A stretch of DNA of 64,000 bases from Kordiimonadales bacterium IMCC3096 (lineage in GTDB: Bacteria; Pseudomonadota; Alphaproteobacteria; Minwuiales; Minwuiaceae): NCBI GenBank assembly GCA_016865035.1, contig CP018227.1, positions 652,001-716,000 of the forward strand, given 5' to 3'. Every line of letters begins with the position of its first letter. The first letter of the stretch is position 1. Below are positions 1 through 64,000 of the stretch, piece after piece. A program made the position numbers and the translations under genes. Under the pieces are notes generated by a model. The model was not told the origin of the DNA. It did not search any database and saw only the letters and a list, made by a program, of their open reading frames with translations.

Positions 1-179
1 CTCAAGTGGTGTGTCAAACATGGTCCGGCTCCTCAGTCGGTTTCTGCCGCACTGACCGCAATCCGCTGGCCAGTTGGCGTGGAGACCGGTTGAGTCGAGG
101 TTTTCCGCGGGATTGTGCGGCGGCCGGCCAGGCCGGAACGGGTCCGGCTGCCACTGCCATTTGAACGGCTGCAGTGGTC

Positions 180-202
180 GACCGCTGCGAAATGCAGTAC
201 CT
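180..202 (+). repeat. Left copy of a 23-bp inverted repeat flanking the first operon
   Basis: Positions 180-202 match the reverse complement of 3942-3964 at 22 of 23 bases. The two copies bracket the four genes from 297 to 3943. This copy lies in the leader of the glycosyltransferase gene; no gene was seen in 1-296. It could be a regulator site, a short palindromic repeat or the trace of an insertion. Confidence 0.6.
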
Positions 203-296
203 GATCCCCCGTCAGGCAGCTTTTCCGGGCTCCAGGGCTGGCACCCCGATTGCGATCCCACCGACAGGTTCATTCATGCGCAAAGGGGCGCACATC

Positions 297-1301
297 ATGG
301 AACATGTCGTACTGGCACTGGACAGCCGCGCAATCGGGGGCATCGAAACGCATGTCCTGGTACTCGGACAGGCCTTGCTGAACGCAGGTGTCCGCACGAC
401 CATCCTGCGCCTGGCCGACCACGGACCACACCCGATGGACGACCAGGCCAGGAACATCGGCCTGCCCGTGCGCGTACTGACACGGGAGCGGGCCAGCCTG
501 CCGCAATGGCTGAAGGTCAACCACGCCACCCTGCTTCATACGCATGGATACAAGGCCGGCATCCTGGGACGGCTGACCGGGCCACGGCACCGGTTGCCTG
601 TCGTTTCCACCTTTCACAATGGCGATCGCGGAACCGGCAAACTGGCCGCCTACACCGCGCTTGATCGCTTCACCTCCCGCTGGTCGTCCAACATCGCGGT
701 CTCGGCAGAGATCTCGGCGTCCCTGCCCCGGACCGCGACCGTCATAGACAACTTCGTCGCAATGCCCCCCTGCCCCGGGAACCCGGGTCGGAAGATCGGC
801 TTCGTCGGCCGACTGAGCCAGGAGAAAGGCCCCGACCATTTCCTCGAGCTGGCCCAACGCCACGCTGACATGCCGTTCATCATGTTCGGCGATGGCCCGA
901 TGTACGCCGAGACCAGGGCATCGGCGCCGGGAAACGTGGAAGTCGTGGGCAGCGTGCCCGGCATGGCTGATCGCTGGACCGACCTCGGCCTGCTGGTCAT
1001 GCCTTCACGACAGGAGGGCCTGCCCATGGCCGCGCTGGAGGCCATGTCCCACGGCGTGCCGGTCGCGGCATTCGGTGTTGGTGGATTGCCCGGCCTTGTC
1101 GAGGACGGCGTCACCGGCTATCTCGCCGAGCCCGGCGATGTGCATGAACTGTCCGGGCGCCTGGCGACACACATGAACGCCAGCGAAGACACCCGCCGCA
1201 AGATGCGGATGAACGCGCGCGCGCGGATCATGGAAGGATATTCGGCGCAGGCACGTCTTGGCGATGTGCTGGCGGTCTACCGCGCCGCCATGGACCGGTG
1301 A
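297..1301 (+). CDS. Glycosyltransferase family 4, cell-surface polysaccharide synthesis
   Basis: A 334-residue GT-B fold sugar transferase, presumably adding a nucleotide-activated sugar to a lipid-linked or growing glycan on the cytoplasmic side of the inner membrane. The N-terminal half has the acceptor-side glycine segment (IGGIETH) and the C-terminal half has the donor-site start (GFVGRLSQEKG) and the EX7E motif EGLPMAALE at about residues 240-248, typical of retaining GT4 enzymes. The ATG at 297 is preferred over upstream starts because AAAGGGG lies 8 bases before it. It is followed 10 bases later by the exosortase-like gene, so it probably opens an exopolysaccharide operon. The sugar and linkage cannot be read from the sequence. 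Confidence 0.9.
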   Translation: MEHVVLALDSRAIGGIETHVLVLGQALLNAGVRTTILRLADHGPHPMDDQARNIGLPVRVLTRERASLPQWLKVNHATLLHTHGYKAGILGRLTGPRHRLPVVSTFHNGDRGTGKLAAYTALDRFTSRWSSNIAVSAEISASLPRTATVIDNFVAMPPCPGNPGRKIGFVGRLSQEKGPDHFLELAQRHADMPFIMFGDGPMYAETRASAPGNVEVVGSVPGMADRWTDLGLLVMPSRQEGLPMAALEAMSHGVPVAAFGVGGLPGLVEDGVTGYLAEPGDVHELSGRLATHMNASEDTRRKMRMNARARIMEGYSAQARLGDVLAVYRAAMDR

Positions 1302-1311
1302 GGATCTCACC

Positions 1312-2133
1312 ATGAGAATTTCCACCCGGGTCTCCGATCTGCTTGTGCTTTCCATCGTGGCGTTCAACGCCATGGTCGGTTCAGCCCGGACGATTGTCGC
1401 CGATGAGGGATGGGCATTGGCGGCGGGGGACCTGTTCGGCGTCAGCGCGGTTGTCTGGATCGCCCTGGGTCTCGCTGCCTTTCGCCTGCGACAGGCAGCA
1501 GCGAAAGGACAGGTCCCGGCCTGGCAGGCACTGCTCGTGAGCATCCTGTGCCTCGTGCCCTCTGCCCAGGTCGCGTGGCTTGCGGGAACGATCTACTTCC
1601 TTGCCCGGCTGGTGCAGGACCGCGGCAACACCGCCGTTCCGCATGCGGGTCTCCTCATCGCGCTTGCATTGTGTGCCCGAACGCCGGTGACATGGATGCT
1701 GACGACCCTGTTCGCCGAGCCGCTGCTGCAGTTCGATGCCGTCCTGGCGGGGTGGCTCGCCAGTCAGACAACCCTGATCGCCGGAATCGAAGGCAATGTC
1801 GTCGTCCATGAGTCCGGACACAGGCTGTTCGTGATGACGGGATGCAGTTCGTGGAACAATCTGTCTCTCGCGCTGCTCTTCTGGTTCGCGATGACGCGCG
1901 GGTTGATGGCAGACGGCACAAGGCCGCCACTCTGGTACCCCACAATGGTCGGTGCATCCGTTGTCCTGATCAACGTTGCGCGCCTGAGCATCATGGCCCG
2001 GTCACCGGAGGCCTATCACTGGCTGCACGATGGCGACGGGGCGGAGATCGTTCTGCTGCTGACCGCATTCACCGTTGGCGCACTCACGTTCTTCAGTCTT
2101 CGTGGAGGGCGACATGCGCATCCCGTTGCATAG
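1312..2133 (+). CDS. Exosortase/archaeosortase-like membrane transpeptidase
   Basis: A 273-residue protein with about seven or eight hydrophobic segments. In the C-terminal half a cysteine at residue 178 lies in a GCSSWNNLSLALLFW context, an arginine at 224 follows INVAR, and histidines at 236 and 239 lie in YHWLHDG. This Cys, Arg, His order and spacing is that of exosortases, which cut C-terminal sorting signals such as PEP-CTERM and are usually encoded with exopolysaccharide genes, as here. No neighbour shows a clear PEP-CTERM tail, so the substrate is unknown. The next gene overlaps its 3' end by 20 bases, suggesting coupled translation. The assignment rests on motif order and context; overall similarity was not measured. 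Confidence 0.72.
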   Translation: MRISTRVSDLLVLSIVAFNAMVGSARTIVADEGWALAAGDLFGVSAVVWIALGLAAFRLRQAAAKGQVPAWQALLVSILCLVPSAQVAWLAGTIYFLARLVQDRGNTAVPHAGLLIALALCARTPVTWMLTTLFAEPLLQFDAVLAGWLASQTTLIAGIEGNVVVHESGHRLFVMTGCSSWNNLSLALLFWFAMTRGLMADGTRPPLWYPTMVGASVVLINVARLSIMARSPEAYHWLHDGDGAEIVLLLTAFTVGALTFFSLRGGRHAHPVA

Positions 2134-2551
2134 CCTGCTGGTTCTGGCATCCGTCATGCTCGGTGTGGCAGGCGGTTACCTGAAAGCCTCTGCTGTGCCG
2201 GCAGACACCGCCCCGTCGCTCGCGCTGCCGTCTTCGATTGCGGAGCTGGCCGAAACAGTCTCCCTCAGCAACCGTGGCCCCTATGAGGCGCAGCGGTATG
2301 TCGCCCGCGCCTGTCTGGGCGAGATCTGGCTGCTGTCGCTCCACCGCAATGGTGAGGCGGTGGACCTCCTGCCCGGTGTCCAGGGATATGTGCTGGACGG
2401 GACCATCAGTCAGGAGTTCCCCGCCACCGCATATACCGTCGGGCGGCTGCTGGCACTTGCCGGGCTTCGGGCGTCGGAACCCCGGGTCCATGCCTTTGCC
2501 GAGACGGGCTCATGCGATCTCGCGGCCCGCATCGGAAACGATCGTTCCTGA
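2114..2551 (+). CDS. Exported protein of unknown function next to the exosortase
   Basis: A 145-residue protein whose first 28 residues form a signal peptide or membrane anchor, followed by a small soluble domain with only two cysteines. I do not recognise the family. The start at 2114 follows GGAGGGCGAC and overlaps the end of the exosortase-like gene, and the next gene begins directly after its stop codon, so the three genes are tightly coupled. By position it resembles the small accessory proteins (EpsI type) often found with exosortases, but I could not confirm a shared motif. Confidence 0.6.
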   Translation: MRIPLHSLLVLASVMLGVAGGYLKASAVPADTAPSLALPSSIAELAETVSLSNRGPYEAQRYVARACLGEIWLLSLHRNGEAVDLLPGVQGYVLDGTISQEFPATAYTVGRLLALAGLRASEPRVHAFAETGSCDLAARIGNDRS

Positions 2552-3943
2552 ATGTCCCGCTGGCTCCTGTTCGGTGGCACTCTGCTGGCGGCCCTGATGT
2601 CGATCACCAGCGCCGCGCGCGCGAAGTCCCTGGCCGTCCTGCATCCTGTCGAGCGCCCCGCGTTCAGCCAGGACTGGCGGAAATCGACAATCCGGAAGGC
2701 CCACCGGGGCGACATGCAGTTTGTCATCCTCAGCACCATCGGCAGCCCCTGCACGCCCATCACGGCAGTCGGTGCCGCTGTCACCTTCTGGCAGATGCTG
2801 CCGATACGCACCGTGACCCCCAGCGATGAAGCCACCGCGACCGGCGCGTTCCATGAGATACTGGTCCCGAGATCCGCCGCCACCTGCGCCGCCTCCGGGC
2901 TGGTGCTGGCCGAATGGAAATCCGACCGGGACCGGGTGATCGTCTTTCGGCAAGGCACGCAGGAGGTTCAGGTACGTCAGGTCATCCGCAAGGACCGGCC
3001 CGGCGCGCCTCTGCCATTCCACGTCGGGATCAATCCGGCCAATCTGCCGAGAGGACACTGCCCGGACGGCGGATGCCCCCCCGAGGCCGAACTGCTTGCC
3101 GGTTACGCGGCCCTGCTGAAGGCGCATCGGATACAGCCGATCCAGGGCTATGTCCTGTTTCCACCGATACGGAACGGCATGCTCGATCTCGATGCCGGGC
3201 CGCCGGGCAGCTCCTTCCGCGACACCGTCATGACGCACGCGATCAACGGGCATGTCGGGTTCCCGCGCGCCAGCCGCTATCCCGATGCCGTGGCCTATCT
3301 GAAAGCGTTGCAGCGAACGGTTCTGGCCGAGGAACTGGAAGGCCGGGCGTGGGTCTATGCAGCCGATGAACCGACGGATATCGAGGCCTTGTCGCGCCAT
3401 CTGCGCCTCTATCGCAAGCACGCTCCGGGCGTGCGTGTCATGGTCACCACCGACCGCGATGCGCGGCTCGACGGACTGGTCGACATCTTTGCGCCCGTCT
3501 TCAATCGACTGAAGTCACGCAGGCATCCCGGTCTTCACGATTACCGCGACACCGGTCTGTGGACCTATCTGTCCTGCATGGGTTCCTGCGGTCCGAACAG
3601 GGCCGAAGTACCCGATGCCGTCCCACTGGCAGGACCGGCGACCGGTCTGGCGGATCTGCTGATCGACCGCCCTGCGGCACAGCTGTTCCGTTTCATGCGT
3701 GCCATATCCGGCCGGGTCGACGGATTGCTCTACTATGAGGCAACCGAGACCTACCGGCTTGTGCCGCTGGGCATCGACATCTTCCAGGACACATGGAACT
3801 TCGGGGGCAACGGAGATGGTCTGCTGGCCTTCCCCGGCCGCCCCGGTGAATTCGGCCTGAAGGACCACATGGCATTGCCGTCACTCCGCCTGAAACTGCT
3901 GCGTCATGCACTGCAGAACGCGTGGGCCAGAGTGCAGCAATAG
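2552..3943 (+). CDS. Secreted DUF4091-type glycoside hydrolase-like protein
   Basis: A 463-residue protein with an N-terminal signal peptide ending near ARA|KS. The C-terminal segment GNGDGLLAFPG followed by LPSLRLKLLRHALQNAW matches the hallmark of DUF4091, a domain on the C-terminal side of TIM-barrel proteins thought to act on glycans. The upstream part contains WVYAADEP, fitting a barrel strand with acidic residues. It starts immediately after the previous stop codon and is the last gene of this operon. Role inferred: trimming or degrading the surface polysaccharide outside the cytoplasm. Catalytic residues were not assigned. Confidence 0.72.
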   Translation: MSRWLLFGGTLLAALMSITSAARAKSLAVLHPVERPAFSQDWRKSTIRKAHRGDMQFVILSTIGSPCTPITAVGAAVTFWQMLPIRTVTPSDEATATGAFHEILVPRSAATCAASGLVLAEWKSDRDRVIVFRQGTQEVQVRQVIRKDRPGAPLPFHVGINPANLPRGHCPDGGCPPEAELLAGYAALLKAHRIQPIQGYVLFPPIRNGMLDLDAGPPGSSFRDTVMTHAINGHVGFPRASRYPDAVAYLKALQRTVLAEELEGRAWVYAADEPTDIEALSRHLRLYRKHAPGVRVMVTTDRDARLDGLVDIFAPVFNRLKSRRHPGLHDYRDTGLWTYLSCMGSCGPNRAEVPDAVPLAGPATGLADLLIDRPAAQLFRFMRAISGRVDGLLYYEATETYRLVPLGIDIFQDTWNFGGNGDGLLAFPGRPGEFGLKDHMALPSLRLKLLRHALQNAWARVQQ

Positions 3944-3964
3944 GTACTGCATTCCGCAGCGGTC
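3942..3964 (-). repeat. Right copy of the 23-bp inverted repeat
   Basis: This copy overlaps the last bases of the stop codon of the DUF4091 gene and is the reverse complement of 180-202 with one mismatch. Its position right after a stop codon would suit transcript processing or termination, but there is no self-complementary stem with a T-tract here. Confidence 0.6.
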
Positions 3965-3984
3965 GGCGTGATAGCCAATATCAC

Positions 3985-4040
3985 ACCCTCCATATCATAT
4001 TGAAATATATACATTTTCTTTAAATCCGAACATGGCTCGG
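3985..4040 (+). promoter_or_regulatory. AT-rich leader upstream of the STAS gene
   Basis: This stretch is strikingly AT-rich in a GC-rich surrounding and lies 45-100 bases before the STAS start. A TTGAAA hexamer at 4000-4005 could be a -35 box but no good -10 lies at 16-18 bases, so an alternative sigma factor or an activator is as likely. It marks a probable transcription start for the export operon. Confidence 0.35.
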
Positions 4041-4083
4041 CCATTGCGAATGTCGGTTCAACCAACACGCAAGGAGACCGACA

Positions 4084-4446
4084 ATGACTGAATTCCGCTT
4101 CGACGCCCCAGGTGCCCTGTTCTTCCGTCCCGAGGGTCCGCTGGACGCCATCGGGGTCCTGGCATGTGAAAGCCATGTCGAAACCATCACGGACATCTCT
4201 GTCGAGCACATCACCATCGACCTGTCCGATGTCTCCTTCATGGACCCGTCGGGCCTCGGGCTGCTGGTTGACATCGCCAAGCGCATGAAGATGCGCGGCG
4301 GGGAGTTCGTCATCCGGGGCGTCCATGGCCAGCCGCAGCGCATGCTGGAGCGTCTGAATCTGATGCGTCCGCTGAATGTGCAGACGGCCACCGAGACCAG
4401 CGCCAGGCCGGCCGTTGCGGCATACGCCGCGGCCCAGGCAGCCTGA
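4084..4446 (+). CDS. STAS-domain anti-sigma factor antagonist-like protein
   Basis: A 120-residue cytoplasmic protein with one STAS domain. The segment DLSDVSFMDPSGLGLLVD carries the conserved serine (in DPSG) that partner-switching kinases phosphorylate in SpoIIAA/RsbV-type antagonists. A GGAG lies 8-11 bases before the ATG. It is followed two bases later by the lipoprotein gene and then the export gene, so it may switch polysaccharide synthesis on or off through an anti-sigma kinase that is not in this window. The last 20 residues are alanine-rich and probably disordered. Confidence 0.85.
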   Translation: MTEFRFDAPGALFFRPEGPLDAIGVLACESHVETITDISVEHITIDLSDVSFMDPSGLGLLVDIAKRMKMRGGEFVIRGVHGQPQRMLERLNLMRPLNVQTATETSARPAVAAYAAAQAA

Positions 4447-4447
4447 G

Positions 4448-4852
4448 ATGAGGGCTCCGGGCAAGTTCTTCCTGCTGGCCGGTGTGGCGGTGGGCCTTGG
4501 TGCCTGTTCCGTCACCTGGCCGCCCGAGCACGGCGGCGGCGCGGCGGAAATCTCCACCCGCACCTACCCCGCCGCGATCATCGATGCAGCCAGCGAGGGC
4601 GAGATCGCCCTGCAGGTCCGGCACGCCAACTGCCTGCGCAAGCTTGAGCAGTTGACCAACGACGGCGCGATGCGCTGGGCACCTGCCGAGCTGGTGCTGG
4701 CGGAACGTCTCGCCATTCGCGCCGGACGCGAGATCGCCGGCGGTCTGGACGCCGACGGCGCTGCCAACCTGATCGCCCTGAACGAACGCATGCAGAGGAT
4801 CGAAGACGCCATCGCGCGGGCGGCCAAGCCGCGCAATGGCGTCGCCCTCTGA
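4448..4852 (+). CDS. Small lipoprotein of unknown function
   Basis: A 134-residue protein with a lipoprotein signal peptide: hydrophobic residues 6-17 end in the lipobox LGAC, so the mature protein would start with a lipidated cysteine. The rest is helical and has no motif I recognise. The chosen start lies one base after the STAS stop codon. Between STAS and the export channel gene it may be an outer-membrane partner of the export machine, but that is from context only. Confidence 0.7.
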   Translation: MRAPGKFFLLAGVAVGLGACSVTWPPEHGGGAAEISTRTYPAAIIDAASEGEIALQVRHANCLRKLEQLTNDGAMRWAPAELVLAERLAIRAGREIAGGLDADGAANLIALNERMQRIEDAIARAAKPRNGVAL

Positions 4853-4884
4853 CTGACAGATCCCGAAGGTGAGGAGCACCCGAG

Positions 4885-7002
4885 ATGACGCGTTTTCACA
4901 CGACAGCCATTTACACGATGCTGGCCATCCTGGCCCTTCTGTTCGCCCGCCCGGTGCTGGCTGAAGAACCCGTACTGGCGGCAGGTGACATCATCCAGAT
5001 CGTCCTGCCGGGCGAGCCGGACTTCGATCAGCCCTACCAGCTCGACAGTCGCGGCATGGTCACGCTGCCGGAAGTCGGTGCGCTGCCGCTCGCCGGCATT
5101 GACACCGATACCGCGCGCCGTCGTGTCAATCTGGCGCTGTCCAGCGCCTATCGCGACCTCTCCCAGCTGAAGGTCCTGATCAAGGAACGCCGCCTGATGG
5201 TGTCGGTCATGGGCTTCGTGAAGACACCAAAGGACGTCGACCTGCCCGCCAACGGCAACGTGCAGATGGCAATCTCCGCGGCCGGAGGTCTTCGCCAGGG
5301 CGCGCAGATGAACCTGTTTCAGTTGCGCCGCAACGGTTCGACCAGCACCTTCGACTACAAACGCTACCTGGACACCGGCGATGCCAGCGCGATTCCCGTG
5401 CTGCAGTCGGGTGATACCCTGTTCGTCCCCTCCTCCCCGCTGATCGGCAATGTCGAGGTCGAGTTCGATGCACGCACCCTGACGGCCGCCGGTGATGCCG
5501 GTGAGGAAACCGGCGCGGTGAAGGTCTTCGGCGAAGTTCAGAACCCGGGCACCTTCTCCTTCAAGTCCAACCAGACCGTCGTCGACGTGATCATGCGTGC
5601 CGGTGGCCTCACCCGTTACGCCGGTGTCGAGAAGATCCGTGTCATCAATGACGGGTCGCCCATCGTCTTCGACCTGAAGAAATACTTCGACACCGGTGAC
5701 GCCAGCCTGCTGCCCACCCTGACGGAAGCCGCGACCATCTACGTGCCGATCAATGTGGACGAGGTGAAGGCCGGGGTGCGCACGGTGTATGTCATGGGCG
5801 AGGTCGCCAAGCCCGGGTCCTATGAGATGACCGAAGGCGCCAACTTCTTTGACGTCCTGGCCAACTCTGGCGGTCCGAACCGCTATGCCGAGACCCGCCA
5901 GTTGCGGGTCATCCGGGCGAGCGGCGAGGTCATCGCTTTCGATCTGGCGAGCTATACCGAAGGACGTCCCGGCATCACCGTGCCGTCAATCGGTCCCGGC
6001 GACGCGATCTTCGTACCGGAGAAGACCGATCAGCTCGAGAAATCCTGGCTGAAGATCGGCAATGACCGCGCCATCCGCATCATCGGCCAGGTGAACAAGC
6101 CCGGCCGCTACGAATGGTCAGACGAGATGAGCCTGCTCGATCTGGTCGCCCACGCCGGCGGTCCGACCCAGTACGGCGACGCGACGCAGATCCGTATCCT
6201 TCAGAAGAACGGCGATCAGGCCCAGGCGACGGTCTTCGACCTGCAGGGCTTCATCAACAATGGCGGTTCGCTGAGTGACCTGCCGCGCCTTCGGGCAGGC
6301 GACACCGTGACCTTGCCGGAACTGCCCCGCGATCCCAGTGACAACCGCAGCCAGTGGACCCGTCTCGACAGCGAACGTGCCATCTACGTGATGGGATCTG
6401 TCGGTGCGCCGGGTCGCTATGCCTTCAATCCGAATCTGCATTTCCTGGACATCATCTCTGCCGCCAACGGACCGACGCCGACTGCCGATATCCGCAACAT
6501 CCGGATCAGCCACCGCAATCGGGAGGGTTCCGAGGTCTCGAAGGTCGACCTGGCACTCTATTTCGAAACCGGTGACCCGTCGCTGCTGCCGCAGGTTGTT
6601 CCTGGCGACGTGATCTATGTCCCGAACAGGGACCGGGACTACACCGAAACCGACCCGGGCAGGATGGTGCGTGTTCTGGGATCAGTACGCACGCCGGGCC
6701 GCTACACGTTCAACGACAGCATGACGATCCTCGACCTGCTCGCCGAGGCCGGTGGGCCCTCTGCCGACGCCTGGCAGGAGAAGATCGTCGTCGTGCAGGT
6801 CGTGGATGGCGAGCCGCGGGCGACCGCATTCGATCTGGTTAAGTTTGCACGCGGTGGCGATTTCTCGAACCTGCCGGTCGTGCGCGCCGGGGACACGGTC
6901 TATGTGCCCTCCGTCAGCCAGAGTGACTGGCAGATATTCATGAACGGCGTCCGTGACGTGTTCCAGGTGGTGTCGATCTTCGCGATCCTGGGGGCAATCT
7001 GA
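4885..7002 (+). CDS. Polysaccharide export protein with six SLBB repeats (Wza-like)
   Basis: A 705-residue exported protein. After a signal peptide ending PVLA|EEP, an N-terminal polysaccharide-export domain begins (LAAGDIIQIVLPGEPDF). Six SLBB-like units follow, starting near residues 110, 212, 300, 396, 498 and 594, each with a G-x-V-x-x-P-G-x-Y-type turn such as GEVQNPGTF and GQVNKPGRY. The last 25 residues form a hydrophobic or amphipathic helix like the Wza C-terminal helix that crosses the outer membrane. There is no lipobox, unlike classical Wza, and the repeat number is higher than the usual two or three. It overlaps the next gene by one base (TGATG). Confidence 0.9.
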   Translation: MTRFHTTAIYTMLAILALLFARPVLAEEPVLAAGDIIQIVLPGEPDFDQPYQLDSRGMVTLPEVGALPLAGIDTDTARRRVNLALSSAYRDLSQLKVLIKERRLMVSVMGFVKTPKDVDLPANGNVQMAISAAGGLRQGAQMNLFQLRRNGSTSTFDYKRYLDTGDASAIPVLQSGDTLFVPSSPLIGNVEVEFDARTLTAAGDAGEETGAVKVFGEVQNPGTFSFKSNQTVVDVIMRAGGLTRYAGVEKIRVINDGSPIVFDLKKYFDTGDASLLPTLTEAATIYVPINVDEVKAGVRTVYVMGEVAKPGSYEMTEGANFFDVLANSGGPNRYAETRQLRVIRASGEVIAFDLASYTEGRPGITVPSIGPGDAIFVPEKTDQLEKSWLKIGNDRAIRIIGQVNKPGRYEWSDEMSLLDLVAHAGGPTQYGDATQIRILQKNGDQAQATVFDLQGFINNGGSLSDLPRLRAGDTVTLPELPRDPSDNRSQWTRLDSERAIYVMGSVGAPGRYAFNPNLHFLDIISAANGPTPTADIRNIRISHRNREGSEVSKVDLALYFETGDPSLLPQVVPGDVIYVPNRDRDYTETDPGRMVRVLGSVRTPGRYTFNDSMTILDLLAEAGGPSADAWQEKIVVVQVVDGEPRATAFDLVKFARGGDFSNLPVVRAGDTVYVPSVSQSDWQIFMNGVRDVFQVVSIFAILGAI

Positions 7003-7748
7003 TGGGCATCTTCAGACAGGCAATCACCCTCCCCGCTCCGACCAGTTTCCCGCTGGATCATACCGAGCTCGACCACCTGGGCGCACAGATCGCCCAGGCA
7101 GCAAAAGATGGCCATCCGGTGCGGGTACTGGTGACCGGCCCCGGCCGTGGCACAGGCTCCTCAACCCTTGCCTGGGCGCTGGCGCAGCGGGCCGCACTGG
7201 AAGGGCAAAGGGTGCTGTTCCTTGATCTCGACCCCCTGGTGCCCTTCACCCAGCATGTTCTGGCTCTGGATACCGCTGACGAGATCAAGATTGTCGGTAC
7301 TCTCATATCCCGCCCATGGTCGGTGCCAGGCCGGCAACTGGATGTCGCCTGCGTCAATACCGCGATCGCCGCCCATGCGAACCGGTCGGAGATCGGCGGG
7401 CAACTCGCGGATGAGCTTGACCGACTGTCCATGAACTACGACCTGGTCGTTGCCGACAGTGCCCCGGTTGCCGCCCGCCGGAGCACCGGGGCGCTGGACG
7501 GGTGCGCGGTTGCAGCCCGGTTTCATCTGACCTTCGTGACCGCACTTTCGGGAATGACGAACGCAGGACAGCTGGAGACGGTGATCACGCGCCTTGCCAA
7601 GATGGGCGCACGGGTTGGCGGGATCGTCCTGAACGAACGCGACATGGAACGGCCGCTGGAAGGCCTGTTGCGGCGGGCGAAGCAGGTCGCGGCCCGCTGG
7701 CCCTGGATGCCGAGATTGCTGGGTATCAGGTCCCGAACCGCGTTCTGA
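7002..7748 (+). CDS. BY-kinase/CpsD-like P-loop ATPase with degenerate Walker A
   Basis: A 248-residue protein of the MinD/ParA-like fold used by bacterial tyrosine kinases that regulate polysaccharide chain length. It has a Walker A' strand (VLFLDLDP) and a Walker B strand (LVVADSAPV). The P-loop reads GPGRGTGSST from about residue 46: the lysine expected before S/T is absent. There is no C-terminal tyrosine cluster. It is translationally coupled to the export protein. It may be a pseudokinase partner or bind nucleotide weakly. Its 3' end overlaps the convergent histidine kinase gene by 23 bases. Confidence 0.78.
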   Translation: MGIFRQAITLPAPTSFPLDHTELDHLGAQIAQAAKDGHPVRVLVTGPGRGTGSSTLAWALAQRAALEGQRVLFLDLDPLVPFTQHVLALDTADEIKIVGTLISRPWSVPGRQLDVACVNTAIAAHANRSEIGGQLADELDRLSMNYDLVVADSAPVAARRSTGALDGCAVAARFHLTFVTALSGMTNAGQLETVITRLAKMGARVGGIVLNERDMERPLEGLLRRAKQVAARWPWMPRLLGIRSRTAF

Positions 7749-10700
7749 CATATTCCCGCAACTCGCTGACTGATGCCTCGGCGAGTTGCCGGATGCCTCT
7801 CGCCATGGCAAGAGCACTGTCATCATCACCGTTGGCGACGGCGGCTTCGATGGCCCGACAGGTCCGGAACAGGCGCATCGCCCCCAGTGAACCACAGCTG
7901 CTGCCGATCCGGTGGGCAACGGAGTCCAGCGCCACGACGTCCTTCTCGTCCAGTGCAGTCTCGAACTCGGGGATTGCGCCTTCCAGATGCTCGGAGAAGA
8001 CACGGGCAATTTCGGGCACGACCGCCTCCGATGTCTCTTCGGCAAGGCGCTCGATCACATCGATGTCCAGCACAGGATCGCCAATGCCCGTGGCAGCAGG
8101 TGCCGCGACCGCTTCAGTGCCCTGATCCCTGAAGACCCAACGGTCGATCGTCCGGATGAGGTGCTGACGATCAATCGGCTTGGCGATGAAATCGTCCATG
8201 CCCGACGCGAGAATGTTCGACTTCTCGCTGTCCAAGACGTGCGCCGTCATGGCAACGATCGGAACATCAGCACGTTCACCCGGCAGCGCCCGAATGGCCG
8301 CCGTTGCGCTCAGGCCGTCCATTACCGGCATGCCGACATCCATCAGCACAGCCTCGTAGGACCGGCGCTGGACGGCACGCACGGCTTCCTCACCGTTGCC
8401 GGCGATATCGAGCCGGAACCCTGCCTTCTCCAGCATGACGCGTATGACCAGCTGATTGGCCGGATTGTCTTCGGCGACCAGCAGGCGCACGTTGCGTCGG
8501 CGATCCATGTCGGCGGCCACATCCTGCGGGCTCGCTTCAACGGGTCGAACCGGCGTCGCCGTCTTCTCGAGTTCGACCTCGAACCAGAAGTCGCTTCCCG
8601 TGCCGGTCTCGGTCGAGAAACCGATCTCTCCGCCGATGGTCTCCACGATCCGCTGGCATATGGCGAGGCCGAGACCGGTACCACCCATGGCATCCCCTGC
8701 CCCGGTCGAACTGGAGAACTCGGAGAACATATGGTCGCGAAGGTCTTCCGGCACGCCGGAGCCGGTATCTCGCACGGAGAACCGGAGCCTGGGGCGGCTT
8801 TCCGTACCGCCGACGGTCCCGATCCGGAAGGTGACACTGCCCTGCTCCGTGAACCGGATCGCGTTGGAGCCGAAGTTCAGAAGCACCTGTCGCAGCCGTC
8901 CCGGGTCTCCCAGCAGGGGCGTCGGAAGATCCGACGGCGCCTCGAGGCGGAGGTCGATACCCCTGTCCACGGCGCGTGGCGACAGCACCTCCACCACCAC
9001 CCGCGCAAGGTCCGCAGGATCGAAGGGCGAAATTTCCAGTTCCAGCTTGCCGGCTTCCATCTTCGAGAAGTCGAGGATGTCATTGATGACCGTGAGCAGG
9101 GCCTCTGCAGACGTGCGCCCTGTAACGACATAACGGCTCTGTTCGCTTGACAGTTCGGTATCGGAGAGCAGGCCCAGAACACCCAGAACCGCGTTCAGCG
9201 GTGTCCGGATCTCGTGGCTCATCATGGCCAGGAAACGGCTCTTCGCGCGGTTCGCCTCCTCGGCACGGTCGCGCTGCAGCATCAGTTCCGCCTCGGCCCG
9301 CTTCAGGCTCGACACGTCGAACCCGTACAGGTTGACTTCCTGCTTCTCGGGGATGGGACTCAACAGCACGCTGTACTGGATGTCGCCCACACCGATTTCC
9401 ATGTTGGCTGGCACACTGGAGGCAAGTGTCTCGTAGATCTTCTGTTGCCAGGCAGTGGTCGGGCGTGAACCCACCGAGACATTGAGGTGGTTGGCCAGCG
9501 GCCCGCTGGCCTCGTTGGCATAGAGCAGTTCACCGCGTCCGTCGAAACGCATCACCGGTGCCGGGTTTTCGTTCGGCAGGCGGGCCATGTCCTGCACGCG
9601 TTGCTCGGCGCTTCTGCGCTCCGAGATGTCCCTGATGTAGCTGACGAATTCCGGCCCGTCGCCGCTGTCGACCACGTTGATCGCAAGTTCGATCGGGAAG
9701 ATGCGGTCGGAGGCATCCATCGCATCGATCTCGATACGGTTGCCGATCACGGGTCCTTCACCGGTGACGAGATAGCGGGCGAGTCCGTTCCGGTGCGCTT
9801 CCCGCATGTCGCGGGGAATGATCAGATCAGCCATCTCCCTGCCGACCACATCCGCCGCACGGTAACCGAACAGCGTTTCGGCCGCCGGGTTGAAGGTCAC
9901 CACCTTGCCTTCGGCATCCATCACGATCACGCAGTCAAGCGCCACATCGATGGTCGCCCGAAGGCGTTTCTCGCTTTCCTGAAGCTCGAACTCCCGGCGT
10001 TTCAGCTCGGAAATATCGATCCGGAAACCCACGGTGCCGCCATCCGGGGTGCGCCGTTCGATGATCCGCAGCCAGCGACCGTCGCCCAGCTGCTGCTCCA
10101 GCGGTTCCTCCGGTGGGTTCCTGTGCAGCGCCAGGCGCGCGGCCACCCATTCCTCGATACGCCATTCGGACCCGGCGTACTGTCCGCGTTCGGCGCCGGT
10201 ACGGATGATGTGTTCAAAGGTGTTGCCGGACAACATGACGTCCGCGCTGTTTGCGTAGAAATCGCGATATTTCTGGTTGCAGATCACCAACCGGTCGTCC
10301 GCGTCATACAGGACGAAAGCGTCGGGCACGGCCTCGATTGCCGATACCAGGCGCGTTTGCGCGATCTGCAGTTCCAGTTCCCGCTGCTTGATCTCCGTGA
10401 TGTCGGTTCGGAAACCGACAATGCCGCCTTCCGGTGTTCGACGTTCGGTGATGCGTATCCATCGCCCTGAGGCCAGCTGCTTCTCGATCGGGTCTTCCGG
10501 CGGGTTCCGGTGTGCATGCATCCGGTCGGCAATCCATTCTTCCTCCCGTCCGACCGCTGCCAGATATTCGCCACGCTCGACACCGGCGCGAAGCCCGTCC
10601 TCGAACCGCGTGCCCGGCTCCATCATTTCCGGCGCATTTCCGTAGATCTCACGGTACTTCTGGTTGCAGATGACCAGGCGATCCTCCGCATCAAAGAGAA

Positions 10701-11817
10701 CAAAGCCGTCAGGCACGGTCTCGATTGCCGCGAGCAGCCGCTCCTGCAGCATTCGCGCTGTCTCCTGTGCCTCCCGTTCCTTGGTCCGGTCGGTGAGAAC
10801 GCCTGTGAACAGCCGCTCGCCATCCAGCCGGGTCTCGCTGAAGGAAATATCGCCCATCAGACGTCGGCCGGACTTGTGCACCGCAGTCAGGGTGGTCTGC
10901 CTGCCCGGCAGATCGACCGCTCCGGCCAGGTAGGCCTGGAACACCTTCTCGTAGATCGCGTACTGATCGGCCGGCATCAGGTCGCGCACGTGCAGCCGCA
11001 GGAATTCTTCCTCGGTGTAGCCGAACTGCTCGCAGACCGCCTTGTTGCAGCCAACGATCCTGAGGTTCAGATCGTGGGTCAGCAGCCCCTCGGAAAGAGC
11101 GTCGAAGATCGAAGACATGAGCCGGTCACGCTCGGAACGCTGATCTTCGAGCCGCGCTGCCTGCTCCCGTTCGGCTGCCACTCTCTCGGCTTCGATCCGG
11201 TCCAGAAAGGCGCTGGAAATCTGGCCGATCTCGTCCGGCTTGGCGGCAATCCTTCTGAGCCGTGTCAGATCCGGATTGGTCCCCCCTGTTACATCCAGTA
11301 CCGATCGCAGACGCCGCTGCACGATGACATAGTTGGCCAGCAACGCGCTGAGCAGTGCACCTGCCAGGGACACACCAAGTGCCGCAAGCACGAACAGCCG
11401 CTCCTCCCGCAATGTCTCGGTAATCCAGCTGCCGCCGTAATCGATCCTCAGGACGCCGTCCGGCTTCAGCGTGAAATCGACGTTCTTCCTGCTCTGGCGT
11501 TCGACACAGCCGCGGTTCGGCCAGCCGACCAGCACCCCCCCGTCGGTATCCAGCACGGTCACGCACCGGATGGACCGGTATCCCTGCGCGAGACGCAGCA
11601 GGTGAACGACGTCGGCATTCGCCTCGTGTCGTCTGGCTTCGGAAAGCGCCGTTGACAGATGGTGACCGAGGGAAGCGACCTGGGCCGCCACTTCAGATTC
11701 CATCGCGTCGCGGCGGAACTGGTCGTACCAGATCAGGAACCCCCCGGCGAATGCCAGAAACATCACCGCAAAGACAACAGTCACCCGTACGGCAAGGGAG
11801 GACAGGAGTTTCTTCAA
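7726..11817 (-). CDS. Hybrid sensor histidine kinase with multiple PAS, receiver and Hpt domains
   Basis: A 1363-residue inner-membrane sensor. Order: membrane helix 8-30, periplasmic region to about 138, second helix 140-162, HAMP-like linker, five PAS-like segments between about 235 and 865, a HisKA domain with H868 in SHEIRTPLN, an HATPase domain (DTGSGVP, GGTGLGLAICQ), a receiver with D1160 in LMDVGMPVMDG and an Hpt domain with H1302 in AHRIGSSCGSLGA. The complete internal phosphorelay implies a separate output regulator elsewhere. PAS segments 2 and 3 are close copies (VPDGFVLFDAEDRLVICNQK versus VPDAFVLYDADDRLVICNQK). It lies 6 bases after the 124-residue gene on the same strand, and its position suggests control of surface polysaccharide. 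Confidence 0.93.
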   Translation of the reverse strand: MKKLLSSLAVRVTVVFAVMFLAFAGGFLIWYDQFRRDAMESEVAAQVASLGHHLSTALSEARRHEANADVVHLLRLAQGYRSIRCVTVLDTDGGVLVGWPNRGCVERQSRKNVDFTLKPDGVLRIDYGGSWITETLREERLFVLAALGVSLAGALLSALLANYVIVQRRLRSVLDVTGGTNPDLTRLRRIAAKPDEIGQISSAFLDRIEAERVAAEREQAARLEDQRSERDRLMSSIFDALSEGLLTHDLNLRIVGCNKAVCEQFGYTEEEFLRLHVRDLMPADQYAIYEKVFQAYLAGAVDLPGRQTTLTAVHKSGRRLMGDISFSETRLDGERLFTGVLTDRTKEREAQETARMLQERLLAAIETVPDGFVLFDAEDRLVICNQKYREIYGNAPEMMEPGTRFEDGLRAGVERGEYLAAVGREEEWIADRMHAHRNPPEDPIEKQLASGRWIRITERRTPEGGIVGFRTDITEIKQRELELQIAQTRLVSAIEAVPDAFVLYDADDRLVICNQKYRDFYANSADVMLSGNTFEHIIRTGAERGQYAGSEWRIEEWVAARLALHRNPPEEPLEQQLGDGRWLRIIERRTPDGGTVGFRIDISELKRREFELQESEKRLRATIDVALDCVIVMDAEGKVVTFNPAAETLFGYRAADVVGREMADLIIPRDMREAHRNGLARYLVTGEGPVIGNRIEIDAMDASDRIFPIELAINVVDSGDGPEFVSYIRDISERRSAEQRVQDMARLPNENPAPVMRFDGRGELLYANEASGPLANHLNVSVGSRPTTAWQQKIYETLASSVPANMEIGVGDIQYSVLLSPIPEKQEVNLYGFDVSSLKRAEAELMLQRDRAEEANRAKSRFLAMMSHEIRTPLNAVLGVLGLLSDTELSSEQSRYVVTGRTSAEALLTVINDILDFSKMEAGKLELEISPFDPADLARVVVEVLSPRAVDRGIDLRLEAPSDLPTPLLGDPGRLRQVLLNFGSNAIRFTEQGSVTFRIGTVGGTESRPRLRFSVRDTGSGVPEDLRDHMFSEFSSSTGAGDAMGGTGLGLAICQRIVETIGGEIGFSTETGTGSDFWFEVELEKTATPVRPVEASPQDVAADMDRRRNVRLLVAEDNPANQLVIRVMLEKAGFRLDIAGNGEEAVRAVQRRSYEAVLMDVGMPVMDGLSATAAIRALPGERADVPIVAMTAHVLDSEKSNILASGMDDFIAKPIDRQHLIRTIDRWVFRDQGTEAVAAPAATGIGDPVLDIDVIERLAEETSEAVVPEIARVFSEHLEGAIPEFETALDEKDVVALDSVAHRIGSSCGSLGAMRLFRTCRAIEAAVANGDDDSALAMARGIRQLAEASVSELREYVRTRFGT

Positions 11818-11823
11818 AGGACG

Positions 11824-12198
11824 CTATTTGCCCATTGTCTTGCGAATTGAATCGCGTGAATCGAACAGGGTCTGCGTGATCGCGAAGCCATCCCTGACAG
11901 GCATCACGAGGAAATCGACCTCATATGTCGTTCCGCCATCCGCCACGAAATCAGCGCACAGGAAATAGCCGTTGCGAAACGGGACGATCTTGGGATGCAG
12001 GCTGGCGGGAGACAGTTTCAGAAGTTCGCCGGAGTCCGTATTGAAGATGACGTAGCGCCCATCCGACTCCCGCTCGCCCAGAAACGAAAGCAGCGTGGAC
12101 TGCAACGCGATCATGCGGCTCTGGTCCAGTTCCGCGTGTGCCGTGTTGATGCTGCAGAACAGGACGATGGCAGCGGCAAGAGATGCGATCTGACGCAT
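11824..12198 (-). CDS. Secreted protein of unknown function, operon partner of the sensor kinase
   Basis: A 124-residue protein with a signal peptide cut after AHA|EL. The mature domain contains one cysteine (YFLCADF) and alternating beta-like segments; I do not recognise the family. It precedes the hybrid kinase by 6 bases, so it may be a periplasmic ligand-binding partner of the kinase's extracytoplasmic region. That is inference from operon position. Confidence 0.68.
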   Translation of the reverse strand: MRQIASLAAAIVLFCSINTAHAELDQSRMIALQSTLLSFLGERESDGRYVIFNTDSGELLKLSPASLHPKIVPFRNGYFLCADFVADGGTTYEVDFLVMPVRDGFAITQTLFDSRDSIRKTMGK

Positions 12199-12736
12199 TG
12201 AAGGGATTCCCCGTGATGGTTGAACTCGATCCTACAGCCAATGCAATTCGACTGCCAGAACGCGGTACGCCCCGTCTCGACGACATCCGTCAGCTTCGAG
12301 AGTGTTCCTCACTCAGGCAAGTTGGCCTTCCGCCCCCCCCTGTCCGTTGTCGTCATCCCGAGCATCAGACACTATGGGAGCGGAACGGGACCCGTTGCTG
12401 ATCGTGTGGGAGGTGTCCCCGGGAATCTCGACCGGATCACATTGCCGCCTGACCGCACGCCGGTCGCATCCATCGCCTGGCCACAAAGCCATGCTACCGA
12501 GCCAATCAGACGCACAACGCAGGATCAGGAGTGGTACTGGCGCATATTGCGCCGCGAATGAACCAGTAAACTCATCAAGATATAGAGGTAATGGCGGTCC
12601 GTGTAGTCAGTTGCGAACCCGTCTCTGGGTGCCGTTTGCCTGTTTACAGGGAAGAACAGGGAATTTTCGGCATTTTCGGCCGTGGAGAAGCGCTTTCCGC
12701 TGCCGTAACCCCCTGAGAAACAGCCTCTTTCCGCCC

Positions 12737-12766
12737 GAATTCCCTGTGACCAATAACAGGGAATTC
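12737..12766. repeat. Perfect 11-bp inverted repeat with 8-base spacer
   Basis: The arms 12737-12747 and 12756-12766 (GAATTCCCTGT and its reverse complement) are perfectly complementary. The arms contain the CAGGGAA unit that recurs at 12647, 12657, 12799 and 12820. Such a dyad fits a dimeric DNA-binding protein site. Confidence 0.65.
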
Positions 12767-13093
12767 AGATGCCGGAACAGGGTGCTGGAATCCGCGAGCA
12801 GGGAATCTGGATAGGCTTGCAGGGAACCCCGCTTCGAAGAGCAGCGAACCCCCACGGAACAGGCGTCAGTCTGCGGCTCCAAGGGCGCCTCGGGTCGCTG
12901 TTCCTGACAACGCCATGCACGCCTGGCCCGCAGCAACACCGGCTTCCACGGACCTTGCAACTGCGCACTCGGCAGGCCGGGTTCCGGCGCACCTCGCATG
13001 GGGACAACAGACGCTGTGCACCGGAATGGACAGCCACCAGCCATGGTCGGACATACGCCGAGGCACTTCGGGATGCGGGATGGGACGCGCCTG

Positions 13094-13265
13094 AAGCGGG
13101 ACGGGGTTGCGCGTTAGTGGGACGATAGTGGGATGACACGAGGGTAAACCGGGACAGGTTCGCACCTTACCGGGACGATGGTGGGACAGGGTGGCGCCAA
13201 GCTGGGATGGAAATCAAATGACGCGGGACGGAATGGCCGCATTGTGGGACAGACCCGGGACGGCC
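13094..13265. repeat. Cluster of degenerate GGGAC repeats
   Basis: At least eight copies of GGGAC or GTGGGA(C/T) occur in about 170 bases, several as paired units of the form GGGACGATRGTGGGA. The spacing is irregular. No gene lies here. The function is unknown. Confidence 0.5.
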
Positions 13266-13654
13266 TGCAGGAGCGGTACGCAAGGTCTACCGCAACCGTC
13301 GTACGGCGGTTCTGTGCTGCGAGCCTCCCGCCAGAATCCCTGCGGGCACTCGACCATCCGTGATGCTCCATGTGCCCTTGCTGCAATCGGCGGAAGCGTC
13401 GGATGCTCGCTCTGCCGCGAGGGATGTTGAATGTCTCTCGGTCAAATGCGGCATCCACCACCATGCAACGCGATCTGGTGCGGATACGGCACCCGGTCGG
13501 TCACTTCTGCCCCGTCTGCATGGTCTCGAGACAGACTGATTCGCACGATGATTCGCCGGTTCCGCACCTGATGTCAGCCCTTCGTTGGCGGTATTGGCCC
13601 CGATTCCGACCCCGATCCTCCCCACCGCCCAAAAAATCGGTGGAGGGTTTCTGA

Positions 13655-13737
13655 ACGCTCCTAAAACGCTTGAACGCTCTAAAACGCCTTTTGAACGCCT
13701 GTTTTGAGCCATTAAAACGCTCGCGGCTTCGAGCGTT
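13655..13737. repeat. Helically phased ACGC repeat array with terminal hairpin
   Basis: The ACGC core of (T)(G/A)AAACGCT-like units occurs at 13655, 13666, 13674, 13684, 13695 and 13717, spaced 8-11 bases apart apart from one double step of 22. A perfect 8-bp hairpin (AACGCTCG at 13716-13723 with its complement at 13730-13737) ends the array. This resembles iterons or a multi-site operator. Confidence 0.6.
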
Positions 13738-13899
13738 CTGAAATCGAGGCATGCGAGACGGGTTCTTCCACAGGTTTTGCAGCAGAACGCTTTGACATTC
13801 CCGCAAGGATCGCGAATGCGTGGATGAAGGGCGCGATGAGAACAGAACGTGATCATTCGTGTCCCCGTACAAGCCAACGCCATGTCGGAGAACCCGAGA

Positions 13900-15381
13900 A
13901 TGAGTTCCAGAACCCAGCGCCGCGCAGGCGGTGCGAAGCAGTCCGACCGGACCCGGAGCAGAAGCCCGGAACGGGTCGTATCCACGATCACCGAGCGCCG
14001 CATCGATGCGCTGCGCCCCTACGAGGGCAATGCCCGGACCCACTCACGACGGCAGATCCGCCAGATCGCCGACAGCATCGATCGCTTCGGCTTCACCAAC
14101 CCGGTGCTGATTGCCGATGATGACACCATCATCGCAGGCCATGGCCGCGTGCTGGCGGCACGGTCGCTCGGCATGACGGAGGTGCCGACGGTGCGTCTTT
14201 CGCACATGAGCGAAGCCGAACGCAGGGCCTACATCCTGGCCGACAACAAGCTCGCCCTGAATGCGGGCTGGGACCAGGACCTGCTGGCGATCGAACTGCA
14301 GGGACTGATCGATCTCGACTTCGACGTGGAACTGACCGGCTTCTCGCTGGCGGAGATCGATTTTACCCTCGATGCGGCGAGCGAACGGGAGACACCGGGA
14401 CCGGCGGCACCGGAGGACGATATCCCGCCACTGCCGCAGACAGCGATCAGCCGACCGGGCGATCTCTGGCGCTGCGGGCGCCATCGCCTGCTCTGCGGTG
14501 ATGCCCGCTCATCTGCCGACTACGATCTGCTGCTGGAACAGGAGCAGGTCGATCTCGTCTTCACCGACCCGCCCTACAATGTAGCAATCGATGGTCATGT
14601 CTCCGGGCTCGGCAAGGTACGCCACCGGGAGTTTGCCTTCGCCTCGGGCGAGATGTCGGAGGACGCCTTCACCGCCTTCCTGACCGGGACGCTGGGAGCG
14701 GCGGCGGATCGCTGTCGCGACGGCGCCATCGCCTTCGTCTGCATGGACTGGCGGCACATGGGGGAGTTGCTCGCGGCGGGCCGCACGGTCTTCTCGGAAC
14801 TGAAGAACCTCTGCGTCTGGAACAAGACCAATGGTGGCATGGGGAGCTTCTATCGCTCCAAGCATGAGTTGGTCTTCGTCTTCAAGGTGGGGACGGGTCC
14901 GCATGTGAACAGCTTCGGTCTCGGCGAGACGGGTCGCTACCGGACCAATGTCTGGGACTATGCCGGCATCAACAGCTTTGGTGCCAGCCGTGACACGGAT
15001 CTGGCCATGCACCCGACGGTCAAGCCGGTCGCCCTGGTGGCGGATGCGATCAGGGACTGTTCGAAGCGGGGCGATATCGTGCTCGACGGCTTTGGCGGTT
15101 CGGGCACGACCCTGATCGCCGCAGAGCAGGTTGGTCGGAAGGCACGGCTGCTGGAGTTCGATCCGGCCTATTGCGACACCATCGTGCGGCGTTGGGAACG
15201 CCTTACCGGCAAGCACGCCACCCTGGAGGCGACGGGTGAGCGTTTCGAGGACGTGGAGGAATATCGCCTGGCGGAGACGGGTACGGCAGACCCCAACCCT
15301 GATGGCGACACGCTCCCACCGGACGAAGCCGACGAAGCGGTCACACTGGCAGTCAATATCGAGACGGAGACACGCAGATGA
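13900..15381 (+). CDS. ParB-like nuclease/DNA adenine-or-cytosine methyltransferase fusion
   Basis: About 493 residues. The N-terminal part is a ParB/sulfiredoxin-like domain (RPYEGNARTHSRRQIRQIA and DTIIAGHGRVLAA). The C-terminal part is an amino-methyltransferase with the catalytic motif TDPPYNV and then the AdoMet-binding motif DGFGGSGTT, the beta-class order for N6-adenine or N4-cytosine methylation. GTG at 13849 and ATG at 13882 are alternative starts; 13900 has GGAG 9 bases upstream. Such fusions are common in prophages and integrative elements as solitary methylases; no restriction enzyme is seen here. It overlaps DUF5681 by four bases (ATGA). Confidence 0.87.
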   Translation: MSSRTQRRAGGAKQSDRTRSRSPERVVSTITERRIDALRPYEGNARTHSRRQIRQIADSIDRFGFTNPVLIADDDTIIAGHGRVLAARSLGMTEVPTVRLSHMSEAERRAYILADNKLALNAGWDQDLLAIELQGLIDLDFDVELTGFSLAEIDFTLDAASERETPGPAAPEDDIPPLPQTAISRPGDLWRCGRHRLLCGDARSSADYDLLLEQEQVDLVFTDPPYNVAIDGHVSGLGKVRHREFAFASGEMSEDAFTAFLTGTLGAAADRCRDGAIAFVCMDWRHMGELLAAGRTVFSELKNLCVWNKTNGGMGSFYRSKHELVFVFKVGTGPHVNSFGLGETGRYRTNVWDYAGINSFGASRDTDLAMHPTVKPVALVADAIRDCSKRGDIVLDGFGGSGTTLIAAEQVGRKARLLEFDPAYCDTIVRRWERLTGKHATLEATGERFEDVEEYRLAETGTADPNPDGDTLPPDEADEAVTLAVNIETETRR

Positions 15382-16361
15382 GCGGTAACCGGGACCACAA
15401 GCAGGGGCACCCGGTGCGCAATCGTCGTTCGCAGAAGCGCGATGCGCCGTTAGGGGAAGATGACCGCACCGATAACGGGCATGACCAGCGCGGCATGAGC
15501 AGCGACGGCTACGAAGTCGGCTTCCGCAAGCCACCACGGTCAACACGGTTCAAAAAGGGCAAGTCCGGCAATCCACGAGGACGACCGAAGAAGCCCAAGC
15601 CGGAACCCATTCATCTGGCGGATGCCCCTGCCGACACCTTCCTCGAACAGGAAGCCTATCGTCTGCTGACGTTCCGGGAGAACGGCCAGGAGGTCCAGCT
15701 TCCGGCCACACAGGCGGTGGTTCGCTCATCGATCATGTCCGCGCTCAAGGGCAACCGCCTGTCTCAGCGCTTTGTCATCGAGCTCATGGACCGGAAGGAG
15801 GAGCAGTATCTTGAGTTGCGCCTGAAACGGTTCTTGCGTCTGGAGAAGCTGAAGGCCGAGGGCGAGGCGAAGATAGCCGAACATCAGAAGCGGGGCCTGC
15901 CACCGCCTGACCTGCTGCCGCATCCGGAAGATATCGTGCTCAACTACCGAACCGGGGAGGCGGAGATCCATGGACCCGAGACCCGCGAGGATCTCCGCGA
16001 CTGCGCGTACACGGCCGATCTGCGCGATCTCTGCATGATGCAGGCCGCGCTCAGCGAGAAACAACGCCCGAGAACCGAAGCAGGAGACAAGAGCAATGTC
16101 CCCACGGCGATGGTGTTTGCCCAACTCATGGACCACCTCCTACCCCGCCGCTTCCAGTGGAGCGAGGTCGAGGAAGTCTCGGTGTTCATGGGCTTCATGG
16201 CCGAGGACCGCAAAAAGTTGAAGGCACGGATCGAAAGGGAGATGGCGCGGCTCGAACGCGAACGTCCGCCATCAACGCTGAGTGAAGCCCAACGGGCCCT
16301 GGTCGATCGGACTTCGCAACGGCTTGGTGAACAACTCTGGCCAAAGGAGAAAGAGGGCTGA
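15378..16361 (+). CDS. DUF5681 domain protein
   Basis: A 327-residue cytoplasmic protein. Residues about 50-75 (GFRKPPRSTRFKKGKSGNPRGRPK) hold the basic motif that defines DUF5681; the rest is charged and helical. Function is not known; proteins of this family accompany phage or integrative-element methyltransferases and terminases. It starts within the stop codon of the methyltransferase gene (ATGA) with GGAGACACGCAG upstream, so both are coexpressed. Confidence 0.8.
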   Translation: MSGNRDHKQGHPVRNRRSQKRDAPLGEDDRTDNGHDQRGMSSDGYEVGFRKPPRSTRFKKGKSGNPRGRPKKPKPEPIHLADAPADTFLEQEAYRLLTFRENGQEVQLPATQAVVRSSIMSALKGNRLSQRFVIELMDRKEEQYLELRLKRFLRLEKLKAEGEAKIAEHQKRGLPPPDLLPHPEDIVLNYRTGEAEIHGPETREDLRDCAYTADLRDLCMMQAALSEKQRPRTEAGDKSNVPTAMVFAQLMDHLLPRRFQWSEVEEVSVFMGFMAEDRKKLKARIEREMARLERERPPSTLSEAQRALVDRTSQRLGEQLWPKEKEG

Positions 16362-16506
16362 CGGCACCCGGTCTGGAGGAAGGTCGGGTAGATTGACAGG
16401 CCGAAATGCCGAGAGATCCGAACCCGGCTGGACTTCCGTGGGCGACCAAGCCATTCCCGGTGTTGTAGTTGGCATTTATCCACGAGAAGAGACAAGGAAC
16501 TTTCCG

Positions 16507-17331
16507 ATGGCACAGCTGCGCCACCTGGGCCCGGGCTTCGACCCGGCTGTCGTTGCCGGAATCGACGCAAAGCTGCACGAGGTCGAGGCGAACCATGGTG
16601 TCCGCATTCTGCTGGCCATCGAGAGTGGCAGCCGGGGATGGGGTTTTCCATCGCCGGACAGCGACTATGACTGCCGCTTCATCCATGTCCGCCCGCAATC
16701 CGATTATCTGAGCCTCTATCCGCCGCGCGATGTCATCGAGTATCCGCCGGACGCGATCTACGACGTGAACGGCTGGGATCTGGCGAAGACCCTGAAGCTG
16801 CTGCTGAAGGGCAATGCCGTGGTGCTGGAATGGCTGATGTCGCCCTTTGTCTATCGCGGCGATGCAGACTTCCGGGCTGAGGCGCTGGCCCTGGCCGACC
16901 AGGTGGTACAACCAGCTGCCATCGCGATGCATTACCTGCATCTGGGGGAACGGCAACGGGAGACCGCCTTTGCCGACGGATCAGAGGTCCGGCTGAAGAA
17001 GCTGTTCTATGTCCTGCGCCCGGCCCTTGCCTTGCGTTGGATGCGGCTGCATTCGGGCGCGGCGATCGTGCCCATGGCGTTCCGGACCCTGGTGGCGGAG
17101 AGCGATGTCTCTGCGGACAGCACCGCGATCATCGACGATCTGCTCGCCCGCAAGGCACAGACGCGCGAGATGGGGCACGGCAGGATGCCACGGGAGATCG
17201 GTGCCCTGATCGACGCGGAGTTCGGGTTGGCACGGCAGCGCTGGCCGGAACCGGCAACGCGGCCAGGAGACGAGGCGGTCAGACTGGCGGATGCGTTCTT
17301 CCAGAGGTGGGTGAATAGCGGGGACAGCTAA
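16507..17331 (+). CDS. Nucleotidyltransferase-fold protein (COG3541/YcgL-like)
   Basis: A 274-residue protein with a minimal nucleotidyltransferase signature: ESGSRGWGFPSPDSDYDCRF gives the G-S and D-x-D pattern that binds metal and nucleotide. The remainder is helical, as in the COG3541 group of predicted nucleotidyltransferases. AAGGAA lies 8 bases before the ATG. The substrate is unknown; possibilities include nucleotide transfer to RNA or protein, or a toxin-like role. It sits 145 bases after DUF5681, at the end of the left cassette and before the metal island. Confidence 0.8.
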   Translation: MAQLRHLGPGFDPAVVAGIDAKLHEVEANHGVRILLAIESGSRGWGFPSPDSDYDCRFIHVRPQSDYLSLYPPRDVIEYPPDAIYDVNGWDLAKTLKLLLKGNAVVLEWLMSPFVYRGDADFRAEALALADQVVQPAAIAMHYLHLGERQRETAFADGSEVRLKKLFYVLRPALALRWMRLHSGAAIVPMAFRTLVAESDVSADSTAIIDDLLARKAQTREMGHGRMPREIGALIDAEFGLARQRWPEPATRPGDEAVRLADAFFQRWVNSGDS

Positions 17332-17484
17332 GCAGCGTCTTGGGTCACGGTCCACCAAGGCTCAGGACTCATTGATCATATCCGGTATATGGCGGCTTCT
17401 GCGATTGCGATGGCTGACATGAAATGGACCTGTCGCGGTTTTGATGCCGGCGAACTTCGACAGGAAAACGCAGTCTGATCCGGA

Positions 17485-17925
17485 TCAACCACTGCCGATT
17501 TCGATATTCGCGAATAGCTTGTCGATGATTGGACAATCAGGGACTTCGCCACCCTCACACTGAGTCGACATGTCCGCGAGTGTCTGCTCCAGTCGCATCA
17601 GATCACCGATCTTGGCACGAATGTTACCCAGGTGTTCGACCGTCATTGCGTGAACCTGACCGCAGCTGTAATCGCCGCCGTCGACGAGGCTCAGCAACCC
17701 CTTCAGCTCTTCAATGGTAAATCCCAGCTCACGACCTCGCAGGATGAACTTGAGCCTTCTGTGTGCGTCCTGGCCGTACAGACGATATCCATTTTCGGCA
17801 CGCCTCGGTTCCGGCATCAGGCCGATCTTCTCATAATAGCGAATGGTTTCGATATTTGTCCCGGCGGCCTGTGCCAGGCCGTTCCGGGTCACATGATCGA
17901 GAGGGTCGTCGGGTTTGTTCAACAT
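17485..17925 (-). CDS. merR: Mercury-responsive MerR regulator
   Basis: A 146-residue MerR-family dimeric regulator. The winged helix-turn-helix lies in residues 14-50 (TIRYYEKIGLMPEP), followed by a dimerisation helix. Cysteines at residues 88, 123 and 131 (YSCGQ, TQCEGG, PDCPIID) have the MerR spacing that binds Hg(II) with three sulfurs. It is divergent from merTPFA across a 19-bp-spaced promoter, so it should repress without mercury and activate with it. The C-terminal tail is slightly longer than in Tn21 MerR. Confidence 0.92.
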   Translation of the reverse strand: MLNKPDDPLDHVTRNGLAQAAGTNIETIRYYEKIGLMPEPRRAENGYRLYGQDAHRRLKFILRGRELGFTIEELKGLLSLVDGGDYSCGQVHAMTVEHLGNIRAKIGDLMRLEQTLADMSTQCEGGEVPDCPIIDKLFANIEIGSG

Positions 17926-17930
17926 TTCTC

Positions 17931-17961
17931 TTGAGCCTGTAGGGACTACAGACCCTACCAT
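17931..17961 (+). promoter_or_regulatory. mer promoter-operator
   Basis: A -35 box TTGAGC (17931-17936) and a -10 box TACCAT (17956-17961) are separated by exactly 19 bases, the overlong spacer typical of MerR-activated promoters. The spacer has the perfect dyad CTGTAG-gga-CTACAG (17937-17951). Transcription would start near 17968, which argues that merT begins at 17995, not 17968. Confidence 0.85.
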
Positions 17962-17994
17962 CCGGCTATGAATTCTACAACGAGAGAGCAAGAA

Positions 17995-18402
17995 ATGCCC
18001 GCCACACCGCACGATACCCCGTCTGACGGGGCCGACGGAACAGTCTCTGATATAGAGAGTCGCCGCAGCGGCCTGCTGGCCGGTGCGGGGTTGCTCGGCG
18101 CCCTTCTCGCTTCGTCGTGCTGCATCGTGCCCTTGGCATTTGTGACGCTCGGGATCAGCGGCGCGTGGATGAGCAATCTCACCGCGCTTGAACCCTACAA
18201 GCCGTACTTCGTGGCCGTAACCCTCCTGATGCTCGGGGCCGGGTTCTGGCACGTCTACATCCGACCAAGGCGGGCGTGCGCGGCGGGGTCCTATTGCGCA
18301 AGCCCGGCTTCGGGACGGATTTCCAGGACGCTCCTGTGGCTGGCAACAGCCATCGTGCTGCTGGCCGCGACGATCAATTACTGGGCCCCCCTGTTTTATT
18401 AG
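17995..18402 (+). CDS. merT: Mercuric ion transporter MerT
   Basis: A 135-residue inner-membrane protein that passes Hg(II) from periplasm to cytoplasm. It has three hydrophobic segments, a vicinal cysteine pair in the first (ASSCCIVPL) and a cytosolic cysteine pair in the loop (RRACAAGSYCASP), as in MerT. The ATG at 17995 follows GAGAGAGCAAGAA; an in-frame ATG at 17968 would coincide with the predicted transcript start. The N-terminal tail before the first helix is longer and more acidic than in Tn21 MerT. merP follows 5 bases later. Confidence 0.92.
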   Translation: MPATPHDTPSDGADGTVSDIESRRSGLLAGAGLLGALLASSCCIVPLAFVTLGISGAWMSNLTALEPYKPYFVAVTLLMLGAGFWHVYIRPRRACAAGSYCASPASGRISRTLLWLATAIVLLAATINYWAPLFY

Positions 18403-18407
18403 GAGCA

Positions 18408-18758
18408 ATGATGATGAAACGAACTGCCGCTGTTCTTGTTGCATTGGCATCGATAGGTGCCGTCGGATTGGGGGGAGCCCATGTCCTGTCCAACGCGATG
18501 ACGGCGAACGCTGCTGAAAGCGCCTCTGTTGCGCAGCAGACGCGGACCTTTGCGGTCCAGAACATGACCTGTGCGCTCTGCCCGATCACGGTTCGGACGG
18601 CGATGGAAGCTGTCGAAGGGGTGGAGTCAGTGCAGATCGATCTCGACACAAAGACCGCAGCGGTGGTCTTCGATCCGGCGATCACGACACCGGATCAGAT
18701 TGCCCGGGCTTCGACCAATGCGGGGTATCCGGCAAATGCGGTTGCCGAAGGCGGCTGA
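18408..18758 (+). CDS. merP: Periplasmic mercury-binding protein MerP
   Basis: About 116 residues with a signal peptide ending ANA|AE and one heavy-metal-associated domain. The metal site is NMTCALCPITV, the two cysteines that trap Hg(II) and hand it to MerT. Three consecutive ATG codons at 18408, 18411 and 18414 could start it; the GGAG at 18402-18405 best fits 18411 or 18414. It lies between merT and merF in one operon. Confidence 0.93.
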   Translation: MMMKRTAAVLVALASIGAVGLGGAHVLSNAMTANAAESASVAQQTRTFAVQNMTCALCPITVRTAMEAVEGVESVQIDLDTKTAAVVFDPAITTPDQIARASTNAGYPANAVAEGG

Positions 18759-18759
18759 C

Positions 18760-19017
18760 ATGAATGATCGCACGATACTGAGGACCGGGATTGGCGGGAC
18801 AGTGGTTACCGCACTCTGCTGCTTCACGCCAGTGCTGGTCATCCTGCTTGGTGTGACCGGATTGTCGGCCTGGCTGGGCTGGCTGGACTATGTGCTGCTC
18901 CCAGCCCTCGCGATCTTTATGGCCATTACGGTCTATGCCCTCTGGCGCAGAAGCAAGCGACAGAATGATGAGTGCTGCGAGACAGACAATGCGCAGGAAA
19001 GACGACAGGAACGCTGA
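18760..19017 (+). CDS. merF: Mercury transporter MerF
   Basis: An 85-residue inner-membrane protein with two transmembrane helices. It has the MerF signature ALCCFTPVLVILLGV with a vicinal cysteine pair in the first helix and a second pair near the C terminus (DECCETD). It provides a second Hg(II) uptake route feeding MerA. It starts one base after the merP stop and its TGA overlaps the merA ATG by one base. Confidence 0.94.
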   Translation: MNDRTILRTGIGGTVVTALCCFTPVLVILLGVTGLSAWLGWLDYVLLPALAIFMAITVYALWRRSKRQNDECCETDNAQERRQER

Positions 19018-20450
19018 TGAACAATATCGTCAATATGGACCCGTCACGCGCCGCGGGCGCAGGCTATGATCTGGTTGTTGTCGGGGCGGGGTCGGCCGGA
19101 TTTTCGGCCGCAATCACTGCGGCGGATGCCGGTGCGCGCGTTGCCCTCGTTGGGCACGGAACCCTTGGCGGTACATGCGTGAATGTCGGCTGTGTTCCCT
19201 CAAAGACCCTGATCCGCGCCATGGAAGGCTTGTACGGCGCAAACCTCGGCCGCTTTGCCGGGATCGAAGGCAAGGCGGTGATCAAGGACTGGTCGGCGGT
19301 TATCCGACAGAAAGACGATCTGGTGGAGGAGTTGCGGCAGGCCAAATACGCGGACCTGCTTCCGGCCTATGAAGGCGTCAACTATCTCGAAGGCCCGGCC
19401 CGCATTGTCGAAGGCGGGGTAGAGGTCAGCGGCAGGTTCATTCGGGCTGCCCGGACCATCATTGCGACGGGATCGCAACCATTGATCCCGGAGATTTCTG
19501 GTCTTGGCGACGTTCCCTACCTCACCAGCACAACGGCCTTTGAACTGCAGGATCTCCCGGTGTCCTTGCTGGTCATTGGTGGCGGCTACATCGGCGTGGA
19601 GATCGCACAAATGTTCGCTCGTGCGGGCGTGCGCGTCACGATTGTCTGCCGCAGCCGCCTGTTGCCCGAAGCCGAGCCAGAGATCGGCGCAGCCTTGTCG
19701 GGGTATTTCCGGGATGAAGGAATCATCGTGCAGCAAGGCGGGAGCTACAGGAACATCGCGGTATCAAGGGATGGCGTGACCTTGCGCGTGGACAGCGACG
19801 GCGACCTTGTCGAACTGAACGCTGAGCGGGTGCTTGTCGCAACCGGCCGTCGACCCAATACCGACGGGCTTGGACTGAAGGAACGCGGGATAAGGCAGGA
19901 GAGCAATGGCGGCATAGCCGTGGATGATCAGATGCAGAGTTCAGTTGCGGGCATCTATGCGGCGGGCGATGTGACGGGGCGCGACCAGTTTGTCTACATG
20001 GCCGCTTATGGTGCAAAGCTGGCCGCAGAGAATGCAGTGAACGGCGTGGCGCGGCGCTACGATGCGACAACGATGCCTTCGGTCGTGTTCACCGATCCGC
20101 AAGTAGCGAGCGTCGGTCTCACGGAACAAGCCGCCATGTCAAAGGGGCTAAAGGTTCGCACGTCACTGCTGCCTCTTGAATACTTGCCCAGGGCGCTGGC
20201 TGCACGGGACACACGCGGCCTGATCAAGCTCGTTGCCGATGCCGGAACGAACCGGATTCTGGGTGCGCACATCCTGGCTCCCGAGGGAAGCGACAGCATC
20301 CAGACGGCAATGCTGGCCATCCGCTTTGGCATGACGGTAGCTGATCTCGCTGACATGATATTCCCGTACCTGACGACTGTAGAAGGGCTGAAGCTGGCCG
20401 CACAGACCTTCGACAAGGATATTGCAAGGCTGTCCTGCTGTGCTGGTTAA
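19017..20450 (+). CDS. merA: Mercuric reductase MerA without N-terminal HMA domain
   Basis: A 477-residue flavoprotein of the pyridine nucleotide disulfide oxidoreductase family that reduces Hg(II) to Hg(0) with NADPH. The FAD fold starts at VVGAGSAGFSA, the redox pair is C54/C59 in GGTCVNVGCVPSK, the NADPH fold is VIGGGYIGVEIA, and the C-terminal vicinal pair that binds mercury is SCCAG at the very end. The NmerA domain of Tn21-type enzymes is missing, so this is the short form. It is the last gene of merTPFA. Confidence 0.95.
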   Translation: MNNIVNMDPSRAAGAGYDLVVVGAGSAGFSAAITAADAGARVALVGHGTLGGTCVNVGCVPSKTLIRAMEGLYGANLGRFAGIEGKAVIKDWSAVIRQKDDLVEELRQAKYADLLPAYEGVNYLEGPARIVEGGVEVSGRFIRAARTIIATGSQPLIPEISGLGDVPYLTSTTAFELQDLPVSLLVIGGGYIGVEIAQMFARAGVRVTIVCRSRLLPEAEPEIGAALSGYFRDEGIIVQQGGSYRNIAVSRDGVTLRVDSDGDLVELNAERVLVATGRRPNTDGLGLKERGIRQESNGGIAVDDQMQSSVAGIYAAGDVTGRDQFVYMAAYGAKLAAENAVNGVARRYDATTMPSVVFTDPQVASVGLTEQAAMSKGLKVRTSLLPLEYLPRALAARDTRGLIKLVADAGTNRILGAHILAPEGSDSIQTAMLAIRFGMTVADLADMIFPYLTTVEGLKLAAQTFDKDIARLSCCAG

Positions 20451-20483
20451 GCAGAACGCTCTCGCTGTTCCTCGGGTTGTGAA

Positions 20484-20513
20484 TGGACACCTGCCAATGT
20501 TGCAGGTAAAGAT
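20484..20513 (+). promoter_or_regulatory. Candidate MerR-type operator before the copper operon
   Basis: A perfect dyad ACCTGC-N7-GCAGGT (20489-20507) is preceded by TGGACA (20484-20489) and followed by TAAAGA. The geometry resembles the CueR-type promoter at 32635-32663. Transcription would start near 20519, directly at the next start codon, which would make that mRNA leaderless. Confidence 0.45.
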
Positions 20514-20519
20514 CGACGC

Positions 20520-20858
20520 ATGAAAATGACGGCGCATATTCTGGTTCTTGCCCTGCTTGCCGCCTTCGGCACAGCTGCCTTTGCCAATGTATCGGCTGCA
20601 GCCAGCATGAAAATGCAGATGCTGGCGACCGCCGATGTTCACGCAGGCATGGTCGAGTGCGGTGATTGTGATGTTGACGGTCCGTCAACGATGTCGTGCG
20701 GTGAAATGTGCTTCACTTCCCACATGATAGCGTTTGCCGCGACTGAATCAGACATTCCCTCGATGCACCGCGTCGCATTTCTTGATGTCCCTGATTTTTC
20801 AATCGGTCGACAGGCATCACCCGACCCGTTCCCTCCGAAGGCAATCATCCTGAACTGA
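20520..20858 (+). CDS. Small secreted cysteine-rich protein heading the copper operon
   Basis: A 112-residue protein with a signal peptide cut near AFA|NVSAA. The mature part has four cysteines as CGDC and CGEMC plus many methionines, suggesting metal binding or a disulfide. The C terminus is proline-rich (DPFPPK). I do not recognise a named family, but its layout matches the protein at 32288-32626 at the other end of the copper genes. It lies 69 bases after merA and 130 before the multicopper oxidase gene. Confidence 0.65.
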   Translation: MKMTAHILVLALLAAFGTAAFANVSAAASMKMQMLATADVHAGMVECGDCDVDGPSTMSCGEMCFTSHMIAFAATESDIPSMHRVAFLDVPDFSIGRQASPDPFPPKAIILN

Positions 20859-20988
20859 CACCAGTCGGATTTCGATCCGGCCAGGCTGTCTTTCACGCAC
20901 CGTTGGCCTAGGGGCGATGGTGTTCGGATGAATGTCGGCAATCTGCCCCATTTCGCGCAGGTGCCGCGCTTCGGGAACTCTTCTGAAA

Positions 20989-22443
20989 ATGTCTCAATTT
21001 CGCGATGCGGTGCTGTCGCGCCGCAGCATGTTGTCGCTGCTCATGGCCAACATGGGGGTGGCGGTCATGCCTCCATCCCTCAGGGCCACTACCCGGCAGG
21101 CTGCGGTGAAGGAATTTGATCTGCGCGCTGCGCCGGGGCATAGCCGATTGACCGCCGCTGCGTCTGACCAGACAGCTGTCTGGGCCTACAACAACAGCGT
21201 GCCAGGTCAGGAACTCCGCGTTCGCCAGGGTGACCGCGTTCGCGTGTCGGTGACCAATGACCTTGACGAGCCGACCACTGTCCATTGGCACGGAGTTCGG
21301 GTGCCCAATGCAATGGATGGGGTGCCCTATCTGACTCAGGCCCCCATCCAACCCGGTGGCAAGTTCATGTATGAATTCGATGCCGTGGATGCGGGGACCT
21401 ATTGGTACCACCCACATCAGCGCAGCTTCGAGCAGGTCGGGCGCGGCTTGTACGGCCCGTTGATCATCGAAGAGCACGATCCTGTTCGGGTCGATCGCGA
21501 TCTGACCTGGATGCTGGACGACTGGCGGCTGGGGCCGGATGGGTCGATCCGTGGTGACTTCGGCAACCGACACGACATGAGCCACAATGGCAGGGTCGGA
21601 AACACCGTGACTATCAACGGTCGCGCTCCCGGTGATCTTGTGGTGCGCTCAGGCGAGCGAATTCGCCTGCGCCTGGTCAATGCGGCCAATGCCCGGATAT
21701 TTGCCCTCGATTTCGAAGGGCATGCGCCAATGGTCATCGCGCTTGATGGCCAGCCGGTCAGCCCGCATTCTCCGGCGAACGGGCAGGTCGTCATTGGCCC
21801 GGCCATGCGTGTCGATCTCATTCTCGACATGACGGACCGGCCCGGCAGCCGCAATGCCGTCATCGACCGCTTCTACAAAGGGCTCGAGTATCAACTGACG
21901 GAACTGACCTATGCGGCTGCGCCGCTCAGATCGAGCCCACCAGACTGGCCAATCGAGTTGCCGTCCAACGGGCTTCCGGAGCCTTCAGTCGAAACCGCCA
22001 TCAGGCATGAGGTCGTATTCAACGGCGGCATGATGGGCCGGATGGTCATGTCGGATATGGGCGGCAGCATGGGTGAAGGCCGGACTGGCGGCATGATGAA
22101 CATGATGCGCGGTTCAGGCGTCTGGTTCGTCAACGGCGTTGCTGCTGAAGGTCATGTGCTGGAGCCGTTCCTGACCCTCGAGCAGGACCGAAGCCACATC
22201 ATCTCCATGACGAACGCCACGGCCTGGCATCATCCGATTCATCTGCACGGGCACTCGTTCCGGGTGATCGCACGGAGCGGCGAACCTACCCGCCATCGTG
22301 AATGGCAGGACACCGTGATGATGGCCCCGCGGGAGCGGGTCGACATAGCCCTGGTTGCCGACAATCCGGGCGACTGGATGTTCCATTGCCACATTCTCGA
22401 GCATCAGGCTGCCGGAATGATGGGCGTCATACGCGTTAGCTGA
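20989..22443 (+). CDS. Periplasmic multicopper oxidase (CueO/CopA-like)
   Basis: About 484 residues. The N terminus has a Tat-type signal (LSRRSMLSLLMAN), fitting export of a folded copper enzyme. All four copper ligand motifs are present: HWHG, WYHPH, HPIHLHGHSF and HCHILEHQAAGMM, the last with the type-1 site and an axial methionine. A methionine-rich loop at about residues 340-375 resembles the copper-binding insert of CueO. Expected role: oxidising Cu(I) to the less toxic Cu(II) in the periplasm. The start is uncertain; 20989 puts the Tat motif at the N terminus. DUF411 follows 24 bases later. Confidence 0.9.
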   Translation: MSQFRDAVLSRRSMLSLLMANMGVAVMPPSLRATTRQAAVKEFDLRAAPGHSRLTAAASDQTAVWAYNNSVPGQELRVRQGDRVRVSVTNDLDEPTTVHWHGVRVPNAMDGVPYLTQAPIQPGGKFMYEFDAVDAGTYWYHPHQRSFEQVGRGLYGPLIIEEHDPVRVDRDLTWMLDDWRLGPDGSIRGDFGNRHDMSHNGRVGNTVTINGRAPGDLVVRSGERIRLRLVNAANARIFALDFEGHAPMVIALDGQPVSPHSPANGQVVIGPAMRVDLILDMTDRPGSRNAVIDRFYKGLEYQLTELTYAAAPLRSSPPDWPIELPSNGLPEPSVETAIRHEVVFNGGMMGRMVMSDMGGSMGEGRTGGMMNMMRGSGVWFVNGVAAEGHVLEPFLTLEQDRSHIISMTNATAWHHPIHLHGHSFRVIARSGEPTRHREWQDTVMMAPRERVDIALVADNPGDWMFHCHILEHQAAGMMGVIRVS

Positions 22444-22467
22444 TCTGCATCAAAGGAGAAATCAATC

Positions 22468-22908
22468 ATGCGCAAACACCTTTCACTTGCTCTGCTCGGG
22501 CTGCTGATCTGGACAACTGCACCGGCATATGCCGAAGAATCATCGCGCGATGTAACGCTCTACAAGAACCCGCAATGCGGCTGCTGTGAGAGTTATGCCA
22601 GCTATCTGCGCGAGAACGGATTTACCGTCACCGTCAAGCCTACCCACGAACTGGCACAGCTCAGCCGAATGGCCGGAATTCCCGAGAATTTCGAAGGCTG
22701 TCACCTCTCGATGATTGACGGCTATGTCGTCAGCGGCCATGTGCCGGTTGCAAGCGTCGAAAGATTGCTCAGCGAGCAGCCGAAGATCGTCGGGATCACG
22801 CTGCCGGGCATGCCACAGGGTTCACCCGGGATGTCGGGCCGGAAGACGGAGCCTTTCACAACCTACGAAATCGGCTCTCAATCCCCGCGAATCTATGCTG
22901 TCGAATGA
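22468..22908 (+). CDS. DUF411 periplasmic metal-binding protein
   Basis: A 146-residue protein with a signal peptide (AYA|EES) and a DUF411 domain. The motif [20 protein letters not shown] carries the CxCC cysteines of a thioredoxin-like fold, and a further cysteine is in [11 protein letters not shown]411 proteins are commonly found beside copper resistance genes and are thought to bind copper; the mechanism is not settled. AAAGGAG lies before the ATG. The next frame overlaps the stop by ATGA. Confidence 0.88.
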
Positions 22909-22943
22909 TGCCGATGCCACCGTCCATGATCGGGACTGGCCAT

Positions 22944-23384
22944 ATGCGTGTCACCCTTGTCGCTACGCTGGCCGGCGTCTCGATGATGGCCGCCTGGCCG
23001 GGCCATGCTGGTCAGGCTGATCATGAAAACCCTCAACAGGTCGCACGTGGTGCCGAGGTATATGTCGCCTATTGCGCGTCCTGTCACGGCACGAATCTGG
23101 AGGGACAACCGAACTGGCGGTCTCGCAAGCCGGATGGGCGACTGCCGGCCCCGCCTCACGATGAAACCGGGCACACCTGGCATCATCCGGACGCGATCCT
23201 GTTCTCGATCACGCGGGACGGAACGGCAGCACATGCCCCTGCGGGATATCTCACGGACATGCCGGGTTTTGGAGACGTCCTATCGGACGACGAGATCTGG
23301 TCTGTCCTTGCATACATCAAGTCCCGCTGGCCGAAACACATTACGGCCCGCAGGCAGGCCGCAATCAGGGAGAAGGTGAAATGA
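22944..23384 (+). CDS. Periplasmic c-type cytochrome
   Basis: About 146 residues with a signal peptide (GHAG|QA) and one heme c domain: the heme is bound at CASCH and the probable axial methionine is in the YLTDMPGF segment. An earlier in-frame ATG at 22905 overlaps the DUF411 stop but would put a non-hydrophobic tail before the signal. Its place between copper proteins suggests it takes electrons from, or gives them to, the multicopper oxidase or thiol proteins; that is inference. Confidence 0.85.
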
Positions 23385-23521
23385 TGGAACATATGGGCGG
23401 AATGATGTGGGGCATGGGTCTGGTCTGGATTCTAGTCATCCTGGTGCTGGGCCTCAGTGTAGCCGCTCTGATCAAGTACCTTCGATCCGGATCAGAAAGC
23501 CGGAGCGACAGTGATGACTGA
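23381..23521 (+). CDS. Tiny methionine-rich membrane protein
   Basis: A 46-residue frame starting ATGATG inside the stop codon of the cytochrome gene (ATGA) and overlapping the next gene. The N terminus is methionine-rich with a histidine ([13 protein letters not shown]), then one hydrophobic helix of about 20 residues, then a charged tail. Similar short proteins with M/H-rich starts are frequent in copper clusters. The overlaps at both ends and AGGTGA upstream support real translation. Function unknown; a copper-sensing or assembly microprotein is possible. Confidence 0.7.
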
Positions 23522-24113
23522 ATCCACCCTCCAGGAACCACAAGAAGACAGCGCCCCTGCAGGAAAATACCTGAGGTTCGCCGTTCCGCTACTCATCTTC
23601 AGCGTCATTGGCACTGCATTGGGCGTCGGACTGACCCTGGATCCGAAAAATATCCCATCAGCATTGATCGGCAAGCCTGTGCCTGTCTTTGATCTGCCTC
23701 CGGTTCTCGGACGCACACAGGGTCTTCAAAGTAGTGACCTTCAGGGGGACGTTGCCCTGCTCAATGTGTTTGCATCCTGGTGCACCGCATGCCGTGCGGA
23801 GCATCCCCTGTTCATGCGGCTGGCACGAGAGCAGATCGTTCCGATCCATGGACTGAATTACAAGGACCAGCCTCAGGACGCCGCAGCATGGTTGGAGCAG
23901 CTCGGCGACCCCTACACACGTACAGGCGCAGATATCAACGGGCGAGTGGGGATCGAATTCGGCGTGTACGGCGTCCCCGAAACATTCGTGATCGGTCGGG
24001 ACGGTCGCATTGCCTACAAGCATATCGGACCTGTCACGCCTGACGCACTGACGAACACAATCCTGCCACTCGTCGAACGACTGAGAGAAAGCTCGGAGGG
24101 AATGGCTCAATGA
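23514..24113 (+). CDS. DsbE/CcmG-type thioredoxin-like protein
   Basis: About 199 residues: a cytoplasmic N terminus, one membrane anchor (residues 22-42) and a periplasmic thioredoxin fold. The active site is FASWCTACRAEHP and the cis-proline loop is GVYGVPETF. CcmG/DsbE proteins reduce apocytochrome or other periplasmic disulfides with electrons from CcdA or DsbD, and a ccdA lies downstream at 26496. WCTAC differs from the usual WCxxC of CcmG (WCPTC/WCVPC) in its inner residues. Start ATG 23514, with GTG at 23511 as an alternative. Confidence 0.87.
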   Translation: MTESTLQEPQEDSAPAGKYLRFAVPLLIFSVIGTALGVGLTLDPKNIPSALIGKPVPVFDLPPVLGRTQGLQSSDLQGDVALLNVFASWCTACRAEHPLFMRLAREQIVPIHGLNYKDQPQDAAAWLEQLGDPYTRTGADINGRVGIEFGVYGVPETFVIGRDGRIAYKHIGPVTPDALTNTILPLVERLRESSEGMAQ

Positions 24114-24643
24114 GAATATCCGTTCTTGCATCATTTTTTCTTCTGTTCACCGCCGTTTCAGCGGGAGCTGAACCCACAACCATGCCGCTTCACGACGCAA
24201 AGCGGCCCGTTCCCGCCATCGTCTTTGCAGACGAAACGGGCAATCGCCTGACACTTGAGGACTGGCGCGACAAGGTCATCCTGCTCAACATCTGGGCGAC
24301 ATGGTGTCCGCCGTGCCGCCACGAAATGCCTACGCTGGACAGACTCCAGGGCAAACTTGGAGGAGAGAATTTTGAGGTTCTCGCCCTCTCAATAGACCGG
24401 GCAGGCCCGAAGGTGGTGCGGGCATTTTTCGACAAGATCGGAGTGAAGCACCTTCGGCTTCTCATCGATGAAACGGGCGCATCGGCCCGGAATCTAGGGG
24501 CCTACGGGCTACCGGTAACCTTGTTGATAGACCCTGACGGCGCGGAACTCTCACGAATAATCGGACCAGCCGAGTGGGACACACCCGAAATGATCGCATT
24601 CTTCGAAAAAACCATCGCGGCAGAGCGAGCAGGAAGGAAATAG
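24110..24643 (+). CDS. TlpA-family periplasmic thiol-disulfide oxidoreductase
   Basis: A 177-residue secreted thioredoxin-fold protein. The signal peptide ends SAGA|EPT, the active site is IWATWCPPCRHEMP and the cis-proline loop is AYGLPVTLLID. It is the second thiol reductase in a row, overlapping the previous gene by ATGA, which suggests two substrates or a relay. TlpA proteins reduce copper-chaperone or cytochrome-oxidase subunit disulfides, which suits the SCO gene downstream. Confidence 0.88.
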   Translation: MRISVLASFFLLFTAVSAGAEPTTMPLHDAKRPVPAIVFADETGNRLTLEDWRDKVILLNIWATWCPPCRHEMPTLDRLQGKLGGENFEVLALSIDRAGPKVVRAFFDKIGVKHLRLLIDETGASARNLGAYGLPVTLLIDPDGAELSRIIGPAEWDTPEMIAFFEKTIAAERAGRK

Positions 24644-24645
24644 TG

Positions 24646-24942
24646 ATGGAACTCAATCAATCCAGTGATCGGCTCAGAAGAAATTTCCTGAAAGGGTGGT
24701 CACGGCTTCAAATGTCGCCTCGACGGCTTTCGTTGCTTGGTGTCGCGGGTACTGTCCTGATCTCCCTTCTATACCAGAATTCGCTGATCGCGTTTGGCAT
24801 TGCGCCAATTCTTATCAGCTTGTTGCCCTGCGTTCTGATGTGCGCGATGGGCCTTTGTATGCGCGGTTGTTCAGACAGGAAGTGCTCTGATCAACCCGTA
24901 GCCGACAATCAGCCGTCGGCGAAAGGCAGCATTCACTCGTGA
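24646..24942 (+). CDS. Small membrane protein with cysteine-rich tail (DUF2933-like)
   Basis: A 98-residue protein preceded by AGGAAGGA. It has two hydrophobic segments around residues 30-75 and a cysteine-rich end (LPCVLMCAMGLCMRGCSDRKC). The pattern recalls DUF2933 proteins of copper clusters, which end in a CPLMH-like motif, but the match is loose and histidines are missing. Probable role: metal binding at the inner membrane; not established. Confidence 0.6.
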   Translation: MELNQSSDRLRRNFLKGWSRLQMSPRRLSLLGVAGTVLISLLYQNSLIAFGIAPILISLLPCVLMCAMGLCMRGCSDRKCSDQPVADNQPSAKGSIHS

Positions 24943-24978
24943 ACTGCCAACCCACCACCAACCCTTCGAAAGGAAAAT

Positions 24979-25248
24979 ATGATGTTCAAGATCGTTAAAG
25001 TACTCGCATTGACTGTGGCCATGGCAGGAATGGCCTCAGTCTCCGCCATTGCCGGTGCCGAAAAATCACCCGGTGGCACGATGGAGCATGGGTCCATGAT
25101 GCAGAATGACATGCAGGAAGGCGAAATGGCCGGGATGATGAAAATGATGCAGCAGATGGCACCAATGATGGAAAAATGTAACAAAATGATGTCGGCCATG
25201 AGCGATCACATGAAGGCAGACAATCCTTCATCTGATGACAAGGGCTGA
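24979..25248 (+). CDS. Methionine-rich periplasmic protein
   Basis: An 89-residue secreted protein with a signal peptide (SAIA|GAE) and a mature part with about 17 methionines, one cysteine and two histidines (MEHGSMMQNDMQEGEMAGMM). Such Met-rich peptides bind Cu(I) or Ag(I) in the periplasm. AAAGGAAAAT precedes the ATG. A strong hairpin follows the stop codon, so it may close one transcript of the operon. Confidence 0.75.
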   Translation: MMFKIVKVLALTVAMAGMASVSAIAGAEKSPGGTMEHGSMMQNDMQEGEMAGMMKMMQQMAPMMEKCNKMMSAMSDHMKADNPSSDDKG

Positions 25249-25259
25249 TTAGCCAACCA

Positions 25260-25289
25260 GCGTCTGCCGCCTTCCGGGGCGGCAGACGC
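25260..25289 (+). terminator. Strong hairpin, probable attenuator or terminator
   Basis: A perfect 12-bp stem (25260-25271 with 25278-25289) and a 6-base loop TTCCGG. There is no clear T-run after it, so it may act as a transcript stabiliser or partial terminator between the Met-rich gene and the SCO gene. Confidence 0.6.
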
Positions 25290-25312
25290 GCTCGCTTCAT
25301 GGGAGCATCCGT

Positions 25313-26005
25313 ATGCCATCAAAATTTTTCCCAATTCTCTTAGTCGCTGTTTTCCTGGTATTTGCCGGCCAAGCGACAGCAAATCATCCCGGTGAGTCTC
25401 TTGATGCTGAATTGACAGCAAAATCGAATTATTTCCAGATCATCGACAGACCAGCGCCGGACTTCCAACTCGCTGACCTGAGAGGTAATCCCGTGACGCT
25501 ACGGGATCTCGCAGACAAGATCCTGATCCTGCATTTTGTATATGCCCGATGTCCCGATATCTGTCCGCTTCACGCGGAGAAAATCGCCGACGTGCAGAAA
25601 ATGATCAACCAGACACCTATGAAAAATATGGTTCAGTTTATAACTATTACCACTGATCCAGAAAGGGATATTGCTGAAAATGTTATGAATTTTGGTGAAT
25701 TACATGGATTGAATGAGGTCAATTGGTCCTTTCTAACCAAATTGCCAGATCAGGATGAGGCGGAAACGCGATCCCTCGTCCAGCAATATGGGCACAAATT
25801 CAAGGTCATGGATGATGGAATGCAAGTGCACGGCGTTGTTACTCATGTGATCGATCGTGGCGGTCGATGGGCTGCGAATTTTCATGGGCTGAATTTCGAG
25901 CCCGTGAACCTCCTACTCTACGTCAACGGTCTCTCCCATCGGGTTTGGCCGCCGAAATTGCAATCCAAACCAGGATTCTGGGAGAGAATGAGGAACATGT
26001 TTTGA
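25313..26005 (+). CDS. SCO1/SenC-family copper chaperone
   Basis: A 230-residue exported protein with a thioredoxin-like fold. The copper site is ARCPDICPLHAEK (CxxxC) with the distant histidine in VHGVVTHVID. SCO proteins insert Cu into the CuA site of cytochrome oxidase or act as periplasmic thiol reductases. Part of the gene (about 25.60-25.72 kb) is notably AT-rich compared with its neighbours, a sign of separate origin. GGGAG precedes the ATG. A second SCO gene lies at 37687. Confidence 0.9.
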   Translation: MPSKFFPILLVAVFLVFAGQATANHPGESLDAELTAKSNYFQIIDRPAPDFQLADLRGNPVTLRDLADKILILHFVYARCPDICPLHAEKIADVQKMINQTPMKNMVQFITITTDPERDIAENVMNFGELHGLNEVNWSFLTKLPDQDEAETRSLVQQYGHKFKVMDDGMQVHGVVTHVIDRGGRWAANFHGLNFEPVNLLLYVNGLSHRVWPPKLQSKPGFWERMRNMF

Positions 26006-26499
26006 AGAGCGATACACGTGCCGAAGAGAATGCGCCGATATCCGGACGAAATTGGCTGGTAAGCCTGCGGCGTTATTTCATCGTCAGTGCAATCGGCAAT
26101 CTTGCGTGGGAATTCCTGCACCTTCCACTATACACAATCTGGACTGATTCCCCCTTCCGCGAGAATGCGTTTGCAGCCGTTCATTGCACCGCCGGTGACC
26201 TGTTGATCGCGTCGAGCACGCTCATATTGTCGCTACTGGCTTTGGGCCGGCACGATTGGCCGCAACAAGGTGTCAGACCGGTGATCGCCGCCACATTGAC
26301 GATGGGGATCGCCTACACCATCTTCAGCGAATGGCTGAATATCGATGTTCGGTCAGCCTGGGCCTACCGGGAGATCATGCCCGTGATGCCATGGTTCGGA
26401 ACAGGCCTCAGCCCACTGCTACAATGGCTTGTGGTACCCGGCGTGGCCTTCTGGTGGGCACTCAGGCCTGTGGCCAGCCTGAATGACGAAACCAGATGA
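26002..26499 (+). CDS. Polytopic membrane protein of unknown function
   Basis: About 165 residues with four hydrophobic segments. Conserved-looking features are GNLAWEFLHLPLYTIW, VHCTAGD and FSEWLNI, with a histidine-cysteine pair. I do not recognise the family beyond its occurrence in copper-thiol clusters. The start is most likely TTG at 26002, overlapping the SCO stop codon, with GAGGAACATGT upstream. It overlaps ccdA by ATGA, so it is in the same operon. Confidence 0.68.
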   Translation: MKSDTRAEENAPISGRNWLVSLRRYFIVSAIGNLAWEFLHLPLYTIWTDSPFRENAFAAVHCTAGDLLIASSTLILSLLALGRHDWPQQGVRPVIAATLTMGIAYTIFSEWLNIDVRSAWAYREIMPVMPWFGTGLSPLLQWLVVPGVAFWWALRPVASLNDETR

Positions 26500-27239
26500 C
26501 GGCAGAGCTGACATTGCTGGGTATCGGGGCCGCCTTTCTGGCGGGTTCCATTTCCTTTTTGTCACCCTGCGTGTTGCCACTCATACCAGGATACGTCTCC
26601 TATATCGCCGGTCAATCCTCTGGCCCGGCTTCCACGCGAGGAAGAAATAGAGAGACGATTGCTGCGATTGGCCTCAGTTTGTGCTTCGTCCTTGGATTTT
26701 CCACAGTATTCATCATACTCGGAGCCAGTGCGACCGCGCTCGGTCGCACATTGCTTGTTTATCAGTATGAGCTGAACATTGTCAGCGGAGCGGTCGTTGT
26801 TCTCTTTGGCCTGTTCATGCTGGGTGTCGCATCCGGTAGCTTCCTGCAACGGGACTTTCGCCTGCACCTTCAGATACCCGGTGGACGCCCGTTCTCTGCT
26901 TACGTGCTCGGTCTGGCTTTCGCGTTTGGCTGGACACCATGCATTGGGCCGATACTCGGGACGATCCTGATGACCAGCGCGGCCTCTGCAACGGTCGTGG
27001 AGGGGATCATCTTGCTTGCTATCTACTCCGCCGGACTTGGTGTCCCGTTTCTGGTCGCCGCAGTGTTCACGGAAAAACTGGCCGGGCGGTTGCGTGCCGT
27101 TGGTCGTGTGGGCCGTCGCCTCCATCAGGGAGCGGGCCTAGTCGTAGTGATTGTGGGTGTGGCGATGATGAGCGGATACCTCTCGGCGTTTGCGTTCTGG
27201 CTACTGGGCACGTTTCCGGTTCTTGGGCAGATCGGTTAA
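26496..27239 (+). CDS. ccdA: CcdA/DsbD-type transmembrane electron carrier
   Basis: A 247-residue protein with six predicted membrane helices. The first helix contains FLSPCVLPLIPGYVSY and the fourth WTPCIGPILG, the two cysteine-proline motifs that carry reducing equivalents across the inner membrane. It would take electrons from cytoplasmic thioredoxin and feed the DsbE- and TlpA-type proteins of this operon. It ends the operon; IS3 element 1 begins about 90 bases later. Confidence 0.92.
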   Translation: MTAELTLLGIGAAFLAGSISFLSPCVLPLIPGYVSYIAGQSSGPASTRGRNRETIAAIGLSLCFVLGFSTVFIILGASATALGRTLLVYQYELNIVSGAVVVLFGLFMLGVASGSFLQRDFRLHLQIPGGRPFSAYVLGLAFAFGWTPCIGPILGTILMTSAASATVVEGIILLAIYSAGLGVPFLVAAVFTEKLAGRLRAVGRVGRRLHQGAGLVVVIVGVAMMSGYLSAFAFWLLGTFPVLGQIG

Positions 27240-27257
27240 ACAGCCTGCCATCCCCGT

Positions 27258-27329
27258 CTATCTGGCTTCCCTAGTCGCGATTCTGAACAGAAAGAAAAGC
27301 TGAAGAATCGCGGCCACCAAGGAGATCAT
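27258..27329 (-). pseudogene. Possible C-terminal remnant of a gene cut by the IS3 element
   Basis: On the minus strand a frame reads ISLVAAILQLFFLFRIATRE and stops at 27258. It looks like the last membrane helix of a small protein whose upstream part is missing because the IS starts here. Sequence beyond the far IS end (28617 onward) could supply an N terminus but I could not join the frames with certainty. Confidence 0.25.
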
Positions 27330-27416
27330 GAGAGGTGGCCCGACAAATCTGGACAGTTGAGTTAGGTGGATTTTCTGCTCCCAATCCGGCAGCGTTGCCG
27401 GGACGAAGGAGCGAAG

Positions 27417-27728
27417 ATGACAAGACGACCCAGGCGGAACCACAGCCCTGCCTTCAAAGCGAAAGTCGCATTGGCGGCGCTGAAGGGCGACAGGACGATG
27501 AGCGAGCTGGCGACGCAGTTCGACCTGCATCCCAATCAGATCAAGCAGTGGAAGGATCAGCTGCTTGAGGGCGTAACGGGTGTCTTCGATGACACGCCAA
27601 AGGCCGCGAAAGAGCCGCAGATCGACGTAAAGTCCCTGCACGCGAAGATTGGCCAGCTGGCGCTGGAAAACGATTTTTTAGAGGGCGCGCTCGACAAGGC
27701 CGGTCTGTTGCCGAGCGCAAGGAAATGA
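27417..27728 (+). CDS. IS3-family transposase OrfA
   Basis: A 103-residue DNA-binding subunit with an N-terminal helix-turn-helix (FKAKVALAALKGDRTMSELA) and a C-terminal leucine-zipper-like segment. AAGGAG precedes the ATG. OrfA overlaps orfB by four bases; IS3 elements usually make an OrfAB fusion by ribosomal frameshifting in this zone. It appears intact. Confidence 0.9.
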   Translation: MTRRPRRNHSPAFKAKVALAALKGDRTMSELATQFDLHPNQIKQWKDQLLEGVTGVFDDTPKAAKEPQIDVKSLHAKIGQLALENDFLEGALDKAGLLPSARK

Positions 27729-28555
27729 CGGGCCCGGACCACAGGCTGAGCCTGACACGGCAAGCCCGGCTTCTCGGGATCAGCCGGGGCAGCCTGTATT
27801 ACGCGCCGCGCCCGACCAGTGCGGCGGACCTCAAGCTTATGCGCAGAATTGACGAGTTGCACATGGACTACCCGTTCGCGGGCAGCCGTATGATGAAAGG
27901 GTTGCTGCGGCAGGAAGGCTTCACGGCCGGGCGGCTGCACGTGGCAACCTGCATGAAAACGATGGGCATTGAGGCGCTCTATCGCAGACCGAACACCAGC
28001 AAGCCTGCGCCCGGTCACAGGATCTATCCCTACCTGCTGCGCAAGCTGGCCGTGACGCAGCCCAATCAGGTCTGGGCCATGGATATTACCTACATTCCCA
28101 TGGCCCGAGGGTTCGTCTATCTGGTCGCCGTTCTGGACTGGTTCAGCCGCAAGGTTCTGGCCTGGCGGCTGTCGGTGACGCTGGAAACAGCGCCGTGTCT
28201 GGAGGCCTTGAATGATGCCCTGCGCAGATATGGCAAGCCGGAGATCATGAACTCGGACCAAGGATCACAGTTCACGTCCATTGACTTCATCAAGGCGCTG
28301 AAGGACGCCGACATCCAGATCAGCATGGATGGCAAGGGCGCTTGGCGCGATAACGTGTTTGTCGAACGGCTCTGGCGCAGCGTCAAATACGAGGAGGTCT
28401 ATCTGCACGCCTATGAAAGCGTGTCAGCCGCCCGACAGGGCATCGACCGATACCTGGCCTTCTACAACACAAGGAGACCGCATTCATCGCTGGAAGGGCA
28501 AACGCCCGATCAGGCATATCACATCAAGTTGCAACCAATCCCGGTGGCGGCATAA
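27725..28555 (+). CDS. IS3-family transposase OrfB (DDE catalytic subunit)
   Basis: A 276-residue integrase-core protein. The DDE residues are in WAMDITYIP, NSDQGSQFTS and DNVFVERLWRSVKYEE. The upstream HTH_21-like region (YPFAGSRMMKGLLRQEG) is complete. No stop codons interrupt it, so the element could still be active if the OrfAB fusion is made. Confidence 0.92.
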   Translation: MTGPDHRLSLTRQARLLGISRGSLYYAPRPTSAADLKLMRRIDELHMDYPFAGSRMMKGLLRQEGFTAGRLHVATCMKTMGIEALYRRPNTSKPAPGHRIYPYLLRKLAVTQPNQVWAMDITYIPMARGFVYLVAVLDWFSRKVLAWRLSVTLETAPCLEALNDALRRYGKPEIMNSDQGSQFTSIDFIKALKDADIQISMDGKGAWRDNVFVERLWRSVKYEEVYLHAYESVSAARQGIDRYLAFYNTRRPHSSLEGQTPDQAYHIKLQPIPVAA

Positions 28556-28780
28556 CCAAGCGGAAAATCCACCTAAGAAACGGCTCGAAACTGTTCAAAC
28601 GAACCGAACCACCTCTATACAACATGTAAGAGAGGGTGGAGCCACACTGGGGATCCATCACCAAGCTGAAGCCCGATGAATGTCATCGCCCAATGCAGAA
28701 CATCGTCAAGATTGTTCATGCAACAGATTCAATAATTCTGATGTGAAAGATGTGAAAGACGTAGGCATTCACGAGCTGTG

Positions 28781-28812
28781 CAGCCCGGCAGCAGATGGGC
28801 GCTACCGGGCTG
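28781..28812 (-). terminator. Hairpin downstream of copB
   Basis: A 12-bp stem with one G-U pair (28781-28792 with 28801-28812) and an 8-base loop lies 6 bases beyond the copB stop codon on the minus strand. A T-tract is not evident, so strength is uncertain. Confidence 0.5.
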
Positions 28813-28818
28813 AACAAA

Positions 28819-29526
28819 TCAGAAGAGAAACCGTGCACCAATCACGAAGAACACCGCACCAGCGTCCTCACCTCCGGCCCTGGCCAGATCCGCTGTCGCG
28901 CCAAACTTCCGTTCGTAATGAACGCCGACATAGGGCGAGACCAGACGGTCAACGAGGTCGTAACTCAGTCGTCCGCCCACTTCGAGCGTCGGGGCGAAAG
29001 CACCATTGCCAACCGCCGGATCATCCGTGAACGGGATATCCAGTTCGATGCTGGGCACGAAGATGATCCGGTTCGTGATCAGCCCTTCATACTCAACTTC
29101 GAACCGCGCAGACGGATTGTCGGAGATGAACAGATCAGCATCGACTTCGAACCACTGCTTCGTCAGCCCATGCAGACCGATCACACCATGGATCCGGTCG
29201 GGACCTTCCGGTGTATCCAATCGCACACCAACCACGGCGTCAAAGAAGTCCGAGATTGGAGTCTGCAGTCGAAGCTGGTTCTCCAGCGTCTCGAAACTGT
29301 CTTCGGCAATGGCATATTCGGCCTCGCTTCGAAAGACGAACTTCAATTCGTCCCTACCCACCATTGCGTCGAAGTCCCAGGCAAAGATATCCGACCCTTC
29401 ATTGATACGATATTCGGCCTGTTCGGCCTGGATACCCCAGACAATTGGCTCTGCGAATGCAGAGGCCGGAATGAACAGTGCTGGAGCAACGAGCGCGCCA
29501 GTTACCAGTTTCAGAAGTTTCCGCAT
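28819..29526 (-). CDS. copB: Outer-membrane copper resistance protein CopB/PcoB
   Basis: A 235-residue protein with a signal peptide ending AFA|EPI and amphipathic beta strands closing with a terminal phenylalanine (ARFLF), as in outer-membrane barrels. The AEYRINEG, FETLENQLRLQT and VSPYVGVHYERKFG segments match CopB/PcoB. It lacks the long Met/His-rich N-terminal segment of Pseudomonas CopB. ATG at 29526 follows GGGAAGGG and lies 3 bases after the copA stop. Confidence 0.9.
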   Translation of the reverse strand: MRKLLKLVTGALVAPALFIPASAFAEPIVWGIQAEQAEYRINEGSDIFAWDFDAMVGRDELKFVFRSEAEYAIAEDSFETLENQLRLQTPISDFFDAVVGVRLDTPEGPDRIHGVIGLHGLTKQWFEVDADLFISDNPSARFEVEYEGLITNRIIFVPSIELDIPFTDDPAVGNGAFAPTLEVGGRLSYDLVDRLVSPYVGVHYERKFGATADLARAGGEDAGAVFFVIGARFLF

Positions 29527-29529
29527 CAA

Positions 29530-31614
29530 TCAGCCCTTCCCATCGGCAGACAGAGAGGCTGCCTTGTCAGATGGTCCGCCTTCGACAATCACCTTGCGGA
29601 ACATGCCGGTATCAGCGTGATAGGAAAGATGGCAATGGAAGGCCCACTCACCCGGCGCATCGACCTCTGTCTCCATGTAAACCGTAGTGCCTGGCGCGAC
29701 ACTGACGACATGCTTGATCGGATTCCATTTGCCGGCGCCGACGTCGAGAATCGACCACATGCCATGCAGATGCATCGGATGCGTCATCATTGTTCCATTG
29801 ATGAACTTGAAGCGCACACGCTCTCCGTACTGCAATACAATCGGGTCTGCGTCTTTGTACTTCACACCATTAATGGACCAGATATAGCGCTCCATGTTGC
29901 CCGTCAGTTCCATTTTGATCTCCCTAGTAGGCGGGCGATCCACGTAGAGAGGGTTCTGGGCCTTGAGATCTGCGTAGGACAGGAACTTGCCGCCATTCGC
30001 AGCTTCCGGCGTCAGACCGCTGCCAGGTGCATAGAATGGGTCCGCGCCCTTGGCCATTGCGCCATGGCCCATCTTCGAATGGTCCATCCCGCCGTCCTTC
30101 ATCGGCATGTCATGGCCCATCTTCGAATGGTCCATCCCGCCGTCCTTCTTCGGCATGTCATGGCCCATCTTGGAGTGGTCCATCCCGCCGTCCTTCTTCG
30201 GCATGTCATGGCCCATCTTGGAGTGGTCCATCCCGCCGTCCTTCTTCGGCATGTCATGACCCATCTTGGAGTGGTCCATCCCGCCGTCCTTCTTCGGCAT
30301 GTCATGGCCCATCTTGGAGTGGTCCATCCCGCCGTCCTTCATCGGCATGTCATGGCCCATCTTGGAGTGGTCCATCCCGCCGTCCTTCTTCGGCATGTCA
30401 TGGCCCATCTTGGAGTGGTCCATCCCGCCGTCCTTCTTCGGCATGTCATTACCCATCTTGGAATGGTCCATGCTTTCGCCGGTAATGGCAGCCAGGGTGT
30501 CGTGACCGCCAGAGCCATGGCCGCCGTGTCCGCCCCCATCAGACATGTCCATGCCCGACATATTCATTCCGGACATCCCCATGTCCGCCATGGTCAGCAA
30601 CGGATCCTTGCGCATCTCCGGCACTTCTGCTGTCTGGCCCTCTTGGGAGGCCAGCGTTCCGCGGGCATACGCGGTGCGCCCCATCGATTCACCGAATATG
30701 GTGTAAGCCCTGTCCTCGGTCGGCTGGACAATCACATCGTATGTCTCAGCGACAGCGATGCGAAGTTCATCGACAACCACGGGCTGAACATTCTGACCAT
30801 CCGCTTGCACCACCGTCATCTTCAGCCCTGGAATGCGGAGATCGAAGTAGGTCATTGCCGAGGAATTGATGAAGCGAAGGCGTACACGCTCGCCAGACTT
30901 GAACATACCGGTCCAATTCTGATCCGGTCCCTTGCCGTTGATCAGTGGCGTGTAGCCGTGAACATCCTCGATGTCAGTCGGCATCATGCGCATCTCGCCC
31001 CAGTCGCCCCGATCCGAGAGTGCCTTGTCGAGGCCCTTTTCTCCGGCGTCATCGAAGAAATCGAGCAACGTGCGTTGCTTTCGATTGTAGTAGTCCGGCA
31101 TCATCTTGAGGTTGCGCAAGATGCGGTCGCCCGAATGCGGATGCGCATCCGTCAACTGGACCACGTACTCGCGGTCATAGCTGTAGGGTTCGCGCTCCTT
31201 TGGTTCGATGACAAGAGCGCCATAGGCTCCGTCCGGCTCCTGAAAGCCTGAATGGCTGTGGAACCAGTAGGTGCCGTTCTGCACGATCGGAAACCTGTAG
31301 GTAAAAGTTTCACCAGGCTTGATGCCGTCATAGCTGATCCCCGGGACACCGTCCTGCTGATAAGGCAGGATCAGGCCGTGCCAGTGGACAGACGTGTCCT
31401 CGGACAGGTTGTTTGTCACGTTGATGGTGACATCTTCACCTTCCTTGAACCGCAGAACCGGACCAGGCGTTGCGCCGTTGTAGCCGATGCCCGTCTTGGT
31501 GAAGTTCCCGGTGTCGATCTCCACACGATCAACTGTGAGATTGTACTCGCCAGCGAGCGCCGGGGCTGAAAGCCCCAGCGCCACAATGGCGGCAGTCAGA
31601 TTGCGAATACGCAT
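29530..31614 (-). CDS. copA: Copper resistance multicopper oxidase CopA with expanded Met/His repeats
   Basis: A 694-residue periplasmic oxidase. Copper sites: HWHG near the N terminus, FHSHSGFQ, then MTHPMHLHGMW and FHCHLSYHADTGMF at the end. Between about residues 382 and 518 there are eight exact-length 16-residue units of the type MDHSKMGHDMPKKDGG and a partial ninth, a large Cu-binding insert. The signal peptide (SAPALA|GEY) looks Sec-type and lacks the twin arginine usual in CopA. GGAGG precedes the ATG at 31614. The cupredoxin gene is 22 bases upstream and copB follows. Confidence 0.94.
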   Translation of the reverse strand: MRIRNLTAAIVALGLSAPALAGEYNLTVDRVEIDTGNFTKTGIGYNGATPGPVLRFKEGEDVTINVTNNLSEDTSVHWHGLILPYQQDGVPGISYDGIKPGETFTYRFPIVQNGTYWFHSHSGFQEPDGAYGALVIEPKEREPYSYDREYVVQLTDAHPHSGDRILRNLKMMPDYYNRKQRTLLDFFDDAGEKGLDKALSDRGDWGEMRMMPTDIEDVHGYTPLINGKGPDQNWTGMFKSGERVRLRFINSSAMTYFDLRIPGLKMTVVQADGQNVQPVVVDELRIAVAETYDVIVQPTEDRAYTIFGESMGRTAYARGTLASQEGQTAEVPEMRKDPLLTMADMGMSGMNMSGMDMSDGGGHGGHGSGGHDTLAAITGESMDHSKMGNDMPKKDGGMDHSKMGHDMPKKDGGMDHSKMGHDMPMKDGGMDHSKMGHDMPKKDGGMDHSKMGHDMPKKDGGMDHSKMGHDMPKKDGGMDHSKMGHDMPKKDGGMDHSKMGHDMPMKDGGMDHSKMGHGAMAKGADPFYAPGSGLTPEAANGGKFLSYADLKAQNPLYVDRPPTREIKMELTGNMERYIWSINGVKYKDADPIVLQYGERVRFKFINGTMMTHPMHLHGMWSILDVGAGKWNPIKHVVSVAPGTTVYMETEVDAPGEWAFHCHLSYHADTGMFRKVIVEGGPSDKAASLSADGKG
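30088..30471 (-). repeat. Eight tandem 48-bp repeats inside copA
   Basis: Unit starts (minus strand) are at 30471, 30423, 30375, 30327, 30279, 30231, 30183 and 30135, each 48 bases, with a partial unit from 30087. Units differ by single bases, giving PKK or PMK at one position and one N for H. All are in frame, so copy-number changes would keep the protein open. Confidence 0.95.
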
Positions 31615-31636
31615 GTTGATGCCTCCATTCGACCTG

Positions 31637-32200
31637 TCAGTCGTTGAGCTTGATCGGTCCGACCATGCCGGACTGATAATGGCCTGGGACGTTGCAGGCG
31701 AACTCGAGCTTCGCCTCTGTGTCGAATGTCCAGACAATCTCCGCTGACTGCCCGGGCTCCAGCAACGCGCTGTTGGCGTGATCGTGGCTCATGCCGCCCT
31801 CTCCGTGCTGCATCTTGTCATGACGGATCCTGTCAATCTCCAGCACCCCCTTCTCCATCATCTCCATCATCTGCGGCTGGTGTTCCGCATGAGATTTCGG
31901 AGTTCCGATATTGAACTCGTGAACAAGTTCTCCCTTATTCACGACAACGAAACGGACTGTCTCACCTTCCTTGATCTCAAGCTTCTCAGGCTTGTAGTAG
32001 GTGTCATACATTTCCACGGTTATCGAGCGGGTCGTGGCAGACGCCTTTCCCGGGTAACCGATTTCTGATTTTTCGGATTTCTTGTCGCCATGTCCGCCGT
32101 CATGCGAGCCAGCGGCAAAGGTTGTCTGAGTCATGCCCGAAACGAGCATCGTGGAGAGGGCAAGGGCCACAAGGCCTCTGCGCTTACGGGAAAATTTCAT
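31637..32200 (-). CDS. Cupredoxin-domain periplasmic copper protein
   Basis: A 187-residue protein with a signal peptide (TFA|AGS), a His/Asp/Lys-rich linker and a cupredoxin fold. Type-1-like copper ligands are seen in ELVHEFNIG (His) and ACNVPGHYQSGM (Cys, His, Met). A His/Met-rich loop (RHDKMQHGEGGMSHDH) adds probable extra copper sites. It is first in the cupredoxin-copA-copB transcript after the small protein gene and may deliver copper to, or accept electrons from, CopA. Confidence 0.88.
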   Translation of the reverse strand: MKFSRKRRGLVALALSTMLVSGMTQTTFAAGSHDGGHGDKKSEKSEIGYPGKASATTRSITVEMYDTYYKPEKLEIKEGETVRFVVVNKGELVHEFNIGTPKSHAEHQPQMMEMMEKGVLEIDRIRHDKMQHGEGGMSHDHANSALLEPGQSAEIVWTFDTEAKLEFACNVPGHYQSGMVGPIKLND

Positions 32201-32287
32201 GATCTTTGGTTCTTTCGCGTTGTTTCAAGCTTATACCGCCCGAAAGAGCGTGCGCTCTTCAGGCAATCCAGTGCGTGGGAATAAGCT

Positions 32288-32626
32288 TCAAACTCGCGGT
32301 GGTGGCGGATCAAATGATGGAGATTGACCGTCGAGAACAAGGTCTTCGGGAAGGTGATTTCCGGAGCTGCCGTCCGCCAAGTTCGCGAATGTCATAGATC
32401 CGGGAACGCTCATCGCGGTCGTACAGTGGCCCACGATCATGTCACAGCAGAGTACGATATCCGCCTGACCACAATCCGTATCCATTTCTGCACATGTATG
32501 GCTATCGGATTGTGGCGTCTCGGAACCTGCGGCACCGACCATCGCATCATGATGGTCCTTCGCTGTGACAAACTGAGGTGCCATCAGCAAAGCAATCAGT
32601 GCAAACGTGAGCAGAGAGCGTATCAT
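32288..32626 (-). CDS. Small secreted cysteine-rich protein heading the copA operon
   Basis: A 112-residue protein with a signal peptide (VTA|KDH), then His-rich HDA/HTC segments and several cysteines (TCAEMDTDCGQ, VLCCDMIVGHC), ending in a proline-rich tail (FDPPPP). I do not recognise a named family. The CueR-type promoter lies directly upstream, so it should be copper-induced. Layout and tail resemble the protein at 20520, hinting at a shared family. Confidence 0.68.
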   Translation of the reverse strand: MIRSLLTFALIALLMAPQFVTAKDHHDAMVGAAGSETPQSDSHTCAEMDTDCGQADIVLCCDMIVGHCTTAMSVPGSMTFANLADGSSGNHLPEDLVLDGQSPSFDPPPPRV

Positions 32627-32634
32627 GTAGCCCA

Positions 32635-32663
32635 AATATACCTTCCACTTACAGGAAGGTCAA
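32635..32663 (-). promoter_or_regulatory. CueR-type copper promoter for the copA operon
   Basis: On the minus strand TTGACC (32658-32663) is followed by the perfect dyad ACCTTCC-N7-GGAAGGT (plus coordinates 32640-32660) and TATATT (32635-32640). This is nearly the E. coli copA/CueR operator. It lies 9 bases before the 32626 start codon, so the leader would be very short. Confidence 0.85.
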
Positions 32664-32919
32664 TTGGTGGCATCACACAATTGACCCCTTTTGCAGCTTG
32701 TATCGCCCGATCGTCTGCGTCGATTGCACCAAGGGCATCGTCACTTGGTATATGCAGGTCCAATGGCGTCAAATGCAGCTGGATGTCGATCCTGAACCAA
32801 CCGTGTGATAGATTGACGGCATGGATATCTAATTGGTGTTTGATACTTATCGATCAGATATGCAGCCCATGATTGCACAACAATGATCATGGTTTGGCGT
32901 ACTTTGAACAAGGTGCAGG

Positions 32920-33336
32920 ATGTCCATTACTGAATTTTCGATTGGACGACTTGCTGCATTAACCGGATGCAAGCCCGCTACCATCCGATATTATGAGAAA
33001 ATTGGACTGCTCCCGGAACCAAGGCGGTCGCCAGGTAACACACGGATCTATGACCAGATCCATCTCGGCTTGCTTCGATTTATCAAGAATAGCCGCGAGA
33101 TGGGGTTCTCTCAAAAAGATGTGCGTGTGTTGCTCGATATTACGGGACAAATTCATCATCCCTGCGCGGATGTGACCAGAATCGCCAAGGCACATCTGGC
33201 GAAGGTTGATCTCAGGATAGCGCGCATGTCAGCCCTAAGATCTGAACTTGAAGTAGCAATCCAGGCCTGTGATGGCGAATTGGTCGCAAGCTGCCGCATC
33301 GTTGAAGCTCTGGCCAACTCACCCCAAAAGATCTGA
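32920..33336 (+). CDS. MerR-family metal regulator (CueR-like or related)
   Basis: A 138-residue MerR protein. The DNA-binding domain is residues 5-42 (TIRYYEKIGLLPEPRRSPGN), then the dimerisation helix. Metal-loop cysteines are HHPCADVTR and, near the end, QACDGELVASCRIVEAL, a pattern closer to Zn/Pb/Hg sensors than to E. coli CueR, which has a C-x7-C loop. By position it should control the divergent CueR-type promoter at 32635-32663. No dyad was seen directly before its own start. Confidence 0.85.
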   Translation: MSITEFSIGRLAALTGCKPATIRYYEKIGLLPEPRRSPGNTRIYDQIHLGLLRFIKNSREMGFSQKDVRVLLDITGQIHHPCADVTRIAKAHLAKVDLRIARMSALRSELEVAIQACDGELVASCRIVEALANSPQKI

Positions 33337-33470
33337 TCTGTAATGGCGACAAGCCGAGCGAACGTCTGATTTTTCGCTTGAATCTCTAGTTACTTGAACC
33401 TGCATAGTCAGGCCTCGGATCATCCCGACTCGTCTTGGGCAACGGTGTGCGGGGGACAGGGAGATGCAGC

Positions 33471-33977
33471 ATGTCAGGATCAAAGGGCTTGGCGCACCGC
33501 GTTGTTGCGTTGGCGGGGAACATCGCAGCATTTGTCTTTCTTCCGGGGCTGGCGCTCACTTCAATATTCGATATTGCGACGCGACGATTCCTTCAACTCG
33601 GCTCGACACCTTTGCAGGAACTGACCTGGCATTTCTTCTTTGCCTGCGTGATGTTCGGAATAGGATTCACCTATTTGACCGACAAGCATGTGCGCGTCGA
33701 TGTCATTCGGCAACGTCTTACGCCAATCTGGCGTGAGAGGACCGAACGCACCCTACTTATCGTCCTTCTGATTCCACTTGCGCTCACCATTCTCTGGTTC
33801 GGCTCGCGCATGGCCTGGATATCATTCGTGCAGGATGAAGGCTCAAGGGCGGCATTGGGCTTGTCCTCCCGCTGGATCATAAAGGCCGCGCTGCCGGCCG
33901 GGGCGCTGTTTCTCTTACTCGCCGCGTGCGTTCGTCTTGCGGGAACTGACAGGCGAGACGGGGGCGATCCGGGATGA
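33471..33977 (+). CDS. TRAP transporter small membrane subunit (DctQ-like)
   Basis: A 168-residue protein with four membrane helices typical of DctQ: FIFDIATRRF-type first loop (SIFDIATRRFLQLG) and ELTWHFFFACVMFGIGFTYL. It pairs with the large DctM subunit to import an organic acid driven by the Na+ gradient. GGGAG precedes the ATG at 33471. It overlaps the next gene by ATGA. No solute-binding DctP gene is adjacent. Confidence 0.88.
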   Translation: MSGSKGLAHRVVALAGNIAAFVFLPGLALTSIFDIATRRFLQLGSTPLQELTWHFFFACVMFGIGFTYLTDKHVRVDVIRQRLTPIWRERTERTLLIVLLIPLALTILWFGSRMAWISFVQDEGSRAALGLSSRWIIKAALPAGALFLLLAACVRLAGTDRRDGGDPG

Positions 33978-35332
33978 TTTTGGTCGATTATCTTCCCATA
34001 CTGATGCTGGTTTCGCTTGCTATGCTGTTGTTCAGCGGTTTTCCGGTGGGTGGCGTTCTCGCCGGGGTTGGAATCGGTTTCGCAGTCCTGGGACTGGCAA
34101 TCGATGAATTTCCGATCCAATCGTTCTTTCTGATCCCGTATCGCATCTACAGCGCGATCGGAGAGAACCTTGTTTATCCAGCTGTGCCGCTGCTGTTGTT
34201 CATGGGGGTGGCGCTGGAGATGAGCGGGGCGGCGCGCGAGCTTCTGCTTTGTTTGCAGAAGCTGATCTCCAAGATTCCCGGCAACATGTGCGTTTCGGCT
34301 ATTGTCATCGGCCTTCTGCTGGCGCCGATGGCAGGTGTTGTCGGAGCATCGGTGGCGACGATTACGTTGGCTGCGTTGCCGACAATGCTGGAGCAGCGTT
34401 ACCGGCCAGAGATTGCGACGGGAGCTATCGCGGCAGCCGGGACGCTCGGTGTGATCGCGCCCCCGGCCATCATGCTCTTTTTCCTTTCTGACGCGCTTGA
34501 AGCAACGATCGCATCAGTGTTCCTCGCGCCTATTGTTCCGGTGCTCATCCTCGCTCTGGTATTTGCGACGTACTTTGTCGTCATGGACATTCTGAGGCCG
34601 CGAGCGGCCTCTGTGACCGGTGACGAAAAGTCGGAAATTTCCATCGCTAGATACGTTCTGCGTGGCTTCGTGTTGCCGGTGGGTTTGATCCTGCTTGTTC
34701 TCGCCGCGATCATTTCCGGCATCGTTGCGCCCTCTGAGGCGGCGGCGGTTGGCGCCATCGGCGCTGCCGGGCTGATTTTCGTCTATCGCGGCCCGGATTT
34801 CTCACTTCTGAAGCAGGCGCTTCATCGCACAATGATTCTGACGGCAATGGTGTTTTTTGTCGTGCTGGGGGCCAGTATATTCTCCCTGGTATTTCGTTTT
34901 TATGGTGGCGACGATATTGCGGAGGGGTTGTTTGACGGGCTGGCAATATCGGATTTTCAGATCCTGCTGATCATCTTGTTGATCCTGTTCGTCCTCGGAT
35001 TCTTTATCGATTGGATCGAGATCATTCTGGTGTCTCTGCCAATCCTGTATCCCGTTATCAGAGACCTGGATTTCGCTGCCTATGTGGGGTCAGCACCGTT
35101 GGCGAAAGTATGGATCGCAGCGCTGATCGCGCTTGTGCTGCAGACCTCCTTCCTGACGCCACCCTTCGGGTTCTCGCTGTTTTTTCTGAAAGGTGCGGCG
35201 CCGCCGGAAATCAATATCATGCAGATTTACAGGGGTGTTGTGCCCTTGGTGGCCATGCAGCTAATGGTCATTGGGTTCGTGCTTTTCATGCCCCAGATCG
35301 TGATCTGGCTGCCCACCGCCTTGCTCAATTAG
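33974..35332 (+). CDS. TRAP transporter large membrane subunit (DctM-like)
   Basis: A 452-residue protein with about 12-13 hydrophobic segments. DctM hallmarks include FPVGGVLAGVGIGF near the start, GVVGASVATITLAALPTM and APPAIMLFF. It forms the translocation path of the TRAP system. The substrate cannot be inferred because the periplasmic receptor is absent from the window. lspA follows 10 bases later, suggesting a shared transcript. Confidence 0.9.
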   Translation: MILVDYLPILMLVSLAMLLFSGFPVGGVLAGVGIGFAVLGLAIDEFPIQSFFLIPYRIYSAIGENLVYPAVPLLLFMGVALEMSGAARELLLCLQKLISKIPGNMCVSAIVIGLLLAPMAGVVGASVATITLAALPTMLEQRYRPEIATGAIAAAGTLGVIAPPAIMLFFLSDALEATIASVFLAPIVPVLILALVFATYFVVMDILRPRAASVTGDEKSEISIARYVLRGFVLPVGLILLVLAAIISGIVAPSEAAAVGAIGAAGLIFVYRGPDFSLLKQALHRTMILTAMVFFVVLGASIFSLVFRFYGGDDIAEGLFDGLAISDFQILLIILLILFVLGFFIDWIEIILVSLPILYPVIRDLDFAAYVGSAPLAKVWIAALIALVLQTSFLTPPFGFSLFFLKGAAPPEINIMQIYRGVVPLVAMQLMVIGFVLFMPQIVIWLPTALLN

Positions 35333-35342
35333 AGATCGGGAC

Positions 35343-35852
35343 ATGATGGTTGAAACGAGTCGAAAGTCGAGAATTGCAATCATCGTCATGATGATCGTGT
35401 CGGTCATCGTCGTTGATCAAGCTTCGAAGTACGCGGCTATTGTCCTCATTGCCAGCCGTGCTGTGGAAATTCAGGTCACCTCGTTCTTTTCGTTTGTCTT
35501 GAGTTTCAACAGCGGTGTCAGCTTTGGTCTTTTGACAGACACGTTGGGCAATCAGCAAATTGTCCTCGCCTTGGTGTTACTCGCTGTAACGCTGGGGATT
35601 GCGGCGTTTGCATTCCGGCGAAACTCATTCTTTCCCCCTCACGGTGCTGCGCTGATTGTCGGCGGGTCTTTGGGCAACATCATCGATCGGCTTCGCCAGG
35701 GCGCGGTTACAGATTTCATTCTTCTTCACTATCAAAGCTGGGCGTGGCCTGTTTTCAATCTGGCGGACAGCGCAATCTTTCTGGGCTGCGTTCTGATCAT
35801 TTTCTCCAGATCAGAAGCCGTGAAAGCACCCGGAAGTAGCGGGAGTGCTTAA
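35343..35852 (+). CDS. lspA: Lipoprotein signal peptidase LspA, island copy
   Basis: A 169-residue aspartic protease of the inner membrane that removes lipoprotein signal peptides. Four hydrophobic segments and both catalytic aspartates are visible: GGSLGNIIDRLRQGAVTDFI and FNLADSAIFLG. The VVDQASKYAA motif near the N terminus is also conserved. lspA genes next to CDF exporters and MerR regulators are known from metal-resistance islands; this is probably an extra copy besides a chromosomal one elsewhere. Confidence 0.92.
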   Translation: MMVETSRKSRIAIIVMMIVSVIVVDQASKYAAIVLIASRAVEIQVTSFFSFVLSFNSGVSFGLLTDTLGNQQIVLALVLLAVTLGIAAFAFRRNSFFPPHGAALIVGGSLGNIIDRLRQGAVTDFILLHYQSWAWPVFNLADSAIFLGCVLIIFSRSEAVKAPGSSGSA

Positions 35853-35876
35853 GACGAAGTCTGGCGACCGCCATTA

Positions 35877-35903
35877 TCCCACAGCCGTCATGCGGTTGTG
35901 GGA
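35877..35903. terminator. Hairpin between convergent lspA and CDF genes
   Basis: An 11-bp stem with one wobble pair (35877-35887 with 35893-35903) and a 5-base loop lies in the short gap of two converging genes and covers the stop codon of the CDF gene. It could serve both directions. Confidence 0.45.
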
Positions 35904-36523
35904 GTATGAGCATTTTCCTCGCGGCGTTCTTCAAGCGCCTGGCGAATGATCTGTACGGAAGATGACAGGAACAATCCGGCCATGATCGAGGCGACAATCA
36001 GGTCAGGCCACCCTGTGGTCGTTCCCCAAACGCCCAGCGCGGCAATCATGACGGCAATATTGCCAATCGCATCATTTCTGGAGCACAGCCAGACTGATCG
36101 GATATTGGAGTCACCGTCCTTGTAAGCCATCAGGATGAACACGCTGGCGAGGTTGGCCATGAGGGCCATCAAGCCGATTACACCCATGATCCCGGCTTCT
36201 GGTACGCCGGTGTAGAAAACACGATACATGGTCGAACCGAACACCCATGCGCCCATCAGCATCAGGCTGATGCCCTTGGCCAAAGCGGCGTTTGTACGAA
36301 TGCGCACAGACGCGCCAATGACCGCAAGTGAGATCCCGTAGGTCAGCGTATCGCCCAGGAAGTCGAGCGCATCGGCCTGCAACGCCTGTGACTCCGCGTA
36401 TTGCCCGGCAATCATTTCGATTGTGAACATCATAGCGTTGATCGCGATGACGATCCAAAGCCTGCGTTTATAATCATCCGAGACGCCATCAAACTTGGCG
36501 TCATTTCCACAACAATTAGCCAT
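35888..36523 (-). CDS. Cation diffusion facilitator family exporter (CzcD-like, short)
   Basis: A 211-residue membrane protein with about six helices. Metal-site residues appear in ALQADALDFLGD (helix II) and CSRNDAIGN (helix V), the paired acidic positions of CDF exporters. It lacks the C-terminal cytoplasmic domain of full-length CzcD/YiiP, and the N terminus has a cysteine pair (MANCCGND). Likely substrates are Zn, Cd or Co. It is transcribed with the ICMT-like gene from a MerR-type promoter at 37015-37045. Confidence 0.85.
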   Translation of the reverse strand: MANCCGNDAKFDGVSDDYKRRLWIVIAINAMMFTIEMIAGQYAESQALQADALDFLGDTLTYGISLAVIGASVRIRTNAALAKGISLMLMGAWVFGSTMYRVFYTGVPEAGIMGVIGLMALMANLASVFILMAYKDGDSNIRSVWLCSRNDAIGNIAVMIAALGVWGTTTGWPDLIVASIMAGLFLSSSVQIIRQALEERREENAHTPTTA

Positions 36524-36538
36524 TTCGTTTCTCCAGCA

Positions 36539-36985
36539 TCAAAGCCAACGTCGCACGCGCTGCGTGTACCGCAAGTAGTCGTCGCCAAAATTGTCCTGCA
36601 ACGCGCTTTCTTCGGCCTTGATTTGCAAGTGATTCATGGACACCACGAACAAGGCAATTGCTAGAAACGCAATTACGTCTCCAAGATAGAGACACCATCC
36701 CAACAACAGGAATGCCATTCCGACATACATCGGATTCCGGGTTATGCGGTAAAGACCTGACACAACCAGTTTCTGAGCCTTGGACGGGTTCAGGGGATCA
36801 AAGGTCGTCTTGTGAATACGGAAGATGTTCAGTGCGATAGCCAGAAATCCGGCACCCGCAATACTGGCGATCCAGACCGCAACAGTCACCAGAGCGCCGT
36901 CGAACTGCCAGACTGGCAGGCCTTCACTCAGGCCCCAAGCAAAGGCTCCTGCAACAAGAACTTGAACTAACGGTGGAACCTTCAT
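36539..36985 (-). CDS. Isoprenylcysteine carboxyl methyltransferase-like membrane protein
   Basis: A 148-residue integral membrane protein with four or five helices. The C-terminal motif SGLYRITRNPMYVGM and the E-E-x-L-x-x-x-F-G-x-x-Y-x-x-Y stretch (EESALQDNFGDDYLRY) are those of the ICMT/PEMT family, which uses AdoMet. Bacterial relatives in Zn/Cd islands have no proven substrate; prenyl-cysteine methylation is unlikely. It is 15 bases upstream of the CDF gene. Confidence 0.87.
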   Translation of the reverse strand: MKVPPLVQVLVAGAFAWGLSEGLPVWQFDGALVTVAVWIASIAGAGFLAIALNIFRIHKTTFDPLNPSKAQKLVVSGLYRITRNPMYVGMAFLLLGWCLYLGDVIAFLAIALFVVSMNHLQIKAEESALQDNFGDDYLRYTQRVRRWL

Positions 36986-37014
36986 CGAACCGCTCCTCTC
37001 TTGACGATGGCGGT

Positions 37015-37045
37015 AATGTAATTGCTCTAGTGACTATAGGTTCAA
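37015..37045 (-). promoter_or_regulatory. MerR-type promoter for the ICMT-CDF operon
   Basis: On the minus strand TTGAAC (37040-37045) and TACATT (37015-37020) are separated by exactly 19 bases holding an imperfect dyad CTATAG-tca-CTAGAG. Its relation to the dyads at 37570 and 37626 points to the same regulator, encoded at 37124-37552. Confidence 0.75.
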
Positions 37046-37123
37046 GAGAAAAATGAAGCCTCCGCGTTTCATCGATCATCCGCGAGTTCGAATGCACACG
37101 GAACAGCTCGACAGCCCCCGTGT

Positions 37124-37552
37124 TCAGTCGTTCAAATCCTGATGATCAGTGAGGCATTCCGAGTGATCACGAAGCACTTCGAGGACCCTGCAATCACTTG
37201 TATGACCGCCGCTGCATTCCCGAACCATGCGTTTCAGCTCCGTACGCAAGGCATCGAGGCGCGACAGTCGCTGTTCGACCTGTTTGAGCTGTCGGCGTGC
37301 GATGGCATCGGCCTCGTTGCAAGGCCGGTCAGGATTGTCGCTGAGATCCAGAAGCTCCCGAATGGCGTCCAGCGAAAACCCTAGTTGCCTTGAGTGACGA
37401 ATGAACGAGAGGCGGTCAAGCTCGGCGTCCCCATAGCGTCGTTGACCGCCTTCTGTCCTTCCCGGTTCCGGCATCAGTTCAATCTGCTCGTAGTAGCGAA
37501 TGGTTTGAACCTTGGTTCCTGTCTTCTTCGCAAGTTTGCCGATGGTGAGCAT
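37124..37552 (-). CDS. MerR-family regulator (CadR/ZntR/PbrR-like)
   Basis: A 142-residue MerR protein. The DNA-binding part is residues 1-40 (IGKLAKKTGTKVQTIRYYEQ), then a dimer helix. The cysteines at PDRPCNEAD and in the terminal loop ECSGGHTSDCRVLEVL follow the Zn/Cd/Pb sensor pattern. Three dyads of the CTATAG/CTCTAG family lie around it: one before the CDF operon, one in its own leader and one before the SCO gene, so it should govern all three. Confidence 0.9.
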   Translation of the reverse strand: MLTIGKLAKKTGTKVQTIRYYEQIELMPEPGRTEGGQRRYGDAELDRLSFIRHSRQLGFSLDAIRELLDLSDNPDRPCNEADAIARRQLKQVEQRLSRLDALRTELKRMVRECSGGHTSDCRVLEVLRDHSECLTDHQDLND

Positions 37553-37569
37553 TGGTAGCCTCCTGATAT

Positions 37570-37584
37570 CTATAGCTACTATAG
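37570..37584 (-). promoter_or_regulatory. Dyad in the leader of the MerR regulator
   Basis: A perfect dyad CTATAG-cta-CTATAG lies 18 bases before the regulator's start codon, consistent with autoregulation. The -35 and -10 boxes are not obvious. Confidence 0.6.
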
Positions 37585-37619
37585 AAATGTGCGCTGGAGA
37601 AGCCGTAGTGTTTTTCGTC

Positions 37620-37650
37620 TTGACCCTCTAGCTGCTAGAGCATTTATCCA
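37620..37650 (+). promoter_or_regulatory. MerR-type promoter for SCO-DsbB-DsbA
   Basis: TTGACC (37620-37625) and TATCCA (37645-37650) with a 19-base spacer containing the perfect dyad CTCTAG-ctg-CTAGAG (37626-37640). A transcript starting near 37657 would give a 30-base leader for the gene at 37687. Confidence 0.8.
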
Positions 37651-37686
37651 AGTATCCAATTGCGGATTGGGTTTGGGCAAACGGGT

Positions 37687-38289
37687 ATGCGACTTTCAAT
37701 AGTTCGAAGGGCTCTGTGGGTTCTGGCGGGTGTCGCCCTCCTGGCTTTCATTGCTCTTCAATGGGAAACGATAAGGCAGATTGAGAAACGCGAAGAAGCT
37801 GCTGAACCGGCTTTTCGCGCAGCATTTCAACTGACCGACCATCAAGGTGTCGTTCGAACGGAGAAGGATTATCAGGGACGCTGGATGCTGGTGTTTTTCG
37901 GCTTCGCCAATTGCCCCGATATCTGCCCGACAACCTTGGCCGAAGTTGCTGCGGTCATGGAAAGTCTGGGAGATCAGTCTTCCGATGTGCAGCCAATCTT
38001 CATATCGATCGATCCTGAGCGGGACACCCCGGAAGCCCTGGCTGAGTTTATGCCCTTGTTTGGGGCCGGCATCGTTGGGCTCACAGGTACGCCGGACCAG
38101 ATTGCCAGCACCGCCGAAACTTTCCCGATCTTCTACGAGAAGATTGAAGAAGCTTCTGCGCCGGGCGGCTACACAATGAGCCATACATCGCATCTCCTGT
38201 TGTTTGATCCTCAGGCGGGGTTTGCAGATTCGTGGCCTTATGGCACGGCGGCGGAGGAAATTCTTGCCGATCTGAAAGCGAGGCTTTGA
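37687..38289 (+). CDS. SCO1/SenC-family protein, second copy
   Basis: A 200-residue membrane-anchored protein: one N-terminal helix (residues 9-25) and a periplasmic thioredoxin-like fold. The copper or redox site is FANCPDICPTTLAE and the distant histidine is in MSHTSHLLLFD. ATG at 37687 is preferred over a TTG at 37660 because the predicted transcript starts near 37657. It leads an operon with dsbB and dsbA homologues, so a thiol role is as likely as copper insertion. Confidence 0.9.
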   Translation: MRLSIVRRALWVLAGVALLAFIALQWETIRQIEKREEAAEPAFRAAFQLTDHQGVVRTEKDYQGRWMLVFFGFANCPDICPTTLAEVAAVMESLGDQSSDVQPIFISIDPERDTPEALAEFMPLFGAGIVGLTGTPDQIASTAETFPIFYEKIEEASAPGGYTMSHTSHLLLFDPQAGFADSWPYGTAAEEILADLKARL

Positions 38290-38294
38290 CACTC

Positions 38295-38717
38295 ATGCGC
38301 CGAATTTCGGGAGAAACCGCACTCATTCTGGCCTGGATCGTGGCGCTGGCCGCTTCGCTATCAGTGCTATTCATCGGAGAAGTCCTGGGCCAGACACCGT
38401 GCAATCTGTGCTGGTTCCAGCGGGCCTTCATGTTCCCTCTGGTGATTGTTCTCGGACTGGGACTCTGGTGGCGAGATCCGCGGGTCGGGCGTTACGGGAT
38501 TGTCCTGGCAATCGGTGGCGGCGTGGTGGCCCTCTGGCATCTGGGCTTGTACGTCGGTGTTATCCCGGAAAGCATCAAGCCCTGCACTGCTTCCGGCCCA
38601 TCATGTACTGATGACAATCAAGTCGTCCTCGGTATTCCGATTCCCCTCTTGGCGGCGGCTGCTTTTGCACTGATAGCGCTGCTGTCCACTTTCTCGCTCA
38701 AGGAGAGAACCGAATGA
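38295..38717 (+). CDS. dsbB: DsbB-like quinone-dependent disulfide oxidase
   Basis: A 140-residue inner-membrane protein with four helices. The first periplasmic loop holds TPCNLCWFQR (CxxC) and the second holds CTASGPSC, the two disulfides that shuttle electrons from DsbA to quinone. It begins 5 bases after the SCO gene and overlaps the DsbA-like gene by ATGA, so the pair forms an island-borne disulfide system. Confidence 0.9.
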   Translation: MRRISGETALILAWIVALAASLSVLFIGEVLGQTPCNLCWFQRAFMFPLVIVLGLGLWWRDPRVGRYGIVLAIGGGVVALWHLGLYVGVIPESIKPCTASGPSCTDDNQVVLGIPIPLLAAAAFALIALLSTFSLKERTE

Positions 38718-39373
38718 ACCGCCGTGCACTGATCTTATCTGTTCTTGCCGTGGGCGCAGCCGGTTTCGGTAGCGCAGCGTGGTACGCCACTAGGCCCGCA
38801 TCAACAGCTGAGGTATCGACAGTCGATTCAACATTCGCGCAGGCACTCATCCGACCGCATTCGCCGATTCTAGGTCCGAAGGATGCGCCAGTTACAATTG
38901 TAGAATTTTTCGACCCGGCTTGTGAAGCGTGCCGCGCCTTTCATCCCATAGTCAAAGATATCATGAAGGAGCACGCCGATACCGTTCGAGTCGTCATCAG
39001 GTACACGCCGCTTCATGGTGAAACATCCGAGGTGGCCGTCCGTATCCTTGAAGCGGCACGCGCTCAGGGCAAGTTCGAGGAAGTTCTGAATTTTATCCTC
39101 TGGAGCCAGCCGCAATGGGCTTCTCATGGCAAGATGAACTCGGATGTCCTTTACAGAATGGCCATTTCGGCAGGTTTGGACCAAGAGACGGCACGGACAC
39201 AGATGCAGGCCCCACAGACGACACGGGTCCTTCAACAGGATCTGGCTGATGTGAAGACAGTTGGCGTCCGGAAGACACCTACTTTCTTTGTCAATGGGAA
39301 GCCGCTTGAACGCTTCGGGGAAGCAGAGTTGAGGGCGCTGGTCGCAACGGAAGTCGCCGCAGTGAAGGGATGA
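38714..39373 (+). CDS. DsbA-like thioredoxin-fold disulfide oxidoreductase
   Basis: A 219-residue exported protein. The N-terminal anchor is residues 5-25; the active site is EFFDPACEACRAFHP (C-E-A-C) and the cis-proline loop is VRKTPTFFVNG. It belongs to the DsbA/DSBA-thioredoxin group (BdbD-like). Coupled to dsbB, it should oxidise periplasmic cysteines, perhaps those of metal-binding proteins of this island. Confidence 0.9.
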   Translation: MNRRALILSVLAVGAAGFGSAAWYATRPASTAEVSTVDSTFAQALIRPHSPILGPKDAPVTIVEFFDPACEACRAFHPIVKDIMKEHADTVRVVIRYTPLHGETSEVAVRILEAARAQGKFEEVLNFILWSQPQWASHGKMNSDVLYRMAISAGLDQETARTQMQAPQTTRVLQQDLADVKTVGVRKTPTFFVNGKPLERFGEAELRALVATEVAAVKG

Positions 39374-39382
39374 TTGGAGACC

Positions 39383-39561
39383 ATGGCTTGCTGTCTTGGA
39401 TCATTGAAGGAGATTAGGTGGATTTACCTGATGCTCCTTTTCGTGATCGCGAGCGCTCCGGCATTTGCCGGACCGGATGATGTTGCCGTCGAGAACGCGT
39501 GGTCGCGCGCTTCCATAGTCACCAAGAGACCTGGCGTCGCCTATATGACGATCCGCAACAA
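39383..39561 (+). pseudogene. PCu(A)C copper chaperone, truncated by IS3 element 2
   Basis: The first part of a periplasmic Cu(I) chaperone: signal peptide ending AFA|GPD and the family start VAVENAWSRASIV followed by VAYMTIRNN. The frame runs into the IS after IRNN, so the methionine- and histidine-rich copper site (HxnM) is lost. Sequence after the far IS end (40883 on) does not resume PCuAC. ATG at 39383 and at 39431 are both possible starts. Confidence 0.7.
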
Positions 39562-39614
39562 TGAACCGCCCCGGGATTGTCGGAGGCCCCAACTCCTGAG
39601 AAGAAGGGGCCATC

Positions 39615-40843
<1,229 letters not shown>

Positions 40844-41068
40844 CTCAAACCAAACGGCCTCCGGCAATCCCGGGGCGGTTCACGTGCCGATTGCCGAGTG
40901 ACCTCAAATCATTGTTGGCAAATCAGCATCCCTGCCTGTCTCACCGAACTGAATTTCGGTCTGGACTGTCACACTCAGGCAAGCATTGCTTGGCCTGCGG
41001 AGTTGACCATCCCCTGAGCCCTCGTTCGACCTCCCCTGTGCAGGCCCTGACCGACCGATCGGCAGGGC

Positions 41069-41137
41069 CCTGGGTCGTGGGAGGCGTATCGGCTGACCAC
41101 TGAGGTCCCGCCGATCGAAACGCCTCCCTGACCCAGG
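41069..41137 (+). promoter_or_regulatory. Long hairpin covering the ribosome binding site of the DUF3489 gene
   Basis: Three stacked stems pair 41069-41076 with 41130-41137, 41079-41087 with 41120-41128, and 41089-41093 with 41110-41114. The ribosome binding site AGGGAGG (41135-41141) lies partly in the outer stem, 5 bases before the ATG at 41147. The structure could block translation until opened. The rest of 40883-41068 shows no gene. Confidence 0.6.
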
Positions 41138-41146
41138 GAGGCTCTC

Positions 41147-41851
41147 ATGTTCCACCTCACCGACACCCAGCTCGTCATCCTGTCTAACGCCGCACAGGCA
41201 GAGGGTGGCTTCGTCCTGCCACTGCCCAACTGCCTGACCATCAACGGAGGCGCCATCGCGTCGGTGCTCTCGAGCCTGCTTCGCAAGGGTCTGGTCGAAG
41301 AGCGCCCACTGCAAGGGAAGGGAATAGCAAGCGCCGGATTGCATGCTACCGGTTCTGTTCAAATTGGTGCCTGTCATGGCCAAGACCGGGTCTGGCGCAG
41401 TGATAAGGACGGCAACAGGTTTGCCCTCGCCATCACCCGCGCTGGCCTGGACGCCATCGGTGTCGATGCCGACGATGACGAGGGTACCAGCACTGGAGAG
41501 GTGGGAGCCGGCTCCCCCAGTGGCTCCGTGCCTGACGCCTCTGGCGCAGAACCTCCGCAAGATGCTGATACCAAGCACGCTTGCGTTGGTGTCGCGGAGA
41601 CCAGTGAGCGGGCAGCATCGGGTCGAGCTGGTGGTAAGAACACCATCCGCCCAGGCACCCGCCAGTCCCTGCTGGTCGACCTGCTCCGACGCGACGGTGG
41701 TGCCAGCCTCGACGAACTGGTGCAGGCCACCGGCTGGCAACAGCACTCCGTGCGTGGCGCCATCAGCAGCATCGTCCGCAAGAAGCTCGGGCTCAAAGTG
41801 ATGTCGGAGAAGGTGGAAGGCCGTGGCCGTGTCTACCGGATCATCCCGTGA
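41147..41851 (+). CDS. DUF3489 domain protein
   Basis: A 234-residue protein. The C-terminal 70 residues (TRQSLLVDLLRRDGGASLDE, WQQHSVRGAISSIVRKK, GRGRVYRI) form the winged-helix-like DUF3489 domain, probably DNA-binding. The N-terminal part repeats a related helix pattern, and the middle is a disordered Ser/Gly/Asp linker. DUF3489 genes regularly precede DUF2924 and a recombinase in alphaproteobacterial elements, exactly as here, so it may regulate or assist recombination. It overlaps DUF2924 by ATGA or GTGA. Confidence 0.87.
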   Translation: MFHLTDTQLVILSNAAQAEGGFVLPLPNCLTINGGAIASVLSSLLRKGLVEERPLQGKGIASAGLHATGSVQIGACHGQDRVWRSDKDGNRFALAITRAGLDAIGVDADDDEGTSTGEVGAGSPSGSVPDASGAEPPQDADTKHACVGVAETSERAASGRAGGKNTIRPGTRQSLLVDLLRRDGGASLDELVQATGWQQHSVRGAISSIVRKKLGLKVMSEKVEGRGRVYRIIP

Positions 41852-42330
41852 GCAGGCGGTCGGCAAAGCGGCAGGGCAAGGTCTCGCACAAGGATCTCGA
41901 TGCCCTGTCCGGTCTCGACAAGTCCGAGCTTCACATACGCTGGGAAGAGGCCTTCAGCCATCCACCGCCGAAGTACATGCGCAGGAATATCCTCGTGCGT
42001 GCCGTGGCACACGAGACGCAGCTGGAAGCAGCGGGCGGAGTGCCTGCTGTCCTTGTCCGTCAGCTGGAACGGGCGGCAAGGTCCATGCGTGATGGCAAGA
42101 CGTCTACGTCTGCCAGCGATCACCATCGTTCCGCATCCGCCGTGACCATCAAGCCCGGCACCCGCCTGCTGCGTGACTGGCAGGACGTCACCCACGAGGT
42201 GATCATCCTCGAGAAGGGCGTCCAGTACCGAGGCCGGGAATGGTCCTCCCTCTCTGCCGTCGCTCGCGAGATCACCGGCACCCGCTGGTCCGGCCCCCGG
42301 TTCTTCGGCCTGAAGGGTCAGAAGACATGA
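41848..42330 (+). CDS. DUF2924 domain protein
   Basis: A 160-residue protein. The segment LSGLDKSELHIRWEEAFSHP and the C-terminal GTRLLRDWQDVTHEVIILEK, SLSAVAREITGTRWSGPRFF match DUF2924, where the last part resembles a small DNA-binding fold. Function is unproven; it always sits beside a serine recombinase, suggesting a recombination directionality or accessory factor. The start is GTG at 41848 and it overlaps the recombinase by ATGA. Confidence 0.88.
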   Translation: MSRRSAKRQGKVSHKDLDALSGLDKSELHIRWEEAFSHPPPKYMRRNILVRAVAHETQLEAAGGVPAVLVRQLERAARSMRDGKTSTSASDHHRSASAVTIKPGTRLLRDWQDVTHEVIILEKGVQYRGREWSSLSAVAREITGTRWSGPRFFGLKGQKT

Positions 42331-44114
42331 CTGTCACTGGTGACAAGGGAAGCAAACGCAGAAGGACCGAGAACTCGGTCCGGCGCTGTGCGGTCTATAC
42401 CCGCAAGTCCACCGAGGACGGACTGGACCAGGACTTCAACTCCCTGCATGCCCAGCGCGAAGCCTGCGAGGCCTATGTCCGCAGCCAGGTCGGCGAAGGC
42501 TGGAAGCTGCTGCCCGACCTCTATGATGATGGCGGCTTCTCCGGCGGCACCATGGATCGCCCGGCCCTGGCCCGCCTGCTGGCGGATATCGAGGCACAGA
42601 AGATCGACACCATCATCGTCTACAAGGTCGATCGCCTGACGCGCTCGCTGGCCGACTTCTCGCGCATCGTCGATGTGCTGGATGCGCATGATGTCTCCTT
42701 CGTCTCCATCACCCAGCAGTTCAACACCACCACCTCCATGGGAAGGCTGACCCTCAACATGCTGCTGTCCTTCGCCCAGTTCGAGCGCGAGGTCACGGGA
42801 GAGCGCATCCGCGACAAGATCGCCGCCTCCAAGCGCAAGGGCATGTGGATGGGCGGCTTCGTACCGCTCGGCTACGAGCCCGATGGCAGGACCCTCACCA
42901 TCAACGAGGAGGAAGCAGGAACAGTCAGAAAGGTCTTCGAGCTTTATCTCGAACTGGGGAATGTCCGGCATGTGAAGCAAGCTGCCGATGACCTTGGGCT
43001 CACCACCAAGGTCAGGCGCAGGGGAGTTGGTGAAAGCGAGGACAAGGCGGAAGGGCCGATAGAGAACGATGCACCCGCATCGAAGCGGTCAGGTGGCGGG
43101 CGTCCGCTGTCGCGGGGTTACATCTACAAGCTGCTGGGCAATCCGCTCTACATTGGCTGCATCGCTCACAAGGGCGAGATACACGAGGGGCTGCATCCAG
43201 CCATCATCGACCTGACCACATGGGACGCCGTACAGCAGAAGCTGATCTCCAACCGGGGGCGGAAGCGCAGCATGCCCTCCCGCAGGACGGAACCCAGCCC
43301 GCTGATGGGCAAGCTGTTCGATTCCGATGGCCGTCCCCTGACACCCAGTCATGCGGTGAAGTCCGGCAGGCGCTATCGCTATTACGTCTCACGGCACCTG
43401 GTGAATGGCACCGTGGGGGAGAGCACCACCGATAGCGGCTGGAGACTCCCGGCACGGGAGATCGAGCGGATCACCGCTGATGCCATCACGGCACTGATCA
43501 GCAACCCGGCACGGCTGGCAGAGGCTGCACGGGACAGCGGCATCCCCGCAGACCGGATCGGCGCGCTACTGGGCAAGGTCTCCGAAAGCACCAACCCGGG
43601 CACGGGGAACGCCACCAGCCATCCAAGCTCTATCGGAATCAGGAATCATCCTCACGTTCTCGTGGACCGTGTCGTGCTCGGCAGCGACCGGATCGAGATC
43701 ACGCTCGACCTGTCATCGATGACCGAACTGCCCGACACCACAATCACCCACCACATCCCGACCTGCATCCGAAAGCGCGGCGTCGAGATGCGGCTGGTGC
43801 TTGATGGACCCAACAAGGGAGAGGCACCGGCAAATCCGGACCAACGCCTCATCCGCTGCGTCGTGCAGGCCCATGCCTGGTTCGACGACCTCAAGCAGGG
43901 CCGGGTGGCTACCCTCTCGGACATCGCCCGATTAGAAAGTGTCAGTGACCGCTACATCAGCCAGGTCCTGCCGCTGGCATTCCTTGCACCCGACATCACC
44001 GAGGCGATCCTTGACGGGCGACAGCCGCCGGAGCTCACCGCCGAGACGCTGATCAAGCGCATCGACCTGCCGCTGCACTGGGATGATCAGAGGGCATTGC
44101 TGGGCTTCAGCTGA
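42327..44114 (+). CDS. Large serine recombinase
   Basis: A 595-residue site-specific recombinase. The resolvase domain comes first: the nucleophilic serine is in VYTRKSTEDG, and the arginine motifs are in YKVDRLTRSLADF and FEREVTGERIRDKIAASK. A recombinase domain and zinc-ribbon-like segment follow (RGYIYKLLGNPLYIGCIAHKG) although the ribbon lacks an obvious set of four cysteines. The C-terminal third is a helical DNA-binding region. This enzyme probably integrated the older island; its own attachment sites were not found. Gene order DUF3489-DUF2924-recombinase is a conserved module. Confidence 0.93.
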   Translation: MTVTGDKGSKRRRTENSVRRCAVYTRKSTEDGLDQDFNSLHAQREACEAYVRSQVGEGWKLLPDLYDDGGFSGGTMDRPALARLLADIEAQKIDTIIVYKVDRLTRSLADFSRIVDVLDAHDVSFVSITQQFNTTTSMGRLTLNMLLSFAQFEREVTGERIRDKIAASKRKGMWMGGFVPLGYEPDGRTLTINEEEAGTVRKVFELYLELGNVRHVKQAADDLGLTTKVRRRGVGESEDKAEGPIENDAPASKRSGGGRPLSRGYIYKLLGNPLYIGCIAHKGEIHEGLHPAIIDLTTWDAVQQKLISNRGRKRSMPSRRTEPSPLMGKLFDSDGRPLTPSHAVKSGRRYRYYVSRHLVNGTVGESTTDSGWRLPAREIERITADAITALISNPARLAEAARDSGIPADRIGALLGKVSESTNPGTGNATSHPSSIGIRNHPHVLVDRVVLGSDRIEITLDLSSMTELPDTTITHHIPTCIRKRGVEMRLVLDGPNKGEAPANPDQRLIRCVVQAHAWFDDLKQGRVATLSDIARLESVSDRYISQVLPLAFLAPDITEAILDGRQPPELTAETLIKRIDLPLHWDDQRALLGFS

Positions 44115-44312
44115 GCCGCATACAATCAAACACCAAAGCGAACCGCTGAAACGCCGGTAGAGAAAAGCGACCCGGGCGCGTGGAGAATCGACACGCCAAA
44201 GCGTTCTCGGGTTCGCAGTTGGGGGTATCAAGGCGCGGAGCCCCGCAGAAGCCGGGGGTTCCGGGAGGCGGCCCATGATAACATAAATATATCAACAAAA
44301 ACAAGGACTTGA

Positions 44313-44332
44313 TGGCGGAGAGGATGGGATTC
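44313..44332 (+). other. Left attachment core of the tRNA-Ser element
   Basis: This 20-bp sequence equals the last 20 bases of the tRNA-Ser(GCT) gene including CCA (as read on the plus strand). The preceding 44115-44312 holds no gene. Confidence 0.88.
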
Positions 44333-44415
44333 TGTGAGCCCGATCTCCCTCAGTCGTTTTCCCTTGTGCTCCCTTGAGCCTGTCAGCTTCTCCGTCGGTC
44401 GTTACCGAGCGGTTG

Positions 44416-44433
44416 TGTAGCAATCTATGTAGC
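44416..44433 (+). promoter_or_regulatory. Candidate integrase arm-type sites, left side
   Basis: Two copies of TGTAGC with starts 12 bp apart, 84 bases from the att core. The same pair occurs on the other side of the core at 51465-51482, also 12 bp apart and in the same orientation, which is how arm-type binding sites of tyrosine integrases are laid out. Confidence 0.6.
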
Positions 44434-44940
44434 AATATCGGGAGCACTTTTGAATCCTCTTGTCGCATAGATCCAGGTCGTTCCTTTGGGTGGATGAACG
44501 ACAGAATCTGGGTGCCTTCTGTATAGACTCTGGAGGTGTCTTCAGAGTCCAGTTCACAGGATCGGCTGTCATGTACCGGTTACGACAGAGAGGACTCCTG
44601 AGAGGCCTCTGGAGGCTTCCTGAGGGGTGCTGCCATCAGGGAGGGGATCGGTAGAAGTGGGGAGCTTAAGGGGTACATGGAATCTAAAGAGGGTAATTGC
44701 TCCTAAGTATCTAATTATAATGAGTTATATGTGATCATGAGAGGTCAGGAAGACCTAAGATAGGGTAGATGAAAGGTATATCTTATGATGCACCCTTCTC
44801 ATTAGAGGAACAAGAATAAGATATTGATAACATTAAATGTTTCTACATAATAGGAAGCCCTCAACCCTACCCCTTCCCTCTGTGTCGTCATGCTCTCGGA
44901 GCAATCAGAAGTGAGCTTCCTCCGACGCAACCCTTTAGGA

Positions 44941-44970
44941 GGGGGGAGAGGGGGAGAGGGGGACAGGGGG
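44941..44970 (+). other. G-quadruplex-prone tract in the left arm
   Basis: Four G-runs (44941-44946, 44950-44954, 44958-44962, 44966-44970) with 3-base spacers AGA or ACA. The mirrored C-rich copy is at 49394-49423. Confidence 0.75.
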
Positions 44971-45036
44971 CCAGGTTCATATATGTGAAAGGGGCTTGAG
45001 ATTTTCCCAGGGAAATTAATGGGATAGGGGGGGCAA

Positions 45037-45579
45037 TCAAGAAATATTTTTGAAATACTCCTCAAAACGGCGAGTCGGCTCGAACAATCCTGTGCTTGCT
45101 ATGCTGATTTGGTAGAAAGCATCTTCTCTTCCAATTTGATAAGATTCCTGATGGGTATTTATTGAATGGTATAGGCGTTGTGAAAATGCTTCATCGACAG
45201 GTTTTTCAGTGGACATGTTAATCACATCACCTCCAGCGTAGAAAGATTGCCAGAAAATTAAGGCTGAAGTATCTGAACGATGGCTCAATCGAGTTGCGGC
45301 ATGCATCGCGTCATCAAACATCTTCGCAGAACGCCCCTTGAGTTTGATCTGTTTTCTTCCGTAGTAGCTAATATGACCCCTAGCCTTGAGCACGCCGAGT
45401 GTAAAACCCTCAATAAGACCGAGAAAATACGCCTCAACTGCCGCGTTTTTATGAGGTTTTTCAATCAGAGAAATAGCCGGAAAGCCAAATCTTTCCGTTT
45501 CCATTTGAAGTGTCGTATTCGCCGATTGAATCACAGCCATGATAGCGTCTTCGGGTAATCGATTCCATGGTAAGGGCAA
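45037..45579 (-). CDS. Element-encoded protein of unknown function
   Basis: A 180-residue soluble protein with no family I recognise. Features are a mid-region EAYFLGLIEGFTLGVLKARG and an acidic, aromatic C terminus. It probably starts at TTG (45579), because AGAGGA lies 7 bases upstream; ATG at 45540 is the alternative. It follows the polymerase-like gene by 42 bases on the same strand, so they likely share a transcript and it may be a replication accessory. Confidence 0.65.
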   Translation of the reverse strand: MPLPWNRLPEDAIMAVIQSANTTLQMETERFGFPAISLIEKPHKNAAVEAYFLGLIEGFTLGVLKARGHISYYGRKQIKLKGRSAKMFDDAMHAATRLSHRSDTSALIFWQSFYAGGDVINMSTEKPVDEAFSQRLYHSINTHQESYQIGREDAFYQISIASTGLFEPTRRFEEYFKNIS

Positions 45580-45621
45580 TTTACATTCCTCTAAATTGAT
45601 CCGGTATCATTCGGGCGATCC

Positions 45622-47007
45622 CTATTTCACATCCACCCTCACCGGGAATCTAACAATCTCGAGTGCGGATCTTTCCATCACCTCTCGAAGCACCTCCTCG
45701 TGCCACTTCTCCACTATGAACGAATCATGGATGGGAAGCACCGGGATACCCCTGCCAATCAAATCATCTATGACCTTCATGCATATGTCGCTATCGGTTC
45801 GCTGGAGCCTGATTCCCATGTCGCTACAGAAGAAGTGAGCTATAGGCTCATTGAGCTTCTTTAGGCTTTCCAATGCCTCTCGAAGCTCCTCGTTGGTCTT
45901 CGATGAAAGGCTCGTAAACGCTGCATGACCTTCGCTGAAGTTCGTTAGCATTGCCTCCAGATGCTCAAGGTCCGAGGTGTCCAACCAATCTGGATCATAC
46001 AGATCCTGCCCCTCTGCCAAACGATCAGCCAACGTCTGGGCCTTGGATGAAGCCTGCCTTCTGAAGGCTTGGAACAGGGCCTTTTCGTCTTTCGCATTGA
46101 TGGCCGTGAGCAAGAGCAACTTGGATGCCGGTCTTTCGAAGGAGTTGAGTTGGTAGGGATCGTGCTCTAGCGCCCTTCCGACCATGGCATACAGGAGCCT
46201 TGGATGCAGTGCGTTGTAGTCAAGTTCGACGACCGGATTACCGTTGATGGTCAACCTGTCTCTCCAGGCACCTCCTTCTTGCTGCCACCATCCTCCATAG
46301 ATCCTTCCACCCAGAGCGAACGGATCGTCACTGCCTGGCTCAACTGAGAAGCTCCGGTAGCACCGGTTGGACTTGCCACCAGGCTCGCTCCCACCAAGCT
46401 TGATCCGAGTGTTGCCGATGAGGCGATTGAAACTGCGAAGTGTGTCTCGTGAGTGCTTCGTCAGATCGTTGTCCTGATAATCGATCAGGTCTCTAGTCTT
46501 TCTCTCCCTGACCCTGATCACCTCAGCATTCGGGTGAATAGCTATCGCTTCGGCAGGCAATGCAGAGGCCCTGAAGAGTTCGGTGAGAGGTTCGAGAGGC
46601 CAGATAATCGACTGATACCCTTTGCCTGATTTGTAGTCCTTCCACCCCTTCTTGAGCCCAATGACGCTCTGTTCGTCGAGGTGATGTATCAGGCTGGGCG
46701 TATGCTTGGAGATATGAAGGGCATTGTAGCGGCCTTGCCTATAGTCTTTGTGCCTCATGGATACAGCGACTGAAAGTGAGGGTCTTTGTTTCCAGACGAC
46801 GTAGAGGTGAAGCAGCAGCACCTTGAGATAGTGCTTAGCATCCTTCGGGGTGGATTTCTGGTCCTTCGGTATCCATTGCCCCTCAACATGGTCAGCAAAT
46901 ACCCTGTCAACGAAGGTGTTCGATTCTGGGTGATCTGACCATGTGTGGACATCAAAAGGGACAGAGTGCGTGTATGAACGCTCATGTGGTGCTGGATTAC
47001 AATGCAA
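45622..47007 (-). CDS. Uncharacterised palm-polymerase-like protein of mobile elements
   Basis: About 461 residues. Two motifs recall family A polymerases or T7-type RNA polymerases: NPVVELDYNALHPRLLYAM (aspartate plus YxxLHP, motif-A-like) and GIPVLPIHDSFIVEKW (HDS, motif-C-like), with GIRLQRTDSDI between. Homologues with the same order, including GGWWQ, are common unannotated genes in proteobacterial elements, to my knowledge. TTG at 47007 is chosen because AGAGGGGG lies 5 bases upstream; a longer frame reaches 47196 but has no good signal. Likely role: replication or priming of the element. Not shown experimentally as far as I know. Confidence 0.62.
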   Translation of the reverse strand: MHCNPAPHERSYTHSVPFDVHTWSDHPESNTFVDRVFADHVEGQWIPKDQKSTPKDAKHYLKVLLLHLYVVWKQRPSLSVAVSMRHKDYRQGRYNALHISKHTPSLIHHLDEQSVIGLKKGWKDYKSGKGYQSIIWPLEPLTELFRASALPAEAIAIHPNAEVIRVRERKTRDLIDYQDNDLTKHSRDTLRSFNRLIGNTRIKLGGSEPGGKSNRCYRSFSVEPGSDDPFALGGRIYGGWWQQEGGAWRDRLTINGNPVVELDYNALHPRLLYAMVGRALEHDPYQLNSFERPASKLLLLTAINAKDEKALFQAFRRQASSKAQTLADRLAEGQDLYDPDWLDTSDLEHLEAMLTNFSEGHAAFTSLSSKTNEELREALESLKKLNEPIAHFFCSDMGIRLQRTDSDICMKVIDDLIGRGIPVLPIHDSFIVEKWHEEVLREVMERSALEIVRFPVRVDVK

Positions 47008-47149
47008 ATTTTCCCCCTCTAAAACCGATAATCGATTGTTTATAATATGTAATTGTGGCCAAATTTGTATGGATGAGGGACATAATTTTGCCAAACACCG
47101 GGCCGGAAAGATTTTTGAAAGTGCGTGGGCCTGCGAATACTCAAGCCCC

Positions 47150-47947
47150 TCATTTGCATGTGTTGCCCCACCCTCTATCCAGGTGGAAATGATCATGGTG
47201 TGCGGCGTTATAAGCTGGGCTTAGCGCAGACCTGAAATATCGACAGGTGCCATCAGCAATCGAATGAAGGAATCTTGCCCTGTCATCCTTCCCCTTCCAA
47301 TGTCTGCGTACGCTCAGGTTTGAACCATCGCTTGTTGCAAAGGCTGCAACATCGATGGCCGCAGCTTTGGCGTGAACGCTTCTCCATGGCGTTCCGGCTA
47401 TGTTGCGGCACGCATAGGTTCCGAAGTGAGTGATCTTGCGTACAGTCGTCGAAAGCGTCTCCCTAGCAGCGGGCGCAACTACCTTGGTCAACCAAAGGGC
47501 CATAGCGGCAGCGGTCCCACAATCAATCGGTGAGGCGTTCACCTCAATGTTGTCCACTGCATTCAGACGGATAGCATTTGCCCAACCGCACCCCTCTCGT
47601 TCCGGCATCGCATTCACCCTTTCCGCCGATATCAAGGGTGAAGAGAGCACCACTTGCTCGCATAGAGCTGGATCCTGGCTGATTGCAGCTATCTGCCAAT
47701 CAACGAACAGACCATCAGGCTCCAAAAGGTTCAGCGATGGGATCAGGGCATATGGTGGTGGTACAAGTGCAAAATGAATGAGCAGGCCCCATACAGAAAC
47801 AACGCTTACTGTTAGCGCAAAGCCATACACCGGCCAAAGCCATAGGGGCTTGGTCAATGGTCCCGAGCCTTGCCCACCAAGTTCCGGGTTATCTCCGTCA
47901 TGCACGGTCGCATCTGATCTGTGCCCGCATTGATTCCCATCCGTCAT
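47150..47947 (-). CDS. Extensin-family (peptidase M15-like) membrane-anchored hydrolase
   Basis: About 265 residues. One N-terminal membrane helix (LWLWPVYGFALTVSVVSVW) is followed by an extensin-like C-terminal domain. The metal-binding residues are seen in WRSVHAKAAAIDVAAF and in HHDHFHLDRG, the H-x6-D and HxDHxH layout of D-Ala-D-Ala-type peptidases. Cysteine pairs suggest a periplasmic disulfide-bonded fold. It may cut peptidoglycan cross-links. ATG at 47947 has GGAGG and GGGG upstream; TTG at 47992 is an alternative. Confidence 0.85.
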   Translation of the reverse strand: MTDGNQCGHRSDATVHDGDNPELGGQGSGPLTKPLWLWPVYGFALTVSVVSVWGLLIHFALVPPPYALIPSLNLLEPDGLFVDWQIAAISQDPALCEQVVLSSPLISAERVNAMPEREGCGWANAIRLNAVDNIEVNASPIDCGTAAAMALWLTKVVAPAARETLSTTVRKITHFGTYACRNIAGTPWRSVHAKAAAIDVAAFATSDGSNLSVRRHWKGKDDRARFLHSIADGTCRYFRSALSPAYNAAHHDHFHLDRGWGNTCK

Positions 47948-48346
47948 ATGCCCCAGATCCTCCACGTTGTGTGCGTCGAAGATCCTTCGCAAATTGGGCG
48001 GGAATAGGACGACTCATGACTTGATGCTGCCATAAAGGGTGCGGCCACTTGGCTCACAAGCCTTGCCGATGCCCGCCAAAAATTGAAGGATTGGCGCAGA
48101 GACTGCAACGAGGTCAGGCGCCATAGCGCAATCGATTGCAACGTGCCGATCACGCTGCATAATCATGGTTGCGATGCCAGCACGCCATGGTGAACAGAGC
48201 CGGAAAACTCCAGTATCCGGCGTTCCAGACTTGGGGAGCTAAGCACAAAACCAACTGACTTTAACTCCAACTGGGGAAAGCTGGGGATCACGCCATCATC
48301 GGTGGACTTCTGGAAAAAAAATTGAAACTCAAATGCGGGAAAGGTA
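47948..48346. other. Spacer between divergent element genes
   Basis: About 400 bases before two divergent genes. A 50-codon frame on the minus strand (48014-48166) overlaps by ATGA a further short frame, so small coupled peptides are possible, but no motif supports them. Promoters for both directions should lie here; I cannot point to boxes with confidence. Confidence 0.4.
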
Positions 48347-48781
48347 TTGGAAGTGTTTGGACGTAGTAAGCGTAGAAGCGCACTAATTAAAGAACTGTGT
48401 GAGCATCGTATGAAGGCGAATGGCCTCGATGATCGTTCGATCCGATTAGAAATAAAGGGAATGGGATCTCTCAAGGTAATGGGTTTGCCAGAAGCGACGA
48501 TTGTAACAATAGTCGAGATTGCAGCCAAGAACCAGAAAAGGGGAGAATTGCTTCAAAATACCCTGACCTCCCTAGAGCGAACTAGAAAAATTCGCGGTCA
48601 AGACGCAGAATATTTTTCGCTGATATTGAAAGAAGCAAGGGGTCACAACCCCGTATCTGCCTTGTCATCTTACTGTTTGTATAGATTAGGAATCGAAAAT
48701 GGAGCCCACTTGTTTCAATTTGACGCAGATTTGACATCTGACCTTGTCGCGATGGCATTAGAAGAAATTGTTAATTGGTAG
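48347..48781 (+). CDS. Element-encoded protein of unknown function, plus strand
   Basis: A 144-residue soluble, helical, charged protein that I do not recognise. The start is TTG at 48347 or GTG at 48353, with GGAAAGG just upstream. It is more AT-rich than core genes. It is transcribed away from the extensin gene and is the only plus-strand gene of the element, a position often held by a regulator or defence gene; no DNA-binding motif is evident. Confidence 0.55.
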   Translation: MEVFGRSKRRSALIKELCEHRMKANGLDDRSIRLEIKGMGSLKVMGLPEATIVTIVEIAAKNQKRGELLQNTLTSLERTRKIRGQDAEYFSLILKEARGHNPVSALSSYCLYRLGIENGAHLFQFDADLTSDLVAMALEEIVNW

Positions 48782-48942
48782 GATAGGTGGTTTGAATATT
48801 TTTTGTTCATAAAATGTTACCGGAAACGAGGTCATGGCAGATATGTTGCTCTGATCTATATTGCGATTTTGACTGCCAAGGCTCGTCACGCGATGCGTAA
48901 AATTCAGTTTTATTAAATATCACGCAAACCCAGATGGCTAGA

Positions 48943-49119
48943 CTACCAAAGCCCTAACCAGACTCCTGCGCCATGCACAATTGCTACAGGAAAGAAAATT
49001 GCACCGGCAATCAGAAATCCCCACGCCTCTTCTGTAAAACATGTGTACAAATGCTGAAACCATGCTGCTGCACAAGTTACAAACAGCATTACCGCCAAAA
49101 ATCCTGAAGGATTATCCAC
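48943..49119 (-). CDS. 58-residue membrane protein, second of an overlapping pair
   Basis: Starting at GTG (49119) inside the end of the preceding frame, it reads MDNPSGFLAVMLFVTCAAAW, then QHLYTCFTEEAWGFLIAG, then a second hydrophobic segment ending VHGAGVWLGLW. Two transmembrane helices and conserved-looking histidines and tryptophans. Similar tiny proteins occur in proteobacterial elements; the function is unknown. Confidence 0.6.
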   Translation of the reverse strand: MDNPSGFLAVMLFVTCAAAWFQHLYTCFTEEAWGFLIAGAIFFPVAIVHGAGVWLGLW

Positions 49120-49243
49120 GTCTCTTTTCCTTCTCTTTTGCCTTATTGTTGGACATTAATAAATTTGCCGCAACAACCACAATCGCAATCGGTGGAAAAA
49201 GCCATAAAAATATCGGAACCCCAAGAAATGTCTTATTTTTCAT
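49112..49243 (-). CDS. 43-residue membrane protein, first of an overlapping pair
   Basis: An ATG frame on the minus strand encoding MKNKTFLGVPIFLWLFPPIA, continuing with a hydrophobic helix and a lysine-rich tail (KAKEKEKRRG). It overlaps the 58-residue gene by 8 bases, implying coupled translation. A holin-like or membrane-anchoring role can only be guessed from size and topology. Confidence 0.58.
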   Translation of the reverse strand: MKNKTFLGVPIFLWLFPPIAIVVVAANLLMSNNKAKEKEKRRG

Positions 49244-49346
49244 GCCGTAAATCTACCTATAAAGACAATCAAATTTTGCCAAGATGATGTTTTTGTGTTA
49301 ACAAGACGGTGCAATCAGTAATGCGCGTTTCTAATAGAAAGTAAAC

Positions 49347-50051
49347 AATTTCCCTGGGAAAATCTCAAGCCCCTTTCACATATATGAACCTGGCCCCCTG
49401 TCCCCCTCTCCCCCTCTCCCCCCTCCTAAAGGGTTGCGTCGGAGGAAGCTCACTTCTGATTGCTCCGAGAGCATGACGACACAGAGGGAAGGGGTAGGGT
49501 TGAGGGCTTCCTATTATGTAGAAACATTTAATGTTATCAATATCTTATTCTTGTTCCTCTAATGAGAAGGGTGCATCATAAGATATACCTTTCATCTACC
49601 CTATCTTAGGTCTTCCTGACCTCTCATGATCACATATAACTCATTATAATTAGATACTTAGGAGCAATTACCCTCTTTAGATTCCATGTACCCCTTAAGC
49701 TCCCCACTTCTACCGATCCCCTCCCTGATGGCAGCACCCCTCAGGAAGCCTCCAGAGGCCTCTCAGGAGTCCTCTCTGTCGTAACCGGTACATGACAGCC
49801 GATCCTGTGAACTGGACTCTGAAGACACCTCCAGAGTCTATACAGAAGGCACCCAGATTCTGTCGTTCATCCACCCAAAGGAACGACCTGGATCTATGCG
49901 ACAAGAGGATTCAAAAGTGCTCCCGATATTGCTACATAGATTGCTACACAACCGCTCGGTAACGACCGACGGAGAAGCTGACAGGCTCAAGGGAGCACAA
50001 GGGAAAACGACTGAGGGAGATCGGGCTCACAGAATCCCATCCTCTCCGCCA
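49347..50051 (-). repeat. 705-bp inverted repeat, right arm
   Basis: Mirror copy of 44313-45017, ending in the inverted att core at 50032-50051. It includes the reversed arm-type sites at 49931-49948 and the C-rich complement of the G-rich tract at 49394-49423. No gene of its own is seen in 49244-50184. Confidence 0.93.
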
Positions 50052-50191
50052 CTTTCCCCTAAAGTTCTATCCTTAGAGCAACTTAGCCTCTCTTGAGGTT
50101 TCCACCGAGCGTCCTGCTACACACGACGCTACACAGGGAATCACATGAAGCTGCACCAAAGGGGAAGCACTCACCACATCAGGGTCAGGGT
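50032..50191 (-). repeat. 160-bp inverted repeat, copy next to the integrase 3' end
   Basis: Mirror of 51407-51566 (paired coordinates sum to 101598). It starts with the att core and contains the integrase leader and the first 15 codons of the integrase in reverse. With the adjoining 705-bp arm it forms an intact attP-like junction: arm, core, integrase-proximal arm. The integrase stop codon at 50185 lies inside it. Confidence 0.92.
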
Positions 50192-51453
50192 GTAACAATC
50201 TCCAGGTCGTAGTCGATGGTGCCAAGGCTGGCGTGTAGCTTGTCGACGTCATAGTCCTTGCCATAACGACCGAGGGTGATCGACGCCTCCTGATGCCCAA
50301 CAATCTGTCGGATGATCGGTTCCGCTACCCCATCCTGCTTCAGATGGTTGATGAAAGTGTGCCGGAAAGAGTGGAAGCAATATTTCCGGTCCTCAAACCC
50401 CCGGTCGCGTTTGTATCGACCAAACCATTTGCCGACAGAGTTCGAATAGCGTCCCAATCGATTGGGCTGGAGATTGCTCCAGAGACGCTGCTTGGGCCGT
50501 TCAGTCAATTTCTCCACGATATCCAGGAAGCCCAGTCTGATGAGCTCGGGGTGGAGAGGGACAAGTCGCTGAGCTGCTGCTGTCTTCAACAGCCCCGCTT
50601 CGTCGTTAACACTGAAACACCAGAACCCATCGTGCTCGACGACATCACAACATCTGAGTTGGCAGATCTCCTCCAGACGCATACCCGAGTAGGCAGCTAT
50701 CAATGGAACCCACCGTCTTTCCGGTCGTTCCTCATGGAGCCAAAGGTCGTTTAGAAGCCTCTTCATCTGCTCGTTGTCGTACGCGAAACGCTGGTCCCAG
50801 TCCCTGCCCCGCTTCCTGATACTCAATCCCTCTGCCGGGTTACCACCTATCAATTCCTCACGAACTCCCCAACGGAGGAGCCCCGACAGAAATTGAAGGT
50901 GCTTGTTGACGGACTTGTCCGACAAGAGCCTGTCAGCATTCTTCGAGGCATTGTCCTCCCTCAGAAGGTACTGGGGAGTCGCAAGCAACGCCTCCTTGTA
51001 GGCCCTGCATCGGGATCGGTTCAGGTCCGTCAGCTTGATGTTGCCGATATGGTGGACTGCAATGCGAAAGCTGTAATCCATTGTCATCAGTGTCCTTGGA
51101 TCGACAGCCTTCTCTTTCTCCGTCAGGTACGCCTTGGCCAGATCGTCCAGACGAGTGATTGATGGTGTCGTCAGCTTGTCAGCATGAGAACGACGGGTGC
51201 TGCCCAGACTCTCCAGGAAGGCAGAAGCCAGGGTCGCCACATCGCTCTCACAGGCTGAGGCCAACCTTGCGACACGCAATCTTTCAAAGCCGGTCACAAT
51301 AGCGACCTTCAACGAACTGGCCCGAGCCTGTGCAGTTCGACTGTCAGATGTTCGCAGAGACTGATGGATTTCACGTCGTTCAAGGACTTCAACCAGGTCC
51401 GACGGGACCCTGACCCTGATGTGGTGAGTGCTTCCCCTTTGGTGCAGCTTCAT
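50185..51453 (-). CDS. Tyrosine integrase of the tRNA-Ser element
   Basis: A 422-residue phage-type integrase. An N-terminal arm-binding part and a core-binding domain precede the catalytic residues: arginine in AYSGMRLEEICQLR, HSFRHTFINHL with the His-x-x-Arg pair, and VGHQEASITLGRYGKDY with histidine and the nucleophilic tyrosine. It is next to the tRNA and transcribed away from it, as is usual. Its first 15 codons are repeated inverted at its 3' end, so the C-terminal residues VTP may not be the ancestral end; the catalytic domain is complete. Confidence 0.93.
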   Translation of the reverse strand: MKLHQRGSTHHIRVRVPSDLVEVLERREIHQSLRTSDSRTAQARASSLKVAIVTGFERLRVARLASACESDVATLASAFLESLGSTRRSHADKLTTPSITRLDDLAKAYLTEKEKAVDPRTLMTMDYSFRIAVHHIGNIKLTDLNRSRCRAYKEALLATPQYLLREDNASKNADRLLSDKSVNKHLQFLSGLLRWGVREELIGGNPAEGLSIRKRGRDWDQRFAYDNEQMKRLLNDLWLHEERPERRWVPLIAAYSGMRLEEICQLRCCDVVEHDGFWCFSVNDEAGLLKTAAAQRLVPLHPELIRLGFLDIVEKLTERPKQRLWSNLQPNRLGRYSNSVGKWFGRYKRDRGFEDRKYCFHSFRHTFINHLKQDGVAEPIIRQIVGHQEASITLGRYGKDYDVDKLHASLGTIDYDLEIVTP

Positions 51454-51566
51454 GTGATTCCCTGTGTAGCGTCGTGTGTAGCAGGACGCTCGGTGGAAAC
51501 CTCAAGAGAGGCTAAGTTGCTCTAAGGATAGAACTTTAGGGGAAAGTGGCGGAGAGGATGGGATTC
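51407..51566 (+). repeat. 160-bp inverted repeat, copy at the tRNA end
   Basis: Holds the integrase start, its leader and the att core within tRNA-Ser. TGTAGC arm-type candidates are at 51465-51470 and 51477-51482. It is mirrored by 50032-50191. Confidence 0.92.
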
Positions 51567-51637
51567 GAACCCACGAGGGAGGATTAGTCCCCACTCCCTT
51601 AGCAGGGGAGCGCCTTAAGCCACTCGGCCACCTCTCC
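51547..51637 (-). tRNA. tRNA-Ser(GCT) with encoded CCA
   Basis: A 91-base gene on the minus strand. The acceptor stem GGAGAGG pairs with CCTCTCC, the anticodon loop is CTGCTAA (anticodon GCT), a long variable arm typical of tRNA-Ser follows, and the T-loop reads GGTTCGAATCC. The CCA end is encoded at 51547-51549. Its 3' end is the attachment site of the element on its left. Confidence 0.96.
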
Positions 51638-51807
51638 ACCGCCGGGTATAGACGGGGCGTGGCGACCTGTACAAGGGGTTTTTCCCGGTGTGGCGGATGC
51701 GGGCCTGATTGCTGTCGGATTGCCGCAGGGACGGCGGCCTTTCGCGCAGCCCGTGGTCCTGATCGCATCCTCTCCCCGGTTGCCCCGGCAGAGACAGGGA
51801 CGTCAGG

Positions 51808-52575
51808 TCAGCCGCCCAGGAACCGCGTCAGATAGGTGCGGGGCTCCTCGCCGGCGTGGCTTTCCTCGAAAGCATCGATGGCGGCGTTGATGGCGGCGTC
51901 GATGGGCATGTCCTGCCAGCTGCGGATCAGACGCTTCTGCATCCGCACCGCGTCGGGGGCCGACTGCATGATCGACTGCACCCAGGCCTCCACCTGCACA
52001 TCAAGCTGCTCCGCCGGCACGACCTTCTGCACCAGACCGCAGACCATGGCCTCGGCGGCATCGATCATGTCCCCGGTCAGCAGGATCTCCGTCGCCTTGC
52101 CCCAGCCCATGAGGCGCGGCAGGAGGACAGCCTCGATGACGCTGGGCATGCCGACCCGGACTTCAGGCATGCCGAACTTCGCGCCCTCCGCCGCGACGCG
52201 GAAGTCGCAGACGGCGGCCAGTTCCAGCCCGGCGCCGAGGCAGAAGCCGTTGATGCGCCCGATCACCGGCACCGGAATGCGACGGATCTCGTCGATCGCC
52301 AGATGCAGGTTGGTGATGAAGGTGCGCGCGGTGTGCCGGTCGAGCTGTGCCATCTCGCGGATATCCGCACCGCCGACGAAGGCCTTGCCGGCCGCGGTCA
52401 GCACGACGGCCCGCAGGCTGTCATCGCGGGCAAGATCATAGGCCGCCGCCTGCAGTTCGCCGTTCATGGCCGTGGACATGGCGTTCAGCTTGGTCGGCCT
52501 GTCGAGCGTGATCGTGGCGATCGTGCCCCCGTCCCGTTCATCGCGGGTGACGGTGATGAATTCGAAACTGTCCAT
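51808..52575 (-). CDS. Enoyl-CoA hydratase/isomerase
   Basis: A 255-residue crotonase-fold enzyme that hydrates enoyl-CoA in beta-oxidation or a related acid pathway. Oxyanion-hole segments are AFVGGADIREM and NGFCLGAGLELA, with the glutamate-containing FGMPEVRVGMP for catalysis. ATG at 52575 is preferred to an upstream frame beginning at 52608. It follows the two acyl-CoA dehydrogenase genes on the same strand (75-base gap), forming a CoA-acid degradation operon. Confidence 0.92.
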   Translation of the reverse strand: MDSFEFITVTRDERDGGTIATITLDRPTKLNAMSTAMNGELQAAAYDLARDDSLRAVVLTAAGKAFVGGADIREMAQLDRHTARTFITNLHLAIDEIRRIPVPVIGRINGFCLGAGLELAAVCDFRVAAEGAKFGMPEVRVGMPSVIEAVLLPRLMGWGKATEILLTGDMIDAAEAMVCGLVQKVVPAEQLDVQVEAWVQSIMQSAPDAVRMQKRLIRSWQDMPIDAAINAAIDAFEESHAGEEPRTYLTRFLGG

Positions 52576-52650
52576 GCTTTCTCTATTCTCCGTAACCACA
52601 GCCGCCAAGGATCACAGCCGCGCGCCCTGTCCTGGCCCGAAACACCTGTC

Positions 52651-53709
52651 CTAGCCCGAAACGATATCCGCCCAGAAATTCTCCACCCCGCGGTCCACCG
52701 CACGGGTGCCGAGCCTGCGTGCCCAGAACCGGGCCCCGCCGAACTCGGAGCGCCACGACCAGAGCCTGCGGGTCGCGAAATGCAGGCTGTGCTCATAGGT
52801 GAAGCCGATGGCGCCATGGGTCTGGTGACCGACGGTCGCCCCGACACCCGCAGCTTCGGATGTACGGGCCTTGGCGGCGGCGATCTGCCATTCCGGGTTC
52901 TGCCCTGCGTCCAGCGCGGCAAAGGGAGCCTCCGCGATCACACCGGACGATGCGGCCTCGCCGGCCATGCGCGACAGCTCCTGCTGGATCGCCTGGAACT
53001 TGCCCAGCGGCTTGCCGAACTGCGTCCGCTCGTTGGCGTACTGCACCGTCTGGGTCAGCACCTTGTCCATCGCCCCGGCGATCTGGGCGGCGCGAACCAT
53101 CGCGCCATACTGCAGGATGACATCCCGTGGCAGGTCGTTGGGCAGATGCGCCACGCGCACCGGCGCGCCGTCGAAGCTGACATCGTCGCGCGGCTCCCGC
53201 GCCATGTTCTGGCTGGCGGAGATGTCACGGGCGTCCGACAGGCGGACCGCACCGACCATCACACCGCCATCCTGCGCGGCAACGACCAGGGCCGTTTCCG
53301 CCTTCGAGGCCCAGGGCACGCGGGCCACGGTTCCCGAAAGCTTCGCCGAGCCGCCGTCGCCCGCGATGGTGAGGCTGCCGTCGCTGCCATCGATGATGGT
53401 CGCCATGCCTTCAGGCACCGGCAGTCCGGCCCGTTCCGCCAGCCAACTCGCCAGGATGGTCTCGGCCAGCGGGACCGGCGCGGAATGGAACCCGGCGGCG
53501 GACAGCAGCACATGCGCATCGCGCCATTCGCCGCCGACACCGCCGTTCTCCTCCGACACCAGCGGCCGGGTCAGGCCCTGGGCCTCGACCTCCGCCCAGA
53601 TGCCGCCATCGTCACCGGTCTCGTCGAACCGGGTGAGCAGTTCGCGGGTCACGCGATCACCGAACAGGCCATTGACGCTGTCGGTCAGGATATTGCGAAG
53701 TTCACTCAT
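52651..53709 (-). CDS. Acyl-CoA dehydrogenase family protein, small subunit-like
   Basis: A 352-residue flavoenzyme fold lacking the strong substrate-pocket motifs of the neighbouring enzyme. C-terminal segments QYANERTQFGKPLGKFQAIQ and VGATVGHQTHGAIGFTYEHS match the ACAD C-terminal domain. Paired ACAD genes (one canonical, one divergent) often form heteromers in steroid or branched acid degradation. It overlaps the next upstream gene by ATGA. Confidence 0.88.
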   Translation of the reverse strand: MSELRNILTDSVNGLFGDRVTRELLTRFDETGDDGGIWAEVEAQGLTRPLVSEENGGVGGEWRDAHVLLSAAGFHSAPVPLAETILASWLAERAGLPVPEGMATIIDGSDGSLTIAGDGGSAKLSGTVARVPWASKAETALVVAAQDGGVMVGAVRLSDARDISASQNMAREPRDDVSFDGAPVRVAHLPNDLPRDVILQYGAMVRAAQIAGAMDKVLTQTVQYANERTQFGKPLGKFQAIQQELSRMAGEAASSGVIAEAPFAALDAGQNPEWQIAAAKARTSEAAGVGATVGHQTHGAIGFTYEHSLHFATRRLWSWRSEFGGARFWARRLGTRAVDRGVENFWADIVSG

Positions 53710-54848
53710 CTGAGGCCAAGCCCCCGTGCAATGATGCCGCGCAGGATCTCTCGGGTACCGCCGCGCAGGCTGAAGGATGGGGCTTCCATGGTCAGGAACG
53801 CGAGCACCTGCTGGAAGTTGTCGCCGCCCATCAGGGTCGGTTCCTCCTCCACCAGACGCGCGGCGATCTCCGGAATCGACTGTTCGAACACACCGCCGAC
53901 ATCCTTCACCACGCTGGCCTCCAGCGAGGGATTCTCGCCACGCTGCAGCTTGCCCGCGACCGACAGGGACATGCGGCGGAGCGTCATGGCATGGGCCGAC
54001 AGGCGCCCCACTTCCTCCACCATCGCCGGATCACGGCTCTGCGCCGCGACACCCAGCAATTCCAGGATCAGCTGGATGCAGCTCAGGTAGCGCTCCGGCC
54101 CGCTGCGCTCGAACGCCAGTTCCGCCACCACCTGGTTCCAGCCGCCGCCCGGCTTGCCCACCAGACGGTCATCCGGCACGAACACGTCGTCGAAGACACA
54201 CTGGTTGAAATGGTGGTTGCCGGCCAGGTTGATGATCGGGCTGACGGTCAGCCCCGGCGACTTCATGTCGACGATGAACTGGGTCAGGCCCCCATGCTTG
54301 TCCTCCGCGTCCGTGCGGAGCAGGGCAATCATGTAGTGGGCGAGATGGGCGCTGGAGGTCCAGACCTTGGTGCCATTGACCTTCCAGCCGCCGTCGACCT
54401 TCTCCGCCTTCGTGCGCGTGGCGGCGAGATCGGAGCCGGAGTCCGGTTCGGACATGCCGATGCAGAAGCAGGCATTGCCGCTGATGATCTGCGGCAGGAA
54501 GAACTTCCGCTGCTCCTCGGTACCGAAACGCAGCAGCAGGGGACCGCTCTGGCGGTCGGCAACCCAGTGGGCCTGCACCGGCGCGCCTGCGGCCAGCATC
54601 TCCTCCATGACCACATAGCGTTCGAAGAAGGTGCGGCCACCGCCACCATACTCCGTTGGCCAGGTCATGCCGAGCCAGCCCTTCTCCCCCACCTTGCGGC
54701 TGAAGTCCTGATCGTGGCCCATCCAGTTCCAGGCCCGGTCCACGGGGCGCTTGTCCTTCAGCGCCTCGGCCAGAAAGGCCCGCACCTCGGGCCGCAAGGC
54801 CTCGGCTTCCGGCGGTAATGTGGCCGGTTCGAAATTGAAGAAACCCAT
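53706..54848 (-). CDS. Acyl-CoA dehydrogenase, large subunit-like
   Basis: A 380-residue FAD enzyme that introduces an alpha-beta double bond in an acyl-CoA. Visible motifs: CIGMSEPDSGSDLAATRTKA (FAD and substrate loop), NGTKVWTSSAHLA, and the C-terminal LRGGTREILRGIIARGLGL. ATG at 54848 with GGGGAG upstream. It is the first gene of the three-gene operon. The substrate cannot be specified. Confidence 0.92.
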   Translation of the reverse strand: MGFFNFEPATLPPEAEALRPEVRAFLAEALKDKRPVDRAWNWMGHDQDFSRKVGEKGWLGMTWPTEYGGGGRTFFERYVVMEEMLAAGAPVQAHWVADRQSGPLLLRFGTEEQRKFFLPQIISGNACFCIGMSEPDSGSDLAATRTKAEKVDGGWKVNGTKVWTSSAHLAHYMIALLRTDAEDKHGGLTQFIVDMKSPGLTVSPIINLAGNHHFNQCVFDDVFVPDDRLVGKPGGGWNQVVAELAFERSGPERYLSCIQLILELLGVAAQSRDPAMVEEVGRLSAHAMTLRRMSLSVAGKLQRGENPSLEASVVKDVGGVFEQSIPEIAARLVEEEPTLMGGDNFQQVLAFLTMEAPSFSLRGGTREILRGIIARGLGLR

Positions 54849-55030
54849 CGTCACGCTCCCCGTTGTCTGGGCTGAACCTAGCAGTCACCCGCATACGGTC
54901 AATTGCCTCCGGTGGATGACAGGCATGACCCGCCCTGGCCGTCGCATGTTGCACCGACAGGCCGAAAACCATAGCGTCCGACAAACAGCCTGTCCGGGAC
55001 GGGCAGCAGCCTTTGGGGGGAGCGCATCAC

Positions 55031-56698
55031 ATGGCCACGAATCACAGGACGGGCGGGCAACTGCTGGTCGACAGCCTGGCGAAGCACGGGGCGGATCTGG
55101 CGTTCTGCGTCCCCGGCGAAAGCTATCTCGCCGCGCTTGATGCCCTCTACGACCAGCCTTCCATCCGGCTGATCACCTGTCGCCAGGAAGGTGGCGCGGC
55201 GATGATGGCGGAGGCCTATGGCAAGCTGACGGGCCGCCCCGGCATCTGTTTCGTCACCCGCGGCCCGGGTGCCACCAATGCCTCCCCCGGTCTGCACATC
55301 GCGTTTCAGGACTCGTCACCGATGATCCTGTTCATCGGCCAGGTAGCGCGGGAGCAGGTGGATCGGGAAGCGTTTCAGGAAATCGACTACCGGCGGCTGT
55401 TCGAACAGCTGACCAAATGGACCGGCCAGATCGAGGATGCGGTCCGGGTGCCGGAATATGTCAGCCGCGCGTTTCACAATGCCACAGCCGGCCGCCCCGG
55501 CCCGGTGGCCCTTGCCCTGCCGGAAGACATGCTGCGGGACGCGGTGGAGGCGGCGGTCGGCACCCCGTGGCGCACCCCGGAGATCGCACCGACGCCAGAG
55601 GACATGAAACGGTTCGAGGAAATGCTGGCGGGGTCGGAGCGGCCCGTGATGATCGTCGGCGGGTCGCGCTGGTCACAGGACACGGCGGACCGGCTGGCCG
55701 CCTTCTGCGCCGCCAACGACATGCCGGTCTGCACGTCGTTCCGCTGTCAGGACTTCATCGACAATACGGCACCGGCCTACATGGGCGTCTCCGGCATCGG
55801 GCCTGACCCGGAACTGGTGCGCCGCATCACCACCGCCGACCTGGTTATCTGTGTCGGCGCGCGGCTGGGGGAAATGACCACCGGACGCTACAGCCACTTC
55901 GACATTCCGCGCCCGAAGCAGACACTGATTCACGTCTATCCGGATCCGGAGGAGATCGGCCGGGTCTACCAGGCCGATCTGGGGCTGGTCGCCACCCCCG
56001 CCGCCTTCGCCCGCGCCGTGGAGGGCATGGCTGTCCGCGCGGACAGGGGCGTGATCGCGGAGGCGCATCAGCGGTTCCTCGAATGGTCCACGCCGATCCC
56101 CATGGCCGGTGACGTGCAACTGGCGGAGATCATTCACCACATCTCCGAGAACCTGCCCCCGGACACGATCGTCACCAACGGCGGCGGCAACTGCATCACC
56201 TGGGTGCACCGTTTCATGCGCCACAAGCGCTGGCGCACCCAGCTGGCCCCCACCTCCGGCTCCATGGGCTATGGCGTGCCCTCCGCCGTGGCGGCGAAGC
56301 TGACCCACCCCGACCGCCATGTCATCAGCTTCTCCGGCGACGGCTGCTTCATGATGAACGGGCAGGAGTTCGCGACAGCCGTGCAGTACGATCTGCCCAT
56401 CGTCTTCATCGTCGTGAACAACGGCATGTACGGCACCATCCGCATGCACCAGGAACGGGACTACACCGGCCGCGAGATCGCGACGGAACTGAAGAACCCG
56501 AACTTCGCCGCCATCGCCCACGCCTATGGCATGGACGGGACCGTGGTGGAGAAGACGGAAGACTTCTTCCCCGCGCTGGAGAAAGGGCTGGCCGCAAGCG
56601 GACCGAGCCTGATCGAGATCCGCATCGACCCGGACGTGCTGTCCCCCACGGCCACCATCTCCGGCCTGCGGGCGAAGGCGGGAATGGACAAGGGCTGA
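55031..56698 (+). CDS. Thiamine pyrophosphate enzyme, acetolactate synthase-like
   Basis: A 555-residue enzyme with three alpha/beta domains. The conserved glutamate that activates TPP is in LITCRQEGGAAMMAEAYGK; the TPP/Mg motif is SFSGDGCFMMNGQEF to VVNNGMYG. The middle FAD-like domain is present. It may be an acetolactate synthase-like decarboxylase or carboligase of an oxo-acid; no small regulatory subunit is adjacent, which argues against the biosynthetic IlvB. GGGGGGAG precedes the ATG. DUF1289 begins at its last base. Confidence 0.9.
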   Translation: MATNHRTGGQLLVDSLAKHGADLAFCVPGESYLAALDALYDQPSIRLITCRQEGGAAMMAEAYGKLTGRPGICFVTRGPGATNASPGLHIAFQDSSPMILFIGQVAREQVDREAFQEIDYRRLFEQLTKWTGQIEDAVRVPEYVSRAFHNATAGRPGPVALALPEDMLRDAVEAAVGTPWRTPEIAPTPEDMKRFEEMLAGSERPVMIVGGSRWSQDTADRLAAFCAANDMPVCTSFRCQDFIDNTAPAYMGVSGIGPDPELVRRITTADLVICVGARLGEMTTGRYSHFDIPRPKQTLIHVYPDPEEIGRVYQADLGLVATPAAFARAVEGMAVRADRGVIAEAHQRFLEWSTPIPMAGDVQLAEIIHHISENLPPDTIVTNGGGNCITWVHRFMRHKRWRTQLAPTSGSMGYGVPSAVAAKLTHPDRHVISFSGDGCFMMNGQEFATAVQYDLPIVFIVVNNGMYGTIRMHQERDYTGREIATELKNPNFAAIAHAYGMDGTVVEKTEDFFPALEKGLAASGPSLIEIRIDPDVLSPTATISGLRAKAGMDKG

Positions 56699-56898
56699 TG
56701 GCGCGCGCCACCGTCCCCTCCCCCTGCATCTCCGTCTGCATTCTCGATCCCGGTCGGGACATGTGCATCGGTTGCTACCGCAACCGCGCCGAGATCGGTG
56801 AATGGTCCCGTGCCGACGACGACCGCCGCTGGGAGATTGCACAACAGGCGGAGGCCCGTCGTATCGCGCTGACTGCGGAAAAGGAGAAACGCGCATGA
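56698..56898 (+). CDS. DUF1289 small cysteine protein
   Basis: A 66-residue protein with the DUF1289 signature SPCISVCILDPGRDMCIGCYR: four cysteines that probably bind a metal or Fe-S centre. It overlaps the TPP enzyme gene at its start and the thioesterase gene by ATGA at its end, so the three are coupled. Function unknown. Confidence 0.88.
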   Translation: MARATVPSPCISVCILDPGRDMCIGCYRNRAEIGEWSRADDDRRWEIAQQAEARRIALTAEKEKRA

Positions 56899-57389
56899 TC
56901 CCTATCACCGCACCCTTCGAGATCCATACCGACCATGTCCGGCCCGAGTGGATCGACCACAATGGCCACATGAACATGGGCTATTACATGGTCGTGTTCG
57001 ACCATGCGACCGACGCCTTTCTCGACGCCTGCGGCCTGACCCCGGCCCACCGGGAGGCGGAGCAGGTCAGCACCTTCTCGCTGGAGGCCCACATCAACTA
57101 CCTGCAGGAAGTGCGGGAGGGTGATCCGCTGACGTTCCGCACCACCCTGCTGGGCCACGATGCGAAGCGCATCCATTACATCCACGAGATGATCCACGGC
57201 AGGGAAGGCTTTCGCGCCGCCACCAACGAACTGATGTCGCTGCATGTCAGCCGCGCCACCCGCCGCACCGCGCCCATGGCCGATGTGGTCCAGCAGCGTC
57301 TGGCGGAAATTGCGGAAGTCCACGGCAAGCTGACACCCCCGCCGGAAGCCGGACGCCACATCGGTCTCAACCAGCGCCGGAAGGGATAG
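56895..57389 (+). CDS. Hotdog-fold acyl-CoA thioesterase
   Basis: A 164-residue thioesterase of the 4HBT group: VRPEWIDHNGHMNMGYYMVV holds the catalytic aspartate region and GHMN motif. The domain is similar to the thioesterase part of carnitine dehydrogenase enzymes, so a quaternary-amine CoA thioester is one option. AAGGAG lies before the ATG at 56895. It ends this operon, followed by palindromic intergenic repeats. Confidence 0.87.
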   Translation: MIPITAPFEIHTDHVRPEWIDHNGHMNMGYYMVVFDHATDAFLDACGLTPAHREAEQVSTFSLEAHINYLQEVREGDPLTFRTTLLGHDAKRIHYIHEMIHGREGFRAATNELMSLHVSRATRRTAPMADVVQQRLAEIAEVHGKLTPPPEAGRHIGLNQRRKG

Positions 57390-57429
57390 GGTACCGCCGA
57401 TCGGGCCGCCGCCACACCACCTCACGCCG

Positions 57430-57660
57430 CACCCGGGCTCGACCCAGGTATCCGGTCTCTGACACCTGAGCGGCAATGCTGGGCCGCCGGATCAAGTCCG
57501 GCGGCGACGTCAGTGTGGGTGGCGGGCATGGCTGGCCTGACGTGTATCTCCACACCATCCCACGCCTCACCCGGGCTTGACCCGGGTGTCCAGTCTCCCA
57601 CCTGTGCGCAGCACCGCTGGGCCGCCGGATCGAGTCCGGCGGCGACGTCGTTGTGGGTGG
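57430..57660. repeat. Two tandem GC-rich palindromic intergenic repeats
   Basis: Two copies (about 57430-57520 and 57569-57660) each hold an ACCCGGGCTTGACCCGGGT-like palindrome followed by GCCGCCGGAT-CAAG/CGAG-TCCGGCGGC and GACGTC. Related copies are at 60178-60380. They fill the gap between convergent genes and no gene is seen here. Confidence 0.8.
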
Positions 57661-57685
57661 CAGCTCTCGTTTGAGGAAAGTGGCC

Positions 57686-58990
<1,305 letters not shown>

Positions 58991-59065
58991 TCAAGCTTGC
59001 AGCCTGCAGGAAATGCAGTCGCTGAGCCGCGACAGAACGGCAATCGGCCGGGGAGGGCCAGGTAC

Positions 59066-60091
59066 ATGTCACTGAAACTGGGACTGATGACCGGATACTG
59101 GGGTGCGGAACCGCCCGCCAACATCATCGGCACGGCGCAACAGGCGGAGAAGCTGGGCTACTGGGGATTCTTCACGGCGGAAGCCTATGGCTCCGACGCC
59201 CTGACGCCCCTCGCCTGGGTCGGCGCGCATACCAGCACCATCAAGCTCGGCACGGCCATCGTGCAGATTTCAGCCCGTACACCGACCGCCACGGCGATGC
59301 ATGCCCTGACGCTGGATCACCTGAGCCAGGGTCGCATGATCCTCGGCCTCGGGGTCTCGGGTCCGCAGGTGGTGGAGGGGTGGTACGGCCAGCCTTTCGC
59401 CAAGCCCCTGTCCCGCACCCGCGAATATATCTCGATCATCCGCCAGGTGCTGGAGCGCCAGCAGCCGGTGGTCGGCCCCGGCCCCCATTACACGCTGCCC
59501 TACCCGGCGGACGCACCCGGCAGTTGGGGTCTGGGCAAGCCGCTGAAACCGATCACCCATCCGCTGCGCGCCAATCTGCCGATCTTTCTGGGTGCCGAGG
59601 GGCCGAAGAACGTCACCATGGCGGCAGAGACCTGTGATGGCTGGTATCCGCTCTATTACTCACCCTGGCGGCAGGAGGTCTATGCGGAGAACATCGCCAG
59701 CCGGCCGGAAGGGTTCGAGATCCTCTATCCGATGAAGCTGCATATCACGGACGATCTGGAGGCCGGACGGCTGGAGGTGAAGAAGAACCTCGCCCTCTAC
59801 ATCGGCGGCATGGGGGCGAAGGACCGCAACTTCCACAACGAACTGATCGTCCGCATGGGCTACGCCGACGCCGCCCGCAAGATCCAGGACCTCTTTCTGG
59901 ACGGCAAGAAGCGGGAGGCGGTGGCCGCAGTCCCTGACGAACTGGTGGACGAGATTGCGCTGGTCGGACCGAAGGATCGGATTCGCCAGCAACTCGCCGC
60001 CTGGGACGACAGCCCCGTCACCGGCCTGATGGTCTGGCCAAAGGCGGAGGGCGATCTGGAGACCTTCGCCGAACTGCTGCTGGACCGGTAG
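59066..60091 (+). CDS. LLM-class flavin-dependent oxidoreductase
   Basis: A 341-residue TIM-barrel enzyme of the luciferase-like monooxygenase family (MSLKLGLMTGYW, then GTAIVQISARTPTATAMHAL and GRMILGLGVSGPQVVEG). It uses reduced FMN or F420; in this type of host FMN is more likely. GGAGGG precedes the ATG at 59066. The substrate is unknown. It stands alone between divergent and convergent neighbours. Confidence 0.9.
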   Translation: MSLKLGLMTGYWGAEPPANIIGTAQQAEKLGYWGFFTAEAYGSDALTPLAWVGAHTSTIKLGTAIVQISARTPTATAMHALTLDHLSQGRMILGLGVSGPQVVEGWYGQPFAKPLSRTREYISIIRQVLERQQPVVGPGPHYTLPYPADAPGSWGLGKPLKPITHPLRANLPIFLGAEGPKNVTMAAETCDGWYPLYYSPWRQEVYAENIASRPEGFEILYPMKLHITDDLEAGRLEVKKNLALYIGGMGAKDRNFHNELIVRMGYADAARKIQDLFLDGKKREAVAAVPDELVDEIALVGPKDRIRQQLAAWDDSPVTGLMVWPKAEGDLETFAELLLDR

Positions 60092-60177
60092 CGGCCCTTC
60101 GCGGTCCGCAACTCGGGTCCTCGGGAGTCGTTAGAGGTGGAGAGGATGACCCGACGGTCCCACTTTCCACCTCGCAG

Positions 60178-60380
60178 TGCCCGGGCTTGACCCGGGTACC
60201 CAGCAGCGCCGCGCAAGCGTGGGAGACTGGGCTCGCGGATCAAGTCCGCGAGCGTCGCGAAGGGGCGAAGTCGGGAACCACATCTCCATCCCACCGACGC
60301 CGTGCCCGGACTTGATCCGGGCACCCATGGTGCCGCGCAAACGTGGGCGTCCGGGCTCGCGGATCAGGTCCGCGAGCGTC
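60178..60380. repeat. Two more GC-rich palindromic intergenic repeats
   Basis: Copies at about 60178-60255 and 60301-60380 share the CCCGGGCTTGACCCGGG palindrome, the CGCGGATCAAGTCCGCG palindrome and GCCGCGCAA. They lie 3' of the converging flavin oxidoreductase and metH genes. 60092-60403 contains nothing else visible. Confidence 0.8.
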
Positions 60381-60403
60381 AGAGCAGGAGTGGGAGCGTC
60401 GGG

Positions 60404-63400
60404 TCAGACCGAGAAGTACTTCGCCTGCGGATGCAGAACCACAATCGCTGAAGTCGACTGCTCCGGATGCAGCTGGCCTTCCTCCGCCACCTCCACGCCG
60501 ATGGCTGATGCGCCGACGAGGTCCAGGATAGCGGCCTGATCCTCCAGATTCGGGCAGGCCGGGTAGCCGAAGGAATAGCGGGAGCCGCGATAGCCCTGCT
60601 TGAGCAGGGCGTGCGGGTCCGTCGCGTCCTCCGACCCGAAACCAAGTTCGGACCGGATGCGCGCATGGACCATCTCGGCCATCGCCTCTGCCATTTCGAC
60701 CGACAGGCCGTGCAGGTAGAGGTAGTCCTGATACTTGTCCTGCGCGAACCATTCCCGTGCCACGTCGGAGGCGCGGGTGCCCATGGTGACGAGCTGCAGC
60801 CCGATCACGTCCCGGCGCCCCGTCTCCGCCTCCGGATAGAAATCGGCGATGCAGAGTCCCCCTTCCCGGTTCTGCCGGGGCAGGGAGAAACGGGCGACTT
60901 CCTTCTCCGATTCCGGGTCGAACAGCACCAGATCATCGCGTTCGCTGGCGGCGGGCCAGTATCCATAGGCCGCCTTCGGCGTCAGGATCTTCTCTTCCCG
61001 GCAGCGCGCCAGCATCTGATGCATGATCGGTCGGACTTCACGCTCCGCCCATTTCCGATAGTCCTCCCGGTCGCGCCCGGCCTTCCGGAAGCCCCACTGG
61101 AACTGGTACAGCATGGTCTCGTTCAGATAGGGCAGCAGCGCACGGGGATCGACGTGATCGATCCGGCGTCCGCCCCAGAACGGCGGCTTCGGCGGTACGT
61201 GATCCTGGTGCAGTTCTGCCCGCCGCAGGCTGATCTCCTCGAAGTCCACCGGCCGGGTGACACCTTCGGAGGGGCGACCGACGGCCTTGCGGGTGGAGGG
61301 TCGCGCCGCACGGGTCTCCGACGCGGATGCGACATGGTCGTCGAACGTGCCGGTGCCGATCAGGTCCATCATCTTCAGCCCGTCGAAGGCATCGCGGGCA
61401 TAGGCAACCCTCTGGCCGCCATAGGCCTCCAGACAATCCTGCTCGACATATTTCCGGGTCAGCGCCGCACCGCCGAGGATGACCGGGATATCCAGCCCCT
61501 CTGCTGCCATCTGCTGCAGGTTCTCGCGCATGATGACGGTGGATTTCACCAGCAGGCCCGACATGCCGATGGCATCGGCCTTCTCCGCCTTCGCCGCATC
61601 GACGATGTTGTTCAGCGGCTGCTTGATCCCCAGGTTGACGACCCGGTAGCCGTTGTTGGTCAGGATGATATCGACGAGGTTCTTGCCGATGTCATGCACG
61701 TCACCCTTCACGGTGGCGAGGACGATGGTGCCCTTCTCCTGCCCCTTGATCTTCTCCATGTGCGGTTCCAGATGCGCCACCGCGGCCTTCATGACCTCGG
61801 CGGAGCGCAGCACGAACGGCAGCTGCATCTTCCCCGCACCGAACAGTTCACCCACCACCTTCATGCCACCCAGCAGGATGTTGTTGATGATGTCGAGCGG
61901 CGGATGGGTCTTCATGGCGGTGTCGAGATCTTCCGCAAGGCCCTGCCCGTCACCGTCGATGATCCGGTCCTTGAGCTGCTCTTCCACCGTCTCCGCCCGC
62001 TGTTTCACGGTCTTGGCGACCTTGCGGTCCTGAAACAGTTCCATGAAGGCTTCCAGAGGATCATAGCCTTCGGCACGGCGGTCGAAGATCAGGTCCTCCG
62101 CGGCCTTCACCTCGGCCTCCGGGATCTGGTGCAGCGGCACGATCTTCGACGCATGCAGGATCGCGGCGTTCAGCCCCCGCTTCATCGCGTGGTCCAGGAA
62201 GACCGAGTTCAGCACATGCCGCGCCGCCGCATTCAGGCCGAAGGAGATGTTGGAGAGGCCCAGCAGGATCTGGCAGTCGGGCAGTTCCTTCGATATCTGC
62301 TCGATGGCGTCCAGGGTCCAGAGGCCCAGCTTACGGTCATCCTCGTTGCCCGTGCAGATGGTGAAGGTCAGCGGGTCGATGATCAGGTCACTGGCCGGCA
62401 GCCCATGGCGGTTCACGGCGACATCGTGCAGCCGCTTCGCCACGCGCAGCTTGTCCTCGGCCCGCTTGGCCATGCCGTCCTCGTCGATGGTCAGGGCGAT
62501 CATGGCCGCCCCGAAACGGCGCGCGAGGGTCAGCCGGGCGTCGGCCGGTTCCTCCCCGTCCTCGAAGTTGAAGGAATTGATGACCGCCTTGCCGCCATAG
62601 AGTTTCAGGGCGTGTTCCAGCACCGGCAGTTCGGTGGAATCGATCACCAGCGGTGCCGTCAGGCTGCCCCGCATGCGCGAGAGCAATGCCGTCATGTCGG
62701 CGATCTCGTCGCGCCCGACATAGGCGGCGCAGAGGTCGATGGCATGACTGCCCTCGCCTTCCTGATCACGGCCCATGGCGACACAGGCGTCGTAGTTCTC
62801 CGCCGCCTGCAGTTCCCGGAACTTGCGCGACCCGTTGGCGTTGCAGCGTTCCCCGATGGCCAGCACAGCATTTTCCTGGCGCAGCGGCGTCTGGGTGAAG
62901 AGTGATGCAATGGACGGCGTCCATTCGGGCGTGCGCGGGGCCGGTTCCGGACGACGGCGGTTGCGACCGAGATCGCTCAGCATCCGGTCCAGCGCCTGGA
63001 TATGTTCCGGCGTGGTGCCGCAACAGCCACCAATCAGATTGACGCCAAAGTCCGAGACGAAGCGGCGCAGCCATTCGGCCAGTTCGTCCGGGCGCAGGGG
63101 ATAGACCGTCTCCCCGTCGATCAGCTCCGGCAGTCCGGCGTTCGGCTGCACCGTGATCGGCACATCGACGCTTTCCGAGAGGAAGCGGACGTGCTCCATC
63201 ATCTCCTTCGGGCCGGTGGCGCAGTTCAGACCGATGGCATCGACGCTCATCGCCTTCAGGATGGTCGCGGCGGCGGCAATGTCGGCGCCGACCAGCATCG
63301 TCCCCGTGGTCTCCACGGTGACCTGGACAATCACCGGCACATCGACACCGGCAGCCTTGCGCGCGTCCTTCGCGCCATTCACCGCCGCCTTGATCTGCAG

Positions 63401-63892
63401 CGGATCCTGGCAGGTCTCGATCAGAATGCCATCGACCCCGCCGGAGATCAGCCCATCGGCCTGCAGGCGATAGGCCGCCTCGAGATCGTCATAGGCGATA
63501 TGGCCCAGGCTCGGCAGCTTGGTGCCGGGACCGATGGAGCCGAGCACGTAGAGGCGGACGCCATCCGCCTGCCGCGCCTCGTCCACCACCTCCCGCGCCA
63601 GCCGGGCAGCGCGCTGGTTCAGATCGAATGCCTCATCCGTCAGGTCGAACTCGCCCAGCGTGATGGGCGACGCGCCAAAGGTATTGGTCTGGATGATGTC
63701 GGAACCAGATTCGACGTAGCCACGGTGGATTTCCCGCACGATGTCGGGCCGGGTCCGGTTCAGGATCTCGGTGCAGTTTTCCTGCCCGCCGTAGTCGACT
63801 TCAATGTCCAGCCCCATGGCCTGCACACGGCTGCCCATGGCGCCGTCACAAAGCAGGACGTCGCTCTTCAGAGCCTCGATCAGATCACTCAT
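60404..63892 (-). CDS. metH: Cobalamin-dependent methionine synthase MetH
   Basis: A 1162-residue modular enzyme that moves a methyl group from methyltetrahydrofolate through cobalamin to homocysteine. In order: homocysteine/zinc domain (LCDGAMGS, ETCQDP, GGCCGTTPEHI), pterin domain (AIGERCNANGSRKFRELQ), cobalamin domain with the lower-axial H733 in GDVHDIGKNLV, and the AdoMet reactivation domain (RFSLPRQNREGG, ARIRSELGFG). Its ATG overlaps the metF stop by ATGA, so the two are cotranscribed. Slightly shorter than the 1227 residues of E. coli MetH. Confidence 0.97.
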   Translation of the reverse strand: MSDLIEALKSDVLLCDGAMGSRVQAMGLDIEVDYGGQENCTEILNRTRPDIVREIHRGYVESGSDIIQTNTFGASPITLGEFDLTDEAFDLNQRAARLAREVVDEARQADGVRLYVLGSIGPGTKLPSLGHIAYDDLEAAYRLQADGLISGGVDGILIETCQDPLQIKAAVNGAKDARKAAGVDVPVIVQVTVETTGTMLVGADIAAAATILKAMSVDAIGLNCATGPKEMMEHVRFLSESVDVPITVQPNAGLPELIDGETVYPLRPDELAEWLRRFVSDFGVNLIGGCCGTTPEHIQALDRMLSDLGRNRRRPEPAPRTPEWTPSIASLFTQTPLRQENAVLAIGERCNANGSRKFRELQAAENYDACVAMGRDQEGEGSHAIDLCAAYVGRDEIADMTALLSRMRGSLTAPLVIDSTELPVLEHALKLYGGKAVINSFNFEDGEEPADARLTLARRFGAAMIALTIDEDGMAKRAEDKLRVAKRLHDVAVNRHGLPASDLIIDPLTFTICTGNEDDRKLGLWTLDAIEQISKELPDCQILLGLSNISFGLNAAARHVLNSVFLDHAMKRGLNAAILHASKIVPLHQIPEAEVKAAEDLIFDRRAEGYDPLEAFMELFQDRKVAKTVKQRAETVEEQLKDRIIDGDGQGLAEDLDTAMKTHPPLDIINNILLGGMKVVGELFGAGKMQLPFVLRSAEVMKAAVAHLEPHMEKIKGQEKGTIVLATVKGDVHDIGKNLVDIILTNNGYRVVNLGIKQPLNNIVDAAKAEKADAIGMSGLLVKSTVIMRENLQQMAAEGLDIPVILGGAALTRKYVEQDCLEAYGGQRVAYARDAFDGLKMMDLIGTGTFDDHVASASETRAARPSTRKAVGRPSEGVTRPVDFEEISLRRAELHQDHVPPKPPFWGGRRIDHVDPRALLPYLNETMLYQFQWGFRKAGRDREDYRKWAEREVRPIMHQMLARCREEKILTPKAAYGYWPAASERDDLVLFDPESEKEVARFSLPRQNREGGLCIADFYPEAETGRRDVIGLQLVTMGTRASDVAREWFAQDKYQDYLYLHGLSVEMAEAMAEMVHARIRSELGFGSEDATDPHALLKQGYRGSRYSFGYPACPNLEDQAAILDLVGASAIGVEVAEEGQLHPEQSTSAIVVLHPQAKYFSV

Positions 63893-64000
63893 GCCCGCGC
63901 CGATGCCTCCGTCCCGGAAAGTGCGATCCGGTCGCCGGTCTGCGCCACGTCAATCCGGCGGCAGACCTCCGTCACCATGTCGGACTGGTTCAGGGTATAG
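63889..64000 (-). CDS. metF: MetF, 3' end only
   Basis: The last 36 codons of a gene cut by the window end: YTLNQSDMVTEVCRRIDV matches the C terminus of 5,10-methylenetetrahydrofolate reductase, followed by an 18-residue variable tail. MetF supplies methyltetrahydrofolate to MetH. Its TGA at 63889-63891 overlaps the metH start codon. Confidence 0.85.
   Translation of the reverse strand, partial: YTLNQSDMVTEVCRRIDVAQTGDRIALSGTEASARA

Follow-up and report, generated by a model that had tools for sequence, protein, structure and literature searches.

A complete attP in inverted orientation between the integrase and cargo modules of a recurrent kind of tRNA-targeted integrative element

Once integrated, a tRNA-targeted island usually keeps only the half sites attL and attR, with no attP left. 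In the Thermococcales, Int of pTN3/TKV4 is a tyrosine integrase that targets tRNA genes and that integrates, excises and also inverts DNA lying between inverted att sites (PMC5495485). The same paper gives the yeast 2-micron plasmid as a case where Flp-mediated inversion between FRT sites controls copy number, and this plasmid has been studied as an instance of double rolling-circle replication (PMC3147054). PICMIs, which are satellites of marine bacteria, are packaged as concatemers and their replication is described as rolling circle; the words ‘inverted’ and ‘attP’ are absent from the main text of that description (PMC10803314). In PMC5025042, the term ‘inverted attP’ refers to a test plasmid. 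The open PMC literature, queried with the search terms used, yielded no natural integrative element that permanently carries an inverted attP.

We analysed a stretch of 64,000 nucleotides (the window) from Kordiimonadales bacterium IMCC3096, whose genome is assembled as a single contig of 4.29 Mb. The window contains an element of 7.2 kb (44313–51566). It had been predicted that a 20-nt core occurs here three times with the middle copy inverted, and this proved to be exact: the direct copies start at 44313 and 51547 (spacing 7234) and the inverted copy lies at 50032–50051. We defined the core copy on the tRNA side as S and the inverted internal copy as T. S (51547–51566, + strand) is the attR core and forms the 3′ end of the intact target gene, a tRNA-Ser(GCT) (51547–51637, − strand; ARAGORN and Rfam RF00005). 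The attL core (44313–44332, + strand) is a direct copy of this tRNA 3′ end and a 100% repeat, and the core of T (50032–50051, − strand) was identified as a repeat match.

Each core is joined to one or two further repeats. Arm b is 685 bp long and is present next to the attL core (44333–45017, + strand) and, as a 100% inverted repeat, on one side of T (49347–50031, − strand). Arm a is 140 bp long and is present next to S (51407–51546, + strand) and, again as a 100% inverted repeat, on the other side of T (50052–50191, − strand), where it repeats the opening 47 nt of the integrase gene and also overlaps the integrase stop codon. Aligned together with their cores, 44313–45017 matched the reverse complement of 49347–50051 over 705 nt at 100%, and 50032–50191 matched the reverse complement of 51407–51566 over 160 nt at 100%. 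The orientation of both segments was taken as in the assembly. Thus, attR consists of the tRNA gene, core and arm a, and attL of arm b, core and chromosome, each being half a site. At T, the inverted core is joined both to the left-end arm and to the integrase-end arm, which is the complete attP junction that had been predicted, and the element therefore holds more than half sites, with a complete internal attP at 49347–50191.

The arms also carry a repeated motif, GTAGCR-N6-GTAGCA, which has four matches in the window, one per arm copy: 44417–44434 (+ strand) in arm b of attL, 49930–49947 (− strand) in the internal arm b, 50115–50132 (− strand) in the internal arm a and 51466–51483 (+ strand) in arm a of attR. 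Only at T do these site pairs flank the core on both sides; attL and attR have them on one side each. The same pattern is found beside the integrase of a relative, L042, and we infer that the pairs are the arm sites of the integrase. A chance origin of the repeats was ruled out, as they are 100% identical, the core (up to three mismatches allowed) occurs three times in the window and in none of 100 shuffles, and the site pair has a shuffle mean of 0.01. Judged by its sequence, T is a complete attP in inverted orientation inside an integrated element. The element can be divided into an integrase module (arm a–int–arm a′) and a cargo module (arm b′–cargo–arm b), both of them bounded by an inverted repeat of their own.

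The first module contains the integrase gene, located between S and T (50185–51453, − strand). Its 422-aa product is a tyrosine integrase with an N-terminal DUF6538 domain (PF20172, E 1.5e-17) and a Phage_integrase domain (PF00589, E 1.1e-11), and corresponds to the phrog_1 integrase (E 7.2e-45). The element has the composition of a tRNA-targeted tyrosine-integrase island: besides the integrase, it has an intact tRNA gene at one end, and the tRNA 3′ end is repeated directly at the opposite end. The cargo, between T and attL, comprises a 280-aa Extensin-like_C domain protein (47150–47992, − strand; PF06904, E 3e-46), a 524-aa polymerase-like protein of PHROG 4756 (45622–47196, − strand; phrog_4756, E 1.4e-51) and ORFs of 180 aa (45037–45579, − strand) and 144 aa (48347–48781, + strand), for neither of which searches of Pfam, PHROG and PADLOC gave a family at the thresholds applied.

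In the polymerase-like protein, residues D326, R355, K359, H490 and D491 were invariant both in 17 and in 11 aligned sequences; their positions fit those of motifs A, B and C in family-A polymerases. The structural model of the protein (mean pLDDT 75.1) had family-A DNA polymerases as its best PDB folds, although the match was weak (E 5.7e-5, TM 0.23). A scan of viral contigs with the polymerase alignment gave ten relatives, which were used for the structure alignment only. Relatives of this PHROG 4756 protein occur in integrative elements and in phages of Vibrio, Aeromonas, Rheinheimera and others, and are annotated as hypothetical among the matches listed. The DNA directly to the left of attL (39938–44114) encodes a DUF2924 protein, a large serine recombinase and, by eye, an IS3-like transposase ORF, and appears to be other mobile-looking DNA that adjoins the element.

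In the window's own genome, the 845-bp junction matched only the three att places. Arm b DNA matched one of 385 genomes at class level, which was the window's own, and a clean empty site was not found in genomes of the same genus, where the left flank had no match. The window-type element is thus represented by one complete example. L042 encodes an integrase 57% identical to that of the window and also adjoins a tRNA-Ser; the locus sequence breaks off inside the integrase, whose stop is directed towards the tRNA, the reverse of what is seen in the window. Among full-length relatives, the integrase of L093 comes closest to that of the window (38%), and L093 has direct repeats only. With 14-nt seeds, the tRNA 3′ end was found in direct copies and never inverted in the class-level elements L033, L036, L038, L093–L096, L108 and L110; in L033, another place in the tRNA gave a trivial inverted match of 14 nt. 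Another kind of inverted arrangement was seen in L106 (G347:C1:546001-566000, positions 9280–11218), a polymerase-bearing locus at a tRNA-Gly, which has an inverted copy of the tRNA 5′ end (24–26 nt) as well as direct copies of the tRNA 3′ side.

Following the polymerase-like protein of the window led to G308, a genome of the window's class, which the named relatives indicate to be Alphaproteobacteria; it has the same layout. On its contig C1, a tRNA-Gly is followed by core, arm a, the integrase, an inverted core joined to both arm a and arm b, and then the polymerase. Contig C37 starts with arm b, followed by the core and then chromosome, as expected of attL. The G308 integrase is 22% identical to the window integrase over the aligned part. 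Integrases of the G308 family were present in 81 of 136 genomes of the order to which G308 belongs, and part of these made up the analysed sample: 90 distinct integrase hits, of which 84 were near full length and 78 were evaluable. Left out were the six hits that were not near full length, six of the 84 that lay too near an end, and L225, a duplicate.

An inverted repeat flanking int was found for 65 of the 78 evaluable integrase genes under loose criteria (39 of 45 genomes) and for 55 of the 78 under strict criteria (at least 40 nt, at least 80%), with 13 of the 78 loci having no flanking repeat. The median repeat was 79 bp long and 98.7% identical. In 39 of the 49 T-bearing loci for which an upstream tRNA was called, 10 nt or more from the 3′ end of that tRNA fell within the repeat; in the other 10 the aligned repeat stopped short of the tRNA, several being cut by a contig end. 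The tRNA genes used were of 12 kinds. In the three single-contig genomes G385, G219 and G509, 13 of 13 loci had the repeat by the loose criteria and 11 of 13 by the strict. A cargo-side partner of arm b of at least 140 bp was present in the fetched DNA for 10 of the 65 (141–1511 bp; partners of 25 bp in L262 and 27 bp in L269 were excluded from the 10). The polymerase-like gene was present in only 8 of 43 T-bearing elements, and in the gene content of seven complete elements, some small ones showed no replication gene by eye. On the T side, the available DNA ends within 1.1 kb of 21 of the 84 near-full-length integrases, so that part of the class may go unseen in draft assemblies.

The 2.6-Mb single contig of G385 holds eight near-full-length integrases of the inverted-T class, with cargo that by eye includes EamA-type transporters (L205) and a fatty-acid-hydroxylase-like protein (L208). 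At L170 (G452:C10:1-15000, positions 1189–10000) there are two tandem elements behind a tRNA-Thr, and the cores run direct, inverted, direct, inverted.

As controls, we examined integrases of other subfamilies from the class genomes. None of 40 had a flanking inverted repeat; 26 of them lie beside a tRNA gene. Same-family loci cut with the same 1.5-kb flanks had the repeat in 22 of 30 cases, the family set having been collected at a looser E-value than the control. The eight family loci without a repeat were L177, L178, L185, L196, L197, L201, L203 (where an 18-nt match was scored as a miss) and L204, some of them at contig ends. Among L245–L253, only L245 had a clear repeat; L251 had 25 nt at 84% and L253 had 28 nt at 79%. 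When the upstream side of one element was paired with the downstream side of another, 6 of 293 mismatched pairs matched under strict criteria and 41 of 293 under loose criteria, the loose matches probably arising because elements share tRNA ends. One further candidate, L097, was dropped, since its repeat (7887–7947/9266–9324) bounds another gene with no integrase hit.

The layout was also found in another family, and there in a named strain. On the megaplasmid of Ruegeria sp. TM1040 (NC_008043.1), an element at tRNA-Phe with integrase WP_011537162.1 has an S/T repeat of 85 bp (100%), an arm-b repeat of 1,148 bp (100%) and a type I restriction system as cargo. An identical BRO family protein is annotated twice in this locus, in inverted orientation (L344, 16511–17086 and 26855–27430), because the gene lies inside arm b, which is present at both ends of the cargo. 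Of 12 further loci of the TM1040 integrase family, eight had the repeat and four did not (L347, L349, L350 and L354). G635 and the single-contig genome G833 (4 of 6) have the layout as well. Single-protein scans of viral contigs with the window polymerase, both integrases and the L101 polymerase found no relative. A scan with the integrase alignment gave 42 loci, of which one was close (L302, 44%) and has int flanked by a repeat of 84 bp; the contig that bears L302 may represent host DNA.

The recurrence of the layout bears on how the inverted junction arose in the window. One suggestion in the original prediction was a second, partial copy captured during recombination. This is not supported, as the layout recurs at 12 kinds of tRNA gene, in single-contig genomes and in TM1040, and no second integrase was present among the tested ORFs of the window element. 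A tree of 60 integrases placed that of the window, together with L042, among 10 others in which T was not found (support 96/95). The G308-order integrases, together with L245 and L246 of other groups, formed a separate clade of 44 rows (100/100), 39 of which were T-positive. The window integrase therefore lies outside the DUF6538 clade of the G308-order integrases in this 60-row tree, in which the TM1040 integrase was not included; branches were long and the tool warned of a join outside the window and G308 clades. This topology suggests that T arose at least twice, the alternative being one origin followed by losses.

As indirect evidence on whether T is active, we first compared the two sites within elements with those of relatives. 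The S and T arms of an element were 99.5% identical in the median, against 67.6% between relatives, and for pairs of elements that both have T and whose integrases share 70% identity or more, the within-element value was the higher in 37 of 39. In this comparison pairs share members, and the arms were delimited by the element's own repeat, which favours high within-element values. Related elements also occur at different tRNA genes: L217 (tRNA-Asn) and L224 (tRNA-Gly) have integrases 89% identical, and each has its own tRNA 3′ end in both S and T.

The cargo was seen in both orientations among relatives, though not within one strain. One such pair is L158 (G400, tRNA-Arg) and L292 (G405, tRNA-Gly, the tRNA being seen in the overlapping locus L231), whose integrases are 54% identical. 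Each has about 16–17 kb of cargo, about half of it without a counterpart in the other. The common blocks of 7.47 kb (96%), 0.79 kb (93%) and 0.34 kb (84%), all between T and attL, are inverted and in reverse order; close to T, another 1.1 kb matches at 75% without being inverted. Towards the core, the high homology stops ∼400 bp short of it, where arm b has its inner edge, and therefore the change was not a clean exchange at the cores. Among the polymerase-bearing elements, the polymerase gene has the same sense as int in five and the opposite sense in three, and both senses were seen in other related cargo pairs.

The orientation of int itself is nearly constant. It lies downstream of the tRNA gene and in the same sense in 63 of 84 cases and is turned in one (L289), with no tRNA called nearby in the remaining 20. 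In L289 (G473:C5, 607–2972), the integrase stop faces the 3′ end of a tRNA-Arg, with the inverted core situated upstream of where int starts; the repeat is only 20 nt long. As int is almost never turned, free flipping between attR and T in the chromosome must be absent or selected against. Inversion in a circle leaves the site beside the int start unchanged, so that integration through that site gives a constant int orientation. Turning int in the chromosome through attR and T would not keep it constant, and at most one case of this was seen. The active pairs are thus more plausibly T and attL, or S and T in the circle, than attR and T.

Taking the anatomy, its recurrence, the likeness of sites within an element and the two cargo orientations among relatives together, the reading that we favour, and hold to be rather probable, is that of a two-module element that would form a circle with two inverted attP sites, in which the integrase would invert the cargo and the likeliest benefit would be inversion of a replication fork. 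Excision through attL and attR would give a circle in which two identical attP sites face each other. The integrase, acting on these two sites or on T and attL in the chromosome, would then turn the cargo relative to int; circle formation and the integrase as inverting agent are deduced from the layout, and cargo inversion by the integrase is likely. A flip made while the circle, or the host fork, is replicating would let one initiation give double rolling-circle amplification and concatemers. As the polymerase-like gene occurs in so few elements, such amplification would mostly depend on host or helper forks. Among the possible benefits, cassette exchange ranks a close second to this fork-flip amplification. 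Against this reading, the excised circle is a prediction, the isomers were seen between relatives rather than in one element, and arm b (141–1511 bp) is long enough for ordinary homologous recombination to have been the inverting agent. Also counting against it are the near-constant orientation of int, the 13 loci that have no repeat, the 10 repeats that stop short of the tRNA, the unmatched half and the same-sense stretch of the L158/L292 cargo, the rarity of the polymerase-like gene, the purely direct repeats of L093 and the single complete example of the window type. A bolder form, which we would entertain only tentatively, is that these elements are a widespread class resembling a chromosomal 2-micron plasmid, in which the flip through the second attP reverses an internal or passing fork and thereby brings about self-amplification even where there is no replication gene, and cargo is both turned and traded. 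The original prediction had offered, as its other possibility, that the element uses inverted sites on purpose. As a statement about architecture this is supported by the recurrence, the probable two origins, the alike site copies and the cargo in both orientations; as a statement about integrase-driven inversion it stays at the level of what the layout implies.

The same observations can be read in other ways. Long arms b would permit RecA-type exchange and the action of the integrase at T is deduced, so T might be no more than an inverted duplication of the att junction that is kept by gene conversion and permits homologous inversion only. We find this rather doubtful, as T has probably originated twice and is present in 65 of 78 loci, and the repeat around int has a median of only ∼79 bp and yet is 98.7% identical, with copies alike within elements and not between them. 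A somewhat better case, though still one that we would not back, can be made for natural cassette exchange. As every module ends in inverted cores and has arms of its own, cargo could pass between two elements sharing a cell through a pair of crossovers, in the manner of engineered exchange with inverted attP sites; T would then serve to swap the cargo and not the entire island, with orientation a by-product. The 7.47-kb cargo shared at 96% by elements with integrases only 54% identical, at different tRNA genes and in opposite orientation, fits such trading, as do the related integrases at different tRNA genes (L217/L224), each with its own tRNA 3′ end in its repeat, and the tandem elements with alternating cores (L170). 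However, the ∼400 bp of arm b by the core differ between L158 and L292, where exchange at the core would have carried arm b along.

Less probable again is a switch in the manner of phase variation, where turning the cargo or int relative to a promoter on the tRNA side alters expression. Cargo in both orientations agrees with this, and the position of int downstream of and in sense with the tRNA (63 to 1) would permit read-through into int. The cargo, however, varies widely and includes both transporter-like ORFs and a type I restriction system, with no common end gene in the few elements inspected, and the identical arm b at both cargo ends also argues against a switch. Finally, inverted duplications are a known class of artefact, and an error of assembly or amplification in the window genome has to be considered. 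This we find barely credible: the genome is a single contig, the repeat junctions coincide exactly with the att ends, and the search of other genomes that the original prediction had proposed found the layout to be recurrent, in further single-contig genomes and in TM1040. As a general explanation an artefact is refuted, and for the class the point is answered.

A recurrent design that keeps an inverted attP after integration, with int boxed between inverted sites, predicts recombinase-driven inversion in bacterial integrative elements and would explain why the cargo is found either way round. It would also offer a route to amplification for elements without replication genes. Such elements can be searched for through a simple signature, a tRNA 3′ end whose inverted copy flanks an integrase gene, and the presence of the design in Ruegeria sp. 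TM1040, a named strain, makes it testable at the bench.

Several known systems share part of this design. Engineered inverted-attP cassettes are likewise stretches of DNA bounded by inverted att sites that can be exchanged or inverted, but these are man-made and use serine integrases such as phiC31. Marine satellites (VEIMEs, tycheposons and PICMIs) are, like the elements described here, small integrative elements of marine bacteria (PMC10803314). Ordinary tRNA-targeted islands, as collected by Islander, also have an integrase, an intact tRNA gene and direct cores at their ends; they are described without an internal inverted attP (PMC4383910), which agrees with the 0 of 40 loci of other subfamilies here. 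For pTN3/TKV4, the inverted sites are chromosomal tRNA genes or were built into plasmids, rather than being a permanent second attP (PMC5495485). The 2-micron plasmid differs in being a eukaryotic plasmid that does not integrate into tRNA genes, and inversion and amplification are only proposed for the window-type elements. It is nevertheless the system that the predicted circle resembles in having two inverted identical sites together with an encoded recombinase, as Flp and FRT provide in the 2-micron plasmid (PMC5495485).
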